Assembly (NCBI GenBank): GCA_026184775.1
Contig: JANCYW010000013.1
Coordinates: 231,001 to 295,000, forward strand
Direction of reading: 5' to 3'
Source: Cyanidium caldarium
Lineage: Eukaryota; Rhodophyta; Bangiophyceae; Cyanidiales; Cyanidiaceae
Length of the DNA: 64,000 nucleotides
The notes beneath the pieces are model-generated. The model saw nothing but the letters and a program-made list of their open reading frames with translations, was not told the DNA's origin and ran no database searches. This document shows, piece by piece, positions 1 through 64,000 of this stretch; position 1 is the stretch's first letter, and each line of letters begins with the position of its first letter. The translations under genes and the position numbers were made by a program.

Positions 1-418
1 CTATAAACATGCTCCACGTCTCTGGCGAGACCCACACTCCGCCTTGCTAAAACGCTTCAGCGAGCGGTCGTCTCGAGTCACCCACGCCCGCTCAACCCGT
101 CGGGCATCCCCGCCCGCCGTCGTTCACGCTCCGCTTCACCGTGACGCTGCCGTGCAACTTGACAAGCTCCCCCAACTCCAACCGCCGCGCCTACCAAAGT
201 GCGTCCTGTTGCCTGGAGTGTGCGCAATCGTGACGTTGGGCACCAACCACCGACGCCGAACACACCCGCACGCCCGCCTGCTGCTCTCGAAGGCTTCGGC
301 GCGCGTCCTGCAGCAACCGCATCTCGCGCAGGGCGCCGCAGGGTTGCAACGCGCTGACCCGCCCAAGAGGTTGAACGTTCATCTTGAAACGTTTCCGAAA
401 ACGTGGGAGGCGAGCTGA
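1..418. other. Upstream region of the Hsp78 gene
   Basis: No convincing gene is visible. Reading frames here begin with non-ATG codons and have arginine-rich, motif-free translations typical of GC-rich non-coding DNA. The region presumably holds the promoter and 5' leader of the Hsp78 gene that starts at 419. I see no clear TATA box. Confidence 0.4.
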
Positions 419-3028
419 ATGATTCTGCGGGCGTGGAGTAGTCGGCTGGCGTCTCAGATGGGCGGTTTGGCCCGAGCGGCGTCAGCGAGGTGGAGTGGCT
501 GGGAGGCGACAGCTGGCCGACGGACGGGCGCCGGGTCGTCGTCGCGGTCGCTGCAGAGCGCACGAGGCTGGCACCGCCATGCGACGCCGTCCGGTGAGCG
601 AACTGCCGGGGCCTTTGTCTGGGGCGTGCGTGCTGGACCTATTTCTCCTCGACGGCTGCGTTCCTTTGCCTCGGCGGCGGTTGACGGGCCGCTGGGTGCT
701 GGCGGGCAGCCGCAGCCGTGGGTGCAGCCGGAGAACGTGCCCGTGGGGGAGGCACTGAAAAAGTACGGGCGAGACTTGACAGATGCCGCGCAGTTGAACA
801 AGCTGGATCCGGTTATCGGCCGGGACGAGGAGATCCGCCGCACCATCCAGGTGTTGTCGCGTCGCACCAAGAACAACCCGGTGCTCATCGGGGAGCCGGG
901 CGTGGGCAAGACGGCGGTGGTGGAGGGGTTGGCGCAGCGCATCACCAAGGGCGACGTGCCGGAGTCGTTGAAGAACAAACGCGTTGTGGCGTTGGATCTG
1001 GGCGCGCTGGTGGCGGGTGCCAAGTTCCGCGGCGAGTTCGAGGAGCGTTTGCGCGCGGTGCTGCGCGACGTGGAGCAGTTGCAGGGCAGCGTAATCCTCT
1101 TCATCGACGAAATGCACACGCTGGTCGGTGCCGGCGCCGCCGAAGGCAGTATCGACGCGAGCAACATGCTCAAGCCGGCCTTGGCGCGCGGCGACCTGCA
1201 CTGCGTGGGCGCCACCACCCTGAACGAGTATCGCAAGTACATCGAGAAGGACGCGGCACTGGCGCGGCGGTTCCAGCCGGTGCTGGTCACTGAGCCGACC
1301 GTCGAAGACACCGTGAACATACTGCGTGGCCTGCGCAATCGATACGAGGTGCATCACGGCGTGCGCATTGCCGACCGAGCACTGGTAGCGGCGGCGGTCA
1401 ACGCGCATCGGTACATGACCGAACGCAAGCTGCCCGACTCGGCGATCGATTTGGTGGACGAGGCCGCCGCGCGCCTGAAGATGCAACAGGAGAGCAAGCC
1501 GGAGGTGATCGACGACCTCGACCGGCGGTTGATACGGCTCAAAGTGGAGATGGAGGCGCTGCGCAAGGAGCGCGACGCGGCATCGCGGGAGCGACTGCAG
1601 GAGGCGCAACGGCAAGTGCGCGAGCTGGAGTCGGAGCGCGCCGAGCTGATGCGACAGTGGGAGCGTGAGCGGGCGGAGCTGCAAGAGGCCAAGGTGGCCA
1701 AGGCGGAGCTGGAGCGCGCACTACACGAGATGGAGCTGGCGGAGCGGCGCGGCGAGTGGGAGCGGCTGGCGGAATTGCGCTACAAGATCGTGCCGGAAAT
1801 CGAAGCGCGCATCCCGCAAGATGGGTCGCTCACCAGTGAAGCCGCCGCCCTGCCGGCGCTGTCGGCAGCGGCGAGCGGCACTTCATCTCGCGCCGGCGGT
1901 GATGGTGGAAGCGCGGGCAAGATGGTGGCGGACGCGGTCACCGATCGCGACATTTTGCAGGTCATCTCCAAAGCGACTGGCATTCCGGTGCACGCGCTCA
2001 TGTCGGGCGAGAAGGAGAAGCTGCTGCAGCTGGAGGAGCGGCTAAGCGCACGGGTGGTCGGCCAGCGCGAGGCCATTCACGCGGTGGCGGCGGCGGTGCG
2101 CCTGTCGCGCACTGGCCTGCACGCCCACAACCGCCCGATCGGCTCGTTTCTGTTCCTCGGCCCGACCGGGGTGGGCAAGACGGAGTTGTGTCGCGGACTG
2201 GCCGAGTGCCTGTTCGATGACGAGTCGGCCATTTGCCGCCTGGACATGAGCGAGTACTCGGAACGGCATTCGGTGGCGCGGCTGATCGGTGCGCCGCCCG
2301 GCTACGTCGGGTACGAGGAGGGCGGCCAACTGACCGAGTCGGTGCGTCGTCGCCCATACCAGATCGTGCTGTTCGATGAGTTCGAAAAGGCGCACCGGGC
2401 GGTGAGCACGGTGCTGCTGCAGCTGCTGGACGATGGTCGGCTCACCGACGGACACGGGCGCACCGTCGATTTTCGCAACGCCATTGTGGTGCTGACCAGC
2501 AACCTCGGCGCGGACGTGTTGGCGGCGCTGCCGGAGGGCGTGCCGAGCGCGGTAGCGCGCGACGAGGTCATGGCGCAGGTGCGAGCGTACTTTCCGCCCG
2601 AGTTTCTGAACCGACTGGACGACATGATCCTATTCAATCGCCTCGGGCGAGACGTCATGCAGGACGTGGTGCGCGTGCAGCTGCAGACGGTGCAGAAGGC
2701 ACTGCGCGAGCCGGCCGGGCTGCAGTTGGCGGTCAACGACGAGGTGGTGCAGTGGCTGGCGGAGCACGGCTACGATCCGGCATATGGCGCGCGCCCGTTG
2801 CGGCGCGTCATTCAGAAAAACATCCTGGAGCCGCTCTCGTTGCAACTGCTCCGCGGCACCATTCGACACGGTGAGCCCGTGCGGGTCACCGTGGTGCCCG
2901 ATGCCGATGCCGCTTCGCGTCTGGCAGTGTTGCCCAACCACGAGGCGGCGCCCGACGGGTCGGACGTGAGAAAGAACGGTCAGGGAGAAGCTTTGGGAGG
3001 CCGGGAACACACTGCCTCCACCCAATAA
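419..3028 (+). CDS. HSP78: Mitochondrial ClpB/Hsp78-type AAA+ disaggregase
   Basis: An 869-residue double AAA+ chaperone that would extract and refold aggregated proteins with Hsp70. The first ~95 residues are rich in Arg, Ser and Ala with few acidic residues, as in a mitochondrial presequence. Nucleotide-binding domain 1 has Walker A GEPGVGKT at residues 158-165 and Walker B ILFIDE at 226-231. A charged coiled-coil middle domain follows at about 365-470, which marks ClpB/Hsp78 rather than ClpC. Domain 2 has Walker A GPTGVGKT at 581-588 and Walker B IVLFDE at 649-654, where DEFEKAH replaces the usual DEIEKAH. The Clp N-terminal repeat domain is missing, as in yeast Hsp78, so the mitochondrial form is more likely than a plastid ClpB. 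The ATG at 419 is the natural start. AATAAA overlaps the stop codon. Confidence 0.93.
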
Positions 3029-3029
3029 A
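3024..3029 (+). terminator. AATAAA poly(A)-like signal overlapping the Hsp78 stop codon
   Basis: The sequence AATAAA contains the TAA stop (3026-3028) of the Hsp78 gene. A similar AATAAA lies 10 bases past the SGF29 stop. Use as a polyadenylation signal is inferred; a site this early would leave a very short 3' UTR. Confidence 0.35.
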
Positions 3030-3338
3030 GTGTACATAGCGCACGCGCGAATGGGTCATTGGTTCTATGGCCATCGACCTGCGAGTGGATGCGTTGCCTC
3101 GCCGTCGTCTGAACGCGATCGCCTGTAGCGACGCGCTTACAACAAGCACCTCCCTGGCGGAGCGTGAACCGGGCCGGTGGGACTCACGCCACTCGTCGTC
3201 AAGAGGCGGGACTGTGTTTGTAGAGCGTCAGACTAGCATCCCAACTCGTCTCCCTGGTTGGGAGCGGTGGCAGTGCTGCACCTCGTCCGTCCATCGCTTT
3301 CCGGTCGCTCTCGGACACGCTGGGCGGCAGCGGAAATC
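3029..3338. other. Intergenic region between Hsp78 and TAF12
   Basis: About 310 bases with no supportable gene. The in-frame extension of TAF12 upstream of 3339 begins only with TTG at 3258, so it is taken as 5' leader. The region should contain the TAF12 promoter. No tRNA or repeat is seen. Confidence 0.4.
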
Positions 3339-3812
3339 ATGTCGCCGGTCAAGTCGGAGGGCGGCGTCAAGGGGCAGAGCGCCGAGGGGACGGACGCCAG
3401 CTCGCAACCACCACCTGCAACGGCCGTTCCCGCGGTCCATCGAGGCGGTCCCGCGGGCGGTGCTGAGGTCGGAAGCTCGGGGCAGTTGTTGCCGCGATCC
3501 AAACTGGAGGCGCTGCTGGAGCAGGTGGCGCCCGGGGAGGAGCTGGAGGACGAGGTGGTGGCGTTACTGCAGGAGCACGTGGAGGACTTTGTGGACAACG
3601 TGTTGGAGTATTCGTGTCGGTTTGCCCGGCACCGCAAGAGCCGTATCGTGGAGGCGCGCGACGTGCAACTGTACTTGAGGAAGCGGTGGCAGATACAGGT
3701 GCCCGGTTACGGGGACGACGAGCGGCCGCAGCGACGACGGGAGGTGCCCACACACGCCAAGCGCCTGGCCGAGGTGCGCAAACAGCGGAGCGAATACGCT
3801 GCGAACAAGTGA
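3339..3812 (+). CDS. TAF12: TAF12, histone-fold subunit of TFIID/SAGA
   Basis: A 157-residue protein whose second half matches the TAF12 histone fold, the H2B-like partner of TAF4 in TFIID and of Ada1 in SAGA. From about residue 51 it reads LPRSKLEALLEQVAPGEELE, followed by a long helix and then FARHRKS and VEARDVQLYLRKRW, the signature of the TAF12 loop 2 and helix 3. The fold ends near WQIQVPGYG at about 125, as in other TAF12 proteins. The first 50 residues are low-complexity and probably disordered. The ATG at 3339 is the first in frame. The gene converges on the NFX1-type gene with 57 bases between stops. SGF29, another SAGA subunit, lies at the far end of the window. Confidence 0.88.
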   Translation: MSPVKSEGGVKGQSAEGTDASSQPPPATAVPAVHRGGPAGGAEVGSSGQLLPRSKLEALLEQVAPGEELEDEVVALLQEHVEDFVDNVLEYSCRFARHRKSRIVEARDVQLYLRKRWQIQVPGYGDDERPQRRREVPTHAKRLAEVRKQRSEYAANK

Positions 3813-3869
3813 AGTGGGGAGCGGGGGCGACGCGCGGTGACCGCTCGGCGCAACGGGCTGCATGCTCCT

Positions 3870-6131
3870 TTACGGTGGTCGCGATACCTGAACACCGCGA
3901 TGCGCTTGCATGTGCAGGGTGAGCAGGGCGGCGTGGCAGCGCTCGGGGGTGGAGAACTGTACAATCTCGCCACCGGACAGGGTGCAGGCGATCACCTCAA
4001 AGTAGCCTGCGTGCGGTTGCAGCGCCCGGTGCCACAGCCGACGGAGCTTGTGATTCGTTTCGCGGGCCGTCGCCAGCGACTCCACGATCGGCACGTCCGG
4101 GTCGACTTTCTGAGCGGCCACTGCGCTCACCACCAATTGGCGCCGGGACGCGCTCTGAGCGTGTTGTTGCTGCGCGGCGCGCTGGCGCGCCCACGCCGCC
4201 GACAGCGGCTGCGGGGGCAGTCGCGACTGTTGCGGCAAATGGGTTACGATGACGTGGCGGTCGGCGCCGCGTCCGACCGACTCCGAACGCAGCCGGTAGT
4301 GTAGCGCGGCCAGTTCGTGAACAGCCGCGCGCAGCCGGGACGAGCACGGTGGCAGTGTGCACATCCAGTCGCGGCGGCGCTGCGCCAATGCCGCGGTGAC
4401 CAAGAGCGGCTCCACCGCCGCCAACGTCTCCGGGTACTCGTCCGCGATGCTCATTAAAAACGGCGAATACTTTTCCTCGGGGACGACCTCCGCCGACGCG
4501 GTCACGACGGTCGAGAGCGCCGTCTGCGACTCGGCGTCGCCTGCCGTTATCTCGCCAACGACACCCGCACCGCTGTCGGTCTTCTCCGCGGTCTGCCGCT
4601 GCTTCTCCTCCTCCTCAGGCTGGTGTTGCTCGCCCGCCACCTCCTCTCTGTCACACGAATGCGCCTCCCCGCAATGCCCGCTCTCCAACGCGTGACAAGG
4701 TTGTGCGCAGCGATGGCGTCCGCAGGAGAGCAGGCGGCCGCACGGCCGATAACAGGCAAACAGCTTGGCGCCGCAAGCCACCCAGCGGCGCTCATGGCCA
4801 CCGAGGCACTCGCGCACCACCAACACCGGGCACCGCGGGCACGATCCCGGATGGCAGCGCCCCAACGAACAGGGATGCGGACAGGCGCGCGGTCGAGTGC
4901 ACGGTTCTGGGCAGTGCGGCAGCGGCGTGCCGCAGTGAACCGGCGGCGGTATTCGGGTCTTACCGCAGGCGCAGGAGAGCGGCTCAGACGATTGCCATTG
5001 GCACGGTGGACAGGCGCCCGAATGGCAACGGACAGCACAGACGTGTGCACAGGCATCGGGCGTTCCGAGTCGCCGCGGCTTGCCGCATACCTCGGGGCAC
5101 GCATGGAGGGCGTCGTCGCAGCACTGGCGCACGCAGCGATGTCGGCCGCAGGAGAGGCGGCGATCGCAGATGCGTCCACAAAACGGCGGTGGTGGTGCTG
5201 TCGCCGGCTGATCGCCCGAGTCGGCCAGGTCGGTGCAGTGTCGCGCCACCAGCGCAGCACCGCAGCGGCAGCGTCGCTGGAGATCGCGCCCGCACCAGAA
5301 GCGCTGTGGGTCGTCTATGCTGCCGCAGCGCAACGCCCACCGCTTTCCATGCTCCACACAGGTCGCGGTGACGGTTTCCTCGCACGGCAGACACGCTTCG
5401 GCGATGTCGTTCTCATCGTCAAGCGGTTGGCGTGCATGACACACACGGCGGCACCGATGACCGCAAGGCAACAGCGCGTTGCACGGGTGGCGGCAGCGCA
5501 GCCACGGCGCCCGACCACTGCGCACGCCCGCCTGGTACTCGCCGCATCGCAGCGCCGTCTTCTGGCGGCCGCAGACACACGACACGGTGACCGTGCCCGG
5601 GCACGGGTCGCACGGCCCGCTGTGACATTCGCGGGTGCAGCCGCCATGTCCGCAGGCGCCACCACCACACACCTGACCGCACGAGCGTGACGCCGCCACG
5701 GGAGCGTTGTGCTCTCCTCGCGCAATCAACGACTTGCCGCAGTGGCAGGTGCTGTACGGTAGCCGTCGCTCCGGGTGCGCACACACCGGGCAGACGCAGA
5801 CATCCGGTCGTCGCGCCGAAGACACCACAGACCGCTGTTGTTGCTCTCGTTGCCACCATGCCTCACAGCATCGCCAGTGCAGCCGCGATTGACAGTGCGA
5901 GCAAGTGAAGCCCGCCTCTGACCGTTGCAACGGTGCCAGACAGATGGGACACTCGGCCTCTGCAGTTCCCTCCCCAGCACCTGTCATGGCAGCGGTCGCT
6001 CTCCCCACAAAACCACTGCTCTCTCCATGAGGCAGCCGCGTCACCGTCGACCTCAGTCGCCTTGATGCTGCGGTAGTCATACTCAACCCGGATTCCCGTC
6101 CGGCCAGCCCTTCTGTCAACTTCGAATCCAT
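3870..6131 (-). CDS. NFX1-type zinc finger protein with RING and R3H domains
   Basis: A 753-residue homologue of the NFX1/FAP1 family, nuclear or cytoplasmic regulators that combine a RING-like finger with repeated NF-X1 zinc fingers. A RING/PHD-like CPIC...CSHC...H...C...CPVC cluster lies near residues 60-115. It is followed by about six NF-X1 fingers, for example CGHRCRRVCH, CGRHRCVRQCC, CHPGSCPRC and CGRHRCAQPCH. Near residue 610 a stretch with RAAVHELAALHY, then SESVGRG and HVIV, matches an R3H single-strand nucleic-acid-binding domain. The Ser/Glu-rich linker before it is acidic. The first ATG in frame is at 6131; a second at about residue 18 is possible. The gene is divergent from the kinase at 6426. 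Ubiquitin-ligase activity is inferred from family only. Confidence 0.88.
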   Translation of the reverse strand: MDSKLTEGLAGRESGLSMTTAASRRLRSTVTRLPHGESSGFVGRATAAMTGAGEGTAEAECPICLAPLQRSEAGFTCSHCQSRLHWRCCEAWWQREQQQRSVVSSARRPDVCVCPVCAHPERRLPYSTCHCGKSLIARGEHNAPVAASRSCGQVCGGGACGHGGCTRECHSGPCDPCPGTVTVSCVCGRQKTALRCGEYQAGVRSGRAPWLRCRHPCNALLPCGHRCRRVCHARQPLDDENDIAEACLPCEETVTATCVEHGKRWALRCGSIDDPQRFWCGRDLQRRCRCGAALVARHCTDLADSGDQPATAPPPPFCGRICDRRLSCGRHRCVRQCCDDALHACPEVCGKPRRLGTPDACAHVCAVRCHSGACPPCQWQSSEPLSCACGKTRIPPPVHCGTPLPHCPEPCTRPRACPHPCSLGRCHPGSCPRCPVLVVRECLGGHERRWVACGAKLFACYRPCGRLLSCGRHRCAQPCHALESGHCGEAHSCDREEVAGEQHQPEEEEKQRQTAEKTDSGAGVVGEITAGDAESQTALSTVVTASAEVVPEEKYSPFLMSIADEYPETLAAVEPLLVTAALAQRRRDWMCTLPPCSSRLRAAVHELAALHYRLRSESVGRGADRHVIVTHLPQQSRLPPQPLSAAWARQRAAQQQHAQSASRRQLVVSAVAAQKVDPDVPIVESLATARETNHKLRRLWHRALQPHAGYFEVIACTLSGGEIVQFSTPERCHAALLTLHMQAHRGVQVSRPP

Positions 6132-6425
6132 GTGCCCCCGCCCGCCAGGCTCCACGGCATCGCTGCCCCGGTGATGTCTGTGCGCGATGCGTGCGCGACG
6201 TCTGTGCGCGATGCGTGCGCGATGTCTGTGCGCGATGCGTGCGCGATGTCTGTGCGCGATGCGTGCGCGATGTCTGTGCGCGATGCGTGTTCGTTTCGCT
6301 TCGAACGCGCGCGCTCATCACCGACCGTGTGTTGTGGAGGAGGTTGTGTGCGCGGGGCACCGGGCAGCTGCGGCCAGCAACGTGGCGGCTGGGAGATCGG
6401 GGAGTGGCAACCTACTTTATGGGCT
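6132..6425. promoter_or_regulatory. Divergent upstream region of NFX1-type and kinase genes
   Basis: About 294 bases separate the start of the minus-strand NFX1-type gene from the chosen start of the kinase. The region probably holds both promoters. It contains a 24-bp tandem repeat (see separate entry). The kinase frame stays open through it to an ATG at 6174, so part could be coding. Confidence 0.4.
6174..6293 (+). repeat. Five-copy 24-bp tandem repeat
   Basis: The unit ATGTCTGTGCGCGATGCGTG plus CGCG occurs five times in a row; the second copy begins ACG and the last ends TTCG. Each unit is itself built of two GTGCGCGATG half-units. The period is divisible by three and the kinase frame reads through it as MSVRDACA repeats. 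It lies just upstream of the divergent NFX1-type gene. Confidence 0.95.
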
Positions 6426-7664
6426 ATGTTTGTGGTCACCACCGGCTTGAAAGGTCAGTCGAGGCGGTCTGGTCTGGGGAGGCGAGCGGGGCGTGGTGGG
6501 GGACGGTGGGCGCGCACACGGGAGTGTGCGGCGCTATGTCCGTTTCGGTGTGTTTGGGGTGGGGAGGGGGTGTGCGGCCGGCGGTCGACGTCGGTGATGT
6601 TAATTCCGGGGGCGTTGGACGTGAACTGGTGGCGCCATGTGCAGGTGGAGTGGCGGTCGGGTGAATTGGCGAGGGGGAATTTCGGGGCGGTGTACGTGGG
6701 TGAGCACCGGCTGAGCGGTGAGCCGTTGGTGGTGAAGGCGGCCAAGGCGGCGGCGGACGGGTTGGCGCAGTCGTTGTTGGAGGTGGAGCGGCACGTGAAC
6801 TGGAAGCTGCAAGATCGGTCGGAGGAGTTGCAGCCGCGGCGCTGGGCCATGTTTCTGGGCAGCGCGCGGGTGTCCAGTCTGGGTGCGCCGCCCGAGCTGC
6901 TGGACGCGTATGCGCCGACGGTGCTGGTGTGGCGGAAAGAGGGCAGCGGCGAGACGTTGGAGGATTACCTGTCGTCGCGTCCGTGCTCGGCGTTGTCGGC
7001 AGCGATCGGCGCCAGCGATGCCGCCGCCCACGGTGCGTCGTTGTGCCGCAGCTCGTTTCGCATTGTGGTGGGCGAGCTGTTGCACGCGCTGACGCAGCTG
7101 CAGGCGGCCGGCATTATGCATCGAGATGTCAAGCCGCGGAACGTGCTGGTGGTGCCGCATGCGGAGGATGGCGCACCGCTCAAACTGATCGATTTCGGGT
7201 CGGCGTGCGAATGGGGCCCGTTCTTTAAGCGCGGCTATCGGGCAGATCACGCTACCTGCGACCCGACGTACGCAGCGCCGGAGATGTTCCTGTCGCCGTT
7301 TCATCCGGACCGTTTCGATGTGTTCTCGGTGGGCCTCATTGGCCTGCGGGTGCTGCTGCCGGCGCTGCGCAGCGAGATGCGTCTGCGAGAGTGCGTCACC
7401 CAGCTGCGCTTCAAGTACCAGTGGGACGTGACCCGCTGGGCGTGCGACGTCGCCGCGCGCGCCGATCAGCAGCCGAATGCGCGCAGCGCCAGTGCCCTGG
7501 GCGTGGATCCGCTGCCGCTGCAACTGTCATCGCTGGCGCAGGATGCTGCTCTGCTGCGCGTGCTGTCGGCGATGCTGCGCGAACGGCCGCGCTATCGCGC
7601 CAGCGCCGCGCAAGCGCTGCAACTTTATGATTTCTCCAATCTGCCGTCCACCGAGACGGCGTGA
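6426..7664 (+). CDS. STN7/STN8-like protein kinase, probably plastid
   Basis: A 412-residue Ser/Thr kinase. The kinase domain begins about residue 65 and has a GNFGAVY glycine loop, VVK lysine, HRDVKPRNVL catalytic loop, DFG and APE motifs. After APE it reads PDRFDVFSVGLIGLRVLLP and then an LR...YQWDVTRW stretch, which resembles the C-lobe of the thylakoid kinases STN7 and STN8 that phosphorylate light-harvesting and photosystem II proteins. I chose the ATG at 6426 because it adds a ~57-residue Arg/Gly/Ser-rich leader that could be a transit peptide; ATGs at 6174 (through the repeat) and 6597 (bare kinase) are alternatives. No membrane segment is obvious, unlike STN7. The STN assignment is moderate; the kinase assignment is firm. 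Confidence 0.75.
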   Translation: MFVVTTGLKGQSRRSGLGRRAGRGGGRWARTRECAALCPFRCVWGGEGVCGRRSTSVMLIPGALDVNWWRHVQVEWRSGELARGNFGAVYVGEHRLSGEPLVVKAAKAAADGLAQSLLEVERHVNWKLQDRSEELQPRRWAMFLGSARVSSLGAPPELLDAYAPTVLVWRKEGSGETLEDYLSSRPCSALSAAIGASDAAAHGASLCRSSFRIVVGELLHALTQLQAAGIMHRDVKPRNVLVVPHAEDGAPLKLIDFGSACEWGPFFKRGYRADHATCDPTYAAPEMFLSPFHPDRFDVFSVGLIGLRVLLPALRSEMRLRECVTQLRFKYQWDVTRWACDVAARADQQPNARSASALGVDPLPLQLSSLAQDAALLRVLSAMLRERPRYRASAAQALQLYDFSNLPSTETA

Positions 7665-7825
7665 CATCGTCGATGCTGGCTTGCGCGCGGTCGCCTCGGC
7701 TTGCGTGATGCTCGCGAGCGTCGGCGCAACCCGGCCCGCGGCCGGTGCCGAAGGATGACCGGTCACGTCGCTTTACGCCCGTGCCCCAAACAGTCCACCT
7801 CTTTTCTTGACCGACCACAGAGGTG

Positions 7826-10048
7826 CTAGGCGATGCGAGCCCGTCGCGACTGTCGCGCCGCGCTCATCGCCTGCTGTTGCCAGTAGGTGTAAATCTGCTC
7901 GGGCGTCTTGGTCGGTATCAGTTGGGCGAGGCGGCGCCAGTCGGCCCCGATTTCCGAAAACGCCTCGGCGAATTGAATCTCCTCCTCGGGCGACCACACC
8001 GCATACGCCGACGCCGCCATGCTCCGCGCCAGCGTCGACGTCGGCCGCTTGTCGATCAGGTCGGCCGCGTCCGACACCTCCGCATCCGATATCGACGGCG
8101 CGCACGGCGTCGACGAAGCCGCCGCCGCCGTGCGCGCCTGCGAGGCCGTCGCGCCGCCCACCGCGGACACCGATGATGGCGGCGGCGGCGGCAGATACTT
8201 GTCTAAATCCAGACGTCGCCGGTTCATGCGGAAAAACTCCAGACACTCCTTGGCGGTGCGCGTGCCCACGAAATTCGCCACCGCCCGGAACTGTGTGCCG
8301 AACCGCACCAGCGCCTGCATCAACATGCCCAGCTCGTCCTCGCTCCACTCCCGCTCGTACGCCGTCAGGATGCCCACCACGCCGCCGCTCGAGGACAGGT
8401 AACTGCGCGGCGGGTCGTGAATGGTGTGCGGGAACGGGTTTTGCAGCGCTGCCAGCGCCGCCGCCTGACTGGGTGGCGCTCCGGCCAGCAGACGTCCGTT
8501 CGCCCGCCGCATCGCCTGGTATTCGCGGTACAGCGGCCGCAGGCCGAGGCGTATCTTGTTCTGAAAGTAGTACGCGACGCAGTCCTCGGTGGTCTTGTGC
8601 TCGAGGAACGAGGCGATCTTGTGAAAGTCCTTGTAGTAGACGAGGAACTTTTCCACCAACACCATCTGCTCGGCCTCGCTCCACGGGTTGATGGCGCGCG
8701 CAAGGTAATGCTCCCGCAGCGGGTCCTCCATGCGCACTGAACCGCCGCCGATGCGGGCGGTGGAGGCCGGCATATCCTCCTCCTCTTGGTCGGGGATGGT
8801 GGCCAGCGAGCGTTGCCAGCGCTCACGTCCGCCGGCGGTGCCGCCGTCCATTTCGATCTCAAAGATGTACGTATCCAGTTCGGCGAGCACCGTCGAGCGC
8901 TGCTGCGGTAGCGTGGAGGTGTCCATGCCACGCGCCGCCATGAACAGGTAGCGGTCCCGCCGTCGCGCGGCTTCCTGTTCCGCCGGCGGACAGGCGGCCT
9001 CGGCCTGCCGTCGGCGCCGGCGCCACGCCTGGTACAGGCGTTGGTAGGTCTGACGCCGGCGCCGATGCCGGGCGGCCAGCACCCGCTGCTGCTGCACCAC
9101 GGCATCGACGATCTCGGGACGGTCCCACGGGTTCAGCGCCCGTATTTCGAATGCGCTGGGGCTGGCCAGCCCTGTGCGAGACGACTGCGTGGAGGAGCGC
9201 GAACGGGCATCATCGTTGCCGCCGCTGATGCCACTTTGGGTGCTGCTGCTGCAGTTCTCGGCGATGGTGGCGCCGCGGCACAGGTCCACCAGGCGGGCGA
9301 TGTCCACGGCATCGGCGCCGGCGGCTGCCCGGTTCTGCGCCAGGATGCGCGCCACGATTTGCGCCAGCGGTGACTCGGTGGCAGTTGGCGCTTCGGCCAT
9401 GGCCGCCTCGCCCTCCACGGTCACTTGGGACATGGCCGCAGTAACACCAGCCGGCGCCTGCAATGCCGACGGCGCGGTCGTCAGGCGATGGCGCTCTCGT
9501 TTCAAGAATTCGACGCGGGCGCCGATCTTCTCCTCCAGAGCGGCCATCTGCGACTCCACCTGGTGAATCTGCTGCAGCAGCTGCTCCTTGTCCGTCTGGA
9601 CGTTCGTCGCGGACACGGTTTGGTGAAGAGGCGGCTGCACCGGAGCAAGTTTCGGTGCGAGCGGGTCGCTCGCGGAGGGCGTTGTGCTCTCGGCCTTGAC
9701 GGTCCGTCTCTCAGTGGCGGCCGGGCTGGCTGTGTTCACCGAGTTGACACCCGGCACCGCGTTCTTGCGCGGTATCGGAGTCGCCTCTGCTGCGGACGAG
9801 TCGGGGTGCTCCCGCCTGTTCCGGACGGTGTGGCTGGGTGCAACGCGCTCTGCTGCTTCTGCTGCCGCAGCGGTGCCCTTGTCGCCGCCCGCTGGCGAAG
9901 CGCACCCGCTATCCCTACCATCACCACGCCTGCCGATAGACACTTCGCCATCGGTCGCTACCAGCACACGCTCGGTGCGCCCGCCGTCTGCAGCGCCCGC
10001 TGGCGGACCCGTCGCCTCGTCCACCGCTCGCGGCGCCTCCCGCGTCAT
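7826..10048 (-). CDS. Three-SANT corepressor-like protein (NCoR/Snt1 type)
   Basis: A 740-residue chromatin protein. A coiled coil at about residues 145-175 precedes a low-complexity centre. SANT/Myb domains lie at about 450-495 (NPWSEAEQMVLVEKFL ... IASFLEHKTTEDC), 564-615 (REWSEDELGMLMQAL ... RTAKECLEFF) and 679-724 (WSPEEEIQFAEAFSEIG ... KTPEQIYTYW). The first is close in pattern to NCoR/SMRT and yeast Snt1 SANT domains, which bind and activate histone deacetylases. Basic helices lie around 340-390. The first ATG in frame is at 10048. It is divergent from the sirtuin gene with ~315 bases between starts. It could instead be another multi-SANT regulator such as a RERE or MIER relative. Confidence 0.72.
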   Translation of the reverse strand: MTREAPRAVDEATGPPAGAADGGRTERVLVATDGEVSIGRRGDGRDSGCASPAGGDKGTAAAAEAAERVAPSHTVRNRREHPDSSAAEATPIPRKNAVPGVNSVNTASPAATERRTVKAESTTPSASDPLAPKLAPVQPPLHQTVSATNVQTDKEQLLQQIHQVESQMAALEEKIGARVEFLKRERHRLTTAPSALQAPAGVTAAMSQVTVEGEAAMAEAPTATESPLAQIVARILAQNRAAAGADAVDIARLVDLCRGATIAENCSSSTQSGISGGNDDARSRSSTQSSRTGLASPSAFEIRALNPWDRPEIVDAVVQQQRVLAARHRRRRQTYQRLYQAWRRRRRQAEAACPPAEQEAARRRDRYLFMAARGMDTSTLPQQRSTVLAELDTYIFEIEMDGGTAGGRERWQRSLATIPDQEEEDMPASTARIGGGSVRMEDPLREHYLARAINPWSEAEQMVLVEKFLVYYKDFHKIASFLEHKTTEDCVAYYFQNKIRLGLRPLYREYQAMRRANGRLLAGAPPSQAAALAALQNPFPHTIHDPPRSYLSSSGGVVGILTAYEREWSEDELGMLMQALVRFGTQFRAVANFVGTRTAKECLEFFRMNRRRLDLDKYLPPPPPSSVSAVGGATASQARTAAAASSTPCAPSISDAEVSDAADLIDKRPTSTLARSMAASAYAVWSPEEEIQFAEAFSEIGADWRRLAQLIPTKTPEQIYTYWQQQAMSAARQSRRARIA

Positions 10049-10363
10049 GCCGTCGTCGAGCACCTTCGGACACCAATGCTCGCCTCGTCTACCACAGTAG
10101 CACCGCCTGTCGCCCCCTCCCACACCTTCCGTCGGCGCTCATGACCCCGTCGTCGTGCAACCGTGCAAACTGTCGAGCAGCGTACGACAAGGTTGTCCCG
10201 CGCCGTCGTCCAGCGGACGATGACGAAAACGCGGCCCGGTCGAGCCGGTGCCGGGCAGCGGTGCAGCGTGAGAGCGGCTTCAAGGGGTTGTGCAGCGCAT
10301 CGAGATCCGGAATGAGGGGATAAGGAGGCGTCTACTCTAGTGGGGACATCGGTTGGTGGTAGC
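10049..10363. promoter_or_regulatory. Shared upstream region of the SANT corepressor and sirtuin genes
   Basis: A 315-base divergent intergenic region with no gene. It must carry the promoters of both flanking genes. No TATA box or repeat is evident by eye. Confidence 0.45.
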
Positions 10364-11623
10364 ATGGCAGCTTTAAGGGACCGAGCGGACAGGTCGGGCC
10401 CGTTGGCCGCGAAACCGAGCCCGCCGTTGCCGCTCGGCACCGAAGAGGATAACACGACCAACAGCCGCCGGCTGTCCTTCTCGGCACCGTCGATGGCCAT
10501 CGTCAGGGAGGAGACCAGGACTGTTAGGCGAGCGAGCCGCGGCGGGTCTCCGAGTCCTGCTCACGATCACGTGGGGCACTCGTCGGCAAGTCGGCCGGAA
10601 CGCTCGACGCCTCCCGCGACGCCAGCCGAGTCCCCGTCGCCACGACGAACGTGGAGTTGGTCGCAGTTGTGGCAGAGTGTCGTCGAGATAACGCGTGGCG
10701 CTCGTCGCAACCAGAACGCCTCGGAGCGCATCGACGCGCTGGAGGATGTCGCCCGTCTGTTGCCGCAGCCGGGCAACCGTGGGCGGGTGCTGGTGCTGGC
10801 CGGGGCCGGCATATCCACCGCGGCGGGCATACCGGACTTTCGCTCGCCCGGCACCGGGTTGTACGCCAACTTTCGTCGGTACGGCGCCGCGAGTCCGATG
10901 GCGCTGTTTGATATCGAGCACTTTCGGCGACATCCGGCGCCGTTCTTTCAACTGATGCACGACATGTTGGCCGAGACCGGCGGCGTGTTGCGGCCGACGC
11001 CGGCGCACCTGTTCGTGCGGCTGCTGTACGAAAAGGGTCTGTTGTTGCCTTGTTATACGCAGAATGTGGACGGGCTGGAGCGTATGGCGGGCGTGCCGGA
11101 CAAGCTGTTGGTGGAGGCGCACGGCACTTTTCACCGGGCGCACTGCGCGGAACGCCACTGCCGCGCATCGTACGATGCGGCGCGCTTGTTGCAGGCGTTG
11201 CAAGTGGGTGGCGCGATGCAGTCGCCGCCGCGCTGTGAGCGGTGCAGGCGCGGCCTGGTGAAGCCGGCCATCGTCTTCTTCGGCGAACCGCTGCCGCATC
11301 GATTCCGCGAGACGCTGCGGGCGGATGTGCGCGCCGCGAGTTTGTGTATCGTCATGGGCACGTCGCTGACAGTGGCGCCGGTGATGTACATCCCCGACAT
11401 GGTGCGCCGCGACGTACCGCGCGTGTTGTTGAACCGCACACCGGCCGGCCGCATCGGGGCGCGCCGACGCGATGGCGTGCTGCTGGGCGACGTGCAGCAT
11501 TCCGTGCAACGCTTGGCGGAGCTGTGCGGATGGGAGGCGGATTTGGGAAAGCTGCAGCGGCGGTACGGTGCCGGGCGCTCGGCGCTTCCTGACGGGGACG
11601 CTGTTTACGGTGAGGCGCGATGA
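10364..11623 (+). CDS. Class I sirtuin, NAD+-dependent protein deacylase
   Basis: A 419-residue SIR2-family enzyme that removes acyl groups from lysines using NAD+. The first ~140 residues are low-complexity. The catalytic core starts about residue 143 with GAGISTAAGIPDFRSPGTGL at 147, followed by CYTQNVDGLER, the catalytic histidine in EAHGTF at about 252, and a zinc module with C-x4-C (HCAERHC) and CERC. IVFFGEPLP and GTSLTVAPV complete the class I signature shared with Sir2, Hst1-2 and SIRT1-3. The ATG at 10364 is the first in frame; upstream codons use GTG only. The gene is head-to-head with the SANT corepressor and converges on the glycosyltransferase-like gene 100 bases away. Nuclear location is inferred from context. 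Confidence 0.92.
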   Translation: MAALRDRADRSGPLAAKPSPPLPLGTEEDNTTNSRRLSFSAPSMAIVREETRTVRRASRGGSPSPAHDHVGHSSASRPERSTPPATPAESPSPRRTWSWSQLWQSVVEITRGARRNQNASERIDALEDVARLLPQPGNRGRVLVLAGAGISTAAGIPDFRSPGTGLYANFRRYGAASPMALFDIEHFRRHPAPFFQLMHDMLAETGGVLRPTPAHLFVRLLYEKGLLLPCYTQNVDGLERMAGVPDKLLVEAHGTFHRAHCAERHCRASYDAARLLQALQVGGAMQSPPRCERCRRGLVKPAIVFFGEPLPHRFRETLRADVRAASLCIVMGTSLTVAPVMYIPDMVRRDVPRVLLNRTPAGRIGARRRDGVLLGDVQHSVQRLAELCGWEADLGKLQRRYGAGRSALPDGDAVYGEAR

Positions 11624-11723
11624 GAAGCCGGCGTCTGGTGGCCGGTATTCTCCGGGTGCCTCTCATTTTCCGCTACACTATGTGAATGCGGCTGGGACGG
11701 GAACACATCAGATGGGGTGCCGT

Positions 11724-13565
11724 CTAACCGGCGATCCCACTCTCCTGGTCGATCAGCGCCTGCAGGGCGGGCAACTGCTGTCGCGCCAGGATGCCATCGT
11801 CGCGGTACTGCACAAAGGCCATGCGGTGGAGGTCGTGCTCACCCAGTTGGGCGGGCGGGATGGCAAACGCGTCGAGCACCTCAGACCGTTTCAGGTCGTC
11901 CACCACGGTGAGGCGTATGGCGCCGCGTTGCATGGAACCGATGGTGATGCGGCGTCCGAGCGCGTCGGCGGGGAGAATAACCTCAAAAGGACCGCCTTGG
12001 GCGGATCCGTGGCTGTGGCACGACGACAGCCACAACAGCGCGTTGAGGCCGACATGATCCACTGCGAACAGGTTCAGGTGGGCGCGCAGCTCGCCGGCTC
12101 GAAAGATCATGTACGGTGTCATGATGGAGACGCTGTGAAAGTGCATCGCGGCGGCGTAGCGGTTGATCCACTGCAGGCCGCTGTTGTGGCTGCCGAGCGG
12201 GCCGCGCACGCCCTCGTTGAGGAAGAAGAACGTTCTGTATTGCAGCGCGCGCTGGTTGAGGCGCAGCACGGTCCAGCCGTGCATGCACAGCTCGCTGAGC
12301 ATTTCGCGCTGGTGCAGCTGCACCTGCACGTTGGGCAGGGCGTCGACTCCGGCGCGTTTGATCATATCGACGACGTCGGCGTCGTACACGTTGAACAAAA
12401 AGTCCACCTGGTCGGAGGCGTTCACATGCTTCAGAAAGTGCCCGATGTTGTTGCGTTCGGCCGGCGACTGGGGCCTCCTCCAGTTCGCCACCACCAGCTT
12501 CTTGGTGCCGATCCGCTGCGGACACTCGGTGAGCGTCCGCGGCGGATGGATGTTCTCCTCCATGAGAAAGTGGTTGTGGAGCGGTGGCTCGCCGAGGTCC
12601 TCCTCGCCGTGCCGATCCATCCAGTTGGAGTAGATGAGGGTGTGCAGGTAGCTCTGCTGCCACTGCGTCTTCACGAACAACACCTCGTACGGATGCAGGT
12701 CGATGCCGTCCACGGCATTATGTCGGCTGGCGTGCGCGTGGCGGTTGCAGTTGGGTATCGCGGGCTCGGCGCCGAACGGCTTGTAGTACTTGCTCATCAG
12801 GGTGTCCACCTCCAGGCCGGCCTTGATCAGCGCTGCGCTGAGGCCGTACTCGCCGTTCACCACCACGGTGTACTTGTCGCCCACCGGATGGAACACGCCG
12901 GCGTTGCGGGCTATGCGCACGGCGTCGCGAGTGAGCGCGTAGGCGTAGCCCTCGATGCGTGGTCCCGATTCGATGGTCTCCAGCGGCGGCAGACACACCA
13001 GCGCCGCGCCGGCGCCACCCACCTTGCCCACCAGCAGCGCCTCGAACGCGTCCGTCCATCGTCGGCGCCGCATGAACTTGGGCACGAAAGGACCGCGCGC
13101 CGAAGAGTTGATGAAGAACAAGTAATGGAATTGACTCAGGGTGCCGTTCTCCTCCAGCCGGGAGAGCAGGTGGCCGTGAGCGCCGAAGTCGTACCCAAAG
13201 TTTTCCCGGTACAGGATGCGCTCCGGAGGTATCACCTCTGGCGACAGACCTTGGCATGGCGCGCAGCGGTCGCCGTTCACCACCACATAGAATACCGTGT
13301 CCGGTGAGTGATACACGCCGTGCCTCAGAAAAAACTCCAAATTGCGCACATCGTGCGGCGTCCGCTCGGTGTACGCGTATGACACCAGCCGCAGTATCGG
13401 CGGTACTGGATCGGGTGCGACGATCTCGGGCGCGACCACCGCGGACCGATCTGGCCGAATGACCTTCCACGCCACATATGCCGCCAACAGCGTCACCACG
13501 AACGCCGCGATGGCGATTCGCTGCAACACCCTGCCCGTCGGTTTAATGAGCTTGCGGCCGGCCAT
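11724..13565 (-). CDS. Two-domain glycosyltransferase-like type II membrane protein, copy 1
   Basis: A 613-residue protein with a short basic tail and one hydrophobic anchor at about residues 17-33, the layout of a Golgi/ER type II enzyme. The lumenal half 1 has VRNLEFFLRHGVY, a VVVNG strand, NFGYDFGAHG, INSSARGPF and a GEYGLS stretch; this resembles families distantly related to rhamnan-synthesis F-type transferases. The second half repeats the pattern (NVQVQLHQRE, YRTFFFLNEGVRGPLG, FAVDHVG) but lacks the GYDFGAHG motif. Residues encoded at 12523-12806 are almost identical to the neighbouring paralogue although the rest is only about half identical. Substrate is unknown, and the glycosyltransferase label is an inference from motifs. 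Confidence 0.6.
   Translation of the reverse strand: MAGRKLIKPTGRVLQRIAIAAFVVTLLAAYVAWKVIRPDRSAVVAPEIVAPDPVPPILRLVSYAYTERTPHDVRNLEFFLRHGVYHSPDTVFYVVVNGDRCAPCQGLSPEVIPPERILYRENFGYDFGAHGHLLSRLEENGTLSQFHYLFFINSSARGPFVPKFMRRRRWTDAFEALLVGKVGGAGAALVCLPPLETIESGPRIEGYAYALTRDAVRIARNAGVFHPVGDKYTVVVNGEYGLSAALIKAGLEVDTLMSKYYKPFGAEPAIPNCNRHAHASRHNAVDGIDLHPYEVLFVKTQWQQSYLHTLIYSNWMDRHGEEDLGEPPLHNHFLMEENIHPPRTLTECPQRIGTKKLVVANWRRPQSPAERNNIGHFLKHVNASDQVDFLFNVYDADVVDMIKRAGVDALPNVQVQLHQREMLSELCMHGWTVLRLNQRALQYRTFFFLNEGVRGPLGSHNSGLQWINRYAAAMHFHSVSIMTPYMIFRAGELRAHLNLFAVDHVGLNALLWLSSCHSHGSAQGGPFEVILPADALGRRITIGSMQRGAIRLTVVDDLKRSEVLDAFAIPPAQLGEHDLHRMAFVQYRDDGILARQQLPALQALIDQESGIAG
12523..12806. repeat. Near-identical 284-bp tract shared with 14760-15043 (copy 1)
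   Basis: This segment inside the first glycosyltransferase-like gene matches 14760-15043 in the second at 283 of 284 positions; the one difference is at 12575. Identity drops sharply on both sides. Confidence 0.93.
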
Positions 13566-13930
13566 GCCTCAGTGAACCGCGACAGACGTTGTGCGCGGTG
13601 AGGAGGAACGACACCGAGATGCCCGACATCGACAGCGCCGATTGGCGCCAATTTTGCCTTGCGATCGAAGCGACGTTGTGGAGCAACAATGTTGTGGGCC
13701 GAATTTCTCGGCTGGGAGAAATCGCTCGCGGTGCGTGCGACCGTTTACACGTGTGTATGGGGGGAGGCGGAAAAATGCCGATGCAGACTCCTCGGTGCGA
13801 TCAGCGGGTTCTATCTATAGCGTTTCTCGGAGATGGTGGGAGAGGCGCCATGTCCGTTTTCTACTATTCGCTGCAGGATCGGGTCTGTCACTTCGGAGAC
13901 TGCACGCCTTGTGTCCGGCACCTGTCCTCT
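13566..13930. other. Intergenic region between the tandem glycosyltransferase-like genes
   Basis: About 365 bases, somewhat richer in A and T than the flanking genes. It should hold the 3' end of copy 2 and the promoter of copy 1, both on the minus strand. No convincing gene or repeat is seen. Confidence 0.4.
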
Positions 13931-15808
13931 TCAGGCGCGCATCTCGCGCTGCTGATTGGCCTCCTCCATGAGCGCCATAACATCCGCCTCGACAGTGGCG
14001 CTGGGCATGTGGTCGGCGGCCAGTTCGACAAACGCCATCGACAGCAGGTTCGCGCGCCCCAGGTGCTGCGCAGGATCCGCCGTCAGGAACGCCTGCACCG
14101 CCGGCATCCGCAGGGCGTTCGCGTCCGCCATCCGCGGCGCATGTTGCTCCATGGAGGAGAGCGCCACGGCGCGCGATAGCGCCCGCGTGGCTATGGCTTC
14201 AGGTGGTGGTGGCTCGCCGGGCTCGCGCGTGCCGCAGGTCGATGCCCAGAGCAAAAAGTGGACGCCCACATGGTCCACCGCGAAGCAGTGCTCGCTCAGC
14301 CGCAGCGCTGTCACCGACTGGGACGCATCGCCGAGGCGGCCGCGCAGTGACCCGCTCAACAGCGACAGCTGCCGTCGTTGCATCTCGTCGCCGTAGCGGT
14401 CCACCCACTGCAGGCCGCTGTTGATGCCGCCGAGCGGTCCGCGCGCCCGTTCGGTCAGAAACACGATGGTGCTGTACTGAAGCGCGCGGCTGTTGAGGCG
14501 CAACACCGTCCACCCGTGCATGCACAGTGGCGGCGGCATCGACCGCGCGTGAAACAGCACCTGAACGTTCGGCAATCGCCACACGCCCGAGTGCGTCACC
14601 ATCTGCATCACCTCGTTGTCGTGCACGTTGAGCACCACATCCACGTGGCCGGTCGGGTGCAAGTGTCCCAAAAAGTGCTGGATGTTGGCGCGCTCCGCCT
14701 CTGATGCCGGCCGCCGCCAGTCCACCACCACCAGCCGCTTGGTGCCGATCCGCCACGGGCACTCGGTGAGCGTCCGCGGCGGATGGATGTTCTCCTCCAT
14801 GAGAAAGTGGTGGTGGAGCGGTGGCTCGCCGAGGTCCTCCTCGCCGTGCCGATCCATCCAGTTGGAGTAGATGAGGGTGTGCAGGTAGCTCTGCTGCCAC
14901 TGCGTCTTCACGAACAACACCTCGTACGGATGCAGGTCGATGCCGTCCACGGCATTATGTCGGCTGGCGTGCGCGTGGCGGTTGCAGTTGGGTATCGCGG
15001 GCTCGGCGCCGAACGGCTTGTAGTACTTGCTCATCAGGGTGTCGATCTGCATGCCCGCGTCTAACAGCGCCTTGCTGAGACCGTACTCACCGTGGACGAT
15101 GGCGCCGAACTTGCCGCCGCGATTGCGAAACACGCCCGCCCGTCGGGCGACTTGAACGGCCTCCTGGGTGAGGGCTACCGCGTAGCCCTCCAGCCGCGGC
15201 CCGGGGCCGCCGCGATCCTCCCGCGGCAAGCACACCAGCGAGGAGGCCACGCCGCCTACGCGGTCTGTCAGCAGCGTTTCGAACACTTCCGTCCACCGCC
15301 GATCCCGCCAGTATCGCGGCACGAATGGCCCGCGCACCGACGAGTTGATGAGGAACAGGTAGCGGTATCGCGACAGCTGGCCCGTCCGCTCCAGCCGCTC
15401 CACCAGAAAGCCGTGCGCGCCAAAGTCGTAACCAGTGTTCGTCCGATAGAAGATGCGCTCCGGCGGTAATATTTCCGGCGAGATGCTGTCGCACGGAGTG
15501 CAGCGCTCGCCGTTGACCACCAGGTAAAAGTGGACGTCGGATGCGTTGTACAGACCGTGCCGCAGGAAAAACTCCAGGTTGCGCACATCGTGCGCTGTCC
15601 GCTCCGTGTACGCATACGAAACTGCGCGCAAGGTCGGTACCGCAGAAGTGGGATCCAAAATGGCCGGCGGCAACAGCACCGGTTTACCGGACCGCCGATA
15701 CAGCACCAGCACGCTGGCGAGCGTGGCCAGCGCCGCCGCCAGCATCGCCCAAACCAGCGCTCGCCGCATGCGCTGCTCTCTAGAACGACCAGGCTGGCGC
15801 CGCAGCAT
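13931..15808 (-). CDS. Two-domain glycosyltransferase-like type II membrane protein, copy 2
   Basis: A 625-residue tandem paralogue of copy 1. A basic N-terminus precedes a hydrophobic anchor at about residues 15-37. The first domain shows VRNLEFFLRHGLY, LVVNGERC, NTGYDFGAHG and LINSSVRGPFVP; the second shows NVQVLFHARS, LTERARGPLGG and FAVDHVG. The same GYDFGAHG motif is lost from the second domain, so only one site is likely active. The 284 bases at 14760-15043 match copy 1 with a single mismatch. Its upstream region is shared with the divergent gene at 16467. Family assignment is by motif only; acceptor and donor are unknown. Confidence 0.6.
   Translation of the reverse strand: MLRRQPGRSREQRMRRALVWAMLAAALATLASVLVLYRRSGKPVLLPPAILDPTSAVPTLRAVSYAYTERTAHDVRNLEFFLRHGLYNASDVHFYLVVNGERCTPCDSISPEILPPERIFYRTNTGYDFGAHGFLVERLERTGQLSRYRYLFLINSSVRGPFVPRYWRDRRWTEVFETLLTDRVGGVASSLVCLPREDRGGPGPRLEGYAVALTQEAVQVARRAGVFRNRGGKFGAIVHGEYGLSKALLDAGMQIDTLMSKYYKPFGAEPAIPNCNRHAHASRHNAVDGIDLHPYEVLFVKTQWQQSYLHTLIYSNWMDRHGEEDLGEPPLHHHFLMEENIHPPRTLTECPWRIGTKRLVVVDWRRPASEAERANIQHFLGHLHPTGHVDVVLNVHDNEVMQMVTHSGVWRLPNVQVLFHARSMPPPLCMHGWTVLRLNSRALQYSTIVFLTERARGPLGGINSGLQWVDRYGDEMQRRQLSLLSGSLRGRLGDASQSVTALRLSEHCFAVDHVGVHFLLWASTCGTREPGEPPPPEAIATRALSRAVALSSMEQHAPRMADANALRMPAVQAFLTADPAQHLGRANLLSMAFVELAADHMPSATVEADVMALMEEANQQREMRA
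14760..15043. repeat. Near-identical 284-bp tract shared with 12523-12806 (copy 2)
   Basis: The partner of the tract in the neighbouring paralogue, same orientation. See the finding on gene conversion. Confidence 0.93.
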
Positions 15809-16466
15809 GGAATGGCGCAGGTTGGAAGGGATGACCGGGCGTCAGACTTCAAAACCGCGCGGCACCCACGCGAACCCGAAACGCGTGGGAGTGGTCGTCT
15901 CTCCCTCTGCCCGTGTGTGTGGGGGTGCTCGCCTGCCCGCTGCCCGATTCGATGTTCGACTTGCCGCGCGATCGGCCCCCCGGCGGGTGCCCATCGCCGA
16001 GGACACGGTCGGGGCACAGCGCACACCGGATGGCGGCGCGTGCCGCCGAGTGAGAACCGGAGGATATAGAGGACGGAACGTGTCTGGCGAGGGAGGTATG
16101 TAGTGACGTAGAGAGAGGGAGAGAGGAGAGCGGGATTGAGTCGTTCAGGCGGAGGACGCGAAAGTGCTGGCAAGCGACGCGTCCCTTCCCATCGGTAGGT
16201 CCGATCATTGCGGTGGATACAGAGCACCCACCCTACCACGACTCGTCACGTTGGTCGTCGCCTGAGACCTGCGCCCGTTCCCCCGTCTCCGGGTGCAGCT
16301 CTCGCTGTCCATCGCGCCGCCGACGGTCTTCTCAGGCAGGCCGATTCGACGCGCGCATCGGTTTCGGTGCCGGATATTGCGGCGCCTCGGTTGTACGGCG
16401 ACGGGTCACGGGCGCTCTGAATGCCGCTTTCCGCACGTTGGGGCGAGCACCTACACTGGACATCTC
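15809..16466. promoter_or_regulatory. Divergent upstream region with a purine-rich stretch
   Basis: A 658-base region between the starts of the minus-strand glycosyltransferase-like gene and the plus-strand gene at 16467. It includes a G/A-rich stretch at about 16108-16140 (repeated GAGAG). No gene is supported: frames here are short or lack an ATG. Promoter content is presumed. Confidence 0.35.
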
Positions 16467-17774
16467 ATGGCGCAGATGAATGCGGTGCGGTGCGAGGCAC
16501 TTTTGGGCGGGAAAGGGGACGGTGGTGCAGCGCCGTGCGCTGCGCCGGCTCGCGACTGGAGCTGGCTGGGCGCGACGCTGGTGGCCATTCTATTCGCCAC
16601 GCTGTACACGTTGGAGCGTCTGCGCACGTACGTGTTGCGCACGCGTTTGCGGCGGCAGCTGCAGTTGCCGGTGCGATGGGGTGCGGTGGGGGCGGGGAAG
16701 GGGTGCGGCGCGGGGTGGGACCGGGCCATCGCTGCAGGCGGAGGTGCCTGGGCCGGCAAGCGTCTGGCGTTGGACGCACCGTCGGGGATGCGGCGCCGTT
16801 CCCGTCCGAGTCGCGCATCGACCGCGGCCTCTTCATCGGACGTAACGCGCGTGCCGGTTACCGTGGCCATTGGCAGCGAAGAGGATGGATCGGCGGCTGA
16901 CCGACCCACCTCGGGAGCCAGCCCCGACAGCGAGGCCACCCGCGAGGTGGACGTGGCGGAACCGGCGACCTCCACGACGGCGCACGTCCACGAGCGGAAG
17001 CCGTCACCGAGTCGTATGTCGGAGGAACCGCCGAGCCAGCCTGAGCGACCGTTGTGGGAGGCGCTGGAGCGCGAACGGGCGCGGCGACGTATAGCTGAGC
17101 GCCGCTCCGGCCGCCTCTACGAAGAGTGGTTGCAGTACCTGGCGGAACTGTCGGGCAGTGATCTGGCGCGCGAGCTGGCTATGGAGCGCCTGCAGTACGG
17201 TCGCGCGCGCAGCGGGTCCGCCGCGGCCGCTGCCGCCGCCGGGTCAACCACGAGTGAGACGGCAAGCACAAGGGAGGGGGGAGACGGATCGCCCGAGGCC
17301 GCCTCGGAAATGTCGCTATTGCGTGATGTGGACGCCATTCGCCAACGTCAGGCGACGCGGGCACGTAAGCGGTTTAGCGGCCGGGCGCGAGCGGCGCCCG
17401 AAGATGCCGCATCGACAGCGCCGATATCGGCCGAGCCGCACCCGCCGGAGGTCGACTCTCCGAGCCGAGTCGGTCTCGGCCGCGGCATCGCAGTGCAGGA
17501 GGGCGACGGCACGCACACGCCGGTGCGATGGTCCGGCATGTCGTCGTCGTCGTCCCTGTCGAGCGGCACGCCGTCGCCCACCCGAGACCCGCTCAACACC
17601 TCCCTATCGACCGGCCGGGCGTCGGCGGACCGTTGGCGGACGGGCGCGGCGAGCGTGGCGCTGGCGTGGGATCGGTTGTATCACGGCAGTGCCGACCTGT
17701 CGGGCGTGTATCCGCGGCAATGGGAAGAGTGCACGGCGTCGCAAACGTCAACGGGAAAGCGTGCATACCCGTGA
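16467..17774 (+). CDS. Unknown membrane-anchored protein, Ser/Arg-rich
   Basis: A 435-residue protein that I do not recognise. A single hydrophobic segment at about residues 32-48 (WLGATLVAILFATLY) follows a short N-terminus and is followed by a basic stretch, suggesting an anchored protein with the long tail on the positive, cytosolic side. The tail is Ser/Ala/Arg-rich and likely disordered, with a helical charged block near 195-240 (LWEALERERARRRIAERRSG, then EEWLQYLAEL). The C-terminus WDRLYHGSADLSGVYPRQWE is more ordered and may be a docking motif. The ATG at 16467 is the first in frame. The gene converges with the exchanger gene 177 bases away. Confidence 0.55.
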   Translation: MAQMNAVRCEALLGGKGDGGAAPCAAPARDWSWLGATLVAILFATLYTLERLRTYVLRTRLRRQLQLPVRWGAVGAGKGCGAGWDRAIAAGGGAWAGKRLALDAPSGMRRRSRPSRASTAASSSDVTRVPVTVAIGSEEDGSAADRPTSGASPDSEATREVDVAEPATSTTAHVHERKPSPSRMSEEPPSQPERPLWEALERERARRRIAERRSGRLYEEWLQYLAELSGSDLARELAMERLQYGRARSGSAAAAAAAGSTTSETASTREGGDGSPEAASEMSLLRDVDAIRQRQATRARKRFSGRARAAPEDAASTAPISAEPHPPEVDSPSRVGLGRGIAVQEGDGTHTPVRWSGMSSSSSLSSGTPSPTRDPLNTSLSTGRASADRWRTGAASVALAWDRLYHGSADLSGVYPRQWEECTASQTSTGKRAYP

Positions 17775-17951
17775 GAGGATCCGATGGATCGCTGCGCCCG
17801 ATCCGATGAGAGCGGCACTTGTCAGAGAGGCCAAAGCGGATGATCCGTTCACCCGAACGTGTGCACATGTTGTGGAGCGAATGCTGTCCCGAGTGTAACG
17901 TTGAATTCTTCGTTGTACCGTCTTCATCCTGCATTCTTTACACCTCCCCGG

Positions 17952-20900
17952 TTATAACAAGTGATGGTCCTGCATGAGTTGGGCGTCCTCGTCCGAGTCG
18001 GTGCCCGAGGAAGTGCCCTCCGAGGCGCGACCACCACCACCACCACCACCACCACCACGACGCGATGCGCGCAGTCGGGCACTCCATCGCGCCGATGTGG
18101 GCTGGATGCCGGTCGGTCCCGACACCGCTCGCTCGACGGGCAGGTCAGCGTCGACGGGAGCCACGGTATCGGGCACCGGCGGTGCTGGCTGCGTACCTCC
18201 CACACCGTCCGGGGTGACACCAGGTGCTGGCGCCGTTGTAGTAGATACTTCGGCGGCATGCCCTGCTTCAGCAGGCGCCAAAGGCGGCGGTGGCTGCGGC
18301 GATGGTGATGGCGCGGGCGATGGGATCAACGGAGAGGCGACGGCGCCCTCCTTCCCGCTACCGGCGCGGCGCGCGCCGCCCTCGTAGAACGGATCGTGCA
18401 GGCCGGCGACGCCGCCACCAAACGACGACAGCAAGTCCCGCAGGCGGGCATCACGGGGATCGAACCACAACACCGTGTACTGCCCGGCGCCCGCAGTAGA
18501 CAACTTGCGCATCGACGCGCCGGCGGTCCTCGCCTCCGCCAGCCCATTGTACAGATCGATGGGCGATGGCACCCGGCGCGCGGCACTGCCACCCGCAGCA
18601 GCACCAAAAGCGCTGCTCTCGCGCAGTCGCTGCCAGTCGGAAACATATTCCACACCGCTCTCGGGGCGCTCCATCCACCGATGCGCCTCGTCCGCGCCCG
18701 ATGACAAGCCGCGACCGTGCACCGTCTCCTCGTCGCCCGCCCAGGACGTCTCCGGCAGCCGTACGGAACGATGCGAGCGACCGCGCCCACCGCTGGCCAC
18801 ATCCACTCGGATGAGCGCCGGCGCGGCCACCCGTCGCACCGTCTCGCCGCTGGACGCGTCCACGTTCACCCCCGGGTCGAGCGGGTGCAGGGGCGCGACA
18901 GACGATACCGTCGGCGCCCCGGCGCCCACCCGCGGATGGTGGAAAAAGTAGGGCGTGTCCTCGGTGGTCACCGTCAGCACGCGACAACGCACTGGCGCGT
19001 CCGTGCCGACCGCGTCCGCCTCGTCGGCTTCCGCGCGCAGACATCCACGGCGTTTGCACAGCGGTCGCGAGTGCTGCAGCTGCAGTGCCGCCTCCGCATC
19101 GCCAGTGCGCAACTCCAGCACGCCCTGCAACAGCACCAGCACGCACGGACGCAGCCGTCGGGCGATGCAGGCGGTCGCCGACGTGCCCACCAGAATCGGC
19201 GGGCGCAGCCGCGGCACCGCCCACACCACCAACACCGCCGTGCGCAGCGAGAACAGCATGGCGTCGCGGCGCTGTTCGTACTCCAGCGCTTCAGGCGAGA
19301 AGAGGATATCCGGCGCCACCAGACTGGGGTACGTGCGGTACATCCCGAAGGTCTTCTCGCGCTCACGAAGACGGGCATACCCGGCGCCGTCGGCGGCGGC
19401 GGCGGCGGCCATTTCGTTAGGCAGTACCGCCGCCGGCGCTGGCGGCACCGGAGCGCCCTCCGCGACGGTCGAGTCCGCTTGAACGCCCGGCAAATTGGGG
19501 CCCGCCTCTTCGACAGCAGCGGCGGCACTGCTCTCCCGATCGGTACCGCCGCTGCTGCTCTCCGCACCGCGCTCTCCATCCAATGCCTGTCCCGGGACGG
19601 TGCGCTGCATGAGCGTCTCGGTGAGGTACTCGTCGACGCTGGGCACCAGGTTGCGAACACACTCGGTGGCTGCGATGTAGGTGGCACGTCGGCGCCAGGC
19701 GTCATCGCCGCTCATGAGCGTGCGGTAGGCGGTGGCGGGCACGAAAAACACGTGCGCCAGTTGCGACACCACCACCAGCTCCAGCGGCGAGTTTTGCTTG
19801 AACAGCGCACCGCACAAGCCGTACGTGCTGCCCTGCACCGAATTCCACAGCGTGCGCACCGAGTTGCCGGCTGCGGCCCCGTCGATATCGTCCGCCGGCT
19901 CCGCCGGGCGCACATCGTCCGCAGTGCGCCCAGGCGTTGCGGCGGCGGTGCGGCCGCCGGGGCGCTGCGCCTCCAGATCGCTGGAGGCGCCGCTGTCGGA
20001 CGTCTCCGACTCGTAGCCGGTGCGGCTGCGTTCCGTCGGCCGCCCGGCGTGCCACTCCAGCGCTTCGTCCTCGTCGTCCTCGTCGGCGTCGCCATCGGCA
20101 GATGCGAACACGTTGGCCACAAACGAGCGCATGCGCGCCAGCGCCGCGCGGCGTTGGGCGCGCTCCGGCAAGCCACCCTCCGCAGCGGTTTTGGAGGGGT
20201 GGGCGCTCGCTCGAACCGTTCGCCTAGAGGAAGCCGTGGCAGCGGTGCGTTGCATGGATGCGCTCGCAGATGTGGCGCCACCACCCGAAGACAACAGCGA
20301 CAGGCCCGGTGCAGTGTCGTCGGCACTCAGCAACTCCGCTATCATGGTCGACTGGCGTTTCTGCCGCTCCATGGCCGTATGCCGAGCGGTCTTGGACAGG
20401 TCCCTGCGGGTACGCCTTCGCTCAGCCCGTCCCACCGCCGCCGCCGCCTCCGCCGCCTCCGCAGTTGTCGGGTGGCGTTCTCGCACCCTCGCGTCGTACT
20501 GCATCCCATCCCGCCCGGCATCGACCACGATCTGCTGCAGTTCCACGCGCGGCACTCGCGCCTCGATCACCCCGCGCACCACGAAAAACACGCCCTCGGT
20601 GGGCAAGCCACGCTGCTGCGCCGTCTCGCCGAACATGAATGCGCGCGTGCTGCCCACGGCGCGCACGCTCGACAGAAACTGTTCGGCCAGCGCGTTCACC
20701 AGCTGCTCATCGGTCACCTCGCTCAGCAGCCAGCCGCGTATGGCCGAGCGCAGGCTGTCGGAGAAGGACGGCAGCGGGAAGCGCAGGCGAGCGCCCTGCA
20801 ACGCCTCGCGGCGCATCTCCACCTGATCCAGCAGCGCGCGGTGTTCCGGTTGCGTCAGCGCGCCGCCGCCGTACATGTCCTCCAGGATGCGAATCTGGCG

Positions 20901-23822
20901 ACTGAGCAGCACCGACGCCGCGTGCAGCGAGTCGCTGGCGCGCACTGTCTCCGGCGACAGCACCCGCGACGAGTGCAGATACGTCTCACAGCGGGCCACC
21001 TCGGCTTCCAACTCCACGTTCACCTGCATGTCGGCCACCAGCGCCAGCGAGGTGTTCGAGTCCAGCTGCGATTTCTTGTCGGCGTGCGCCTCGGCCGCCG
21101 ACGGCGCACGGGTCGAGTCGGTGCTGCCGCGTTGCAGCTCGTCGGCCGCCGCCAGGTCGTTGTGTTCCTTGCGGCTGCTGAGCGCGTGCAACAGCGCCAC
21201 CGTCAGTCCGGACACGACATCGTAGCCGACGTACAGCCGCCGGTAGATGATGTACCGCGCCAACCGCTGCAACAGCCGGAAGCGGCCCAACAGGCTCACC
21301 AGCCACTGTTCGAAGCGCGTCAGGCCCCAGCCGCTGTCCTGACAGTACAGAAACAGCTGGATGGGGTTCAGGTTGCCGTCCACGTTCACTTCGTCGATCG
21401 ACCGGTCCACCGCACCACTCAGCAGACGGTAGGGCGAGTTGGCGATCGAGCCGACGAGGAACTGTTTCTGGACCGATGACTGGATGGCCAGGAGCGCGCG
21501 GCGGCGCGATTCGTTCAGCTGGCGCACGAAGATGGTGGCTGCGCGGGCGGTGCGCCGGTGCTGTCGTCGTCGTTCGCGTATGCTGCCGCGCCCGAACGGC
21601 AGTTCCAGGGAGGCGGCCGCGTAGCGGAACAGGCCGGCGCGCTTGGAACGGGCGGCGTCGGCGCGAGCGCGCTGCATGCGCGAATGCAGGCGCTGCATCT
21701 CTTTGGAGTGGCGCTCTTGCAGCGGGTGCGGCGCGGCCTGGTGGACGTCCTTGGAGGGGCGGCTGATGGCAAGCGATACACGCGGCGCCTGAAGGTACAG
21801 CTGCCGCTCCGAGGCGGAACGGTGCAGGCCGTGGTCGGAGGTCGGCGGCGGCGGCGGTCGCTGATAATCCAGCGAGCGGCGCATCGACGGCGGCGGGCCG
21901 CCCGGAGTTGCACCCGCGGTCGGCGGCGGTCGCCAGTAATCCAACGAACCGCGCATCGACGGTGGCGGGCCATTCGGAACCGCATTCGATGACGCCGTCG
22001 GCGGCGGCCGCCACGATTCGGCCGAGGAACGCGCATCGGCGCCGAGAGCCTCCAGCGATCGCCGCGACTCGCCCACCGACATCGACAAGGAGGAGGACGC
22101 GGCCGGTGTCGCCAGCGCCTTGTCACCGTACCCCTGCCACGGTATCTCGTCGCCACGGCTACGCTGCTCCTGCGCCCGCAACGTGCGCTGCACCATCGTG
22201 CGCACCTGGTTCACGTTCAGTAGCAGCTTGCGAAACTCGCTCGGCAACACCGCCACCTCAGCCACAAACATCCAGTCGGCGTACGAGAAGCGGCTGTTCT
22301 CGCGCATATCCATCAGAATGTCCAACGTCTTGGAGCGTAACCGCCGCACTTGCGACCGGAACATGCGCACCTGCGCTGCCGAAGAATCCAACAGGCCAAG
22401 CCATCGCGCAAACGCCTTGATGGTCGGCCCCTGAAACAGCAACGTCAACAGCACGATGGTGGACGTCCACAGCTGCACCCGCGCGTTCACGTACGTACCG
22501 CCCTGGATGTCCGGCTCGTGAAACACAATCTGCGCCGCGATAAGCGACACAGCGCCGCGAATGCCCACATGCACGATCAGCAACGCCTCGCGCCACGACA
22601 GACCGTAGCGGCTGGAGCGCAGGATCGGATACAGCACCACCACCGCCGCCAGCCGACTCAGGTACAGGATCGGGTACAACGCCACTCCGTACCCGATGGT
22701 CCGGCCGCCGATATCATGTTCGCCCCAGAACACGATCAAGTTCACCACCGCCACGAAACCGGCGTACACGAACGCGATGGCGTTCACGATGAGCGACACC
22801 ACCTGCCAGAACGACTCGAGCGACTCTTGCAGTTCCGGGGTGACCGCCGTGAAGCGGTCGGCGCGAAACACCAGCCCCAACGTGGCCACCGCCACGATGC
22901 CGCTGACGCCCGCCGGCCCCTGTGCCACATAAAACACCAGGTACGCGGCGATGAAGATGGCGCCGATCTCGATGGCGGCGTCTTTCCACACGCGCCGCAA
23001 AAAGAAGAGCACCGGCAGAGCAAAGGCGATGCCCAGCGCCAGACCGCCGCCCGCCAGCTTGGCCAACTGCACGAATATCTCGCCGATGGAGTTGCTGCCG
23101 CCGGGCAACAGCCGGTTCAGAAAGAGCAGAAAGAGCGTGAAGCCGGAGCCGTCGTTGAACAGCGACTCGCCCTCGATCATCACCTTGAGTGGGTTGCGAA
23201 CGCCGGAGCCAGACAGCGCCATGATCACCGCGAGCACGTCGGTGGGCGAGATGAGCGCGCCGAACATCCACCCGGCGTTGAACGACCACGGGCTGTCGGT
23301 GAAAACATAGGTGGTGAAGGTGGCCAACAGCGCCGCGTCGATAATCACCAGCAACATGCTCAGCGCAAACACCTGCGGGAAGAGGTGGCTGACGGTCCAC
23401 CAGTCGATGGACAGCGCCGCCTCCACGATGAGCGGCGGCAACAGCGCGTAAAAGAGGATCTCCGGGCTGCTGACATCGACCCAGTATCGCAGCGACGCCG
23501 ACAGTTGCGCCAAATTCAAATAACAACCGGCCACGCCCAGCACGCCCCCTATCACCACCAGCGCAAAGGTGTACGGCAGCGGAATGCGGTACCGCTCGAA
23601 CAGATGCCGCGCCAAGTACGCTACCAACACCGACAGTAGCGGGAACAGCAAGATCATGTACGACGACGGCGTCCAGGAAGTGAAACCGTGACATACAGAG
23701 AATATCTTCCGGCCCACCGGGTCCGGTGTCGGCGTCACCGCCGCGTGCAACCCCGAGCCGGCCGCGCCCACCCATTCGGTGAGGCTGAGCGGCAGGCTGC
23801 TGAGGCCGCCCGACAGTGCCAT
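17952..23822 (-). CDS. SOS1-like Na+/H+ exchanger with split cyclic-nucleotide-binding-like domain, copy 1
   Basis: A 1956-residue protein; plant SOS1 is about 1150. Residues ~50-480 form a monovalent cation/proton exchanger with about 12 membrane segments. ALISPTDVLAV near 190 and EGESLFNDGSG near 212-222 hold the acidic residues expected for ion exchange. After long basic and low-complexity linkers, TEGVFFVVRGVIEAR near 1090 resembles the start of a cyclic-nucleotide-binding fold, and GALFKQNSPLELVVVSQLA near 1345 its later strands; about 240 low-complexity residues separate them. The C-terminus is disordered and ends with a poly-Gly run. The first ATG is at 23822. It likely exports Na+ at the plasma membrane. 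A tandem paralogue lies upstream. Confidence 0.82.
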   Translation of the reverse strand: MALSGGLSSLPLSLTEWVGAAGSGLHAAVTPTPDPVGRKIFSVCHGFTSWTPSSYMILLFPLLSVLVAYLARHLFERYRIPLPYTFALVVIGGVLGVAGCYLNLAQLSASLRYWVDVSSPEILFYALLPPLIVEAALSIDWWTVSHLFPQVFALSMLLVIIDAALLATFTTYVFTDSPWSFNAGWMFGALISPTDVLAVIMALSGSGVRNPLKVMIEGESLFNDGSGFTLFLLFLNRLLPGGSNSIGEIFVQLAKLAGGGLALGIAFALPVLFFLRRVWKDAAIEIGAIFIAAYLVFYVAQGPAGVSGIVAVATLGLVFRADRFTAVTPELQESLESFWQVVSLIVNAIAFVYAGFVAVVNLIVFWGEHDIGGRTIGYGVALYPILYLSRLAAVVVLYPILRSSRYGLSWREALLIVHVGIRGAVSLIAAQIVFHEPDIQGGTYVNARVQLWTSTIVLLTLLFQGPTIKAFARWLGLLDSSAAQVRMFRSQVRRLRSKTLDILMDMRENSRFSYADWMFVAEVAVLPSEFRKLLLNVNQVRTMVQRTLRAQEQRSRGDEIPWQGYGDKALATPAASSSLSMSVGESRRSLEALGADARSSAESWRPPPTASSNAVPNGPPPSMRGSLDYWRPPPTAGATPGGPPPSMRRSLDYQRPPPPPTSDHGLHRSASERQLYLQAPRVSLAISRPSKDVHQAAPHPLQERHSKEMQRLHSRMQRARADAARSKRAGLFRYAAASLELPFGRGSIRERRRQHRRTARAATIFVRQLNESRRRALLAIQSSVQKQFLVGSIANSPYRLLSGAVDRSIDEVNVDGNLNPIQLFLYCQDSGWGLTRFEQWLVSLLGRFRLLQRLARYIIYRRLYVGYDVVSGLTVALLHALSSRKEHNDLAAADELQRGSTDSTRAPSAAEAHADKKSQLDSNTSLALVADMQVNVELEAEVARCETYLHSSRVLSPETVRASDSLHAASVLLSRQIRILEDMYGGGALTQPEHRALLDQVEMRREALQGARLRFPLPSFSDSLRSAIRGWLLSEVTDEQLVNALAEQFLSSVRAVGSTRAFMFGETAQQRGLPTEGVFFVVRGVIEARVPRVELQQIVVDAGRDGMQYDARVRERHPTTAEAAEAAAAVGRAERRRTRRDLSKTARHTAMERQKRQSTMIAELLSADDTAPGLSLLSSGGGATSASASMQRTAATASSRRTVRASAHPSKTAAEGGLPERAQRRAALARMRSFVANVFASADGDADEDDEDEALEWHAGRPTERSRTGYESETSDSGASSDLEAQRPGGRTAAATPGRTADDVRPAEPADDIDGAAAGNSVRTLWNSVQGSTYGLCGALFKQNSPLELVVVSQLAHVFFVPATAYRTLMSGDDAWRRRATYIAATECVRNLVPSVDEYLTETLMQRTVPGQALDGERGAESSSGGTDRESSAAAAVEEAGPNLPGVQADSTVAEGAPVPPAPAAVLPNEMAAAAAADGAGYARLREREKTFGMYRTYPSLVAPDILFSPEALEYEQRRDAMLFSLRTAVLVVWAVPRLRPPILVGTSATACIARRLRPCVLVLLQGVLELRTGDAEAALQLQHSRPLCKRRGCLRAEADEADAVGTDAPVRCRVLTVTTEDTPYFFHHPRVGAGAPTVSSVAPLHPLDPGVNVDASSGETVRRVAAPALIRVDVASGGRGRSHRSVRLPETSWAGDEETVHGRGLSSGADEAHRWMERPESGVEYVSDWQRLRESSAFGAAAGGSAARRVPSPIDLYNGLAEARTAGASMRKLSTAGAGQYTVLWFDPRDARLRDLLSSFGGGVAGLHDPFYEGGARRAGSGKEGAVASPLIPSPAPSPSPQPPPPLAPAEAGHAAEVSTTTAPAPGVTPDGVGGTQPAPPVPDTVAPVDADLPVERAVSGPTGIQPTSARWSARLRASRRGGGGGGGGGRASEGTSSGTDSDEDAQLMQDHHLL
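18028..18058. repeat. ACC microsatellite in exchanger copy 1
   Basis: A run of ACC triplets that encodes a poly-glycine tract on the minus strand near the C-terminus of the exchanger. Confidence 0.8.
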
Positions 23823-24243
23823 GGCGTCCAGGAGCCGACCAAAGGTGAGACAGTTTGTAACAGGCGACGTGGTCAGGCCCTCAATAGCCACCACAATCCG
23901 TCAGGTAATTTCCCTCGGCGATAATCTTCTCCTCCAGCACGCCAACCCTGTTGCAGAGGCGCATGGCCGCAGTGTGCCCACCCCCGGCAGCAGCAGGGGA
24001 GACCGGCGCAGCCCAACGCGCGGGCCGGGCAAGCGAACGCGACGATCGGAACAGCGCGCACACAACAGCGCGCGTTGCGATCGGCGCGCGCGACAGCATG
24101 CGTGTGGGCGTGGGAGTTGGCCGCGATGGAGCGCCTGACAGGATGATGACCGCGCGCAATCTGGCCTAGTGGTAGAGAGGATGAGCAGGGCAGCTGATAT
24201 ATCGCCTGGGAGGGAGCGTGCGCAATATCCTCAACAATACCCT
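23823..24243. other. Intergenic region between the tandem exchangers
   Basis: About 421 bases between the start of copy 1 and the end of copy 2, both on the minus strand. It should contain the copy 1 promoter. A fragment near 24164 (CTGGCCTAGTGGTAGAG) resembles a tRNA A-box but no B-box follows, so no tRNA is called. Confidence 0.4.
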
Positions 24244-27200
24244 TTACAACATGCTCTCTTCGGCCATGAGGTCGGCGTCGCGACGCGTGCGGGCGTCGTC
24301 GGGTTCGTCGAACGAGTCGGTGTCGCTGGCATCGATACTTGCAGTGGCGTCGGGCGGTGGCGACGGCCGCACGCCGACCGATTCGTCCACGACGTGGGGT
24401 TCGTAGAATGAGCGGGAGCGCGATAGGTTGGCGATGGCAGTCGTCGGCGTAGATGGACGCGGCGGCGCGTGCGCCCGGTAGGCTGTGGCGGTGCGCCGGT
24501 CGTAATGGGAGACGGAGCGCGGGATCAAGCGCTGGAAGAGAGGCGGTCGTGCAGGCCAGCGCTGGCGATCCGCGTCCGAGACGGCACCATGTGGGACGGT
24601 CGTCGCTGCGGTCGCTTCCGGTGCGGATTCGGGATGCGATGCCGCGGCCGCCGACTCCTCGCTGGCGGATGGCGGCGGCGGCGGCGGCGGCGGCACGCCC
24701 GATGACCCCGCAGATTCCGACGCCGCCGCATGCCCGCCGCCTTGCCGTGTCGAGCGAGTTGCGGTTTCGCGCGACTCCACCCACACCCACACCACTTCGG
24801 GTCGGCGCACCGCCCGCTGGCCGTTATTCGCTCGCGCCACGGTGCGCACCTCCAGCGACGGGCGGGCGGTTGCCGCACCCGGCCGATCGTGCCGCAGAAT
24901 TGCCGGCGCCGCCACCGATAACACGCACGTCCCGCTAAGCGCATCCATCACAAACCGCGACGGGTCACCTGAATCGTGGTCGTCATACCCGCTGATCGGT
25001 CGGACCGGCATTGTGGCGAGCAGCGTGTGATCCAGCACAAAACGCTGCGCCGCGCCCGGCTCTCGAATGATCAGCAACGACGGCGTGCTGCTCTTCTCCA
25101 TCGCCTCAGCCACACTGGCTGCGGCGCCCGCCGCTTCGGCTGTCTCGTCGCTATCCCCACATCCTCGCGGAGGCGCCCCGTGCATCCGTCCGCGATACAG
25201 CGGCGGCGGCGGGTGCAGCGCCGCTCGATGCACCCGCACCTCCACCGCACCAGACAATAGCACCAGAATGCCGTCGGGCATGGCCAACCACAGCGTCTGT
25301 CCCGATGCCGCCTGCCGGCCCATGGACGTTGCGGAACGCTGCACCGCCGCCAGAATGTCCGCGCCGGTCTGCAGCGCTCGGAGCACCGCATCATCGGGCG
25401 CCTCGCTTCGTTGCCCACCAGGTGATGGTGCGGTGGCGGTGCGCGAACCCGCCGCATAGTCATCGTACATGGAATACGAGTGTTGCCTCGGGGGCAACGT
25501 CCGCGGCGCCGTCGACGGCTCGGGCGGCGGCATCGGCAGGTCTGCGCCCCCTGCCGCCGCACCCACATCGTCGCGCTCCTCTCCCACCTCCATCTGCTGC
25601 TCCCGAAACTCATCCACACCGACAATCAGATTCCGAGCGCACTCGGCCGCGGCGACGCGCGTCACCGCCGTCATCCACGACGGCTCTCGCGTGATCGCCG
25701 CCCGAAACGCATGACACGGCACCAGAAACACGTGCACCACCGGCGACGCTGCCACCACCTCCAATGCCGACGCATGCCCGTACAGCGCCGCCAGCAAACC
25801 ATACACATTGCGGCCGACATCGCCGTTCATCAGCGTGCGTACCACCCGACTCGCCAGGGCGACAGACCCGCGCGATAGACGGCCCGCCTCTAAATCCACC
25901 TCGTTCACCGACAGCGCGCTGGCATCGACCGTCTCTAGCGGTGCCTCCATCGAGTCCTGAAACGCGTCATCGTCGTCATGAAAACCGGTGGAGCAGTCGC
26001 TCGGGGTGCGGGGCCGGCCCAGATGAAACACGTTGGCGACGTAGGCCTGCACGCGACGGAGTTGCAGGCTGGCACGTGTGGGTGTATCCGCGGATGCGGT
26101 CGCGTGCTCGTTGGGGGCGGGGGTTTCGGGCGAGCCGGCTTCCGTTACGACCGCCTCTTGCCGGGAGAGGGCGCGCTGTCGGCTCCGGCTGTCGTCGCTC
26201 AGCAGCCGCGCAATCAACTGAGTTTCCGACGAGTGCTGGGGCGCGCCGCCGCTGGTCGACGCAGTGGCGGCCGGCACCGCCGGCTCTTTGCCCAAAGGCG
26301 ACGGCTCGGCATCACCTATCGCTGCCGCTCGGTCGGGAACGTCTGTACTCGCCGCGGCATTCGCATGCATCGTCTGTGCATCGCTCGCCCCAGACCCGTC
26401 AGCATCTTCCTGCCGACGCCACTGCCGCACTTCCAACACGCCCCACACCACAATCATCACCGACGTCATGGGCGCGTCGTTGCGCTGCAGCACTTGTCCG
26501 GCAAACACCGAGCGCACCCGCCCCAGCTGTCGTATCGCGCGGAACAACGCATCGGCGTCGTGGTGCTCATCGGCATCGATGGAGGCGCCGGCCGCAGCAC
26601 GCGAGTCGCGTTTCGGCGCACCACCACCACCACCTCCCTCCGCGTCAGTATCGCCGTCCGGTGGCGTCGCTGGATGCGGCGCAAACCATCCCTGCACCGA
26701 CTCCCGAACACCGTCCACATCGCTACCGGCCGCCGCATAGTGCAGCGACGCGCGTTGTAGCGCCTCGCGCCGCATATCGATCTGATCGAGCAGGCCGCGC
26801 AACTCCTGTTGCGTCAGACTGCCGGCGGTGTGCAGCGCGGTCAGAGTGCGCTCCTGGCGGCTGAGCAGCACCGCAGCCGCCCGCAACGAGTCGCTGGCGC
26901 GCACCGCCTCAGGGCTGAGCGCCGCCAACGACTGCAAGTACTGCTCGCAGCGCTGCACGTCGCGCTCCAGCTCTTGGCTCACCTCCATGTCGGCCACCAT
27001 GATCATCGACAGCAGGGTGATGCGGGGGGAGTCGACCGTCGGCGGCACTTGCAGCAAGTCGGACACTCGCGCACACTCCTCGCGGCGACTCTGCAGCGCG
27101 TGCAGCAATGCCATCGTCAGGCCGGACACCACCTCGTGACCGATGCGCAATCGGCGGTACAGGATGGCCAACGCGAAGCGATTCAGCCACCGCCACGATC

Positions 27201-29319
27201 CACACAGCCGAATGCCCAACCGCTCCGACAAACCCAGGCCCCAGCCGTGCGCCTTGCTGCTCTCGAACAAATGAATCTTGTCGCCCACACTGCTCATCCC
27301 CACCTCGTCCACCATCTTGTCGATGGCCGCGTCCAGCAGGCGGTACGGCACGCGGCCCAGTGACCCGATGTGGTGCTGTTTGCGCACCGCCGCCCGCACC
27401 GCCGACAGGGCACGTCGTCGCGACTCTCGCATCTGTTTGCGGAAGAGCGGCGAGTTTTTGGCCGGCGCCGCAGACGCTGTCGGCGATTCAGAACCCGTGT
27501 CGGTGGTCGGTTTGGCAGTGCTCACCGATGCTGTTGCCGTTTTCGGTATCGCGGTCGCCTCGATGCGCGCGTGGGTCAGCGGACGCGATGGCCGAATCGG
27601 CCTCGCCCGCTCCATCCCGCGACCTCTCCCGTGCGGCCAAAACCGCCTCCCACTCCCATCTTCCTCGGTGCGGGCCCGCTGCGCTACGGCTCGACGCACC
27701 AGCGCCCGTACCTGGCTGGCGCTGATCAGCAACTCGTCCAGTTTGTAGGGCAGCAGCGCCACTTGACGCACCAGCTCCCAGTCGGCATATCGGAATCGAC
27801 TGTGCAGCTGCATGTCTTGTAGCACCGCCAGCGACTGTTGGTGCACGCGACGCACTTGTGCGCGAAAGAAGCGCACCTCGGCCGACGTCTGACGCAGCAG
27901 GCCGAGCAGGCGCGCGACTTGGCGCACCGTGGTGCCCTGGAATAGCAGCGTCAGCAACACCACAGTCGACGTCCACAGTTGCACACGCGCCTGCACCACC
28001 ACGCCACCGGACAGGTTGCGGGTGTGGAACACGATCTGTGCGGCGATCAGCGAGATGGCGCCGCGCAGGCCGCTGTGCACGATCAGCAGCGACTCGCGCC
28101 ACGTCACCCCGTACCGCCCAGTGCGCAGCACCGGGAACAGCACCACCACCGCCACCAGGCGCGCCAAATACGTGATGGGGTACAGCGCCACTCCGTAACC
28201 GATGGCCGCGCCGCCGATGCCGTCCCTGCCCCAGAACACGATCAGATTCACCACCGAGATGAAACCGGCGTACACAAACGCCACCGAGTTGATAATGTGC
28301 GACACCACCTCCCAGAAGGCGTCCAGCGACTCTTGTAGCGCCGGGGTGATGGAGGCGAAGCGGTCCGCGGCGAACACCACCCCAAAGGCGGACACAGCCA
28401 CGATCCCGCTCACCCCCAGTGGGCTCTCCGCCACGTAAAACACCAAGTACGACATGATCAGCGTGGTGCCGATCTCGATGGCGGCGTCGCGCCACACGTA
28501 CCGCAGCAGGAAGAGCGTCGGGACGCCCATGGCGATGCCGACGGCGATGCCGCCCAGGCCGAGGCGGAACAGCTGCTGCACCAGATACCCGAACGAGGTG
28601 TTGCCGCCGGGCAGCAGCCGCGACAGAAATGCCAGGAACAGCGTGAAGCCGGAGCCGTCGTTGAATAGCGCCTCGCCCTGGATCATCACCTGAATATGCT
28701 TGCGCACCGGCGTTTTGGCCAGCATCATGCCCACTGCCAGGGCATCGGTGGGCGATATGAGCGCGCCGAACACCCAGCCAGCGTCGAAGCTCCAGCCGGG
28801 CACCCCAAAGGCGTAGGTGGTGAGCGCCGCCACAATGGCCGCCGAGATGAACACCAACAGAATGCTCAGACTGAACAGGTGCGGGATCGTGTGTTTGATG
28901 GTCCACCAGTCCAGGTACATGGCGCTCTCGAACAGGATGGGCGGAAAGAGCACGTAATACAGCGACGCCGGGTTGCTGATGTTCACCCACAAGCGCAACG
29001 AGGCCGACAGCTCCGCCAAGTTGAGGTAGCAGCCGGCCACCCCGAACACACCTCCCAGTAGCACTAGCGGCACCGTGTAGGGCAGCGTGAGTCGGTAGCG
29101 CGTAAAGGTGGCCTTGATGAAATACGAGAAGAGCACCGCCAATAGCGGGAACAGCAACACCATATAAACTGAGGCGGTCCATTGGGTGAACCCGCTGCAC
29201 ACGGAGAATATCTGGCGGCCTACCGCATCGCCGCCGCCGGTGCTGCTGCTGGCGCGGAGGGCGGTGCCTGCGGGCGCCACCCGCTCCGCCAACGTCCACC
29301 GACAGAATTCCCCTGTCAT
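24244..29319 (-). CDS. SOS1-like Na+/H+ exchanger, copy 2
   Basis: A 1691-residue tandem paralogue of the exchanger downstream. The membrane domain spans about residues 40-480 with ALISPTDALAV and QGEALFNDGSG (near 208-218), and the GLRGAISLIAAQIVFH motif that parallels GLRG in SOS1-type exchangers. The glutamate of the first copy's EGES motif is QGEA here. The cytoplasmic tail includes a charged helical region, a split cyclic-nucleotide-binding-like region (TSVMIVVWGVLEVR; then GLLAALYGHASALEVVAASP) and a disordered end with Pro and Gly runs. The ATG at 29319 is used. Two diverged copies suggest different ions, membranes or regulation. Confidence 0.82.
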   Translation of the reverse strand: MTGEFCRWTLAERVAPAGTALRASSSTGGGDAVGRQIFSVCSGFTQWTASVYMVLLFPLLAVLFSYFIKATFTRYRLTLPYTVPLVLLGGVFGVAGCYLNLAELSASLRLWVNISNPASLYYVLFPPILFESAMYLDWWTIKHTIPHLFSLSILLVFISAAIVAALTTYAFGVPGWSFDAGWVFGALISPTDALAVGMMLAKTPVRKHIQVMIQGEALFNDGSGFTLFLAFLSRLLPGGNTSFGYLVQQLFRLGLGGIAVGIAMGVPTLFLLRYVWRDAAIEIGTTLIMSYLVFYVAESPLGVSGIVAVSAFGVVFAADRFASITPALQESLDAFWEVVSHIINSVAFVYAGFISVVNLIVFWGRDGIGGAAIGYGVALYPITYLARLVAVVVLFPVLRTGRYGVTWRESLLIVHSGLRGAISLIAAQIVFHTRNLSGGVVVQARVQLWTSTVVLLTLLFQGTTVRQVARLLGLLRQTSAEVRFFRAQVRRVHQQSLAVLQDMQLHSRFRYADWELVRQVALLPYKLDELLISASQVRALVRRAVAQRARTEEDGSGRRFWPHGRGRGMERARPIRPSRPLTHARIEATAIPKTATASVSTAKPTTDTGSESPTASAAPAKNSPLFRKQMRESRRRALSAVRAAVRKQHHIGSLGRVPYRLLDAAIDKMVDEVGMSSVGDKIHLFESSKAHGWGLGLSERLGIRLCGSWRWLNRFALAILYRRLRIGHEVVSGLTMALLHALQSRREECARVSDLLQVPPTVDSPRITLLSMIMVADMEVSQELERDVQRCEQYLQSLAALSPEAVRASDSLRAAAVLLSRQERTLTALHTAGSLTQQELRGLLDQIDMRREALQRASLHYAAAGSDVDGVRESVQGWFAPHPATPPDGDTDAEGGGGGGAPKRDSRAAAGASIDADEHHDADALFRAIRQLGRVRSVFAGQVLQRNDAPMTSVMIVVWGVLEVRQWRRQEDADGSGASDAQTMHANAAASTDVPDRAAAIGDAEPSPLGKEPAVPAATASTSGGAPQHSSETQLIARLLSDDSRSRQRALSRQEAVVTEAGSPETPAPNEHATASADTPTRASLQLRRVQAYVANVFHLGRPRTPSDCSTGFHDDDDAFQDSMEAPLETVDASALSVNEVDLEAGRLSRGSVALASRVVRTLMNGDVGRNVYGLLAALYGHASALEVVAASPVVHVFLVPCHAFRAAITREPSWMTAVTRVAAAECARNLIVGVDEFREQQMEVGEERDDVGAAAGGADLPMPPPEPSTAPRTLPPRQHSYSMYDDYAAGSRTATAPSPGGQRSEAPDDAVLRALQTGADILAAVQRSATSMGRQAASGQTLWLAMPDGILVLLSGAVEVRVHRAALHPPPPLYRGRMHGAPPRGCGDSDETAEAAGAAASVAEAMEKSSTPSLLIIREPGAAQRFVLDHTLLATMPVRPISGYDDHDSGDPSRFVMDALSGTCVLSVAAPAILRHDRPGAATARPSLEVRTVARANNGQRAVRRPEVVWVWVESRETATRSTRQGGGHAAASESAGSSGVPPPPPPPPSASEESAAAASHPESAPEATAATTVPHGAVSDADRQRWPARPPLFQRLIPRSVSHYDRRTATAYRAHAPPRPSTPTTAIANLSRSRSFYEPHVVDESVGVRPSPPPDATASIDASDTDSFDEPDDARTRRDADLMAEESML

Positions 29320-29764
29320 TTGCCGGTCATGGAAAGCGAAGAGGGGAAGGGAAATCTCTTGACAGGCACAAGCGGGAAGAGAGGAGCAGATGTCTTGCTG
29401 CTTTGCGCCGGCTCTTCAGCCTTGGACGCTACTTCCGTGATGCGCCCTACGTGCACCAGTCGATGGCCCCGAGCGGCCCCTTGCGCGATTCGACCCCATA
29501 CGGCCGGGCGATGGCCTGTCGGGCAGGAGGAGGCTCCCGTGCGAGCAGCGCCGAACAAGCGGTCTCGATGGGTGTTCCTCTCGTATGCCCCGCTTTACGG
29601 TTCACGATACTCAGGTGCACACACACACACACACACCTATACGAATCGAGTCTACGTCAGCCGTCACGCGTCGAATCGGCAGTTCCCAGCGCCGACGACG
29701 GGCACGGCGCTCGACCGAACCCGAAATGCCCGTCGAGTGTACACCTTCCCATTGCACCACCGCT
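29320..29764. other. Intergenic region with a short CA repeat
   Basis: About 445 bases between the start of exchanger copy 2 and the end of UGPase. A (CA)n run lies at about 29615-29635. The exchanger promoter should be here. No gene is supported. Confidence 0.45.
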
Positions 29765-31270
29765 CTAAACGTCTAGCACGTGCAGATTGCCGGTCACTAC
29801 GCAATTCTCCAGCTGAGCGCCGGCCGGGATATCGATGGAGGCGCCGGGCTGCGCCACGATGATCACGGTGCCGCTCAGTTTGGCGCGCTTGCCGAAATGC
29901 ACGCTGCCGCTGACGGTGAGCGACTCCAGCTCCAACACGTCCGGCATGCTGTCGAAGCGCGACAGAAACTCGCTCACCTTCTTAAACTCCGGCCCGAGGC
30001 GGATCACCGGCGTGCCCAGCTCCGGCGGCCGCTCCGGATTCATCACCACCGTGCCCGAGCTGACACTGTACAGGTTGCTCTGCAGCAGCAGCAGGTCGGA
30101 GGTGGTCTTCACCGGTAAGAAGCGGCTGCGCGGCACGCTGATGCCCACCGCCCGACGAAAGTGGGCGATCGCCGCGCCCATGGCCGTCTCCAGCTGCAGC
30201 GCCGCCTCGCCCTTGACGGTCTTGACGTTGGGGATGATGTCCAGGTCCATGGAGCCGGCTCCGTGCTCCATGTTGCGCTGGATGGCCTTGAGGCCGATCC
30301 ACAGGCTGTTGGTGTTGAACACGCGGAACTTGGAGATGTTCTGAAAGTCGGCCATGTGCTCCTTGTCCACCTGGGCCACTTCCAGCAGGCGCGGCTGTCC
30401 GTTGTACGAGATGAGCGTGCCGCCCTTGCGGTCAGAGCGGGTGCGCGTGGCCATCTCCACCGTGAAATCGGCGCCGCTGTCGGCGACCGCTTTGAGGATG
30501 CGCAGGTCCACGCACGCGCCCAAGTTGTCGCTGTTGCTCACAAAGATCCACTCCTTGCCCTGGGAGATGAGCGAGTTCAACACGCCCGACTCGGCCAGCG
30601 CGTCGTACATGTTGCCGTGTCCCGGCGGGTACCAGTCCTCCTTGTCGTACACGTCCGAGCCGAGACAAAGCGGCCGCAGAGTGTCCTTCACCAGCCGCGG
30701 ATAACGCGACTGCTGGAACGTGTACAGGCGCACCATACCCTCGTACCTGCGGATCACCTTTTGGGTGTCGGCGTCGGTGTTGAAACTGTTCATCAGCAGC
30801 AGCGGCACGTCCACGTTGTGGCGCTTGTTCAGCGACTCGATCTGCTTCACGATAATATCCAGAAACGTCTGGCCGGCGCGCACCTCGATCACCGACTTGG
30901 GCCCCGAACAGCCCATCGACGTGCCCAGACCGCCGTTCAGCTTCAGCACCGCCACGCGACTCAGCAGACTGCGCACCTCGGCCTCGTTGGCCGGCTCTGG
31001 CAGTTCCGTATATGGCCGTAGCAGCTCCGGCGACGGCGGTTCGATCTTGTCCCACTCCAGCACCGCTTGCGACGTGGAGCGCGTGTCCAAGTACCGACTC
31101 AGCAGACGTGCGAAACCGCGCTGCTCCGATTCACTCATGCGTGCCCGCTCATCCTTGGCGAGCTCGTTGATTTGGCGCACCTCCTCCATCACCGCCCGCT
31201 CCAGCGACTTGTCGGTGAGGTGCGCAAAGTTGGCGAAAGAGGTGTCGTGCGTTGTACGTACCAGCGGCAT
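29765..31270 (-). CDS. UGP1: UTP-glucose-1-phosphate uridylyltransferase (UGPase)
   Basis: A 501-residue enzyme making UDP-glucose from UTP and glucose-1-phosphate in the cytosol; human UGP2 is 508 residues. The nucleotide-binding signature LNGGLGTSMGCSGPKS lies at about residues 113-128 with the catalytic lysine, followed by LLMNSFNT, PPGHGNMYDAL, SNSDNLGA and the UTP/glucose-binding NTNSLW region. A left-handed beta-helix tail (SGSVHFGKRAKLSGTVII) closes the protein, as in eukaryotic UGPases that oligomerise through it. No targeting peptide is seen. The product feeds glycosyltransferases such as those elsewhere in this window and storage glucan synthesis. The start ATG at 31270 is unambiguous. 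Confidence 0.96.
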   Translation of the reverse strand: MPLVRTTHDTSFANFAHLTDKSLERAVMEEVRQINELAKDERARMSESEQRGFARLLSRYLDTRSTSQAVLEWDKIEPPSPELLRPYTELPEPANEAEVRSLLSRVAVLKLNGGLGTSMGCSGPKSVIEVRAGQTFLDIIVKQIESLNKRHNVDVPLLLMNSFNTDADTQKVIRRYEGMVRLYTFQQSRYPRLVKDTLRPLCLGSDVYDKEDWYPPGHGNMYDALAESGVLNSLISQGKEWIFVSNSDNLGACVDLRILKAVADSGADFTVEMATRTRSDRKGGTLISYNGQPRLLEVAQVDKEHMADFQNISKFRVFNTNSLWIGLKAIQRNMEHGAGSMDLDIIPNVKTVKGEAALQLETAMGAAIAHFRRAVGISVPRSRFLPVKTTSDLLLLQSNLYSVSSGTVVMNPERPPELGTPVIRLGPEFKKVSEFLSRFDSMPDVLELESLTVSGSVHFGKRAKLSGTVIIVAQPGASIDIPAGAQLENCVVTGNLHVLDV

Positions 31271-31753
31271 GGCCGAATCGACGCGGGAAGTGGAGGCGAT
31301 TCAGAAGAATAGAATAGAGCGCCAGTGATACACGGTGAGGAAGAATGTCGCCGCCGTCGATGTATGGTTGAAGCCGTCGCGGCGTTGAACGCGTCTGCGG
31401 AGGCGGTGGACAAGGGCGACACCTCCCAACGCTGACGAAACGGTCTCTCGCGCCATCTGCACCACACGTTGCGCGGCATCGAGCGGCACATCCGCGACGT
31501 GTGTGCGTGTGCGGCATGTTGCGGGCGTGGGTTCCGATGGGGGTTCACCAGGGCCCGCTACAAATCCTAGTATATATATTCGCGGGGAGTGGCGATGAGC
31601 TCTTTGCTGTGCACCAGTTCATTCGCGGCCACGTCAGTGTGAAAATTCCGCAACGTCCAGGAAAAATCGGTCGCCGCTCCATCTCCCACCCATCAGGACA
31701 CCGTATGCAACAACACCTCCCGCACCTTGCACACTCCCTCCCTCCTCATCACC
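31271..31753. promoter_or_regulatory. UGPase upstream region with a TATA-like run
   Basis: A 483-base region between the UGPase start and the end of the small membrane protein gene. TATATATAT at 31571-31579 is the most conspicuous AT run in the area, about 300 bases upstream of the UGPase ATG. Its use as a TATA box is a guess. No other gene is seen. Confidence 0.35.
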
Positions 31754-32086
31754 TCATCGCCGTTCACTCCCGTCTCGCACCGCCCTTGACGGCGCGGTGG
31801 GCACCGCGACACGCACGTCTCCTTCCAAGTGCGGCACGCGGTGACCGTATCGCCGCTCCTCGGCCTCCAGGATCAGCTCACGCTCCGAATCGTCCATGCG
31901 CTGGAATTCCAGCGCGCGGTCCTCGGCGCCCGTCCACTGCAGCAATCCGACGCCGACGGCGAGCGGCACCACCACGTAGAGCGCGGTCACCGCGGCCCGC
32001 AGTCGCGGATCCTCGATGGGCAGTCGGAAGGCGTGAATGCGATCGCGTAGCTGCTCCACCCAACTGGAACCCTTTTCGGGACGCAT
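31754..32086 (-). CDS. Small single-pass membrane protein, unknown
   Basis: A 110-residue protein that I do not recognise. It has a hydrophilic N-terminus (about 28 residues), one membrane segment at about 30-45 (AAVTALYVVVPLAVGVGLL) and a charged tail reading MDDSERELILEAEERRYG. The mix of a membrane segment and an acidic amphipathic helix is typical of small mitochondrial inner-membrane or ER proteins, but no family is assigned. The first ATG in frame is at 32086. It is the nearest intact gene to the Fanzor remnant, in the opposite direction. Confidence 0.5.
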   Translation of the reverse strand: MRPEKGSSWVEQLRDRIHAFRLPIEDPRLRAAVTALYVVVPLAVGVGLLQWTGAEDRALEFQRMDDSERELILEAEERRYGHRVPHLEGDVRVAVPTAPSRAVRDGSERR

Positions 32087-32333
32087 TGGATGTCCGGGCC
32101 GATCGAGCAGGATCACCTTTACAATGACCACAAGTCACTCGGGGGTTTCTCGCGCTTCGACTTGTCCAGACGTTGAGATTTGCGCGACGCGTCCCTCCGC
32201 GGCGTCTCCCCGGCTGTTTCCGCATCGACTTGTCATCGCTCCCCGCGCCCCGTGGCGCACTCCCCGTGGCCCCTGGGGCACCCACCCGGCAGCCGTGGCG
32301 GCCAGCGCCCCGAGGGCGTACGAGCCCCCGGCA

Positions 32334-35300
32334 ATGGGCAGGGTGACGCGTGAAATCATGGAGGAGAGGCACGAGGAGATGTTGAAGCGTTTGCTCCGGC
32401 TGCGGAAGGACCGGCCCTAGGCACGCGGCTCTGACGCCCGGCGCAACCTGTCCTTTGCGCGGCTGCTGATGGAAGCAATGAAGTGAGAAGATAAGTTTCA
32501 TCGCCTGGAGAAGCAGTTTGACAGGCTGCGGGTGAAGTTGCGGGGCCCGTATCACGTGCTGGATGTGCCGGTCGAGATGGTCGACTTGTCGACGGCGGCC
32601 AAGGGCAAGGTGTTCGCTGACGCGGAGCTGAAGAAGCTGTTCGGGAAGCACAAGATGTCGCACTTGTACACATTGCTCACGCGGACTCTGGAGAAGAGGC
32701 TCATGAAGCCGGCGGACGTGGTGGCCACCCGGGAGGCGCGTTCTGGGGAAGCGACACAGATGGCGCCAGCAGCAACGGTAGTGTTGCTCGACATCGAGTC
32801 GCCACCAGGGACCGAGGATGGCAAACGGAAACTGTCGGCGGTGCCGCGAATGCCCACCTACACCAAGTACAAGCTGTGGCGCATGTTGCTGCTGGACGGC
32901 CACGATGCCTCTCTGGTATGGGGGTGCCGCAAGCTGCTGCTGCTGCTGCTGGCGTTCCGTAAACGCCTCATCAGCGAGGATGCGTTTCTGTTCAACCTTC
33001 TTGGTCGGGTGCTGGCGGTGATGAAGTCGCACAAGCTGGCACTGGAGACGTTGCTGTGCAGTGGGGACACCCTAACGATCATCGAGGACGCGGTGCAGCG
33101 GATGAACGTGCTGCGGGGGCACGCGATGCGCCTGGCGCACTACTTCGCGGTGCACTGTCTGGAGGCGGGGCGGGAGTTGCCGCCGCTGACCCGCGACTTT
33201 TACGTGGCGGCGCTGTATGCGGTGTCGCGGGAGGGTCTGCCGCACAATCCGTCGGGTCTGCAGCGCGGGGTGAAGGAGTTTTTCGATGCAGAGTACAAGC
33301 TCACGATGGGCGAGGATGGCGAACCGGAGCTGGTCTCGCGGGAGAGACGGGTAGAACCCATCCTATTTGAGGGTGCGCAGCTGGCGGTGAACGCGGAGAA
33401 CAACATCCGAGAGCACTTGGTGCAGCACTTGTGCCGCCTGGTGAATGTGCACTTCCAGGTGCCGGAGCTGGTGAAGCAGGTGTGGAGCAACCCGCATCTG
33501 TCGCAGAAGCAGAAGCAGCAGCGGGTGGCGGCCACTCGGGCCGAGTTCCGCGACGTCAAGAACGACGTGCTGCAGGTGCCCAGCGGCAGCGAGCTGAAGT
33601 TCACCTGCCCGTAGAAGTATCACGCGTTTGTGCGGGAGCTGCGGGAGGCCATTCTGCCCAAGGAGTACGTGTTCACGGAGCAGGGCGTGGCTTACGACGT
33701 GAAGCGCTGCCCGCACATGTACGTGCGGGGCTTTTTGGAGCTGTGTCGTCGGCTGGAGCGGGCGGGCAGTCGTTTGCCGGCGGCGTTGCCGCTGCGGGGC
33801 TCACAGGTGCCGGGAAATATCACCATCGACACGAGGGCGTTGGTGCATTTGGTGTCGCTGGCGAGCGACGAGCCGTTGCTGGAGGCGATGGCGCGGGTGT
33901 GGAGTGCGCCGGTGTGTGATATGGTGGCGGCGGTTCCGACGGGACAGGGGGAGCAGCCGGTTGCTGCAGGATCGGCTGACCCGGCGGCAGATGATGGTGA
34001 CGATGAGGGCGAGCTGGTGGACGATGACGACGCGGATGCGACGGAGACGACGATGGAGACGGAGGCCGAGCAGCCCGAGGCGCCAACGACAGGTGCGACA
34101 CCCCCAAATTCCCCACGCGACCGCCTGGTGCAGGCGATATCCGCGCTGGTGCAGCAGCGCCTGGCAGCGCTGCAGGCGGGCGGCGACGATACCGCGATGG
34201 CCGTGGAGACGACTGCACGCCCAGCCAGACCCACCAGGGCGCACGGCAACGCCGAGTATTTCGCCGACCGGATGGTGGATTGGCTAGGGCGCCGCCTGCA
34301 GGAACGCCCGGGCGCCCTACCCGAGGGCGTCACCGCCACTCGTCTGCGCGACGCCCTGGCCGGACCGATGCGCCACCTGATGGTGGGTGCGCTGCGGGAC
34401 ACCCTGCGGCAGTTGCGGCGGCAGGCCTATGACGGACCCTTCACCCGGGAGATCAAGGATATCGTGTGGTGGAGTCGCGGCTTTCGGGAGTGTCCGACAG
34501 CGGACCTGCGCTACCTGTTCCGCCACATGATCCGCACCAACCGGGTGGCGGTGTCGGTCAGTCTGGTGCGTTGCGACATGCAGGAGGCGACGCGGATGCA
34601 GCTGCGGCGGCGCGGCCCCAAACCGGTGCCGCCATGCTGCAAGTACTTGGCCGACTGCTCGGAGGAGGAGCTGGAGCGTTTTCGACGCATGCGCATCGTG
34701 GTGATCGATCCGGGCATGGGCAAGCTGTTGCACGTGTTCGACGGCGGGGCGCAGATGCAGTACTCGCGCTCGCAGCTGCGGGTGGAGAGCAGGCACTACA
34801 AGTTTGAGCGGAAGCTGGGGCAGCTAGCGCAGACGGCACTGAAACACGGCGGGCGGACGCAGACGGTGGAGCAGTGGAACACCGAGCTGTCGGAGCAGTG
34901 TGCGCGGGCGATGACCGCGGACGGTCAGCGAGAGTGGCTGGACGTGGCCAACCCGCTGGATCATGCGATGTGCGAGCACCACTGCAACGAGGAGTATCGC
35001 CGGCTGCGGCACCGACACCGGTGCAACGAGCAATGCTCGTACGACGGGATGCTGAATCGCTTCGAAAAGTTGTATGGCAAGCCGGGCGAAGTGCTGGTGC
35101 TGTTTGGCGACTGGGGCATGCGGAATCACCATCTGCGGGGCAGCCCGCCGACCAAGGGCGAGGGCATGCGCGAGTTGTCTGAGAAACGTGGTTACGATGT
35201 GCGCCTCATCAACGAGGCGTACACCAGCGAGAGGTGTTCGGTGTGTTGTTGTGCGGGTGAGACAAAGACGTTGATGCAACGCCCGGACAAGCGCCGCGGA

Positions 35301-35460
35301 AAGGAGGGCGAGATGCGCACCATATGGCGTCTGGTGTAGTGTCAGAACACGAAGTGTGGTGGATCCACAACCGCGATACGAATGCCGTGTTCAACCTGCT
35401 GCGGGTCGCGTTGGCCGTTCTGCACGGCCTTCCACGCCCGGCCTATCTGTGTCATCCCCG
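32334..35460 (+). pseudogene. Decayed Fanzor (eukaryotic TnpB-like RNA-guided nuclease)
   Basis: Roughly 1040 codons related to Fanzor proteins, the eukaryotic relatives of TnpB carried by transposons. One frame runs almost the whole length with in-frame stops at 32418 (TAG), 32484 (TGA), 33612 (TAG) and 35337 (TAG). A one-base loss between about 35358 and 35363 puts the end in another frame. RuvC-I aspartate is in VVIDPGMG (codon 34707). RuvC-II has FGDWGM and the altered glutamate position INEAYTSERC (codon 35214). A zinc knuckle uses CSVC and, past the stop, CQNTKC. RuvC-III is HNRDTNAVFN (aspartate codon 35375) in the shifted frame. An acidic low-complexity insert lies near 33970-34080. 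The start and exact ends of the element are uncertain. An active protein is very unlikely. Confidence 0.85.
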
Positions 35461-35797
35461 GTCTCGGAATACTTCCTGTACCTCTGCTGCATCCTCGGGC
35501 CGCTCCTCCCGAAAGCGCCGATCGCCGAAATCGGCGCGCAATTCGGGCGCCGGTGATCGGCGTGCGCGTTGCGCGGAAGTTGCGGCGCGTGGCCGGGCCG
35601 AGCAAATTTTCAACCTATCGGGTGCAGCAGAGCGCGACAGGCCGGTCGCAACGTGAACGCGGACTCGTCGACAGAGTGCTGCGAGTCGCGGCTAAGCTCG
35701 GTGAGACTACCGAGCAACCAGGTTCTCCGAAAGTCTGGACTACTCCGGGCTGACGAGGACAGCTGGGTCGGGTCGCGGGTCCTTTAGGCAGTCTGGA
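35461..35797. ncRNA. Possible remnant of a Fanzor guide RNA / transposon right end
   Basis: About 337 non-coding bases between the Fanzor remnant and the end of the INCENP gene. A perfect 8-bp stem (GCGCCGAT, 35515-35522, with ATCGGCGC, 35530-35537; 7-base loop) and a second possible pairing (CGCGCAA 35535-35541 with TTGCGCG 35569-35575) sit just past the nuclease frame. Guide RNAs of TnpB/Fanzor elements are usually encoded there. This is an inference; no boundary is known. Confidence 0.25.
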
Positions 35798-38700
35798 TTA
35801 GTCCAGGTACCCCAACGCGCGCTTGTATTCGGCCTCTTCGCGCCAAGTAAGTCGGTCCTGCACCCAGTTGCCGCTGGAGGAGCGACGACGACGACGCTGA
35901 CGGTGCGGGTGTCGAACGGCATCGGTTGCGGTCGATGCCGCGAGTGCCGTCGGCTTGGTCGCCGAGGGATGCGTCGATGAGGCGCCAGCATCGCCGTCGC
36001 CGAACACCGCCTCCAAGTCGCAGGTGAAGACGCGCGGGAAGATATCGTCGGGATCGACCGGTGCCTGCTTCCACAGCGCCTCGTGCAGGGCGTACGGCCG
36101 TGCCCATTCGGGGATGCGGGCGGTTTTGGCCGAGGCGCGGGCGGCGGCATCCCCACCGCCATGGTCCGGCGCGTCATCCTCGTCGTCGTCGTCCTCGTCG
36201 GACAGACTGCGGCGCTCGACGGGGATGGGATAGTCCCGGACGGAAGATGCGCCCGGTTGCGTGGCCGGTTGGACGCTCTTTTCGGGTGCGGCGTGCCGTT
36301 GTCGATGGCGTTCGTCCTCGTGCAGCAGACGCTGCTGATGCTCCCAGATGCGCCGGCGCTTCTCCTCCCGATGGCGGGCAGCGGCAGCGGCATCCTCGGC
36401 GGCGGAGGCGGAGTTCTCGGCGCCGCCGGCCGGAGCGGTCGGCGCCGGCGTCCGCGCCTTGGTCGGCGAGCGCTGCACGCTGACGTTCAGCGCCGCCCGG
36501 GATGTGTCCAGCGACTCGTTGGCGTACACCTGATTGCGAATATCGCGCAGCGGCTGCGTGACCGACGCATTGCCGGGCAGCGGCGTACGCGGTCGGCGGG
36601 AGCGCGATTTGTTGGGCGACGGCGAGCGGCCGCTCCACGCCGCCTCGGGCGGTCGCGTCGCTGCCGGCTGGCCGGTGCTCGGTGGTGGCGGCGGTGCTGC
36701 CGCCGTCGATGTCGTCGGCATGGCGGCGCGCTTCGCCCGCAACCGCTCGATTTGACTGCGCAACGCCTCGGTGCGCGCCAACTTGCTCTCTTGCCGCACC
36801 GAGCTGCTGCCGCCACGCACTGGCTCGACGCGCGTGTCGTCCGGGCGCGCGGCTGTCGCTGCCGCGGCCGGTGGCGAATGCGCCTGGCCGTCGTTCGATG
36901 GTCGGTGACGAGGTGGCACCGTCGGTGTCGATGCGACCGGCGGTGACGGATGTGTTGCCTCCTTGGTCGGAGACACCGGCTGCGCCCCGGTCGTCGACGA
37001 GTCGGGAGGTTGAGGTGGTGACGCTTCCGCCGCCCCCGTCATGGAAGTGTCGTGTGCACGCATTGCGGGCCTCAGTCTGGTCATTGGCGCGTCGCCGCTG
37101 GTGATGCGCGACAACTCCACGTGCTTCGGCCGCGCAACCGTGGAGGATCTGCGCTCCTGGCGGTCGACGACGGCGTCGGGAGAGAGCACGGACAACTTGG
37201 AGTCGTCCGGCGCCGTGGGGTGCGTCGGGGATGGCGCGGGTGGCGCATCGGCGGCCGTGGCGATGGGTGTTGACGGCGGGGCCGTCGGTTGCGGTGAAAC
37301 GGGCACCTGCCGTTGCGGTGATGGCGGTGAAGCTGCTCGCGCATCGGCGGCCGTGGCGATGGGTGTTGACGGCGGGGCCGTCGGTTGCGGTGAAACGGGC
37401 ACCTGCCGCTGCGGTGACGCCCGCTCGGATGTGACACTCTCCACAGCAGCCTCATCGTTCCTCGGAAGGGCATCCCCGTCGCGTGGTGTTGGCGCTGGCG
37501 TTGGCGATCGCCGGTCGGATATCGCGGACGGCTCGACCTCCACAACACAGGCTGTTGGCTGCACGCCTTCCGCACCGCCCTCGTCGGCCGCCACATCTGG
37601 CCTCGGCGGCAACTCCGTCTCCCGCCTGGGAGTCGCGGCCGCATTCATAACGGAGTTGCGCGGCGACGTCTTCGCCACGGACGCGGCTCGGACCGGCGCC
37701 TTGCGGTTGAACAGGCGAATGGTGGGCCTGCCGCCAGCACCGTCAGATGACGTCGCCTCGGCGCTCGCTTGTGTGGTGACTCGGCCGTCCCGGCCGACCG
37801 CAAAAGTCGGCAAGCGTGCGCTGGCGGCGACGATGCGTACGCTCTGTGACCGGCGCGCGCCGCTGCCGCTTGTGGTTATAATCGGAGCAGGTACAGCGGG
37901 TATGTCGGCGGCGGCGTTGGCCGCAGTCTGCGCCCTGTTCGTGACGGGTGCCTCCTCGACCGCGCCCCTTTGCGCATCTGGCGACTCGGGCGTCTTCGGC
38001 GGTTGTGCAGCCGGTGACGGCTCTGGCACCGGAGACGAATTCGCAGCAGCATACGGTGCCGGAGTTTCCACAACCTCCGGAGCGGTCGTTGTCGCCGGCG
38101 CGTCGGCAACTCCGCTGGCGCTCCCCTGGTCACCAGATCCAGACACACGAGCGTCTGACACCTCCTCGGCTTGCTCGGGCTCTCTGACGCTCGCGAGCCT
38201 CGTCTCGGTTGGCGATGCGTGCCCCTCCGACGTCGCGTCGTCGTTCGCATCGGCAAACACCGGCGTGTTGCTGTCGCGCGCGCACATCCACGCATCGCTA
38301 TGATGCGAGGAGGACGGCATCGGCAGCATGACGAACGAGTCCTCAGGCGAAGCCGCATCGCCCAGTGCCGCGACCGGAGATGCGACTCGTGAGCCACCCG
38401 TTGGCGTCGGCGCCTGCCAATGTCTTGCGCTCGGCGAAGATCGCATTGCCGGGCTAGGGGCATCGCATATCTCGACTGGAGGCGCATCCACCGGCTCGGA
38501 GCTCGTAGGGGGCGGTGTCGCCGGAGGCGGACTCCCTAGCGAGCGCAACTCTGTTTCAGCCGATGGCGGTGGCGATTCGCCCGGTGTTGCGTCCGCCTCT
38601 CTGTCCATCGGCGGCTCCACGACTGCTTCCGGTGGCGGCGGCGGTTTCTCTGGCGATGTGCTGACGCGTGTCGCGGTATCGCTCACATCCACGTTCGGTG

Positions 38701-40825
38701 CCGCTTCCGACAATCCCTTCCCGCACTCCCTCCGTTTCTCCGCGCAGTGGCAACAGAACCAGTCGCCGCTCGGCACGCGCTCCAGCCGGGGCTCACAGCA
38801 GTACGTGTGCCACGAGTCTTCGCATCCGTCGCACAGCAGCAACACCTCGGCGTCGTGGCCCTCGCGACAGCGCCGACAATACGTCTCGTACTTGGTGGGC
38901 GTGCGGCCCTCAGCGATGGCACGAGAATACGGCGATAAGACGTCGATGGGCGCGACGGGGGACGGCTGCGACTGCCCCGATGCCTGCGTCGGCCGGGCAG
39001 CGGGTGCGTCCCGCCGGCTGCGGCGTGGAGCGGTGTGTCCCGCTTTGGGCACCGCCGCGGAATCATCGGTCGAAGCGTTCGCGACTGCCTCGGCAGGGGG
39101 ATCACTGCCCTCTTTCTTGGCGCTGCGAGTTGTCACTGGGCCGTCTCGTGAGGTATTCACCTCCGCAACGGCGGCTGTCGCAACGTCAGCACTGGTCCTC
39201 TGCGACCGTGTCGATCGAGGTCGCTCGGGTCGAGTCGCGTCAGCACTGCCCGCCTCGACTGTGGCCCTTCGACGACCACGTCTCTGGGGGGCGTTTGGCG
39301 CAGACACGTTCACCTGTTCTGGTGCAGCTGCCGGTGGCACACATCGTTGGCAGAACCAGTCGCCCTCGGGCACCGCATCCAGTGGCGGACGACAGCAGTA
39401 CGTGTGGAAGCAGTCATCGCACCGGTCGCACAGCAGCATTAGGTGCCCGTTGTCGGTGCCGCGACATTGTCGACAATAGGTCTCGTATTTGGTGGGGGTG
39501 CGGCCTTCCGCCTTGGCGCGGGAGAAGGGCGAGAGTCCATCCAGCGCGGGCGCTGTGGGCGCCGTCTCCTCCCGCCCCTCACGCGTCGCAGCGCCGCTGG
39601 CGTCTCGGCTGTCGTGGCGTCTCCGAACTGTGCGCTTCTCCACGCTACGCTCTCGGGCGCGCGACATGTGTCCGGCGCGGCGTTTGTGGGTTGTTCGCAC
39701 CGGTCGCGGTTGCGGCGCGCCGGGGCCAACAGAGTCGACGCTCGTATCCGGTGGTGCAGCGGCCGTTTTCATCGGCTGTGCGCCGCTCATGCGGCTCAGG
39801 CGGCGGCTGCGCACCGGCATGAGCGACGGCCTGCCGGGCCCGCTCCCGGCGCCATCGAAATCGTACGCCGAGCTGACGTCTGCATTCGCCGCCGCCGCCG
39901 CCGCCGCCACTGTCGCCAGCTCTGGGGCCTTTTGCGTATCCATCGCCTCGGATGTCTCGCTGGAGGCGTCGCCCACCAGTGCTCGCTTACGCTCGCCCAG
40001 CGCGGTGATGCGCCGGCGTCGCCTGGCCCGCGCACTCAACATCAGACTCCTGCGGGTGGCGCTCGGCGGTCGTACCAGACCCAGCACCGAGTCGCGCAAG
40101 CTATGATGTCGCGTCAGGCGGGACGGCTGCGATCGCCCGTGACGCTCCGAGGACGCCGAGGCACCCGCATCCGATGCCGTCTCGGCGCTGTACGCTTCCT
40201 CCTGTCGTCGCCAGTGTTCCCGCATCAGACTGGATACCGAAGGATCCGCCTGGTGTACCACTTCGTTCATCGAGGCTGCCTCCGTAAAACCGTCGTCCTC
40301 GTCCAGCGGCCGCGGTCGCGCCTCCCGGTGCCGCTGCGCCGTCCGCTCAGCCGCCTCCTGCAGCCACCGCGCATGAGCCGCATACTCACCGTCCAGCTGT
40401 CGCAGATGCCCCTCCGCGGCTCGCCGTATGGCCTGAATCGCCTCCACGACCGTGCGCCGTCGCGCGGCATCCGCCTCGCCCATTCCGCGTTCAACACCCC
40501 TTCGGGCGCGACACTCTCGGTACGATCCGGTGTGCCGCACCCAATTATCCCTCAGCGCCCCTGTGATCTCCTCCTCGACCAGCACGGGCGCATACTGCCA
40601 CCGTCGCGCCCTCCCAGCGCCAGGTCTCCGGCCTCCTCGGTGACGATAGCGCTCGGTCGATTTCAAAAACGAGCGATCGCGCCGGATCGCGTTGAGGGAA
40701 TCGCGGAGACGCGTGTGCGCGCCGGGTCGAGGAGCCCCTCGAGCGAGCCGCATCGAAGAGAACGAAGAGGGAATAGGACCCAGTCTGTGCGTGAGAGGGG
40801 ACGTTTCACGAATTTCACGCAACAT
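35798..40825 (-). CDS. INCENP: INCENP homologue with two PHD fingers
   Basis: A 1675-residue, mostly disordered protein. The C-terminus matches the INCENP IN-box that binds and activates Aurora B: IPEWARPYALHEALW at about residue 1570, then DPDDIF and CDLEAVFG, and a TSS-like motif RRSSSGNW near 1647, which in INCENP is phosphorylated by Aurora. Two C4HC3 PHD fingers lie at about 449-495 and 647-693, each preceded by LSP(F/Y)SRA.AEGRTPTKYETYC. The N-terminal 200 residues are helical and charged and could be the survivin/borealin-binding part, but no CEN box is obvious. A 32-residue tandem duplication lies near 1135-1195. INCENP with PHD fingers is not a layout I know. The start may instead be the ATG at 40753, because 40823-40826 is shared with the divergent gene. 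Confidence 0.8.
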   Translation of the reverse strand: MLREIRETSPLTHRLGPIPSSFSSMRLARGAPRPGAHTRLRDSLNAIRRDRSFLKSTERYRHRGGRRPGAGRARRWQYAPVLVEEEITGALRDNWVRHTGSYRECRARRGVERGMGEADAARRRTVVEAIQAIRRAAEGHLRQLDGEYAAHARWLQEAAERTAQRHREARPRPLDEDDGFTEAASMNEVVHQADPSVSSLMREHWRRQEEAYSAETASDAGASASSERHGRSQPSRLTRHHSLRDSVLGLVRPPSATRRSLMLSARARRRRRITALGERKRALVGDASSETSEAMDTQKAPELATVAAAAAAANADVSSAYDFDGAGSGPGRPSLMPVRSRRLSRMSGAQPMKTAAAPPDTSVDSVGPGAPQPRPVRTTHKRRAGHMSRARERSVEKRTVRRRHDSRDASGAATREGREETAPTAPALDGLSPFSRAKAEGRTPTKYETYCRQCRGTDNGHLMLLCDRCDDCFHTYCCRPPLDAVPEGDWFCQRCVPPAAAPEQVNVSAPNAPQRRGRRRATVEAGSADATRPERPRSTRSQRTSADVATAAVAEVNTSRDGPVTTRSAKKEGSDPPAEAVANASTDDSAAVPKAGHTAPRRSRRDAPAARPTQASGQSQPSPVAPIDVLSPYSRAIAEGRTPTKYETYCRRCREGHDAEVLLLCDGCEDSWHTYCCEPRLERVPSGDWFCCHCAEKRRECGKGLSEAAPNVDVSDTATRVSTSPEKPPPPPEAVVEPPMDREADATPGESPPPSAETELRSLGSPPPATPPPTSSEPVDAPPVEICDAPSPAMRSSPSARHWQAPTPTGGSRVASPVAALGDAASPEDSFVMLPMPSSSHHSDAWMCARDSNTPVFADANDDATSEGHASPTETRLASVREPEQAEEVSDARVSGSGDQGSASGVADAPATTTAPEVVETPAPYAAANSSPVPEPSPAAQPPKTPESPDAQRGAVEEAPVTNRAQTAANAAADIPAVPAPIITTSGSGARRSQSVRIVAASARLPTFAVGRDGRVTTQASAEATSSDGAGGRPTIRLFNRKAPVRAASVAKTSPRNSVMNAAATPRRETELPPRPDVAADEGGAEGVQPTACVVEVEPSAISDRRSPTPAPTPRDGDALPRNDEAAVESVTSERASPQRQVPVSPQPTAPPSTPIATAADARAASPPSPQRQVPVSPQPTAPPSTPIATAADAPPAPSPTHPTAPDDSKLSVLSPDAVVDRQERRSSTVARPKHVELSRITSGDAPMTRLRPAMRAHDTSMTGAAEASPPQPPDSSTTGAQPVSPTKEATHPSPPVASTPTVPPRHRPSNDGQAHSPPAAAATAARPDDTRVEPVRGGSSSVRQESKLARTEALRSQIERLRAKRAAMPTTSTAAAPPPPPSTGQPAATRPPEAAWSGRSPSPNKSRSRRPRTPLPGNASVTQPLRDIRNQVYANESLDTSRAALNVSVQRSPTKARTPAPTAPAGGAENSASAAEDAAAAARHREEKRRRIWEHQQRLLHEDERHRQRHAAPEKSVQPATQPGASSVRDYPIPVERRSLSDEDDDDEDDAPDHGGGDAAARASAKTARIPEWARPYALHEALWKQAPVDPDDIFPRVFTCDLEAVFGDGDAGASSTHPSATKPTALAASTATDAVRHPHRQRRRRRSSSGNWVQDRLTWREEAEYKRALGYLD
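37245..37417. repeat. 96-bp tandem duplication in the INCENP gene
   Basis: Two copies, at 37245-37340 and 37341-37417 (the second partial), are almost identical for the first ~77 bases with one mismatch. They encode two copies of a proline-rich segment reading SPQRQVPVSPQPTAPPSTP. Confidence 0.93.
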
Positions 40826-41399
40826 GGAGGAGGATACGCCACCGAACAGCGTAGGGGAGTTGGAAAATCACTGTGCAGCCCGTGCCGAATTTTTGCAAAA
40901 GGTGCACGCAATGTCGCCCGACGAGGTGCAGGCGCTGGTGGAGGCGGCCGCCGCAACACGTGAGGAGGCCGATGGGAAACTGCCTCGGGAAATTCTCATC
41001 GAAGGCGGGGATGACGTGCGGTTTGTGGATGTGGCCACGGTGGAGGAGCTGGAGGGCACGACCGGGTCGTCTGAGGACGACGCGGCGGAGGACGAATCGC
41101 TCGGCGGCGACGATGACGAGGCGGCGCGGCAGTGGCGAACAGCGGCTCTGGCCGAGGCCGAGGCGACCATCGGTGTGTCTGATTTGCTGGCGTGGGCACG
41201 CGATCAAGCACTGGGGGTGTATGCGCGGGTGTGGCTGGCGCGATACCTTCGGCGTCAGGGCCGACTGCCCTCACCGGAGGAGCTGCAGCAAGCTCGCGAG
41301 GCGGATGCTGCAGACCGCTATCCGCGCGGCACTTTCGATGCGGATGCAGATGATACGACGCCCGACCCGCTGGTGCATGCGTTGCTCATCGACGGGTGA
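40824..41399 (+). CDS. Unknown acidic protein
   Basis: A 191-residue protein that I do not recognise. The N-terminal third is helical (HAMSPDEVQALVEAAAATRE), followed by a strongly acidic stretch near 80-105 (SSEDDAAEDESLGGDDDEAA). A helical segment at about 115-150 ends in YLRRQGRLPSPEE. No membrane segment or known motif is seen. The ATG at 40824 shares the CATG at 40823-40826 with the start assigned to INCENP on the other strand; a second ATG at about residue 30 is possible. The gene converges on the CCT-domain gene. Confidence 0.55.
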   Translation: MEEDTPPNSVGELENHCAARAEFLQKVHAMSPDEVQALVEAAAATREEADGKLPREILIEGGDDVRFVDVATVEELEGTTGSSEDDAAEDESLGGDDDEAARQWRTAALAEAEATIGVSDLLAWARDQALGVYARVWLARYLRRQGRLPSPEELQQAREADAADRYPRGTFDADADDTTPDPLVHALLIDG

Positions 41400-41764
41400 C
41401 GCCCGAGGCGATCTGGCAGGGGCCCTCGCCGCGGAGTGAAGAATTACGCGATTTAGTTCATGTCATCGAAGCATAGGCTGCAGTTGTCATGTTGTCTGCC
41501 GGGCAGCGTTCGCATGCCCAGCGCGCATCGGCACATGGTGTCTGCTGCCGATCACACACGCCGTCGGTCCGTGTCGCACTCCCGGCCGCCCCACACAGGC
41601 CATGCGATGGCGGTGTGTGCGGCCGTTGCTGTTCCCGCGGTTTCCGCGTTCGCACACCCCGAGTCAGTAATAAAACGGATTCCGTTAATGCTGCACGCCG
41701 AGCGCGCCTCTCAGAAAGAGGATCCAGGCGATAGCCTTCCGCACGCGGGTTATCCGCGTCGCGC
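41400..41764. other. Convergent intergenic region
   Basis: About 365 bases between two converging genes, presumably 3' UTRs. It contains an AATAAA at about 41669 on the plus strand. No gene is supported. Confidence 0.4.
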
Positions 41765-42604
41765 TCAGTCTTGTCGCTTCACGAAGCGGCCACGCACTCG
41801 CGGCCGGTTGATGGCCAACCGTTTCCGACAGTCGTATCGGATGGTCTTTTCGAAACAGCGTCGCTTTTTCTTCTCGCGATAGCGCCATACGGCTTCCTCG
41901 CGCAGGCGCGCCCTCTCGCCCACCAGCTTTCCGGACGTTAACAACGCTGCGGCCTTGTCCAGTGTTAGCGCGCGGTCGCCGCTGCTGCTCTGCGAGCGTT
42001 CCGGGGTCACCGGCGAGTTGGAGCGGCCCGCCGAGCAGACGCCGCTGCGTGCCGCAGGCGTGTCGCTTCCGGCGCGGTCGGTGGTCAGCGACACCGGGAC
42101 GCTGCCAGCGCGCCTGTCCTCAGGCGGTTCATCGGCTGCCCCGGCGCGTGTGGAGATCGGCGCCAGATACGCGGCCGCATCGAAAAGCGGCGGTGAAAAG
42201 CCGTTCACTCCCAAAATCGCCGACGCCGAGTGGGTACGCTGCAGCAGTGCCTCTCGCCGGCGATCTGGCCAGCGCATCACCGACGGATGCGCGTCCATGC
42301 TCACCAGGCTGGCGCGACTGCCATGCGCTTGCAACCGCGACTCCCAATCGTACGCGGCCGGCAGCAGCGGCGGTGCCGTCGCCGCCTCACGCCCGTGCAT
42401 ATGCAGGGACGAGGTATCTGCCCCCACTGCGGACACTCGCGCAGAGTCGACCGCGCCCAGCACAGCGTCGCCGTGCAGCAGCGCATCGACGTCGCCCCAG
42501 TCGTCGTGGTCGGGGGGTTCGTCCATGCCTCCCAGAAACTCCCCCGACATAAGCGCCGCCGTCTCCAGTCCGGGCGGCATCAGCGCGTCCACGTCGTCGT
42601 CCAT
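41765..42604 (-). CDS. CCT-domain protein (CONSTANS/TOC1 type)
   Basis: A 279-residue nuclear regulator candidate. The last ~44 residues form a CCT motif: [20 protein letters not shown], then [23 protein letters not shown] motifs bind DNA and NF-Y subunits and are found in plant flowering and clock proteins and their algal relatives. The N-terminus is acidic ([12 protein letters not shown], then [17 protein letters not shown]) and could be an activation region; the centre is Ser-rich. No B-box or response-regulator domain is present, as in CMF-type proteins. The first ATG in frame is at 42604. Its target genes cannot be inferred. Confidence 0.85.
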
Positions 42605-43180
42605 GGAAGGTGAGGATGCGCGGCTGCCGTCGATGTACCGAGCCGTTACGGATGCGACGTACAACTTCCAAGGCACGCTACGTTTCCGTTATGTTCCACG
42701 GCGTCCCTCGTCCCGCCCACGCCGATTCCCAGTGCAGCGGCAACGAGTGCAGAGTCGATCACGTCCGCGTTCGATCCGCTGCGGTGATGCACCCGCGGCG
42801 TGATGGCGAATGGCCCGTGTGTCAGCCGACGAAGAATAGCAGGCACGCCTGCCATGGTGTCACGCGGTGGATGCTCGCACCGCTCGCCACGCCGATGCGC
42901 CTGAAGGTTACACTTTATTGGACACCTCTCGAAGGTTTGCCACCCGATCTCCGCGTTCCGCAGAACCCTAGAAGGATCTAGCCGATTGTGGAAGCCTATG
43001 GAACGTCGATGCGACCGAAGTTGCACGGACGCGATTTCACGTGAGCAAATCCGATTCCGCGCGGAACCGTTTGAGAGCTGCGCTGAACGTGCCCAGCGGG
43101 ACCATGCGGTAGCGTACGGCGTCACTTGCGCATTGTGGCGTACTTCTCCGTGTGCCGCATCGGTTCGCCATAGCGTCAAT
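42605..43180. promoter_or_regulatory. Divergent upstream region of the CCT and MFS genes
   Basis: About 576 bases between two divergent starts. An in-frame ATG at 42998 could extend the MFS gene by 61 residues. On the minus strand AATAAAGTGTAA occurs at about 42908-42919, but no minus-strand gene ends there. No other gene is seen. Confidence 0.4.
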
Positions 43181-44863
43181 ATGCTCGCCGTCGCTGCCCT
43201 TATTCAGCACGCTATCAAGCAACGGCGCGCTCGCAACGCCAAGTCCGCTGATGGTGCCGACTCGAACGGCGGCGTCAGCTCGGCCGACGAGAAGGGCGTG
43301 CCCGCGGTGCGCGGGTTCAACGAGACGCCCGAGCAGGTGCGCTGGAACACCCTGGCCATTTACGTGGCCGGGGCGGCGTTGGTGTTCGATTTCACGGCCA
43401 CGCTCATGTCCATCCAGGCGCTCTTTTACCTTCTACAAGCACCATCCCGCCTGTACGGCCTCACGTTTGCCGCATACGATATCACCCAGTTTCTGTTTTC
43501 GCCGGCCTACGGCTTGTGGGCGGACGCGTATGGCTTACGCTTGCCGCAGCTGACGGGCATTCTGGTCAACCAGCTGGGCAACATCCTGTACGCTTTTACG
43601 GTGCTCAGCAAAGAGTGGTATGTCATCCTCATCGCGCGCTTCATCAGCGGCGCGGGTGCGGCGGTGCTGTTCACCGGCCTGTTTTACCTGACGGGCACCA
43701 CCTCGTTCGAGCAGCGCTTCGCGCTCCTGTCGCGCTACCGTCTGATACAGAGCTTGGCCCGCTTCATCGGGCCGTTCCTCGCTTTCGCGTTCCTGGGCAT
43801 GCCGCTGCCGACGCCGCAGTCGAGCGCGGCGGTGCGCGTGTTCAACTTTTACACGATGCCCGCTTGGCTCACGGTTCTGGTGACGCTGACCGCCCTGGTG
43901 GTGGTGGCGTGGTGGTTTCGCGACCCGCCCGACTGGCACGAGCACCGTCTCGCGCTGATGGACGAGGCGCTGCGCCAGCGGGAGCTGCAGCTGGGCCAAC
44001 CGGTGGGCAGCAGCAAATATCGGCAGATGTCCCGCTGGCGCCAGCTGCTGGCGGTAGCGCCGCGCGGGACGCTGCGCACCATTTTGCTGCTGCAAGCGGC
44101 GATCCTGTTGATGACCAACATCATCATCTGGGCGACCTACAGCAATCTGTACGCGCAGGCTGTCGGCCACTTCCACCTGGTCGGCAGTCAGACCGACATT
44201 TGGAAGGTGTTCGCGCCGCTACCAGTCGGTGTGGGCGTCGCGACGCTCGTGCGTACCGTGGCATCGACCTCCTCGATACAAGCCCATGGCCCGGAGCGCG
44301 CCCTCACCGCCAGCGCCTTTTTGGCGCTCTTCATCTCGTACATGCTCGTCATACCGTACGACAGTACGATCGCCGCGCCCAATGCCTGGCGCTACTATGT
44401 GTCTACGGGCTTTCTCGGTTACACCGTGGTCACCGTGTACATCTCGTTGGAGGTCATTTTCTCCAAGTACATGACCCTGGGCGAGCGTCAGACCGGGCCG
44501 GTGCTCGGCCTGCTCTTCAGCCTCTACTCCATGGTGGGGGCGCTGGGGCGCGCGATCGGCCAGATCGTTGTCGGCTCGGTGACCCACATCGCCGATACCG
44601 TTGGCACCGGGGCGCTGTGTCAGCCGAGTATCGCCACCTCGACCTGTTGCCTGGCCGCAGATACATTCCGCACCAGCACCTGCGAACTGACCAGTGCGCG
44701 CGCCTTCTATGCGGTCTTTGCGGTGTTCACGTTCCTCACCGGTGTCGCCGCCGCCTGGATATTTTGGGACTACAACTACGAGCGCGTGCGGCAGGACTGT
44801 GAGGTGGTGGAAGCGGCACCGCCGGCGCCGTCAGAGGATCAGCTGCCCGAGACGATATACTGA
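43181..44863 (+). CDS. Major facilitator superfamily transporter
   Basis: A 560-residue membrane transporter with about 11-12 hydrophobic segments. The first begins near residue 60 (LAIYVAGAALVFDFTATLM) after a charged cytosolic N-terminus. SPAYGLWADAYGLR matches MFS motif A between segments 2 and 3. A hydrophilic loop at about 245-290 divides the two halves. A Cys-rich loop (CQPSIATSTCCLAADTFRTS) before the last segment may face the lumen. It resembles MFSD8/SPX-MFS-type carriers, but the substrate is unknown. I chose the ATG at 43181 because it gives a usual short N-terminus; 42998 is possible. Confidence 0.8.
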   Translation: MLAVAALIQHAIKQRRARNAKSADGADSNGGVSSADEKGVPAVRGFNETPEQVRWNTLAIYVAGAALVFDFTATLMSIQALFYLLQAPSRLYGLTFAAYDITQFLFSPAYGLWADAYGLRLPQLTGILVNQLGNILYAFTVLSKEWYVILIARFISGAGAAVLFTGLFYLTGTTSFEQRFALLSRYRLIQSLARFIGPFLAFAFLGMPLPTPQSSAAVRVFNFYTMPAWLTVLVTLTALVVVAWWFRDPPDWHEHRLALMDEALRQRELQLGQPVGSSKYRQMSRWRQLLAVAPRGTLRTILLLQAAILLMTNIIIWATYSNLYAQAVGHFHLVGSQTDIWKVFAPLPVGVGVATLVRTVASTSSIQAHGPERALTASAFLALFISYMLVIPYDSTIAAPNAWRYYVSTGFLGYTVVTVYISLEVIFSKYMTLGERQTGPVLGLLFSLYSMVGALGRAIGQIVVGSVTHIADTVGTGALCQPSIATSTCCLAADTFRTSTCELTSARAFYAVFAVFTFLTGVAAAWIFWDYNYERVRQDCEVVEAAPPAPSEDQLPETIY

Positions 44864-44991
44864 GGAGCGCCCATTCGGGTGGTTGAATCGAGAGGAAGAA
44901 AGACAGTGAGGAAAGCAGGTGACCAGGGCATTCAAAAGCGTTTGCGAAACCCCACGGTAAAGTGGCGTCTTCGCACAAGCATCGGCCGTCT

Positions 44992-45633
44992 CTACTTCTC
45001 CGACTTGTCCTCCCCTAAGCCCACTTCCCGTCGCGCCGCCTGCACCATCTCGGCGACGCGCGGCGGCATGGCCGTCGCCACCACACGGTTCCAGGCGTCT
45101 TCTACGGCCTCAGCGTGGCGCCGATCGTCCGTCTCATCCAGTCGCCCGGAGCGCCCGACGCGTCGCCAAACCGGTCGCAACGGTATCGGCTGCTGACCGC
45201 CGTGCGGATGGTGCTCGTCGGGGTAGACGTGCAACCGCTCCGCCATAATCCACTCTCGCGTCGGGTTTCGCGGCAACATACCGCGCACCGCGTGCTCCAC
45301 CACGCGCCCCGGCTGCCGCGCCAACAGGCTGTGCGCCAACTCCGACTTGAGCCCGCCCGGATAGCCGGTGTGGTGGCGATACAGCTTCTGCTGCAGCTTC
45401 TTTCCGGTCATGGCCACATGCCGCGCGTTCACCACCACCACGTGGTCGCCGGGCATCTCGTTCACGTGCGGCCAGGCGTACGGTTTGTGGCGGCCCATCA
45501 GGTAGGTGGCCACCTGCACCGCCATGCGCCCCAGCACCTGGTCGCGCGCATCCACCAGCCACCAGTGCCGGTCGAGCGACAACAGCTCCCGCACCGCTTG
45601 GAACCGTAGTCGATACAGCGATCCACCGCCCAT
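44992..45633 (-). CDS. MRPL13: Mitochondrial ribosomal protein uL13m
   Basis: A 213-residue large-subunit ribosomal protein. The uL13 signature is clear: WWLVDARDQVLGRMA, LMGRHKPYAWPHV, GDHVVVVNARHVAMTGKKL, HTGYPGGLK, AVRGMLPRNPTR and LHVYPDEHHPHGGQQP. The C-terminal ~50 residues are an organelle-type extension. An in-frame ATG at 45762 would add 43 residues rich in Pro, Ser and Arg that could be a presequence; the start at 45633 lacks a classical one. The family pattern fits mitochondrial uL13 best, though a plastid uL13 is possible. The gene converges with the MFS gene, 128 bases between stops. Confidence 0.85.
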   Translation of the reverse strand: MGGGSLYRLRFQAVRELLSLDRHWWLVDARDQVLGRMAVQVATYLMGRHKPYAWPHVNEMPGDHVVVVNARHVAMTGKKLQQKLYRHHTGYPGGLKSELAHSLLARQPGRVVEHAVRGMLPRNPTREWIMAERLHVYPDEHHPHGGQQPIPLRPVWRRVGRSGRLDETDDRRHAEAVEDAWNRVVATAMPPRVAEMVQAARREVGLGEDKSEK

Positions 45634-45885
45634 AAAGTGGAGGAATGGAGAGAATGGAGCCCGCGAGCGAGAGGGCACGGAGAGGGCACGGAGAGGGCGC
45701 GGCGACGGAGGCGATTCGGTCGCAAGGGTGTCCGGGGTGGCAGGTGGTTCGGGTAGCGACATGGACTGGCCGACTGGGGTAACGGTCCATTGGCCTGCAC
45801 ACAAGAACCATTTTGTGTAGCTTTCACGCCCTCCTACGCTGGAGCTCGACGAATCGGGAGATATCGGCTCTGTTCTGGGTGATTC

Positions 45886-47838
45886 ATGCTCTTGCGAGCG
45901 GTCTCCCGACGGCTGCCGCGGCAGCGGTGGGCACGCCGAGCGGCGGCCGTCCTGGCGACGACGACCGCGGTGGTTGGATGCACGCATCAGGTGCTGGCGG
46001 ATGCGGCGACGCCAACGTGGCGACAAGCGCCAGCCACTGAAGAGCACGAGCAGGAGTCGCTGTCGAGCTGGACGGTGCACACCGACTACGCCTCGCAGGT
46101 GGCCGCGGCGCAGCGGTTCCTGCGCTGTGTGACCACGGCCGCCTCTATCGTGGCCGACTACAAACTGACGCTGGCGCGGCTGCCGCTGATGCGGGTGTGG
46201 GAGGGCGAGGAGGCGGCTGCGCGGCCGGTGGACGCGTCGGCGGTGCACCGACGGTCGGCCGCGAAGCTGTATCGACTGTGTGAGCGCAACGGCGGCATCT
46301 ACATCAAACTGGGACAGCATCTGGCCCAGCTGGATTATCTGCTGCCCGACGAATACTGCGAGGCGATGCGGCCGCTGCTGAATGCCTGCCCGACGCAGCC
46401 GCTGTCGGAGGTGGAGGCCACGCTGCGCGAGGATCTCGGCATCACCAGCCTGACGGAGGCGTTCGCGGAGTTTGAACCGCAGCCGATCGCCTCCGCCAGC
46501 CTCGCGCAGGTGCATCGGGCGCGGTTACGGCCCGATAGAATACACGAGGCGAACGCCAGCGATGATGGTGCGTCGGCATTCCCTCTAGTGGTGGCAGTCA
46601 AGGTGCAGCATCGCGGCCTGGCGGAGGCGTGCCAGGGCGACATCGCCACCGTGCAGTTTCTGGTGACCGCCGCCCAACGACTCTTCCCGGGCTCGTTCGA
46701 TTACCAGTGGTTGGTGGACGAGATTCGCGACAACCTGCCGCGCGAGCTGGACTTTCAGCTGGAGCGGTGCAACGGTGAGCGCTGTGCACACCAGCTGCAC
46801 ACCGTGCGCGATGCCGACGGGCGGGAGCGAGCGCGACCCCGCCCGGACGTGCGGGTACCGCAGTTCCTGCCGCAGCTGTCGTCGCACCGCGTGCTGACCA
46901 TGTCGTACGAGCACGGTGTGCCGGTGCACGACGTGAACGGCATTCAGCGGCTGGGATTGCGGCTGCGGGATGTGGCCGCGGTGGTGAACGATGTGTTTAC
47001 CGACCAGATATTCATACACGGTTTCGTGCACAGCGACCCGCATGCAGGCAATATTCTGGTGCGGCCGCGCGATGACGACGCCTCCCGACCGCTCATCGTG
47101 TTGTTGGATCACGGCCTGTATCGCGAGCTGGACGACACCTTTCGCCTGCGGTATGCCGCGCTGTGGCAGGGTATTGTCGGTGGGGATAGCCGCGGCATTC
47201 GGACGCAGGCGTTGGCGATGGGCGTGCCCGAGGCGGATGTGGAGCTGTTCACCTCGATGCTGACCACGCGTTCGTGGCGCGAAGTGGTGCGCGACGACGA
47301 CGACGACGACGACGACGATGCGACGCGCTGGCAGCGGTTGCAGTACGTCGGCGTGCACAGCGAGGCCGACAAACAGCGGGTGCAGGCGTTTGCCCGCGAG
47401 CGGGCGCCGGACATTGGGCGCGTGCTCAGTCGGGTGCCGCGGCCGCTGTTGTTGTTATTGAAGACCAACGACTGTTTGCGGGCGGTGGATCGGCGGCTCG
47501 GCTCGCCGGTGAGTATGGTGGAGATGATCGCCCGCAAGGCCAATGTCGCGTTGATGCAGGCGGCCGCAGCGGGAGAGGCGGTGCTGGCGGAAAGTGCGAA
47601 CAACCACGTCGAAGGGATGTCGGGGAAGCGGCGGCCGTTATCGGTTCTCTGGCAGTGGCGCGCGTTGTGGTCGCGTCTGCGTCTGGAGGTGCGCCTGCTG
47701 GCGTTTCGATTGTTGGTCTGGTGGCATCAGGTGCGGGCGACCGTCGAAGGACAGTGGCGCGAGTGGTGTCCGCGAAAATATCGGCAACGGGGACGACGTG
47801 CGACGAAGGCTCCTCCTGGCGGGCACGACGTGGGGTGA
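45886..47838 (+). CDS. ABC1/ADCK1-type atypical kinase
   Basis: A 650-residue UbiB/ABC1 family protein, probably mitochondrial: the N-terminus (MLLRAVSRRLPRQRWARRAA) is Arg-rich and followed by a hydrophobic stretch. Family motifs are the KxGQ loop (IYIKLGQHLAQ, about 136-146), an Ala-rich loop with ASASLAQVHRA, VAVKVQH lysine, HSDPHAGNIL catalytic loop and DHGLYREL in place of DFG. DHGLY is typical of ADCK1/Mcp2, which act in lipid homeostasis, rather than COQ8. A nine-aspartate run at about 467-475 is an insertion. The C-terminal hydrophobic, Trp-rich segment may touch a membrane. The stop is 6 bases from that of the converging TauE gene. Confidence 0.9.
   Translation: MLLRAVSRRLPRQRWARRAAAVLATTTAVVGCTHQVLADAATPTWRQAPATEEHEQESLSSWTVHTDYASQVAAAQRFLRCVTTAASIVADYKLTLARLPLMRVWEGEEAAARPVDASAVHRRSAAKLYRLCERNGGIYIKLGQHLAQLDYLLPDEYCEAMRPLLNACPTQPLSEVEATLREDLGITSLTEAFAEFEPQPIASASLAQVHRARLRPDRIHEANASDDGASAFPLVVAVKVQHRGLAEACQGDIATVQFLVTAAQRLFPGSFDYQWLVDEIRDNLPRELDFQLERCNGERCAHQLHTVRDADGRERARPRPDVRVPQFLPQLSSHRVLTMSYEHGVPVHDVNGIQRLGLRLRDVAAVVNDVFTDQIFIHGFVHSDPHAGNILVRPRDDDASRPLIVLLDHGLYRELDDTFRLRYAALWQGIVGGDSRGIRTQALAMGVPEADVELFTSMLTTRSWREVVRDDDDDDDDDATRWQRLQYVGVHSEADKQRVQAFARERAPDIGRVLSRVPRPLLLLLKTNDCLRAVDRRLGSPVSMVEMIARKANVALMQAAAAGEAVLAESANNHVEGMSGKRRPLSVLWQWRALWSRLRLEVRLLAFRLLVWWHQVRATVEGQWREWCPRKYRQRGRRATKAPPGGHDVG
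47283..47318. repeat. GAC/GAT triplet run encoding poly-Asp
   Basis: A run of GAC/GAT codons inside the ADCK1-type gene encoding nine aspartates. Confidence 0.8.
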
Positions 47839-47844
47839 TGCATC

Positions 47845-48972
47845 TCATCCCACGGTGGGCGCCCTCCACATGCGCGTGCCCAACACCACGAACACCGCAG
47901 CGAATCCGATGCGCAACAACGTCTCATCGGTATGCAGTGCGACGCGACTGCCGATGGTGGCGCCGAGCAGCGTGCCGGCCAACACGCTCGGCAACATTCG
48001 CAAGTTGACCAGACCGCGACGCGCGTAGGTGGTGCCGGCAACCGCCGACGGCAACAACATCGCCAGCATCGAAGTGCCGATGACGGTATGCATGCCTGTT
48101 GGCGCCGGCGACGGTTCGTCGGGCGCTTCTCGCTCGTGCATCGCTTGTCGGGTGGCGTAGAACACCGCCAGCGTCGGGGTGAACAAGGTGCCGCCGGTGA
48201 CGCCCAGCAGACCGGAGAGCAGACCCACCAGGCCGCCGGTGGAGATGAGCGAGGCGCTCAGCGGTGCATTGGCGGGCTGTGATGGTGACGGCGACTCGGC
48301 GGCGGCCGCGGCGATGGCAGACGTATCCTCGTCCCCACGCCCTGCCGACGACGGATGACCGTCAGCGTTCGCTGGGGCGGCCGCCGAGGCCGCCCACAAA
48401 CTGCGCAACGGCAGAATCGGCGATACGGCGATGAGAAACAACCCGAACCCTTTGCGCAGGGTGCCTGCGTGTAATCGCTGACTCAGCGCCACGCCCGCCG
48501 GCGCCAGTAGCGAGCTGGCCACCGACAGCTGCAGCGCGGCTGACACGTCCACCTGCCGCGCCTGATAGTAGTGGTAGGCGCCAGCCACCGAAGTGCCACA
48601 CGCAGCCAACAGCGCCGTGCCCTGCGCCACTCGTTGATGCATCTGCGCGAAGCGCATCAGTCCGGGTATGATAAACACCGCCCCGCCCACGCCCGCACAC
48701 GCCCCACCGAATCCGGCCGCCAGGCCCACCGGCAGACCGGGCAGGATGTGTTTGTACCAGGCGGACGCTGGAGGTGATCGCTCAGCGTGCATCCATCGCT
48801 GCGGACGGTAAGCAGGGTGCCCGTCGATATTTGGTCGTCCACCGGAGCGTAGAAGGCAGTGCGTCGGCTGCACCGACGGCGGAATGCGCTTCCCGAGTCC
48901 GACCCGACGCTGCGCCACGCCTCCCCAGCACCGCCCTCTTATCAGCGTCCGACAAGCTCTCCACACCGTCAT
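47845..48972 (-). CDS. TauE/SafE-family anion exporter
   Basis: A 375-residue membrane protein with two halves of the TauE/SafE fold. The first half (LPVGLAAGFGGACAGVGGAV) and second half (GGLVGLLSGLLGVTGGTLFT) carry the glycine-rich repeated helices, separated by a Ser/Ala-rich linker at about 215-240. Family members export sulfite or other organic sulfonates or anions. The first 60 residues are Arg-rich with almost no acid and could be an organelle-targeting peptide, or the real start may be the ATG at 48792. The long start shares the CATG at 48970-48973 with the divergent MFS gene. Substrate is unknown. Confidence 0.82.
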   Translation of the reverse strand: MTVWRACRTLIRGRCWGGVAQRRVGLGKRIPPSVQPTHCLLRSGGRPNIDGHPAYRPQRWMHAERSPPASAWYKHILPGLPVGLAAGFGGACAGVGGAVFIIPGLMRFAQMHQRVAQGTALLAACGTSVAGAYHYYQARQVDVSAALQLSVASSLLAPAGVALSQRLHAGTLRKGFGLFLIAVSPILPLRSLWAASAAAPANADGHPSSAGRGDEDTSAIAAAAAESPSPSQPANAPLSASLISTGGLVGLLSGLLGVTGGTLFTPTLAVFYATRQAMHEREAPDEPSPAPTGMHTVIGTSMLAMLLPSAVAGTTYARRGLVNLRMLPSVLAGTLLGATIGSRVALHTDETLLRIGFAAVFVVLGTRMWRAPTVG

Positions 48973-50998
48973 GTCGTCCCCCGAAAGTCAGCCCGTCGAA
49001 CACACACCCAGTTCAGGTCATGAGCTGCCGGTGTGCGCGGCGAACACCGAGTCGGACACCCACGCCCTGAACCGGCTCTACCGAATTTCGCCTCCGCGCG
49101 CGACGCGAGCGACGCGCTGTGGGCGGGTGGCGGAGGCGTGGGTGCTCGGGGGCGGAAGCGTCTCCAAAGGGTTGATGACCGCGACCCAGTCCTCGGAGGC
49201 GGCCGATGCGTCCGGAAAGGGCGCACGGGGTGTCGACGTGAATGGACACGGTCCGAAAAGGGAGAATGGCAGTCGAGAGGGCTCGTTTTCGTGGTCGGAG
49301 TCGGCCGATGCGTCCGGAAAGGGCGCACGGGGTGTCGACGTGAATGGACACGGTCCGAAAAGGGAGAATGGCAGTCGAGAGGGCTCGTTTTCGTGGTCGG
49401 AGTCGGGAGAGCCGCGGTCCGACTCGATAGGCTCGCAGACCGCGGCGAGGGGGTATCGGAAGGTGTCGTCGACGGAGCACGACGCCCCGACGGTCGCTGC
49501 AGCGTCGGGAGGGTGGTGGACGCGGGTGTCACCGTGGACCATCGGGTTGTTGTTCGCATTGGTGGCTTCGGACGCGTGCACGCTGATGGTGATCGGGCCG
49601 TTCCTCCCGGCGTTTGTGCAACAGCGGCTGGGCGTGCAGCCGTCGGCGGTGGGGCTGAGTGTGGGCCTGATCACCGGGGCGTACAATTTGGGCAACGGTC
49701 TGTTTGCGCCGCATTTCGGCAACTTGAGCGACAAGCACGGACGGCGGCCGTTTCTGTTGCTGGGCGTGATGGCTTCGGCGGTGTTCACGCTGTTGTTCCC
49801 GTTCCAGCGGCGGGTGTGGAGCGCGTCGGCGTGTCGGCTGTTGACGGGATCGCTGAACAGTGGCAGTGCGCTGACCAAGGCGTATCTGGCGGATATGACG
49901 ACGCGCGAGCGCGGTGCGTTGCCCGCCGACCGCGCGCTGCTGTTCGCCTATCTGGGTGCGGTGTGGGCGTTGGCGCGCAGTTTGGGCTCGGCGGCGAGCG
50001 GCCTCTTCACCGGGTTGTCCATCCGATGGCTGGCGGTGGACGGCGCCGCCAATCCGTATTTGGCGCCATGCATTCTGATGGTGCTGTATCTGTCGGCGGT
50101 GTTGGCGGTGGCCACGCGCTTCCTGCCCGAGTCGCGCACGCCGAGCGCCGCGAGGGGCGGCGGCGGCCGCGCCGATGTCGCCTCGCTGGGGTTTGTGGCG
50201 CGGTCGCGATGGGTGTTTCAAGCGGGCGGCACGACCATGCAACGACTGCTGGTGTGCAACAGCGTGCACCAGTTTTGCAACGGCGGACTGCTGATCGCGC
50301 TGGTGCTGTTCACGGCGTTGGAGCGGGCGCGCGGCGGCATGGGTCTGGGCCCGAACGCCGTCGGGGTGGTGTTTACGCACTTTGGGGTGGTCGGTCTGCT
50401 GTTTCAGGCGTTGGCCTGTGGCACGCTGCTGCGGCGACTGGGCCTGCGGCGCATGTACATGCTGGGCGTGAGTCTGCTGGCCGTCGGCTGTTTCATCATG
50501 CCGCTGGCGGCGCCGATGAGTCGACTGGCGGAGGGATGGGACGCGGGCACGATTGCGACCACCGCGTCGGCTTCGGCGGCCAGCGCGGCCATCCATGAGC
50601 GTCTGCAGGAGATGGTGAGCTGGGCGTCGTTGGCGCTGGTTTGGGTACCGCTGACGGTGATGCTGTTGCCCATCGCCTGCGGTTTCATGGCCGGCCTGCC
50701 CATTCTATTCTCGCTCATCTCCAACGCTTCGCCGCTGGAAGTGCAGGGACTGGCACAGGGGCTGGCGCAATCGTCGGGCGGCGTGTTCCGCACGTTCGGA
50801 CCGCTGGTGACCGGCGTGGTGTTCGGCATGAGCGTCGCCCACGCGCACATCTGGATCACGTTTGCGATGCTGGCAGTGCTGTACGGTGTGTGCGCGCTGC
50901 TGGTGGTCGGTCTGCGCGAAGAGGCAGAGAAGAGCTATGAAGAGCAACATGAAGGCGCGGGGCCAGAGCGAGCGAGCGTCTCCCGGCTGGTGATGTGA
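48971..50998 (+). CDS. ZIFL-like MFS transporter
   Basis: A 675-residue transporter. The first ~190 residues are hydrophilic and include two perfect copies of a 34-residue unit (ADASGKGARGVDVNGHGPKR...). The MFS domain then shows about 12 membrane segments: GLLFALVASDACTLMVIGPF, motif A GNLSDKHGRRPFLLLG, and LTGSLNSGSALTKAYLADM. These motifs resemble zinc-induced-facilitator-like carriers and tetracycline-type drug exporters. The C-terminus ends in an acidic/basic tail. An in-frame ATG at 48884 would extend it by 29 residues; an ATG at about 49172 would drop part of the N-terminus. Confidence 0.82.
   Translation: MSSPESQPVEHTPSSGHELPVCAANTESDTHALNRLYRISPPRATRATRCGRVAEAWVLGGGSVSKGLMTATQSSEAADASGKGARGVDVNGHGPKRENGSREGSFSWSESADASGKGARGVDVNGHGPKRENGSREGSFSWSESGEPRSDSIGSQTAARGYRKVSSTEHDAPTVAAASGGWWTRVSPWTIGLLFALVASDACTLMVIGPFLPAFVQQRLGVQPSAVGLSVGLITGAYNLGNGLFAPHFGNLSDKHGRRPFLLLGVMASAVFTLLFPFQRRVWSASACRLLTGSLNSGSALTKAYLADMTTRERGALPADRALLFAYLGAVWALARSLGSAASGLFTGLSIRWLAVDGAANPYLAPCILMVLYLSAVLAVATRFLPESRTPSAARGGGGRADVASLGFVARSRWVFQAGGTTMQRLLVCNSVHQFCNGGLLIALVLFTALERARGGMGLGPNAVGVVFTHFGVVGLLFQALACGTLLRRLGLRRMYMLGVSLLAVGCFIMPLAAPMSRLAEGWDAGTIATTASASAASAAIHERLQEMVSWASLALVWVPLTVMLLPIACGFMAGLPILFSLISNASPLEVQGLAQGLAQSSGGVFRTFGPLVTGVVFGMSVAHAHIWITFAMLAVLYGVCALLVVGLREEAEKSYEEQHEGAGPERASVSRLVM
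49202..49405. repeat. Perfect 102-bp tandem duplication in the ZIFL-like gene
   Basis: Positions 49202-49303 and 49304-49405 are identical as far as I can read. The period is 34 codons, so the frame is kept. Confidence 0.95.
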
Positions 50999-51311
50999 GG
51001 GGAGCGGAGCCGGGAGTGTCGAACGTGGTCGGAATCCTTGTTTATTGTCGTGAGAGCACGGAGGCGCGCACCGATAAACCTGTGTGCCCAATGCATAGAA
51101 GGGACGGCCAACAGAGGCGACTCTATCCCCGACGACGTGCCCCTTCGGTGCTTGCGCCTTGTCACCTCCGCCGCTCCGTGCTGGAGCGCGTGTAGGCGAC
51201 GCTGGCGGCGATGTCGAGCGTCGCGGCGGCCGCGCGATCGGCCGGTCAGTGTCGGGCGGTGCGTCTCGTCGGCTGAACGGCGCTCGCCCGGGATTGTACA
51301 CGTCGTCGGAT
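50999..51311. other. Intergenic region before Trm1
   Basis: About 313 bases between two co-oriented genes. It should hold the 3' UTR of the MFS gene and the Trm1 promoter. No gene or repeat is seen. Confidence 0.4.
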
Positions 51312-52694
51312 ATGGTTGACACCCCGAACAATCCATACGGAGTGCACGACTGGCACGGACGCCATGCCCACCGCGTCATGCTGCCTCTTCTGCCTCCAGT
51401 ACGGTGGAATGGGGACGTGAAACGTCTCTTCTCGGTGCAACGGGCGGCGGCGGCGGCGGCGGCGTTCGTGCCCGAGTGGTGCGCCGAGGGGCTGGCGCGG
51501 TTTCTGCTGCCGCAAGGGGCCGGCTTTTATCGGTCCGAGTCGCGTCCGGTGCGGGACATGGGTGTGATGGCGGCGTTGGTGCATGCGGAGCGGCGGCGGC
51601 GGCAGTTGTGCGTGTGCGACGCGCTGGCGGGCCCGACGGCGGTGCGGGCGCTGCGATACCGCCTGGAGGGGCAGTGTCGGCGGGTGTTGGCGAACGACGC
51701 CCTGAGCGGGGAGGGTGCGTCGTTGCTAGAGCGTAATGCGGCTGGCGCGCCGGGTATTGAGGTGCGGCACGAGAATCTGGAGGTGTTGCTGCGGGATGAG
51801 GGTCTGTGGCGACAGTTCGATATGGTCGACCTGGACGCGTTCGGCACGTGTGTAGAGTGGCTGCGCGGCGGGGTGATGCGGCTGTTGGACACCGACCGCG
51901 GCGAATCGCTGCTGTATGCGTGTTCTACGGCGGGCGTGACTGCTGCCGGCCGGAATCCGGCGGGGGCGGCGCGGGCGTACGGCGTGCCGGTGTCGTGGAA
52001 CCCGGCGGTGCGCGAGCAGGGACTGCGGCTGCTGGTGACGGCCATGCAGCGGGAGGCGCACGCGATGGGACTGTCGTTGCGGCCGCTGTTCTCGCATTTC
52101 CACTGCCCTGGCGGCACGTTTCGGGTGATGGCGGCGGTGTCTCGGGCAGACCGGCGACGGCGCGCCGTGGAACCGCAGCGCTCCTGGCGCCACGTGGTGT
52201 ACTGCACCGCGTGCGGTTACACCGGCGGTTATCCCGCCGGCGACAACGCCCGAGGCGATGTCGTCGCCGAGGTGCACGCCTGTCCCGACTGCGGCAACGA
52301 TGAGAGCAGTTCGCTGAAATGCAGCGGCCCGATGTATCTGGGGCCGCTGCACGATGCCGCCTTTCTGCGCGGCATGGAGCGCGTCACCAACGAGGCACCG
52401 CGCAAACACTTTGACACGAGCACCTTGCGCGCGCTGTATGACATGCGCGTCGAGGCCGAGTACGACGGCGCGCCGTTCTACTACGCGGTGGGCGACCTGG
52501 GGCGCCGCGCCAACTGCCCGCCGCCAGCACCGCGTCGCCTGGTGCAGTGGCTGCGCCGCCGCAACCGCGCCGAGGGCACCGGCCAGTCGTGGCGCTCGTC
52601 GCCGTGTTCGGTGGATCCGGCCGCGGTGCGCACCCTGGCGCCCATGCCCGTGCTGCTCGAGGGCGTCAAAGAGGTGAGTCGGGGGAGGGCCTAG
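51312..52694 (+). CDS. TRM1: tRNA (guanine-26-N2) dimethyltransferase Trm1
   Basis: A 460-residue S-adenosylmethionine-dependent enzyme that makes m2,2-guanosine at position 26 of tRNA. FYRSESRPVRDMGV matches the Trm1 entry motif, CVCDALAGPTAVRALRY the SAM-binding loop, and DMVDLDAFGTCVEW the catalytic motif, where DAFGTC replaces the common DPFGSP. SHFHCPGGTFRVM and a zinc module (CTACG ... CPDCG) follow, then GPMYLGPLHDAAFLRGM typical of the C-terminal domain. The first ATG in frame is at 51312, which leaves a short leader with no obvious targeting signal. It is co-oriented with DPM1 183 bases downstream. Confidence 0.9.
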   Translation: MVDTPNNPYGVHDWHGRHAHRVMLPLLPPVRWNGDVKRLFSVQRAAAAAAAFVPEWCAEGLARFLLPQGAGFYRSESRPVRDMGVMAALVHAERRRRQLCVCDALAGPTAVRALRYRLEGQCRRVLANDALSGEGASLLERNAAGAPGIEVRHENLEVLLRDEGLWRQFDMVDLDAFGTCVEWLRGGVMRLLDTDRGESLLYACSTAGVTAAGRNPAGAARAYGVPVSWNPAVREQGLRLLVTAMQREAHAMGLSLRPLFSHFHCPGGTFRVMAAVSRADRRRRAVEPQRSWRHVVYCTACGYTGGYPAGDNARGDVVAEVHACPDCGNDESSSLKCSGPMYLGPLHDAAFLRGMERVTNEAPRKHFDTSTLRALYDMRVEAEYDGAPFYYAVGDLGRRANCPPPAPRRLVQWLRRRNRAEGTGQSWRSSPCSVDPAAVRTLAPMPVLLEGVKEVSRGRA

Positions 52695-52877
52695 GCAGGG
52701 GCGGTGCGGATGCCGTATCTTACGACGGTTGCAGGAGAGGGCGAGAGAGCGCCTGTATGGTGATATTCGCACCGCCATCCCTCGCGACGATAAAGGCGCG
52801 GCGTCCCCCGGGCGGGTCCTTCGAGAGGGTGCCTTCCGGCTCGGGCGTTTTGACGGAGCGCTCCTCACCTCCCCACC

Positions 52878-53615
52878 ATGTGCTTCTACTCGGTGATTCT
52901 GCCCACGTACAATGAGCGAGAGAATCTACCCTACGTGGTGGCGTTGTTGGATTGGGCGTTTGAGCAGGCGGGAGCGCGGGAGCGGTACGAGGTGGTGGTG
53001 GTGGACGACGGTTCGCCGGATGGGACGGCGGCGGTAGCGCGACGGCTGCAGTCGTTTCTGGGGGCGGAGCGGGTGGTGTTGGCGGAGCGACCAGGCAAGC
53101 TGGGACTGGGCACTGCGTACCGACACGGGCTGGAACGGGTGTCTGGTGCGTGTACGCACGTGGTGCTGATGGACGCCGATTTATCGCACCACCCGCTGGC
53201 GCTGCCGCGTATGATCGCCTGTGCGGAGGCGACCGCGGCGGATATCGTGACCGGCACGCGGTACGGTGGCGGTGACGGCGCTGGGGTGTGCGGGTGGAAC
53301 TGGCGCCGCAAGGCGGTATCCAGCGTGGCCAACGCCCTGGCGCAGACGCTGTTGGCGCCGGGCGCCAGCGACCTCACCGGCAGTTTCCGGCTGTATCGAC
53401 GGCCGGCGCTGCAGCAATTGTTGGCGGTGACGCACTCGCGCGGCTACGTCTTTCAGATGGAGGTGATGGTGCGGGCCACGCGGCAGTTTGGCTTTCGGGT
53501 GGCTGAGGTGCCCATCGTGTTCGTGGACCGCATGTTTTACGGCGAGAGCAAACTGGGGCGACAGGATATCGTGGAGTACCTGCTGGGATTGTGGCGTCTG
53601 TTCTGGACGGTGTAG
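52878..53615 (+). CDS. DPM1: Dolichol-phosphate mannosyltransferase catalytic subunit
   Basis: A 245-residue GT2 enzyme that makes dolichol-phosphate-mannose at the ER for N-glycans, GPI anchors and O-mannose. The GT2 fold begins at once: YSVILPTYNERENL, then VVVVDDGSPDGT with the nucleotide-binding aspartates, GLGTAYRHGL, MDADLSHHP with the metal-binding DAD, DIVTGTRY, DLTGSFRLYRR and QMEVMVRA. There is no C-terminal membrane domain, so this is the human-type DPM1 that needs partner subunits (DPM2/3), not the yeast type. The ATG at 52878 has a good context. It converges on the O-fucosyltransferase-like gene with 48 bases between. Confidence 0.95.
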   Translation: MCFYSVILPTYNERENLPYVVALLDWAFEQAGARERYEVVVVDDGSPDGTAAVARRLQSFLGAERVVLAERPGKLGLGTAYRHGLERVSGACTHVVLMDADLSHHPLALPRMIACAEATAADIVTGTRYGGGDGAGVCGWNWRRKAVSSVANALAQTLLAPGASDLTGSFRLYRRPALQQLLAVTHSRGYVFQMEVMVRATRQFGFRVAEVPIVFVDRMFYGESKLGRQDIVEYLLGLWRLFWTV

Positions 53616-53663
53616 AGGGGGGAGGGTGTTCGAGGGTAGTCGCAATGTGGGAGGAGTTTTCCT

Positions 53664-55226
53664 TCATGCCGCACTGTCATGAACACGCCCTTCCCCATCC
53701 CCCGCATTCTTACTCGCCTCCTCGTCTTCCTCCGCTAGCGTTCGTTGTAGTGCTTGCACGAAACGGGAAAAGGTGCTGGCCTCGGTGGGAAGGATGCGGC
53801 GGGCGCGCGAGCACAACGCCACATCCATCAGCAACGGTCCGAGGCGCAGCGGTGCGTCTTGGAGGGCGCGTGGCAGGGCATCGCCCACCAGCTGCTGGGA
53901 CCATTCCACCGGGGCATCGCCGCGTTGGGTGCCGATCATGGCGTTGCGCAGTGCCAGCGCCAACTCGCGCGGCAAGTCGGTGATGAGCAGGACGGGGGCG
54001 GTGTTGGTGGCCAGCACGTCGGACAGACCCAGTCGCTGCAGCACATCGGAGTCGTCGCCGTCGTCGCCGCCGCCGCCGTTCGAGAGGAGACGACGACGGA
54101 ACGGCCCGTCACCGCCGCGCACATGCACGCAGACAAAATCGAGAAGAGGCGTCGCTGCCGACGGCATCAGCCATTGGGCGAGCACTCGGTCGGCGGTATG
54201 ACGCGCCAGCTGACCGTATCGACCGCCGAGCCGCGGCCGGAAGAAATCGTAGCGACCGCCGTAAGGTGGTTGCGTATACGGCACCGTCCAGCCGCCGCTC
54301 GCGGGCACCAGCACGCCTGCGTAATGCACCGAATGAAATACGGAGCCGAGCGCCAGGACGTCGGCCGATCGGGCGTGCAGCGTCTCGCATACGCCCATCA
54401 CCGCCGGCAACGACATGCGCGGCGGCAACACCGCTGCCAGTGCCGTGCGCCAGGCGGTGGCGTACGCCTCGCGTGGTAGCAACCGCGGCGGCTGTTGTGC
54501 GTACGCCTCGGTGCAACGGAGCGTGTCGGCCGGCAAGTCGATCACCAACCGCGCCTGATGACACGAGTAGGGCCATTCGGTGTACGAACCGTTGTGACGA
54601 GCGTGTAGGGATACATACTCGGCGTATTCGATCATGCCTGCGGGATGACAACGCGCCCCAGCCCAGTTGCGTTGAGCGGGCGCTCGACGGTATTCCCGAA
54701 CACAATCGGCGGCGGCTTGCAGCGGCGCTCTTGTCGACGGGTGCTGCGCGACGGTAAACCGCTCCTCCAACACCAACACCTCTCCCAGCGAGACGTACGC
54801 GCCGGCGTCCAGCAGCTGGAGAATGACCCGGCGGTTCTGCTCGCGAAGCGCGTGCGCGGATGCCACCGGATCGAGCCGTTCACACGCCCCCAACTTGACC
54901 GCGAAATGCGGTAACACCGGCGGGAGCACCAGCGTGCGGTCCAGCGTCCGAGCCACGTCGTACGCGGTGAACAGTTGGATGATCTGATTGGCCAATCCGG
55001 AATGCGCCGCATACGTCAAATACCGCCGTGGAGGAGAGTGAGCGGAAGTTGAGGGCGGTGGCAGTGATGGGGCGACGCGGCGGATCGGTAGACGATATCC
55101 GCTGGCCACCCAGAACACCGCCAGAATCACACTCACCGACACCCAGAAGAGTAGCAGTCGTCGCTTGTGGACGTACATGGTTCGTCGTCGTACCCTCCGA
55201 AGGGGTAATGAAGAGGGCGTCGCCAT
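53664..55226 (-). CDS. O-fucosyltransferase-like type II membrane protein
   Basis: A 520-residue Golgi/ER-type enzyme candidate. A basic N-terminus is followed by one hydrophobic anchor at about residues 24-42 (LLLFWVSVSVILAVFWVA) and a Pro/Ser-rich stem. YLTYAAHSGLANQIIQLFTA followed by LDRTLVLPPVLPH matches the first motif of GDP-fucose protein O-fucosyltransferase families (PF10250), and FVCVHVRGGDG near 362-372 matches their H-x-R-x-GD donor-binding motif. RRILPTEASTFSRF near the end fits the third motif. Acceptor and sugar are not certain. The first ATG in frame is at 55226. Confidence 0.72.
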   Translation of the reverse strand: MATPSSLPLRRVRRRTMYVHKRRLLLFWVSVSVILAVFWVASGYRLPIRRVAPSLPPPSTSAHSPPRRYLTYAAHSGLANQIIQLFTAYDVARTLDRTLVLPPVLPHFAVKLGACERLDPVASAHALREQNRRVILQLLDAGAYVSLGEVLVLEERFTVAQHPSTRAPLQAAADCVREYRRAPAQRNWAGARCHPAGMIEYAEYVSLHARHNGSYTEWPYSCHQARLVIDLPADTLRCTEAYAQQPPRLLPREAYATAWRTALAAVLPPRMSLPAVMGVCETLHARSADVLALGSVFHSVHYAGVLVPASGGWTVPYTQPPYGGRYDFFRPRLGGRYGQLARHTADRVLAQWLMPSAATPLLDFVCVHVRGGDGPFRRRLLSNGGGGDDGDDSDVLQRLGLSDVLATNTAPVLLITDLPRELALALRNAMIGTQRGDAPVEWSQQLVGDALPRALQDAPLRLGPLLMDVALCSRARRILPTEASTFSRFVQALQRTLAEEDEEASKNAGDGEGRVHDSAA

Positions 55227-55349
55227 GGGGGCGGGTGCTCCATCCAAGTGGCAGCATAAACCCGGTTCCGTCGACCGGTGGTCGTCGATCGGCAGCGATC
55301 GCGCGAACCGTTACACGCACACGCCTCCCGGCAGCGATCGATCTCGATG

Positions 55350-55378
55350 TCGCGCGCACGCACGCACGCACGCACACC
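55350..55378. repeat. (GCAC)n microsatellite
   Basis: A short GCAC repeat between the O-fucosyltransferase-like gene and the ankyrin-RING gene, in a 229-base non-coding gap. Confidence 0.7.
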
Positions 55379-55455
55379 ATCTCTCCCCTGCGGGCGCGCG
55401 CGGGCGAGGCACCCTCCGTGGGCGGAAATCGTACACGGCGCTCCGTGTTGCACGT

Positions 55456-58209
55456 TTATAGGTAGAGTCGGATGCGGGAGGTGATGCGGACACGGCACAT
55501 GGGACACTCGAACAGGCGTCGGGCGCAGCGTTCGCAAGTGCAGTGGCCGCAGTTGTAGACGGTCCAGAGCACGTGTGGGCCGGCGTCGGAGCAGACGGCG
55601 CATTCGGCGTGGCCGAGACCGCGTCGCGGTTGCTGTGCGGGGGCGTGTGATGGTGGTGGGAGTGCCGATGACGGGGAGCGCCGGGCCGGCATCGACGCCC
55701 ACGGGGACGCGTCGTATCGCGGCGAGGGCGACGGTGCGCACCGACTGCCCGACGGGGGATATCCTGGCGGCAGCGATGACGACCAGGTGCTGGCGGTGAC
55801 CGACGATATCGAGGCCGGGGAGGAGCGTGGGGTGGCGCTCCAGCGGAACCGCAGCAGCTGTTCGGGTTTGTCGCCCGGTTCGCTGTCGGCGATGGCGCCG
55901 CCGTATGAGTAGGGCGGTGCGCTGGCCTCCGAAAACGTATTCCAGGTGCTGTGGCTGCTGTGGCTGCTGCGGCTGCTGCCGGGGACGCCCTCGACACCAC
56001 CGACACCGGACTCGCCGCTCACATCGACCGAATGGATACTCTCGTCGGCGGCGGATGTGGCTGCGGTGGTCGCGGGCGTGGCCGCGTACGGATGCTGGTC
56101 GGTGTTGGCGGGATCGAGTGGCGCCGATGAAGTCGCCGTGGTCAGCGCGTCGTATCCAACGCCACGCTCCATACCTCGGGCCGGGGCACTGCGGGACGCC
56201 CGCCGGGCACCTAGCAGAGAGGTCAGTGTGGCATGTGCCGCTCGCTGTCCAGCCTCGCGGGCCACATCGATGGGAGTGGCACCGCGGACGTCCCGCGCCG
56301 CCACCAAATCGCCTTGCGGCGCGCCGTGCTCCACCAGCCGATGCAGTGCCGAATCGCGGGCGCCGTTGGCGGCGGCCACGTGCAGCGGCGTACGTCGCTG
56401 TCGATCGCGCGCCCACACGCTGGCGCCGGCCTCGAGCAGCGCGGCCACGGTCGCAGTGCCCACGTCGGTGTGCGCCTGAGCGCACGCAAGGTGCAGGGCT
56501 GTTTGCCCGGCGGCGCCGGCATCGTGCAGCGGTGCCTCCAGAGCGAGGGCGCCCTGCTCGCCGCCGCCCACCGCTAACATCAGCGCGCGCACGCCGTCGG
56601 CATGGGACATGGCAGCAGCGGTGTGTAGGGGCGTGCGATTACCACGCGACCGCCGCCGCACATTCACGTCCACGCCCAGCGACACCAGCTGCCGAACGCA
56701 GGCCACCGTGGCCACGATGGCGGCGTCGGTGTCTGGCGGCAACGAGGCGGCCGCCTCCGGAGTGATCATATCGGGGAGCGGTACGCGCGCCCGCTCCCAC
56801 CAGCGCGTCACCAGATAGTGCATGAGGTGACAGCGCATGCGGGCGGCGCGTTGGCCGCTGGCCAGGGGCGCGCCCAGTCGCAACAGATACAGACACAGAT
56901 CCCAGTGGCGCATCTCGTAGGCCACCTCCAAGGCGGTGGCCCCGTCGCGCGTGCGCATCGTGAGCAGGGACGGCTCGGTGTGCGCCAACAGGCGGCACAG
57001 CGCGGCGTGGCCGTTGGCGGCAGCCACGTGCAGGGCGCTGCGACCGTGGCTGTCGGCCCGCCGCGGTGAAGCGTTCGCCTCTTGCAGCAACCACCGCGCG
57101 ATGGCCAGGCGGTTGTTACGCGCGGCGGTGTGCAGCGCGGTCCAGCCGTTGCGTTTGGCGGCATCGGGCGCGGCGCCGCCGCTCTGCACCAACTCCTTGA
57201 CGACGTGCAGGTGCCCGTTTTTGACGGCCGAGTGCAGCGGGGTCCATCCGTCGCCGGTCTCCACATTCGCGTCGCAGTCGAGTTCCAGAAGCAGCCGCAA
57301 CATGGGCCAGTGGCCATGCTGCGCGGCACTGTGCATGGGTGTCCAGCTGTGTTTGGCGCGTACGTATCGCGGCACGATACCGCCCTCGCTGACCAGCAGG
57401 CGCACCACGTCGGGCTGGTTATTGGAGACGGCCACGTGCAGCGGCGTCCATTCGTCGACGTCGCGGCGCCGCGGGTCCGCACCCAGCAACAGCAGTTGGC
57501 GACAGGTGCTGACGTGGCCGTGTCGGGCGGCGATAAAGAGCGGCGTCCAGCCGACGGCACTGGCGACATCGACATCGACTCGGCGGTCGGGCTGTTCGGG
57601 CGGCACGAAGAGTGCCAGCTGCCGCACCACCTCGGTGTGTCCCTGCTGCGCGGCCAGGTACGGTGCCGTGGGAACGGCAGTGGCGGCGGCGGTGAACTTG
57701 TCCGGATCGGTGGTGACGGTGGCGGTGGCGGTACTCATCTGCACAGAAGAACGCTGCCGCTGCCGCCGTTGTGGCGAGGGAAATAGACACAACCACGGGT
57801 GCGGCCCGCACCCTTCCAAGCTTCGTTCTGGCGGCTCTTCCGATCGGGCGGGTTGCTGCGTGGGCAGCTCGCGCCAAGCGCCACACTCTAGCAGCGCCTG
57901 CACCATCTGCTGACGACCGTCATACGCTGCCACCTTCAGTGGTGTCCATCCGTCGGTGCCGTGGACGTCCTTGAGCGCGCCGCTGGTGGCCGTCTGGGCC
58001 AGTCGAGCCAGCGCCTCGCACTCCTCGTCACCGCACTGCCGCAGCGCCGTCGCCCACGCCTGCAGCGACCGCGCCGCCTCGTCCGCGCTCACCACGCGTA
58101 TGGTCTCCGTGTCAGAGGATGCCTCAGCGTCTGCCGCCAGCATCTCCTCGACGGCGCCGTCAGACGAGGTGCGGGGCGTTGCCGAGAGCGCTTCCCGCGC
58201 TCGACCCAT
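55456..58209 (-). CDS. Ankyrin-repeat RING protein, probable ubiquitin ligase
   Basis: A 917-residue protein. After a ~70-residue acidic N-terminus, roughly a dozen ankyrin repeats run from about 60 to 690, with the GWTPLH.A...GH signature (e.g. GWTPLHSAVKNGHLHVVKEL). A low-complexity Ser/Pro-rich region (690-860) follows. The C-terminus is a C3HC4 RING: CAVCSDAGPHVL, NCGHCTCERC and CPMCRVRI. Ankyrin plus RING suggests an XBAT- or Mib-like E3 ligase with the repeats binding substrate. I start at the ATG at 58209 because the longer frame to 58521 passes through an ACGC microsatellite and reads as low-complexity sequence. Confidence 0.85.
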   Translation of the reverse strand: MGRAREALSATPRTSSDGAVEEMLAADAEASSDTETIRVVSADEAARSLQAWATALRQCGDEECEALARLAQTATSGALKDVHGTDGWTPLKVAAYDGRQQMVQALLECGAWRELPTQQPARSEEPPERSLEGCGPHPWLCLFPSPQRRQRQRSSVQMSTATATVTTDPDKFTAAATAVPTAPYLAAQQGHTEVVRQLALFVPPEQPDRRVDVDVASAVGWTPLFIAARHGHVSTCRQLLLLGADPRRRDVDEWTPLHVAVSNNQPDVVRLLVSEGGIVPRYVRAKHSWTPMHSAAQHGHWPMLRLLLELDCDANVETGDGWTPLHSAVKNGHLHVVKELVQSGGAAPDAAKRNGWTALHTAARNNRLAIARWLLQEANASPRRADSHGRSALHVAAANGHAALCRLLAHTEPSLLTMRTRDGATALEVAYEMRHWDLCLYLLRLGAPLASGQRAARMRCHLMHYLVTRWWERARVPLPDMITPEAAASLPPDTDAAIVATVACVRQLVSLGVDVNVRRRSRGNRTPLHTAAAMSHADGVRALMLAVGGGEQGALALEAPLHDAGAAGQTALHLACAQAHTDVGTATVAALLEAGASVWARDRQRRTPLHVAAANGARDSALHRLVEHGAPQGDLVAARDVRGATPIDVAREAGQRAAHATLTSLLGARRASRSAPARGMERGVGYDALTTATSSAPLDPANTDQHPYAATPATTAATSAADESIHSVDVSGESGVGGVEGVPGSSRSSHSSHSTWNTFSEASAPPYSYGGAIADSEPGDKPEQLLRFRWSATPRSSPASISSVTASTWSSSLPPGYPPSGSRCAPSPSPRYDASPWASMPARRSPSSALPPPSHAPAQQPRRGLGHAECAVCSDAGPHVLWTVYNCGHCTCERCARRLFECPMCRVRITSRIRLYL

Positions 58210-58960
58210 CGTGGGTGCCGCGCCCCGCTGTCTTGACCAGCCCCAGACTGGCATCCCGCGGAGCCGAGGGGCCCACGTCACCCGTGCCCGGATCCTTACT
58301 CCCAACCCATGCCCCACCGCAGCGTGGGTGCGGTCGGAGGTTGCCCGCAGTGCCTGACGTCTGCAACCGCGTCGCAGCGGGACCGGCCGCGTCCCCGAAC
58401 GCCGGAACGGGCGATGCGCGGAACCGCGAACGCCGCGTCCGCGCCGCCGTGTCGCACTTTGAAATCGCACACGCACGCACACGCACGCACACGCGCGCGC
58501 GTACGCGGAGCGACCACGCATCGACGGGCAAACGGCTAGGAGGAGCTGTTCGGGGAGGAGGGAGTGCCGCAGAGGGACGGGCGTTGCGGTCGGTGTCGAC
58601 AGGAGGAGAGGGCGCGTGGAGACAAGTGTCGCGTCATCGTGATGGTCATTCTGTACGAGAAGAGGCGAATTGGAGATGGGGAGGCGAGAAAATGGGTGGA
58701 CAGGACGGGGTATGAGCTGCTTGTGGGCGACATGGCGTATGCTACGGGTGACTGGTGCGTCAACGCCGGGTGCTCGTTATGCATGGTCAGTGCGGAGGCG
58801 AGTCGTCGGTGTTGCCAAAAAAATCGAAAGTGTCCCTGCCGCGCGCTCTCCGTCTCTCTCCCGCCGCCGACGAAAGCGATTGCAGTTGGTGCGCGGGACG
58901 TTCGCCTGCGGCGCTCAGGCGTTGGAGGGTGTTCGGTGGCCGTGTGGAGAGAGCGGCAGC
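58210..58960. promoter_or_regulatory. Divergent upstream region with ACGC/CG-rich microsatellite
   Basis: About 751 bases between two divergent genes. A run of ACGC and CG steps lies at about 58459-58506. Frames on both strands stay open over parts of it but have no recognisable protein. It presumably holds both promoters and long 5' leaders. Confidence 0.35.
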
Positions 58961-59866
58961 ATGGCAGCACTAGGCAAGGTTGAGGATCTGTTGCAGGAGG
59001 TGTACTCGGTGCTGGATGCGGGTCAGGCGCGGGCAGTGGACTATACGGAGCGGGTGCTGCGCCAACGACGGGCGCGGAAGCGGCCTGCGGAGGTGCCGAA
59101 AGTGCGCACAGAGGCGGTGGCGACGAGCGCGGAAGGGGGCGGGAAGCAGGTGGATGAGGGGGTCGAGCTTGCTGACACGGGAGAGGAGGATGAGGTCGAG
59201 TTGATCATCGAGTCGCCGCGTGAGGAGCAGTGCACACCGCGCGAGGCGCGGCAACGGCTGCGGGCGACGTTGTTGGCGCAAGCGCGAAAGAGGCGCACGA
59301 CGGGAGAAATCGAGGCCGCGGCGGTTTCTGGTGAAGGACGAGAACGGAAGAGGGAGCGCCGACGGGGAGCCGAGCAACGGGCAGAGGCTTTGGCGGAGGC
59401 GGACTCGGCGACTGCAACCGCGGGCCAACGTTATCCAGCAACTCCTTCGCGGGCACTGCAGAAGGGGGACGCGGCAACGTGGTGGCCGTCGGCGGTGGCG
59501 GCGGTGCAACAGTGTCGTCAGCGAGTACTCGATGATGGGGCGCGACGCTTTACGGCAAACGCAGCCGCCGAGCCCGCGGCGGACGATTGGTTGCTGCAGC
59601 GCCAGCGCTGGTCGAGCGCCGGCTGGGGGCACCACACGGACGCACGCCTCTCGGACTCGGGGGCGACAGCGGAGGAAGCGGATAGCAGCCGCCATACGCG
59701 CCTGCCCCGCTCGGGCCACGTGCTTCTCGGCGACGCGAGCCAGTGGAGTTGGAGCGCCGGGCCCAACTGCTGGCTTTCCACACGCGCGTCCGATTCGAGC
59801 AACAACCCGATCGAGGCCCCACCGGGGGGATGGTCGTTCCGCGGTGTGGCCTCCAGGCACAACTAA
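58961..59866 (+). CDS. Unknown charged protein
   Basis: A 301-residue protein that I do not recognise. The first 45 residues are helical (VEDLLQEVYSVLDAGQARAV, then RQRRARKR). An acidic stretch at about 75-90 (TGEEDEVELIIESPREE) and a basic helical block at about 97-150 (EARQRLRATLLAQARKRRTT) follow. The C-terminal third is Trp- and Ser-rich (WWPSAVAAVQQ; SQWSWSAGPNCW) and may be ordered. Low acidity balance and basic patches suggest a nuclear or nucleic-acid-associated role, but there is no motif. Its stop overlaps that of the converging gene. ATGs upstream exist in frame but give low-complexity extensions. Confidence 0.5.
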   Translation: MAALGKVEDLLQEVYSVLDAGQARAVDYTERVLRQRRARKRPAEVPKVRTEAVATSAEGGGKQVDEGVELADTGEEDEVELIIESPREEQCTPREARQRLRATLLAQARKRRTTGEIEAAAVSGEGRERKRERRRGAEQRAEALAEADSATATAGQRYPATPSRALQKGDAATWWPSAVAAVQQCRQRVLDDGARRFTANAAAEPAADDWLLQRQRWSSAGWGHHTDARLSDSGATAEEADSSRHTRLPRSGHVLLGDASQWSWSAGPNCWLSTRASDSSNNPIEAPPGGWSFRGVASRHN

Positions 59867-60537
59867 CACACACAACGTGGGGCAGCCGCGTCGCCACAGC
59901 ATGCGTCATCTGCGAATCGCACCGGCACGCACCGCAAATCGAGCCAAGTGCTCCAGCGGGTCGAGGGATGCGACGGCGGCTGGACACCCTTTGTCAGGGA
60001 GCACACCCGATGACGGTCGTGAACGGGGTCGTATTCCACCGCTTGCACCAGCACCCAGGTGCCCGTGCCATGCCGATAAATCTGGAGCGGTTCGCCCACC
60101 AAGCCGTTACTGTCCGCGAAGAGATGATCCGGTGGTGTCGGCGGCGCCGACGAACGTCTTGCTCTGGAGCGACGCACGGCACCTGCCGGACGGCCACGCC
60201 GTTTCCTTTTGCACACCACTTCATTGGCCGCGGTCACTTTCTCCTTCGCCGGTGGACGACCGCGCTGCCGCCCCGCCCGCCACTGCTCCCTCTGCAACAG
60301 CGCCGTCGCCTGCAGCTTGCCCCACTTCATCAACGCGCTCGCGCGATGACTGCAGCTGCGAGAGCAATACCGACCGGCACCATACAAACCCGTGTGCCGC
60401 ACATGACACACCGGGCACGCTCGCGACGCCGGCCGCAGCGGCGGCAACCGACTGCGTCGTCGATGGGCGGTGGATGACGTTCCAACCGCCTCGTGTGTGG
60501 CAGCAACTGCCGCAGCAGATGCCGCCGACGAAGACAT
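59863..60537 (-). CDS. Zinc-finger / AT-hook / Tudor-like chromatin protein candidate
   Basis: A 224-residue protein. A zinc finger of the pattern CPVCHVRHTGLYGAGRYCSR followed by SCS lies near 42-64; this H-x-G-x-YG-x-GR-x-CS finger recurs in algal, fungal and oomycete proteins. Two AT-hook-like motifs (QRGRPPAK, KRRGRPAG) lie at about 94-118. From about 145, LQIYRHGTGTWVLVQAVEYD and HRVCSLTKG, then WLDLRCVPVRF, resemble a Tudor/Agenet barrel. The combination suggests a DNA-binding chromatin reader. It is divergent from SGF29, a Tudor-containing SAGA subunit, and overlaps the neighbouring gene's stop by three bases. The ATG at 60537 is used. Confidence 0.6.
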   Translation of the reverse strand: MSSSAASAAAVAATHEAVGTSSTAHRRRSRLPPLRPASRACPVCHVRHTGLYGAGRYCSRSCSHRASALMKWGKLQATALLQREQWRAGRQRGRPPAKEKVTAANEVVCKRKRRGRPAGAVRRSRARRSSAPPTPPDHLFADSNGLVGEPLQIYRHGTGTWVLVQAVEYDPVHDRHRVCSLTKGVQPPSHPSTRWSTWLDLRCVPVRFADDACCGDAAAPRCVC

Positions 60538-60841
60538 CACGATCGGAGAGAATCAACTTTCAAGAGGTTTTTCGTCGCTGATGATAGCAGCTCACGCTCC
60601 ACACCCTATCCCTGCCGCTGCCTCCCCACGGCTCCGTCGAGTGCGCAAGAAAATGGCGCACGCATCGATGGCGGGTGGGCATCGCGCAGCCGATCGCGTG
60701 TGCGCCAGCGATCTTTCGGTGCGTGTGCGTGTGCGTATGCGTGTGTGTGAGGGGGGAGCGCGTGTGCCGAAGACGCGCTACGTTGCGGCGACGCTGCACA
60801 CCGCTCCGTCTGCACGCTCTTTCCGGCCGCCGCTGCGGACC
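60538..60841. promoter_or_regulatory. Divergent upstream region of SGF29 and the Tudor-like gene
   Basis: About 304 bases with a GT-rich stretch at 60733-60757 (GTGTGCGTGTGCG type). The SGF29 frame is open here with ATGs at 60581 and 60653, but its translation is low-complexity. Promoters of both genes are presumed. Confidence 0.4.
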
Positions 60842-62650
60842 ATGTACGCTTCGGCTCACGGTGCGGCAACGCAGTTGATGCAGTGGCCGGCGGGGAGTTG
60901 GGAGAACGCGCCGCCGCCGGGGTCGTGGGCGGGGCCGCATTCGCCGCCGCCCCCACCGCCGCCGTTGCCGCCGTCGGTGCCGGCCATGGCATGGGGCGGG
61001 GACGGCGCGTGGCAAGCGGGAGCGCCGTGTGCTTGGACGCCGGAGTGGCCTGCAGCGCCGCCAGCGATGGCGATGCCGTGGTCGCTGCCGCCGGAGGCAT
61101 GGACCCGTCGGACGCCGTGGCCTGCCGTGGACTCGGCCGCGCCGCCCGTGAACGCCGGTACGCGCGCGAGTAAACGACGCCGAGTACCATACTCGGAGGC
61201 GCCGTTGCCCGAGGTGGATCTGACGACACGAGCGGCGTCGATCGCGCTGATGGGTCTGAAGGACGACGACGCGGTGCCTTGGCCGCTGGCGCTGGTGGCA
61301 GCGTCGCTCCTGCCGCCGGACGCGGCCGGTGCAGAGCGCCAGCAGCGCCGCCTGTTGCGTCGTCGTTGGCGTCAGTGGCGACGGCTGGGACGCAACGAGT
61401 GGCGCCTGTTTGGCCAACCGTACGGCCTGCCCGGCACCATGGTGCATCCCCCGCGGGAAGAGACCGAACCCGACTCGGATGCCTCGTCGACTTCATCGGT
61501 GGCGGCGGTGGCGGCGTCTGCATCGCCACCCTCTTCGCCATCGTCGCAAGACGAAGACGCGAGCACACGACGCCGGATCCGGCGGCGCGCAGCCTTTTTG
61601 GAGTTGTGGCAGGCCGAGGCGCAGCGCCCGGAGATGCCCGGCTCGGGATGGTTGACCCTGTGTCGGGTGCTGGGCAGCGCCACGGGCGATCCGCTGGAGC
61701 TTTTAGCGGCGCCGATGCGACATGCACGTCGTCGGGGCGGATACGTCGGGCGAGCAACGGGGAGTGTGCTCTTCGACGGGGACCCCGACGAGGATGACGA
61801 TGACGGCGTCGAAGACGAGGAGGACGAGGCCGAAACCGGCACCGCGCGACACGGAAAGCTGTTGGAGAACAGCGGGAGTGCAGCACTGGGGGCGCGGGCG
61901 TCGGCCTCGAACCGGCGCCGGCTGGCGGAAGGCGGTGCCGCGACTGCCGGCGGTCAGGAGGCGGGACGGCGCAAAGTGGTCACTGCCAAAGCAGACGCGC
62001 CCGCTCGGCGAGGCAGCAACAACATCAACAGCGGTGCAGCGAGCGCCCCGCAAATGGTACGCGGCCGCGGCGGCCACTGGGAGCAGCTCATCCCGGCGGG
62101 CACCGATGTGGCGTTCCGCGTCAAGGACGACGACGGGGAGTGGAATTGGATTCTGGGAACGGTGTCGCGATACGCACCCGAGGAGCGCAAGTACCGGGTG
62201 GCCGACCGCGGCGAGGAGATGGTGGAGGCGCTAGAACAGGGTCAGGCGGAGGGCGCCGTGTCGTTGTCGCGATTGGAGAGCGGCCGCTACCGGGTATACA
62301 CGGTGCCGCGATCGCGAGTGCGAGCGCTGCCGCCGCGCGCCACCGACAATCTGAAGCTGTCGCCGTCGTTGCCGGTGTTGGCGCTGTATCCGGGCACCAG
62401 CGCCTTCTACCCGGCGTCGGTGGTGGAGTCGGCGGCGGCGGTGATGGAACAGGACGGCCGCGAGCGTGGTCTGTGTTACAAGTTGTTGTTTGAGAATGAG
62501 AACGAAGAAGACGAGGATGAAGAGGCGGCGGAGGTGGCAGTAGAGGCGGAGGCCGGCGGCGAGAAGCGCCGCCAGAGGGCCAGCGCCGCCACCGACCTTG
62601 CTGCCCTGTGCAAGTACGTGCATGCGCGCTTTGTCATTCCATTGATGTGA
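60842..62650 (+). CDS. SGF29: SGF29, Tudor subunit of SAGA
   Basis: A 602-residue protein whose last ~185 residues (from about 418) match the SGF29 tandem Tudor domain that reads H3K4me3 for the SAGA acetyltransferase: GTDVAFRVKDDDGEWNWILG, KYRVADRGEE, VLALYPGTSAFYPASVVES and YKLLFENENEEDEDEE, ending HARFVIPLM. Family members are usually 250-300 residues, so this protein is much longer. The first 130 residues are Pro/Trp/Ala-rich, and the centre is Arg-rich and acidic. The normal coiled-coil N-terminal region that ties SGF29 to Ada3 is not obvious. The start is the ATG at 60842; earlier in-frame ATGs exist. AATAAA lies 10 bases past the stop. Confidence 0.85.
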   Translation: MYASAHGAATQLMQWPAGSWENAPPPGSWAGPHSPPPPPPPLPPSVPAMAWGGDGAWQAGAPCAWTPEWPAAPPAMAMPWSLPPEAWTRRTPWPAVDSAAPPVNAGTRASKRRRVPYSEAPLPEVDLTTRAASIALMGLKDDDAVPWPLALVAASLLPPDAAGAERQQRRLLRRRWRQWRRLGRNEWRLFGQPYGLPGTMVHPPREETEPDSDASSTSSVAAVAASASPPSSPSSQDEDASTRRRIRRRAAFLELWQAEAQRPEMPGSGWLTLCRVLGSATGDPLELLAAPMRHARRRGGYVGRATGSVLFDGDPDEDDDDGVEDEEDEAETGTARHGKLLENSGSAALGARASASNRRRLAEGGAATAGGQEAGRRKVVTAKADAPARRGSNNINSGAASAPQMVRGRGGHWEQLIPAGTDVAFRVKDDDGEWNWILGTVSRYAPEERKYRVADRGEEMVEALEQGQAEGAVSLSRLESGRYRVYTVPRSRVRALPPRATDNLKLSPSLPVLALYPGTSAFYPASVVESAAAVMEQDGRERGLCYKLLFENENEEDEDEEAAEVAVEAEAGGEKRRQRASAATDLAALCKYVHARFVIPLM

Positions 62651-62659
62651 GGCGATGAA

Positions 62660-62665
62660 AATAAA
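62660..62665 (+). terminator. AATAAA poly(A)-like signal after SGF29
   Basis: AATAAA lies 10 bases downstream of the SGF29 stop codon. Function is inferred. Confidence 0.35.
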
Positions 62666-62708
62666 GCGGCCGCTGGAAGCAGTAAAGCAGTTGACGCCAA
62701 AGGTCGGT

Positions 62709-62875
62709 GGTGGCGAGCATCTCGCTGTGGGCGTGGTGTGTTGTCGGGGAACGTGCAGTGCTTCGTCACGCACGTCTCCACACGAGTCCTATTGGTGGCG
62801 AGCATCTCGCTGTGGGCGTGGTGTGTTGTCGGGGAACGTGCAGTGCTTGGTCACGCACGTCTCCACACGAGTCTC
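62709..62875. repeat. Two-copy 85-bp tandem repeat in non-coding DNA
   Basis: Copies at about 62709-62793 and 62794-62875 differ at one internal base and at the end. They contain GGTGGCGAGCATCTCGC and GTGTGTTGTCGGGG. The period is not divisible by three, consistent with its place between two converging genes. Confidence 0.93.
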
Positions 62876-62915
62876 ATGACACTCGCACGGGCCCCCTCTT
62901 CCCTTCTCTCCCCTT

Positions 62916-63626
62916 TTATGCGTCGTGCGCCAGGTGCAGGCGCTCGCCGTACTTGTCGCGCATCGCTTGCCACACCTCGATGGCGCGGCGGTGCCGCTTG
63001 CGCTCCTCGGCGCCGTCCGACGGCGAGGTCGGCGCGCTGACGATCATGGCAATCACCAGCGCATCGTTTTCGTCCAACCAACGAATGCTGTACACGTACG
63101 CGTGGTGGTTGCCGTCGTGACTCCCAGCGTGTGGTCGTCGCGCGGCGCGCCGTTCGCGCACGAACAGCACCGCTCGCAGCCGACGCCCGTCCAGGAACAC
63201 CTCGTGTGTCCGGTCCGGTGTGCTGATGGTTAGGATGTCTTTGTTATGGTTGTTGGTGCCCTCGCGCCCCATTGCGGTGGCGGCGGCGCCCACGCTGGCC
63301 TCGTCGGTGAATTCGCGGTACTCGCGGACGTGCGCACCCTCCGCTAGCAGCGGCAGCGTCGACTCCACCACCGCGGCGCCCGAAGAGGTCACGCTCACCA
63401 GGCGCACCGCATCGAACGACAGCGCCACCTCGGTGAGCAGCTCGGCGGCGGTGGGGAGTTTGTTGGCGGAAGAGGGCGAAGGCGGCGACGGCGGTGAACA
63501 GGCGCGGAGGCGGGTGAGGGAGGTTGGCAGGCCTTGTCGAGGGACGGGAAGGGAGTGCGGCGAGGAGCGACATGCTGCTCGCCGCGCGTGAGATGGGGTC
63601 ACAAAAACCACGCTCGCCACGAACAT
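62916..63626 (-). CDS. Unknown protein with possible targeting peptide
   Basis: A 236-residue protein that I do not recognise. The N-terminus (MFVASVVFVTPSHARRAACR) is hydrophobic then basic and Pro/Ser-rich for ~50 residues, as in some algal organelle transit peptides that carry an early phenylalanine. The rest looks folded: LLTEVALSFDAVRLVSVTS, a strand-rich middle, DGNHHAYVYSIRWLDENDAL and IAMIVSAP, then a C-terminal helix with HRRAIEVWQAMRDKYGERLH. The first ATG is at 63626; the frame stays open upstream only to a non-ATG start, so an upstream exon cannot be excluded. Its stop codon is TAA at 62916-62918. Confidence 0.5.
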   Translation of the reverse strand: MFVASVVFVTPSHARRAACRSSPHSLPVPRQGLPTSLTRLRACSPPSPPSPSSANKLPTAAELLTEVALSFDAVRLVSVTSSGAAVVESTLPLLAEGAHVREYREFTDEASVGAAATAMGREGTNNHNKDILTISTPDRTHEVFLDGRRLRAVLFVRERRAARRPHAGSHDGNHHAYVYSIRWLDENDALVIAMIVSAPTSPSDGAEERKRHRRAIEVWQAMRDKYGERLHLAHDA

Positions 63627-64000
63627 GAGCGCGCACCCCACCCACACCGTCTCCGACACGCGCGCCGCCTCGCGCAGGTCGTCGCCGCACGCCCGCGCGC
63701 GGCGGTCGCGGCCTGGAAATCGCTCGGCGCGATCGCTCCACTCCCGAATCACCCGCCACCTCCGTCATTGCGTTCGCGTGCGCGACGATACGGATCGAAG
63801 ACTTCGAGTCAGGCGGCAACGGCGTCGGGGGGGCGTCGTCCGGCAGCCGGGAGGCCACATCCCTCGCGGTCCGTGGGTGGTGCGCGCGCGCAAGCGTGTG
63901 CGAGCCCCGTTCCGCGCGTCATGCGCGCTTCTCCCGGGCACTGCCCGACGCGCGCGTTTCCTGCGACACCCGTCCCGCCGTTCTGGCACCCTCTATACTC
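63627..64000. other. Terminal region upstream of the last gene
   Basis: About 374 bases to the window edge. It should include the promoter of the minus-strand gene that starts at 63626. No supportable gene or repeat is seen. Confidence 0.35.

Follow-up and report, generated by a model that had tools for sequence, protein, structure and literature searches.

It is not settled how Aurora kinase reaches the chromosomes in eukaryotes that lack a Survivin of the animal type. A preliminary description of the locus studied here started from the premise that, in animals and fungi, histone reading by the chromosomal passenger complex (CPC) is done by the BIR domain of Survivin. This premise proved too narrow, as Survivin-type readers are also described in plants, whose BORI proteins have an FHA domain that binds phosphorylated histone H3 (PMC11794483, PMC10987093). 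Kinesins are described as the trypanosome solution (PMC10987093), and INCENP-A and INCENP-B of apicomplexans are described as occurring without Survivin and Borealin (PMC12946202). As for the activation of the kinase, a TSSxxW motif of INCENP was defined from the structure of Aurora C with INCENP; the available text of the same article describes the yeast and Arabidopsis INCENPs as lacking this motif, which is therefore not universal (PMC6639382). In human INCENP, a helix together with a nucleosome-binding motif, RRKKRR, has been described (PMC12624148). Here we analyzed a stretch of 64,000 nucleotides of DNA from Cyanidium caldarium (hereafter, the window), which encodes an INCENP-type protein with two PHD fingers on the same frame.

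The open frame and its C-terminal region

The frame lies on the minus strand and is free of stop codons over 1689 codons from stop to stop (35798-40867); the ATG at 40823-40825 and the TAA at 35798-35800 are the ends of the ORF listed in Table 1. Residue numbers were counted from the beginning of the stop-to-stop frame, so that this ATG is M15. The start codon is uncertain among M15, M39 and M129, and residues 15-38, which are 24 codons only, have the lowest codon-usage score of the frame. The letters CATG at 40823-40826 contain both the ATG of M15 and that of a divergent ORF on the plus strand (ATG at 40824), which extends to 41399 and has no Pfam match. A Pfam search with the whole frame detected PHD in two stretches (E 9.7e-17, 61.2 bits) and INCENP_ARK-bind (PF03941; E 1.2e-13, 51.2 bits, with a cutoff of 22). 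Together with the positions of the motifs, this confirmed that the C-terminal IN-box, the TSS-like RRSSSGNW and two complete C4HC3 PHD fingers are all on one frame, as the preliminary description had noticed.

Table 1. Features of the INCENP-type gene (nucleotide positions in the window; residues numbered from the stop-to-stop frame)
Feature	Residues	Positions	Strand	Remarks
INCENP-type ORF	up to 1675 aa	35798..40825	(-)	from ATG 40823-40825; single open frame
Alternative start	M39	40751-40753	(-)	
Alternative start	M129	40481-40483	(-)	
Predicted long helix	116-182 (67 residues)	40322..40522	(-)	AlphaFold2; candidate Survivin/Borealin-binding helix
Basic run RARRRRR	280-286	40010..40030	(-)	possible counterpart of human RRKKRR, by position only
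Extension before PHD1 (20 aa)	445-464	39476..39535	(-)	LSPFSRAKAEGRTPTKYETY
PHD finger 1 (C4HC3)	465-511	39335..39475	(-)	Pfam PHD, alone E 2.4e-12
Extension before PHD2 (20 aa)	644-663	38879..38938	(-)	
PHD finger 2 (C4HC3)	664-710	38738..38878	(-)	Pfam PHD, alone E 9.8e-9; E674 at acidic-wall position
Pro/Ser/Thr/Ala-rich linker after PHD2 (649 codons)	712-1360	36788..38734	(-)	assumed disordered from its composition
96-nt (32-codon) unit in two tandem copies, head to tail, in linker		37227..37417	(-)	frame-keeping
Charged, Pro/Gly-free stretch before IN-box (45 residues)	1483-1527	36287..36421	(-)	
IN-box core	1585-1622	36002..36115	(-)	PF03941
TSSxxW-like motif RRRRRSSSGNW	1658-1668	35864..35896	(-)	motif definition in PMC6639382

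When searched alone, the last 107 residues matched PF03941 significantly (E 9.2e-12, 45.1 bits), bearing out the IN-box that had been called from the letters. Within the C-terminal region, IPEWARP begins at residue 1585, DPDDIF at 1605, CDLEAVFG at 1616 and SSSGNW at 1663. A phmmer search of the C-terminal 120 residues against solved structures found no INCENP up to E 10, and the IN-box is therefore identified by its Pfam profile and by the motifs.

After the IN-box, R-S-S-S-G-N-W at residues 1662-1668 satisfies the TSSxxW activation motif. When the human residues were carried over by offset, R887, R891, T892, S893, S894 and W897 corresponded to R1658, R1662, S1663, S1664, S1665 and W1668, and the hydrophobic contacts I872, L875, L877, I880 and F881 corresponded to V, C, L, V and F. 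Over all stop-to-stop frames of at least 80 aa in the window (92,759 residues), the pattern R[STG]S[ST]xxW has a single occurrence, which is this site, and the looser [TSG]SSxxW has eight. The spacing between the core and the motif, which had been noted as longer than usual, is indeed so: 41 residues from the last Phe of the IN-box to the motif, versus 11 in human INCENP (numbering of PMC6639382). By a crude rule, the charged stretch before the IN-box is the only Pro/Gly-free one of at least 35 residues. Taken together, the profile and the motifs support an INCENP-type C-terminus that would bind Aurora.

The INCENP-type gene is adjoined by a Fanzor1-like gene (32487-35656, plus strand; solved relatives, the Fanzor1 proteins of Parasitella and Spizellomyces), which looks degenerate, with an in-frame stop at 33612-33614 and a likely C-terminal piece in another frame. 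Among the 27 ORFs of the window that were scanned, the one with a match to PF00069 is closest to Stt7, not to Aurora; it lies at 6174-7664 on the plus strand, covers positions 99-259 of the 263 of its Pfam profile and has the state-transition kinase Stt7d as its closest solved relative. The window also encodes two neighboring, very long Na+/H+ exchangers (17952-23822 and 24244-29319, minus strand; 1956 and 1691 aa) and a CCT-motif protein, and several conserved genes have nearly their whole Pfam profile covered by a single ORF, among them UDPGP (3-412 of 413) and SIR2 (1-180 of 180). The Stt7-like kinase and the CCT-motif protein would point to a photosynthetic, algal host. The ORFs for ribosomal protein L13 (44992-46515, minus strand) and for an ABC1-type kinase (45886-47838, plus strand) overlap at 45886-46515, where one start or both are probably misplaced.

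The paired PHD fingers

The zinc ligands, chosen from the Cys and His positions, are C465, C468, C480, C483, H488, C491, C506 and C509 in the first finger, and C664, C667, C679, C682, H687, C690, C705 and C708 in the second. The two copies are 199 residues apart and identical in 44 of 71 residues, and they differ at 15, 17 and 37 sites in codon positions 1, 2 and 3, respectively. Because of this identity and the distribution of the differences over the codon positions, we consider that the copies arose by duplication and were kept at the protein level.

Each finger is preceded by an extension with the consensus LSP[FY]SRAxAEGRTPTKYETY. The two extensions are identical in 18 of 20 residues, with 11 third-position changes versus three at positions 1 and 2, and thus agree better with each other than the two fingers do (25 of 46 residues). 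In a profile search of solved PHD chains, none of the 59 matched chains passed the last seven residues of the extension, and in a second search a few among the best 60 of 86 matches reached further into it. The 20-residue extension is probably functional. An AlphaFold model of the PHD unit, made from two sequences, was poor (mean pLDDT 49.5).

The closest solved relatives of the fingers are BAZ2B (2.2e-19), BAZ2A (4.5e-17) and CHD4 (1.8e-16), followed by the KDM5 'lid' (6e-16), KDM5A (3.3e-15) and KDM5B (7.2e-15). The H3-contact residues described for KDM5B (PMC4225485) were placed on the fingers through the KDM5A letters of the alignment. The positions of L325, D328, P347, G349 and W351, which anchor A1 and R2 of H3, are kept in both fingers, the anchoring aspartates being D481 and D680. 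The acid that contacts T3 in KDM5B, E321, is not kept in register (G474 in the first finger and A673 in the second), nor is D308, the acid contacting K4, which is replaced by Tyr in both fingers (numbering inferred). The Trp of the cage for methylated K4 is absent from both fingers, with C486 and S685, respectively, at its position, which we take to be two residues before the His ligand as in the solved cages. This Trp is described as conserved, and an acidic-wall residue has been tied to the binding of a helical H3 tail with unmethylated K4 (PMC5415848); the acidic-wall position is occupied by E674 in the second finger and by H475 in the first. By likeness, both fingers are of the type of BAZ2 and of the first PHD finger of KDM5, resembling readers of unmodified H3, and may bind histone in a similar manner. 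Since the acids at the E321 and D308 positions are not kept, the assignment to readers of unmethylated K4 is one of likeness and not of membership.

The N-terminal part and the proposed role of the protein

AlphaFold2, run on one 250-aa fragment without further sequences, predicts the long N-terminal helix at residues 102-168 of this fragment (overall mean pLDDT 56.0, pTM 0.28), and blocks within 121-170, in fragment numbering, have a mean pLDDT of 86-97. The INCENP_N profile gave no match up to E 10, and comparison of the N-terminal part with solved structures gave no INCENP match. Similarity to the human sequence did not exceed chance, its score being reached in 89 of 2000 shuffles for a chosen segment and in 276 of 2000 for the whole N-terminal part. 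A WLxE pattern seen by eye had suggested homology of this helix to the CEN box, the N-terminal INCENP helix that bundles with Survivin and Borealin; as the shuffles, the profile and the sequence search lent it no support, we do not claim this homology.

Whether the PHD fingers and the IN-box belong to one protein depends on the linker between them, which we take as disordered from its composition. The alternative is that a PHD gene and an INCENP gene are read through as one frame in GC-rich DNA. The GC content is 62-71% (2-kb steps), at which the length of a frame is by itself poor evidence for a gene; ORFs of at least 80 aa abound on both strands (81 over 33000-43500), and by synonymous codon usage the ORF frame was best in 9 of 15 segments, the failures lying in the linker. 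By total codon score it was best in 23 of 32 segments. Against two genes, the linker has no stop in the INCENP frame, whereas 3 to 15 stops are present in each of the remaining five, and none of 1000 dinucleotide shuffles was stop-free (mean, 9.2 stops). Its residues F, I, L, M, W, Y and C amount to 6.8%, compared with 11.5% in the shuffles, none of the 1000 being as low; the 96-nt repeat leaves the reading frame intact, and a separate PHD gene would find no stop codon ahead of the IN-box. For the antisense ORFs at 37041-38303 and 38328-39479 (plus strand), Pfam gave nothing up to E 1, and we regard them as shadows cast by the INCENP frame. Because the linker lacks stops and is poor in bulky residues, two genes are argued against; we give the lack of stops and the residue composition more weight than the codon bias, and regard the two-gene reading as very improbable.

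If there is one gene, its product could be a canonical INCENP with its own Survivin and Borealin partners, for which the PHD fingers would be an extra and secondary contact with chromatin. The long predicted N-terminal helix, with RARRRRR about 100 residues later, loosely resembles the arrangement of the human helix and RRKKRR (PMC12624148), although the profile, solved-structure and shuffle tests lend no support to a Survivin/Borealin-binding helix. We give this reading somewhat less than an even chance; note that it overlaps with the explanation favored below, and the two assessments are not mutually exclusive. It is also conceivable, but in our judgment unlikely, that a PHD chromatin regulator captured an IN-box and brings Aurora to interphase chromatin, another gene encoding the mitotic INCENP. 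The nearest solved relatives of the fingers are indeed chromatin factors, the N-terminal family of INCENP was not matched, and duplications of INCENP beside the loss of Survivin and Borealin are described in alveolates (PMC12946202). On the other hand, the IN-box and the activation motif both lie at the extreme C-terminal end, the usual place in INCENP, and no second IN-box was detected among the 27 scanned ORFs of the window.

We favor, as rather probable, a scaffold of the INCENP type with a histone reader acquired as part of its own chain, which would both activate Aurora and grip the unmodified N-terminus of H3. In this scaffold, the C-terminus would wrap the N-lobe of the host Aurora kinase, its two contact segments being joined by a loop that exceeds the one of human INCENP by 30 residues, and phosphorylation of the serines in the activation motif would switch the kinase on. 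The PHD fingers would hold the free N-terminus of H3 (A1, R2 and unmethylated K4), so that INCENP itself would deliver Aurora to chromatin on a long, flexible tether. The preliminary description had suggested that INCENP itself may read H3 tails here, replacing or supplementing a Survivin-type reader. This suggestion is supported in part, by the presence of the IN-box and the PHD fingers on one frame and by the resemblance of the fingers to others that bind the N-terminus of H3; the replacement or supplementing of a Survivin-type reader would be a putative role.

The putative reader would prefer H3 tails without phosphorylation at T3, the opposite of the preference of the Survivin BIR domain, and would suit general loading onto, or release from, chromosomes rather than haspin-directed centromere targeting. 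This preference is expected because H3T3 phosphorylation weakens several known contacts between PHD fingers and H3: such an effect is described for the H3 binding of UHRF1 and TAF3 (PMC4103482) and for that of DIDO3, ING2, MLL5, RAG2 and TAF3, PHD proteins of the H3K4me3 type (PMC8494884). Among these proteins, only UHRF1 is described, in the available text of these sources, as reading unmodified H3R2, and the expected effect is less certain because the T3-contacting acid of KDM5B, E321, is absent from both fingers. A bolder version, which we consider doubtful, is that the CPC of this lineage has no separate histone reader, that the paired PHD fingers of INCENP read T3-unphosphorylated H3, and that haspin would release Aurora rather than recruit it. 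A PHD-INCENP predicts a specific and opposite response to H3T3 phosphorylation, and with a kinase activator and a histone reader on one chain it would be simple to test.

Relation to known systems

The protein resembles the INCENP/Sli15/Pic1 family (PF03941) in its C-terminal IN-box (51 bits), in a TSSxxW motif with upstream arginines at matching offsets, and in its long, disordered-looking middle. It differs in the two PHD fingers, the 30 extra residues between the IN-box and the motif, and the unmatched INCENP_N. Animal INCENPs have a long single alpha helix or coiled coil in the middle, which is not regarded as defining, whereas here, by the crude rule used above, only a short charged stretch is present at the place of their long helix. 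The fingers resemble those of BAZ2A, BAZ2B and the first PHD finger of KDM5, which are among the best solved relatives, in that the A1 and R2 anchors are kept and the cage Trp is absent, and differ in that the E321 acid is not kept, the acidic wall is present in the second finger only, and a 20-residue extension precedes each finger.

The search for relatives of the fusion gave none in viral or prokaryote contigs, collections that are unsuited to a eukaryotic gene, and this result has no bearing on its spread. Literature searches on INCENP with PHD or histone readers, on FHA/BORI1 and on Cyanidioschyzon gave no INCENP with PHD fingers in the titles and beginnings of abstracts of the matches listed, and Komaki et al. 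2022 may already mention such architectures. The available portions of the papers comparing CPCs make no mention of a reader domain on INCENP itself, and 'PHD' does not occur in the main text of PMC12946202.

Among the described systems, the plant BORI1/2 proteins, which are Survivin-like and contain an FHA domain, are alike in that another domain was taken up by the CPC as a reader of the H3 tail; theirs, however, is on the Survivin-like partner and is described as reading H3T3ph, whereas here the domain is on INCENP and resembles those that read unmodified H3. The apicomplexan INCENP-A and INCENP-B are alike in that INCENP may itself contact chromatin, as the authors suggest, and differ in that they are described, in the available text, as being without a canonical TSS site, while here the motif is present together with two PHD fingers (PMC12946202). 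Beside these systems, an INCENP with its own PHD reader would add a further kind of solution to the recruitment of Aurora.
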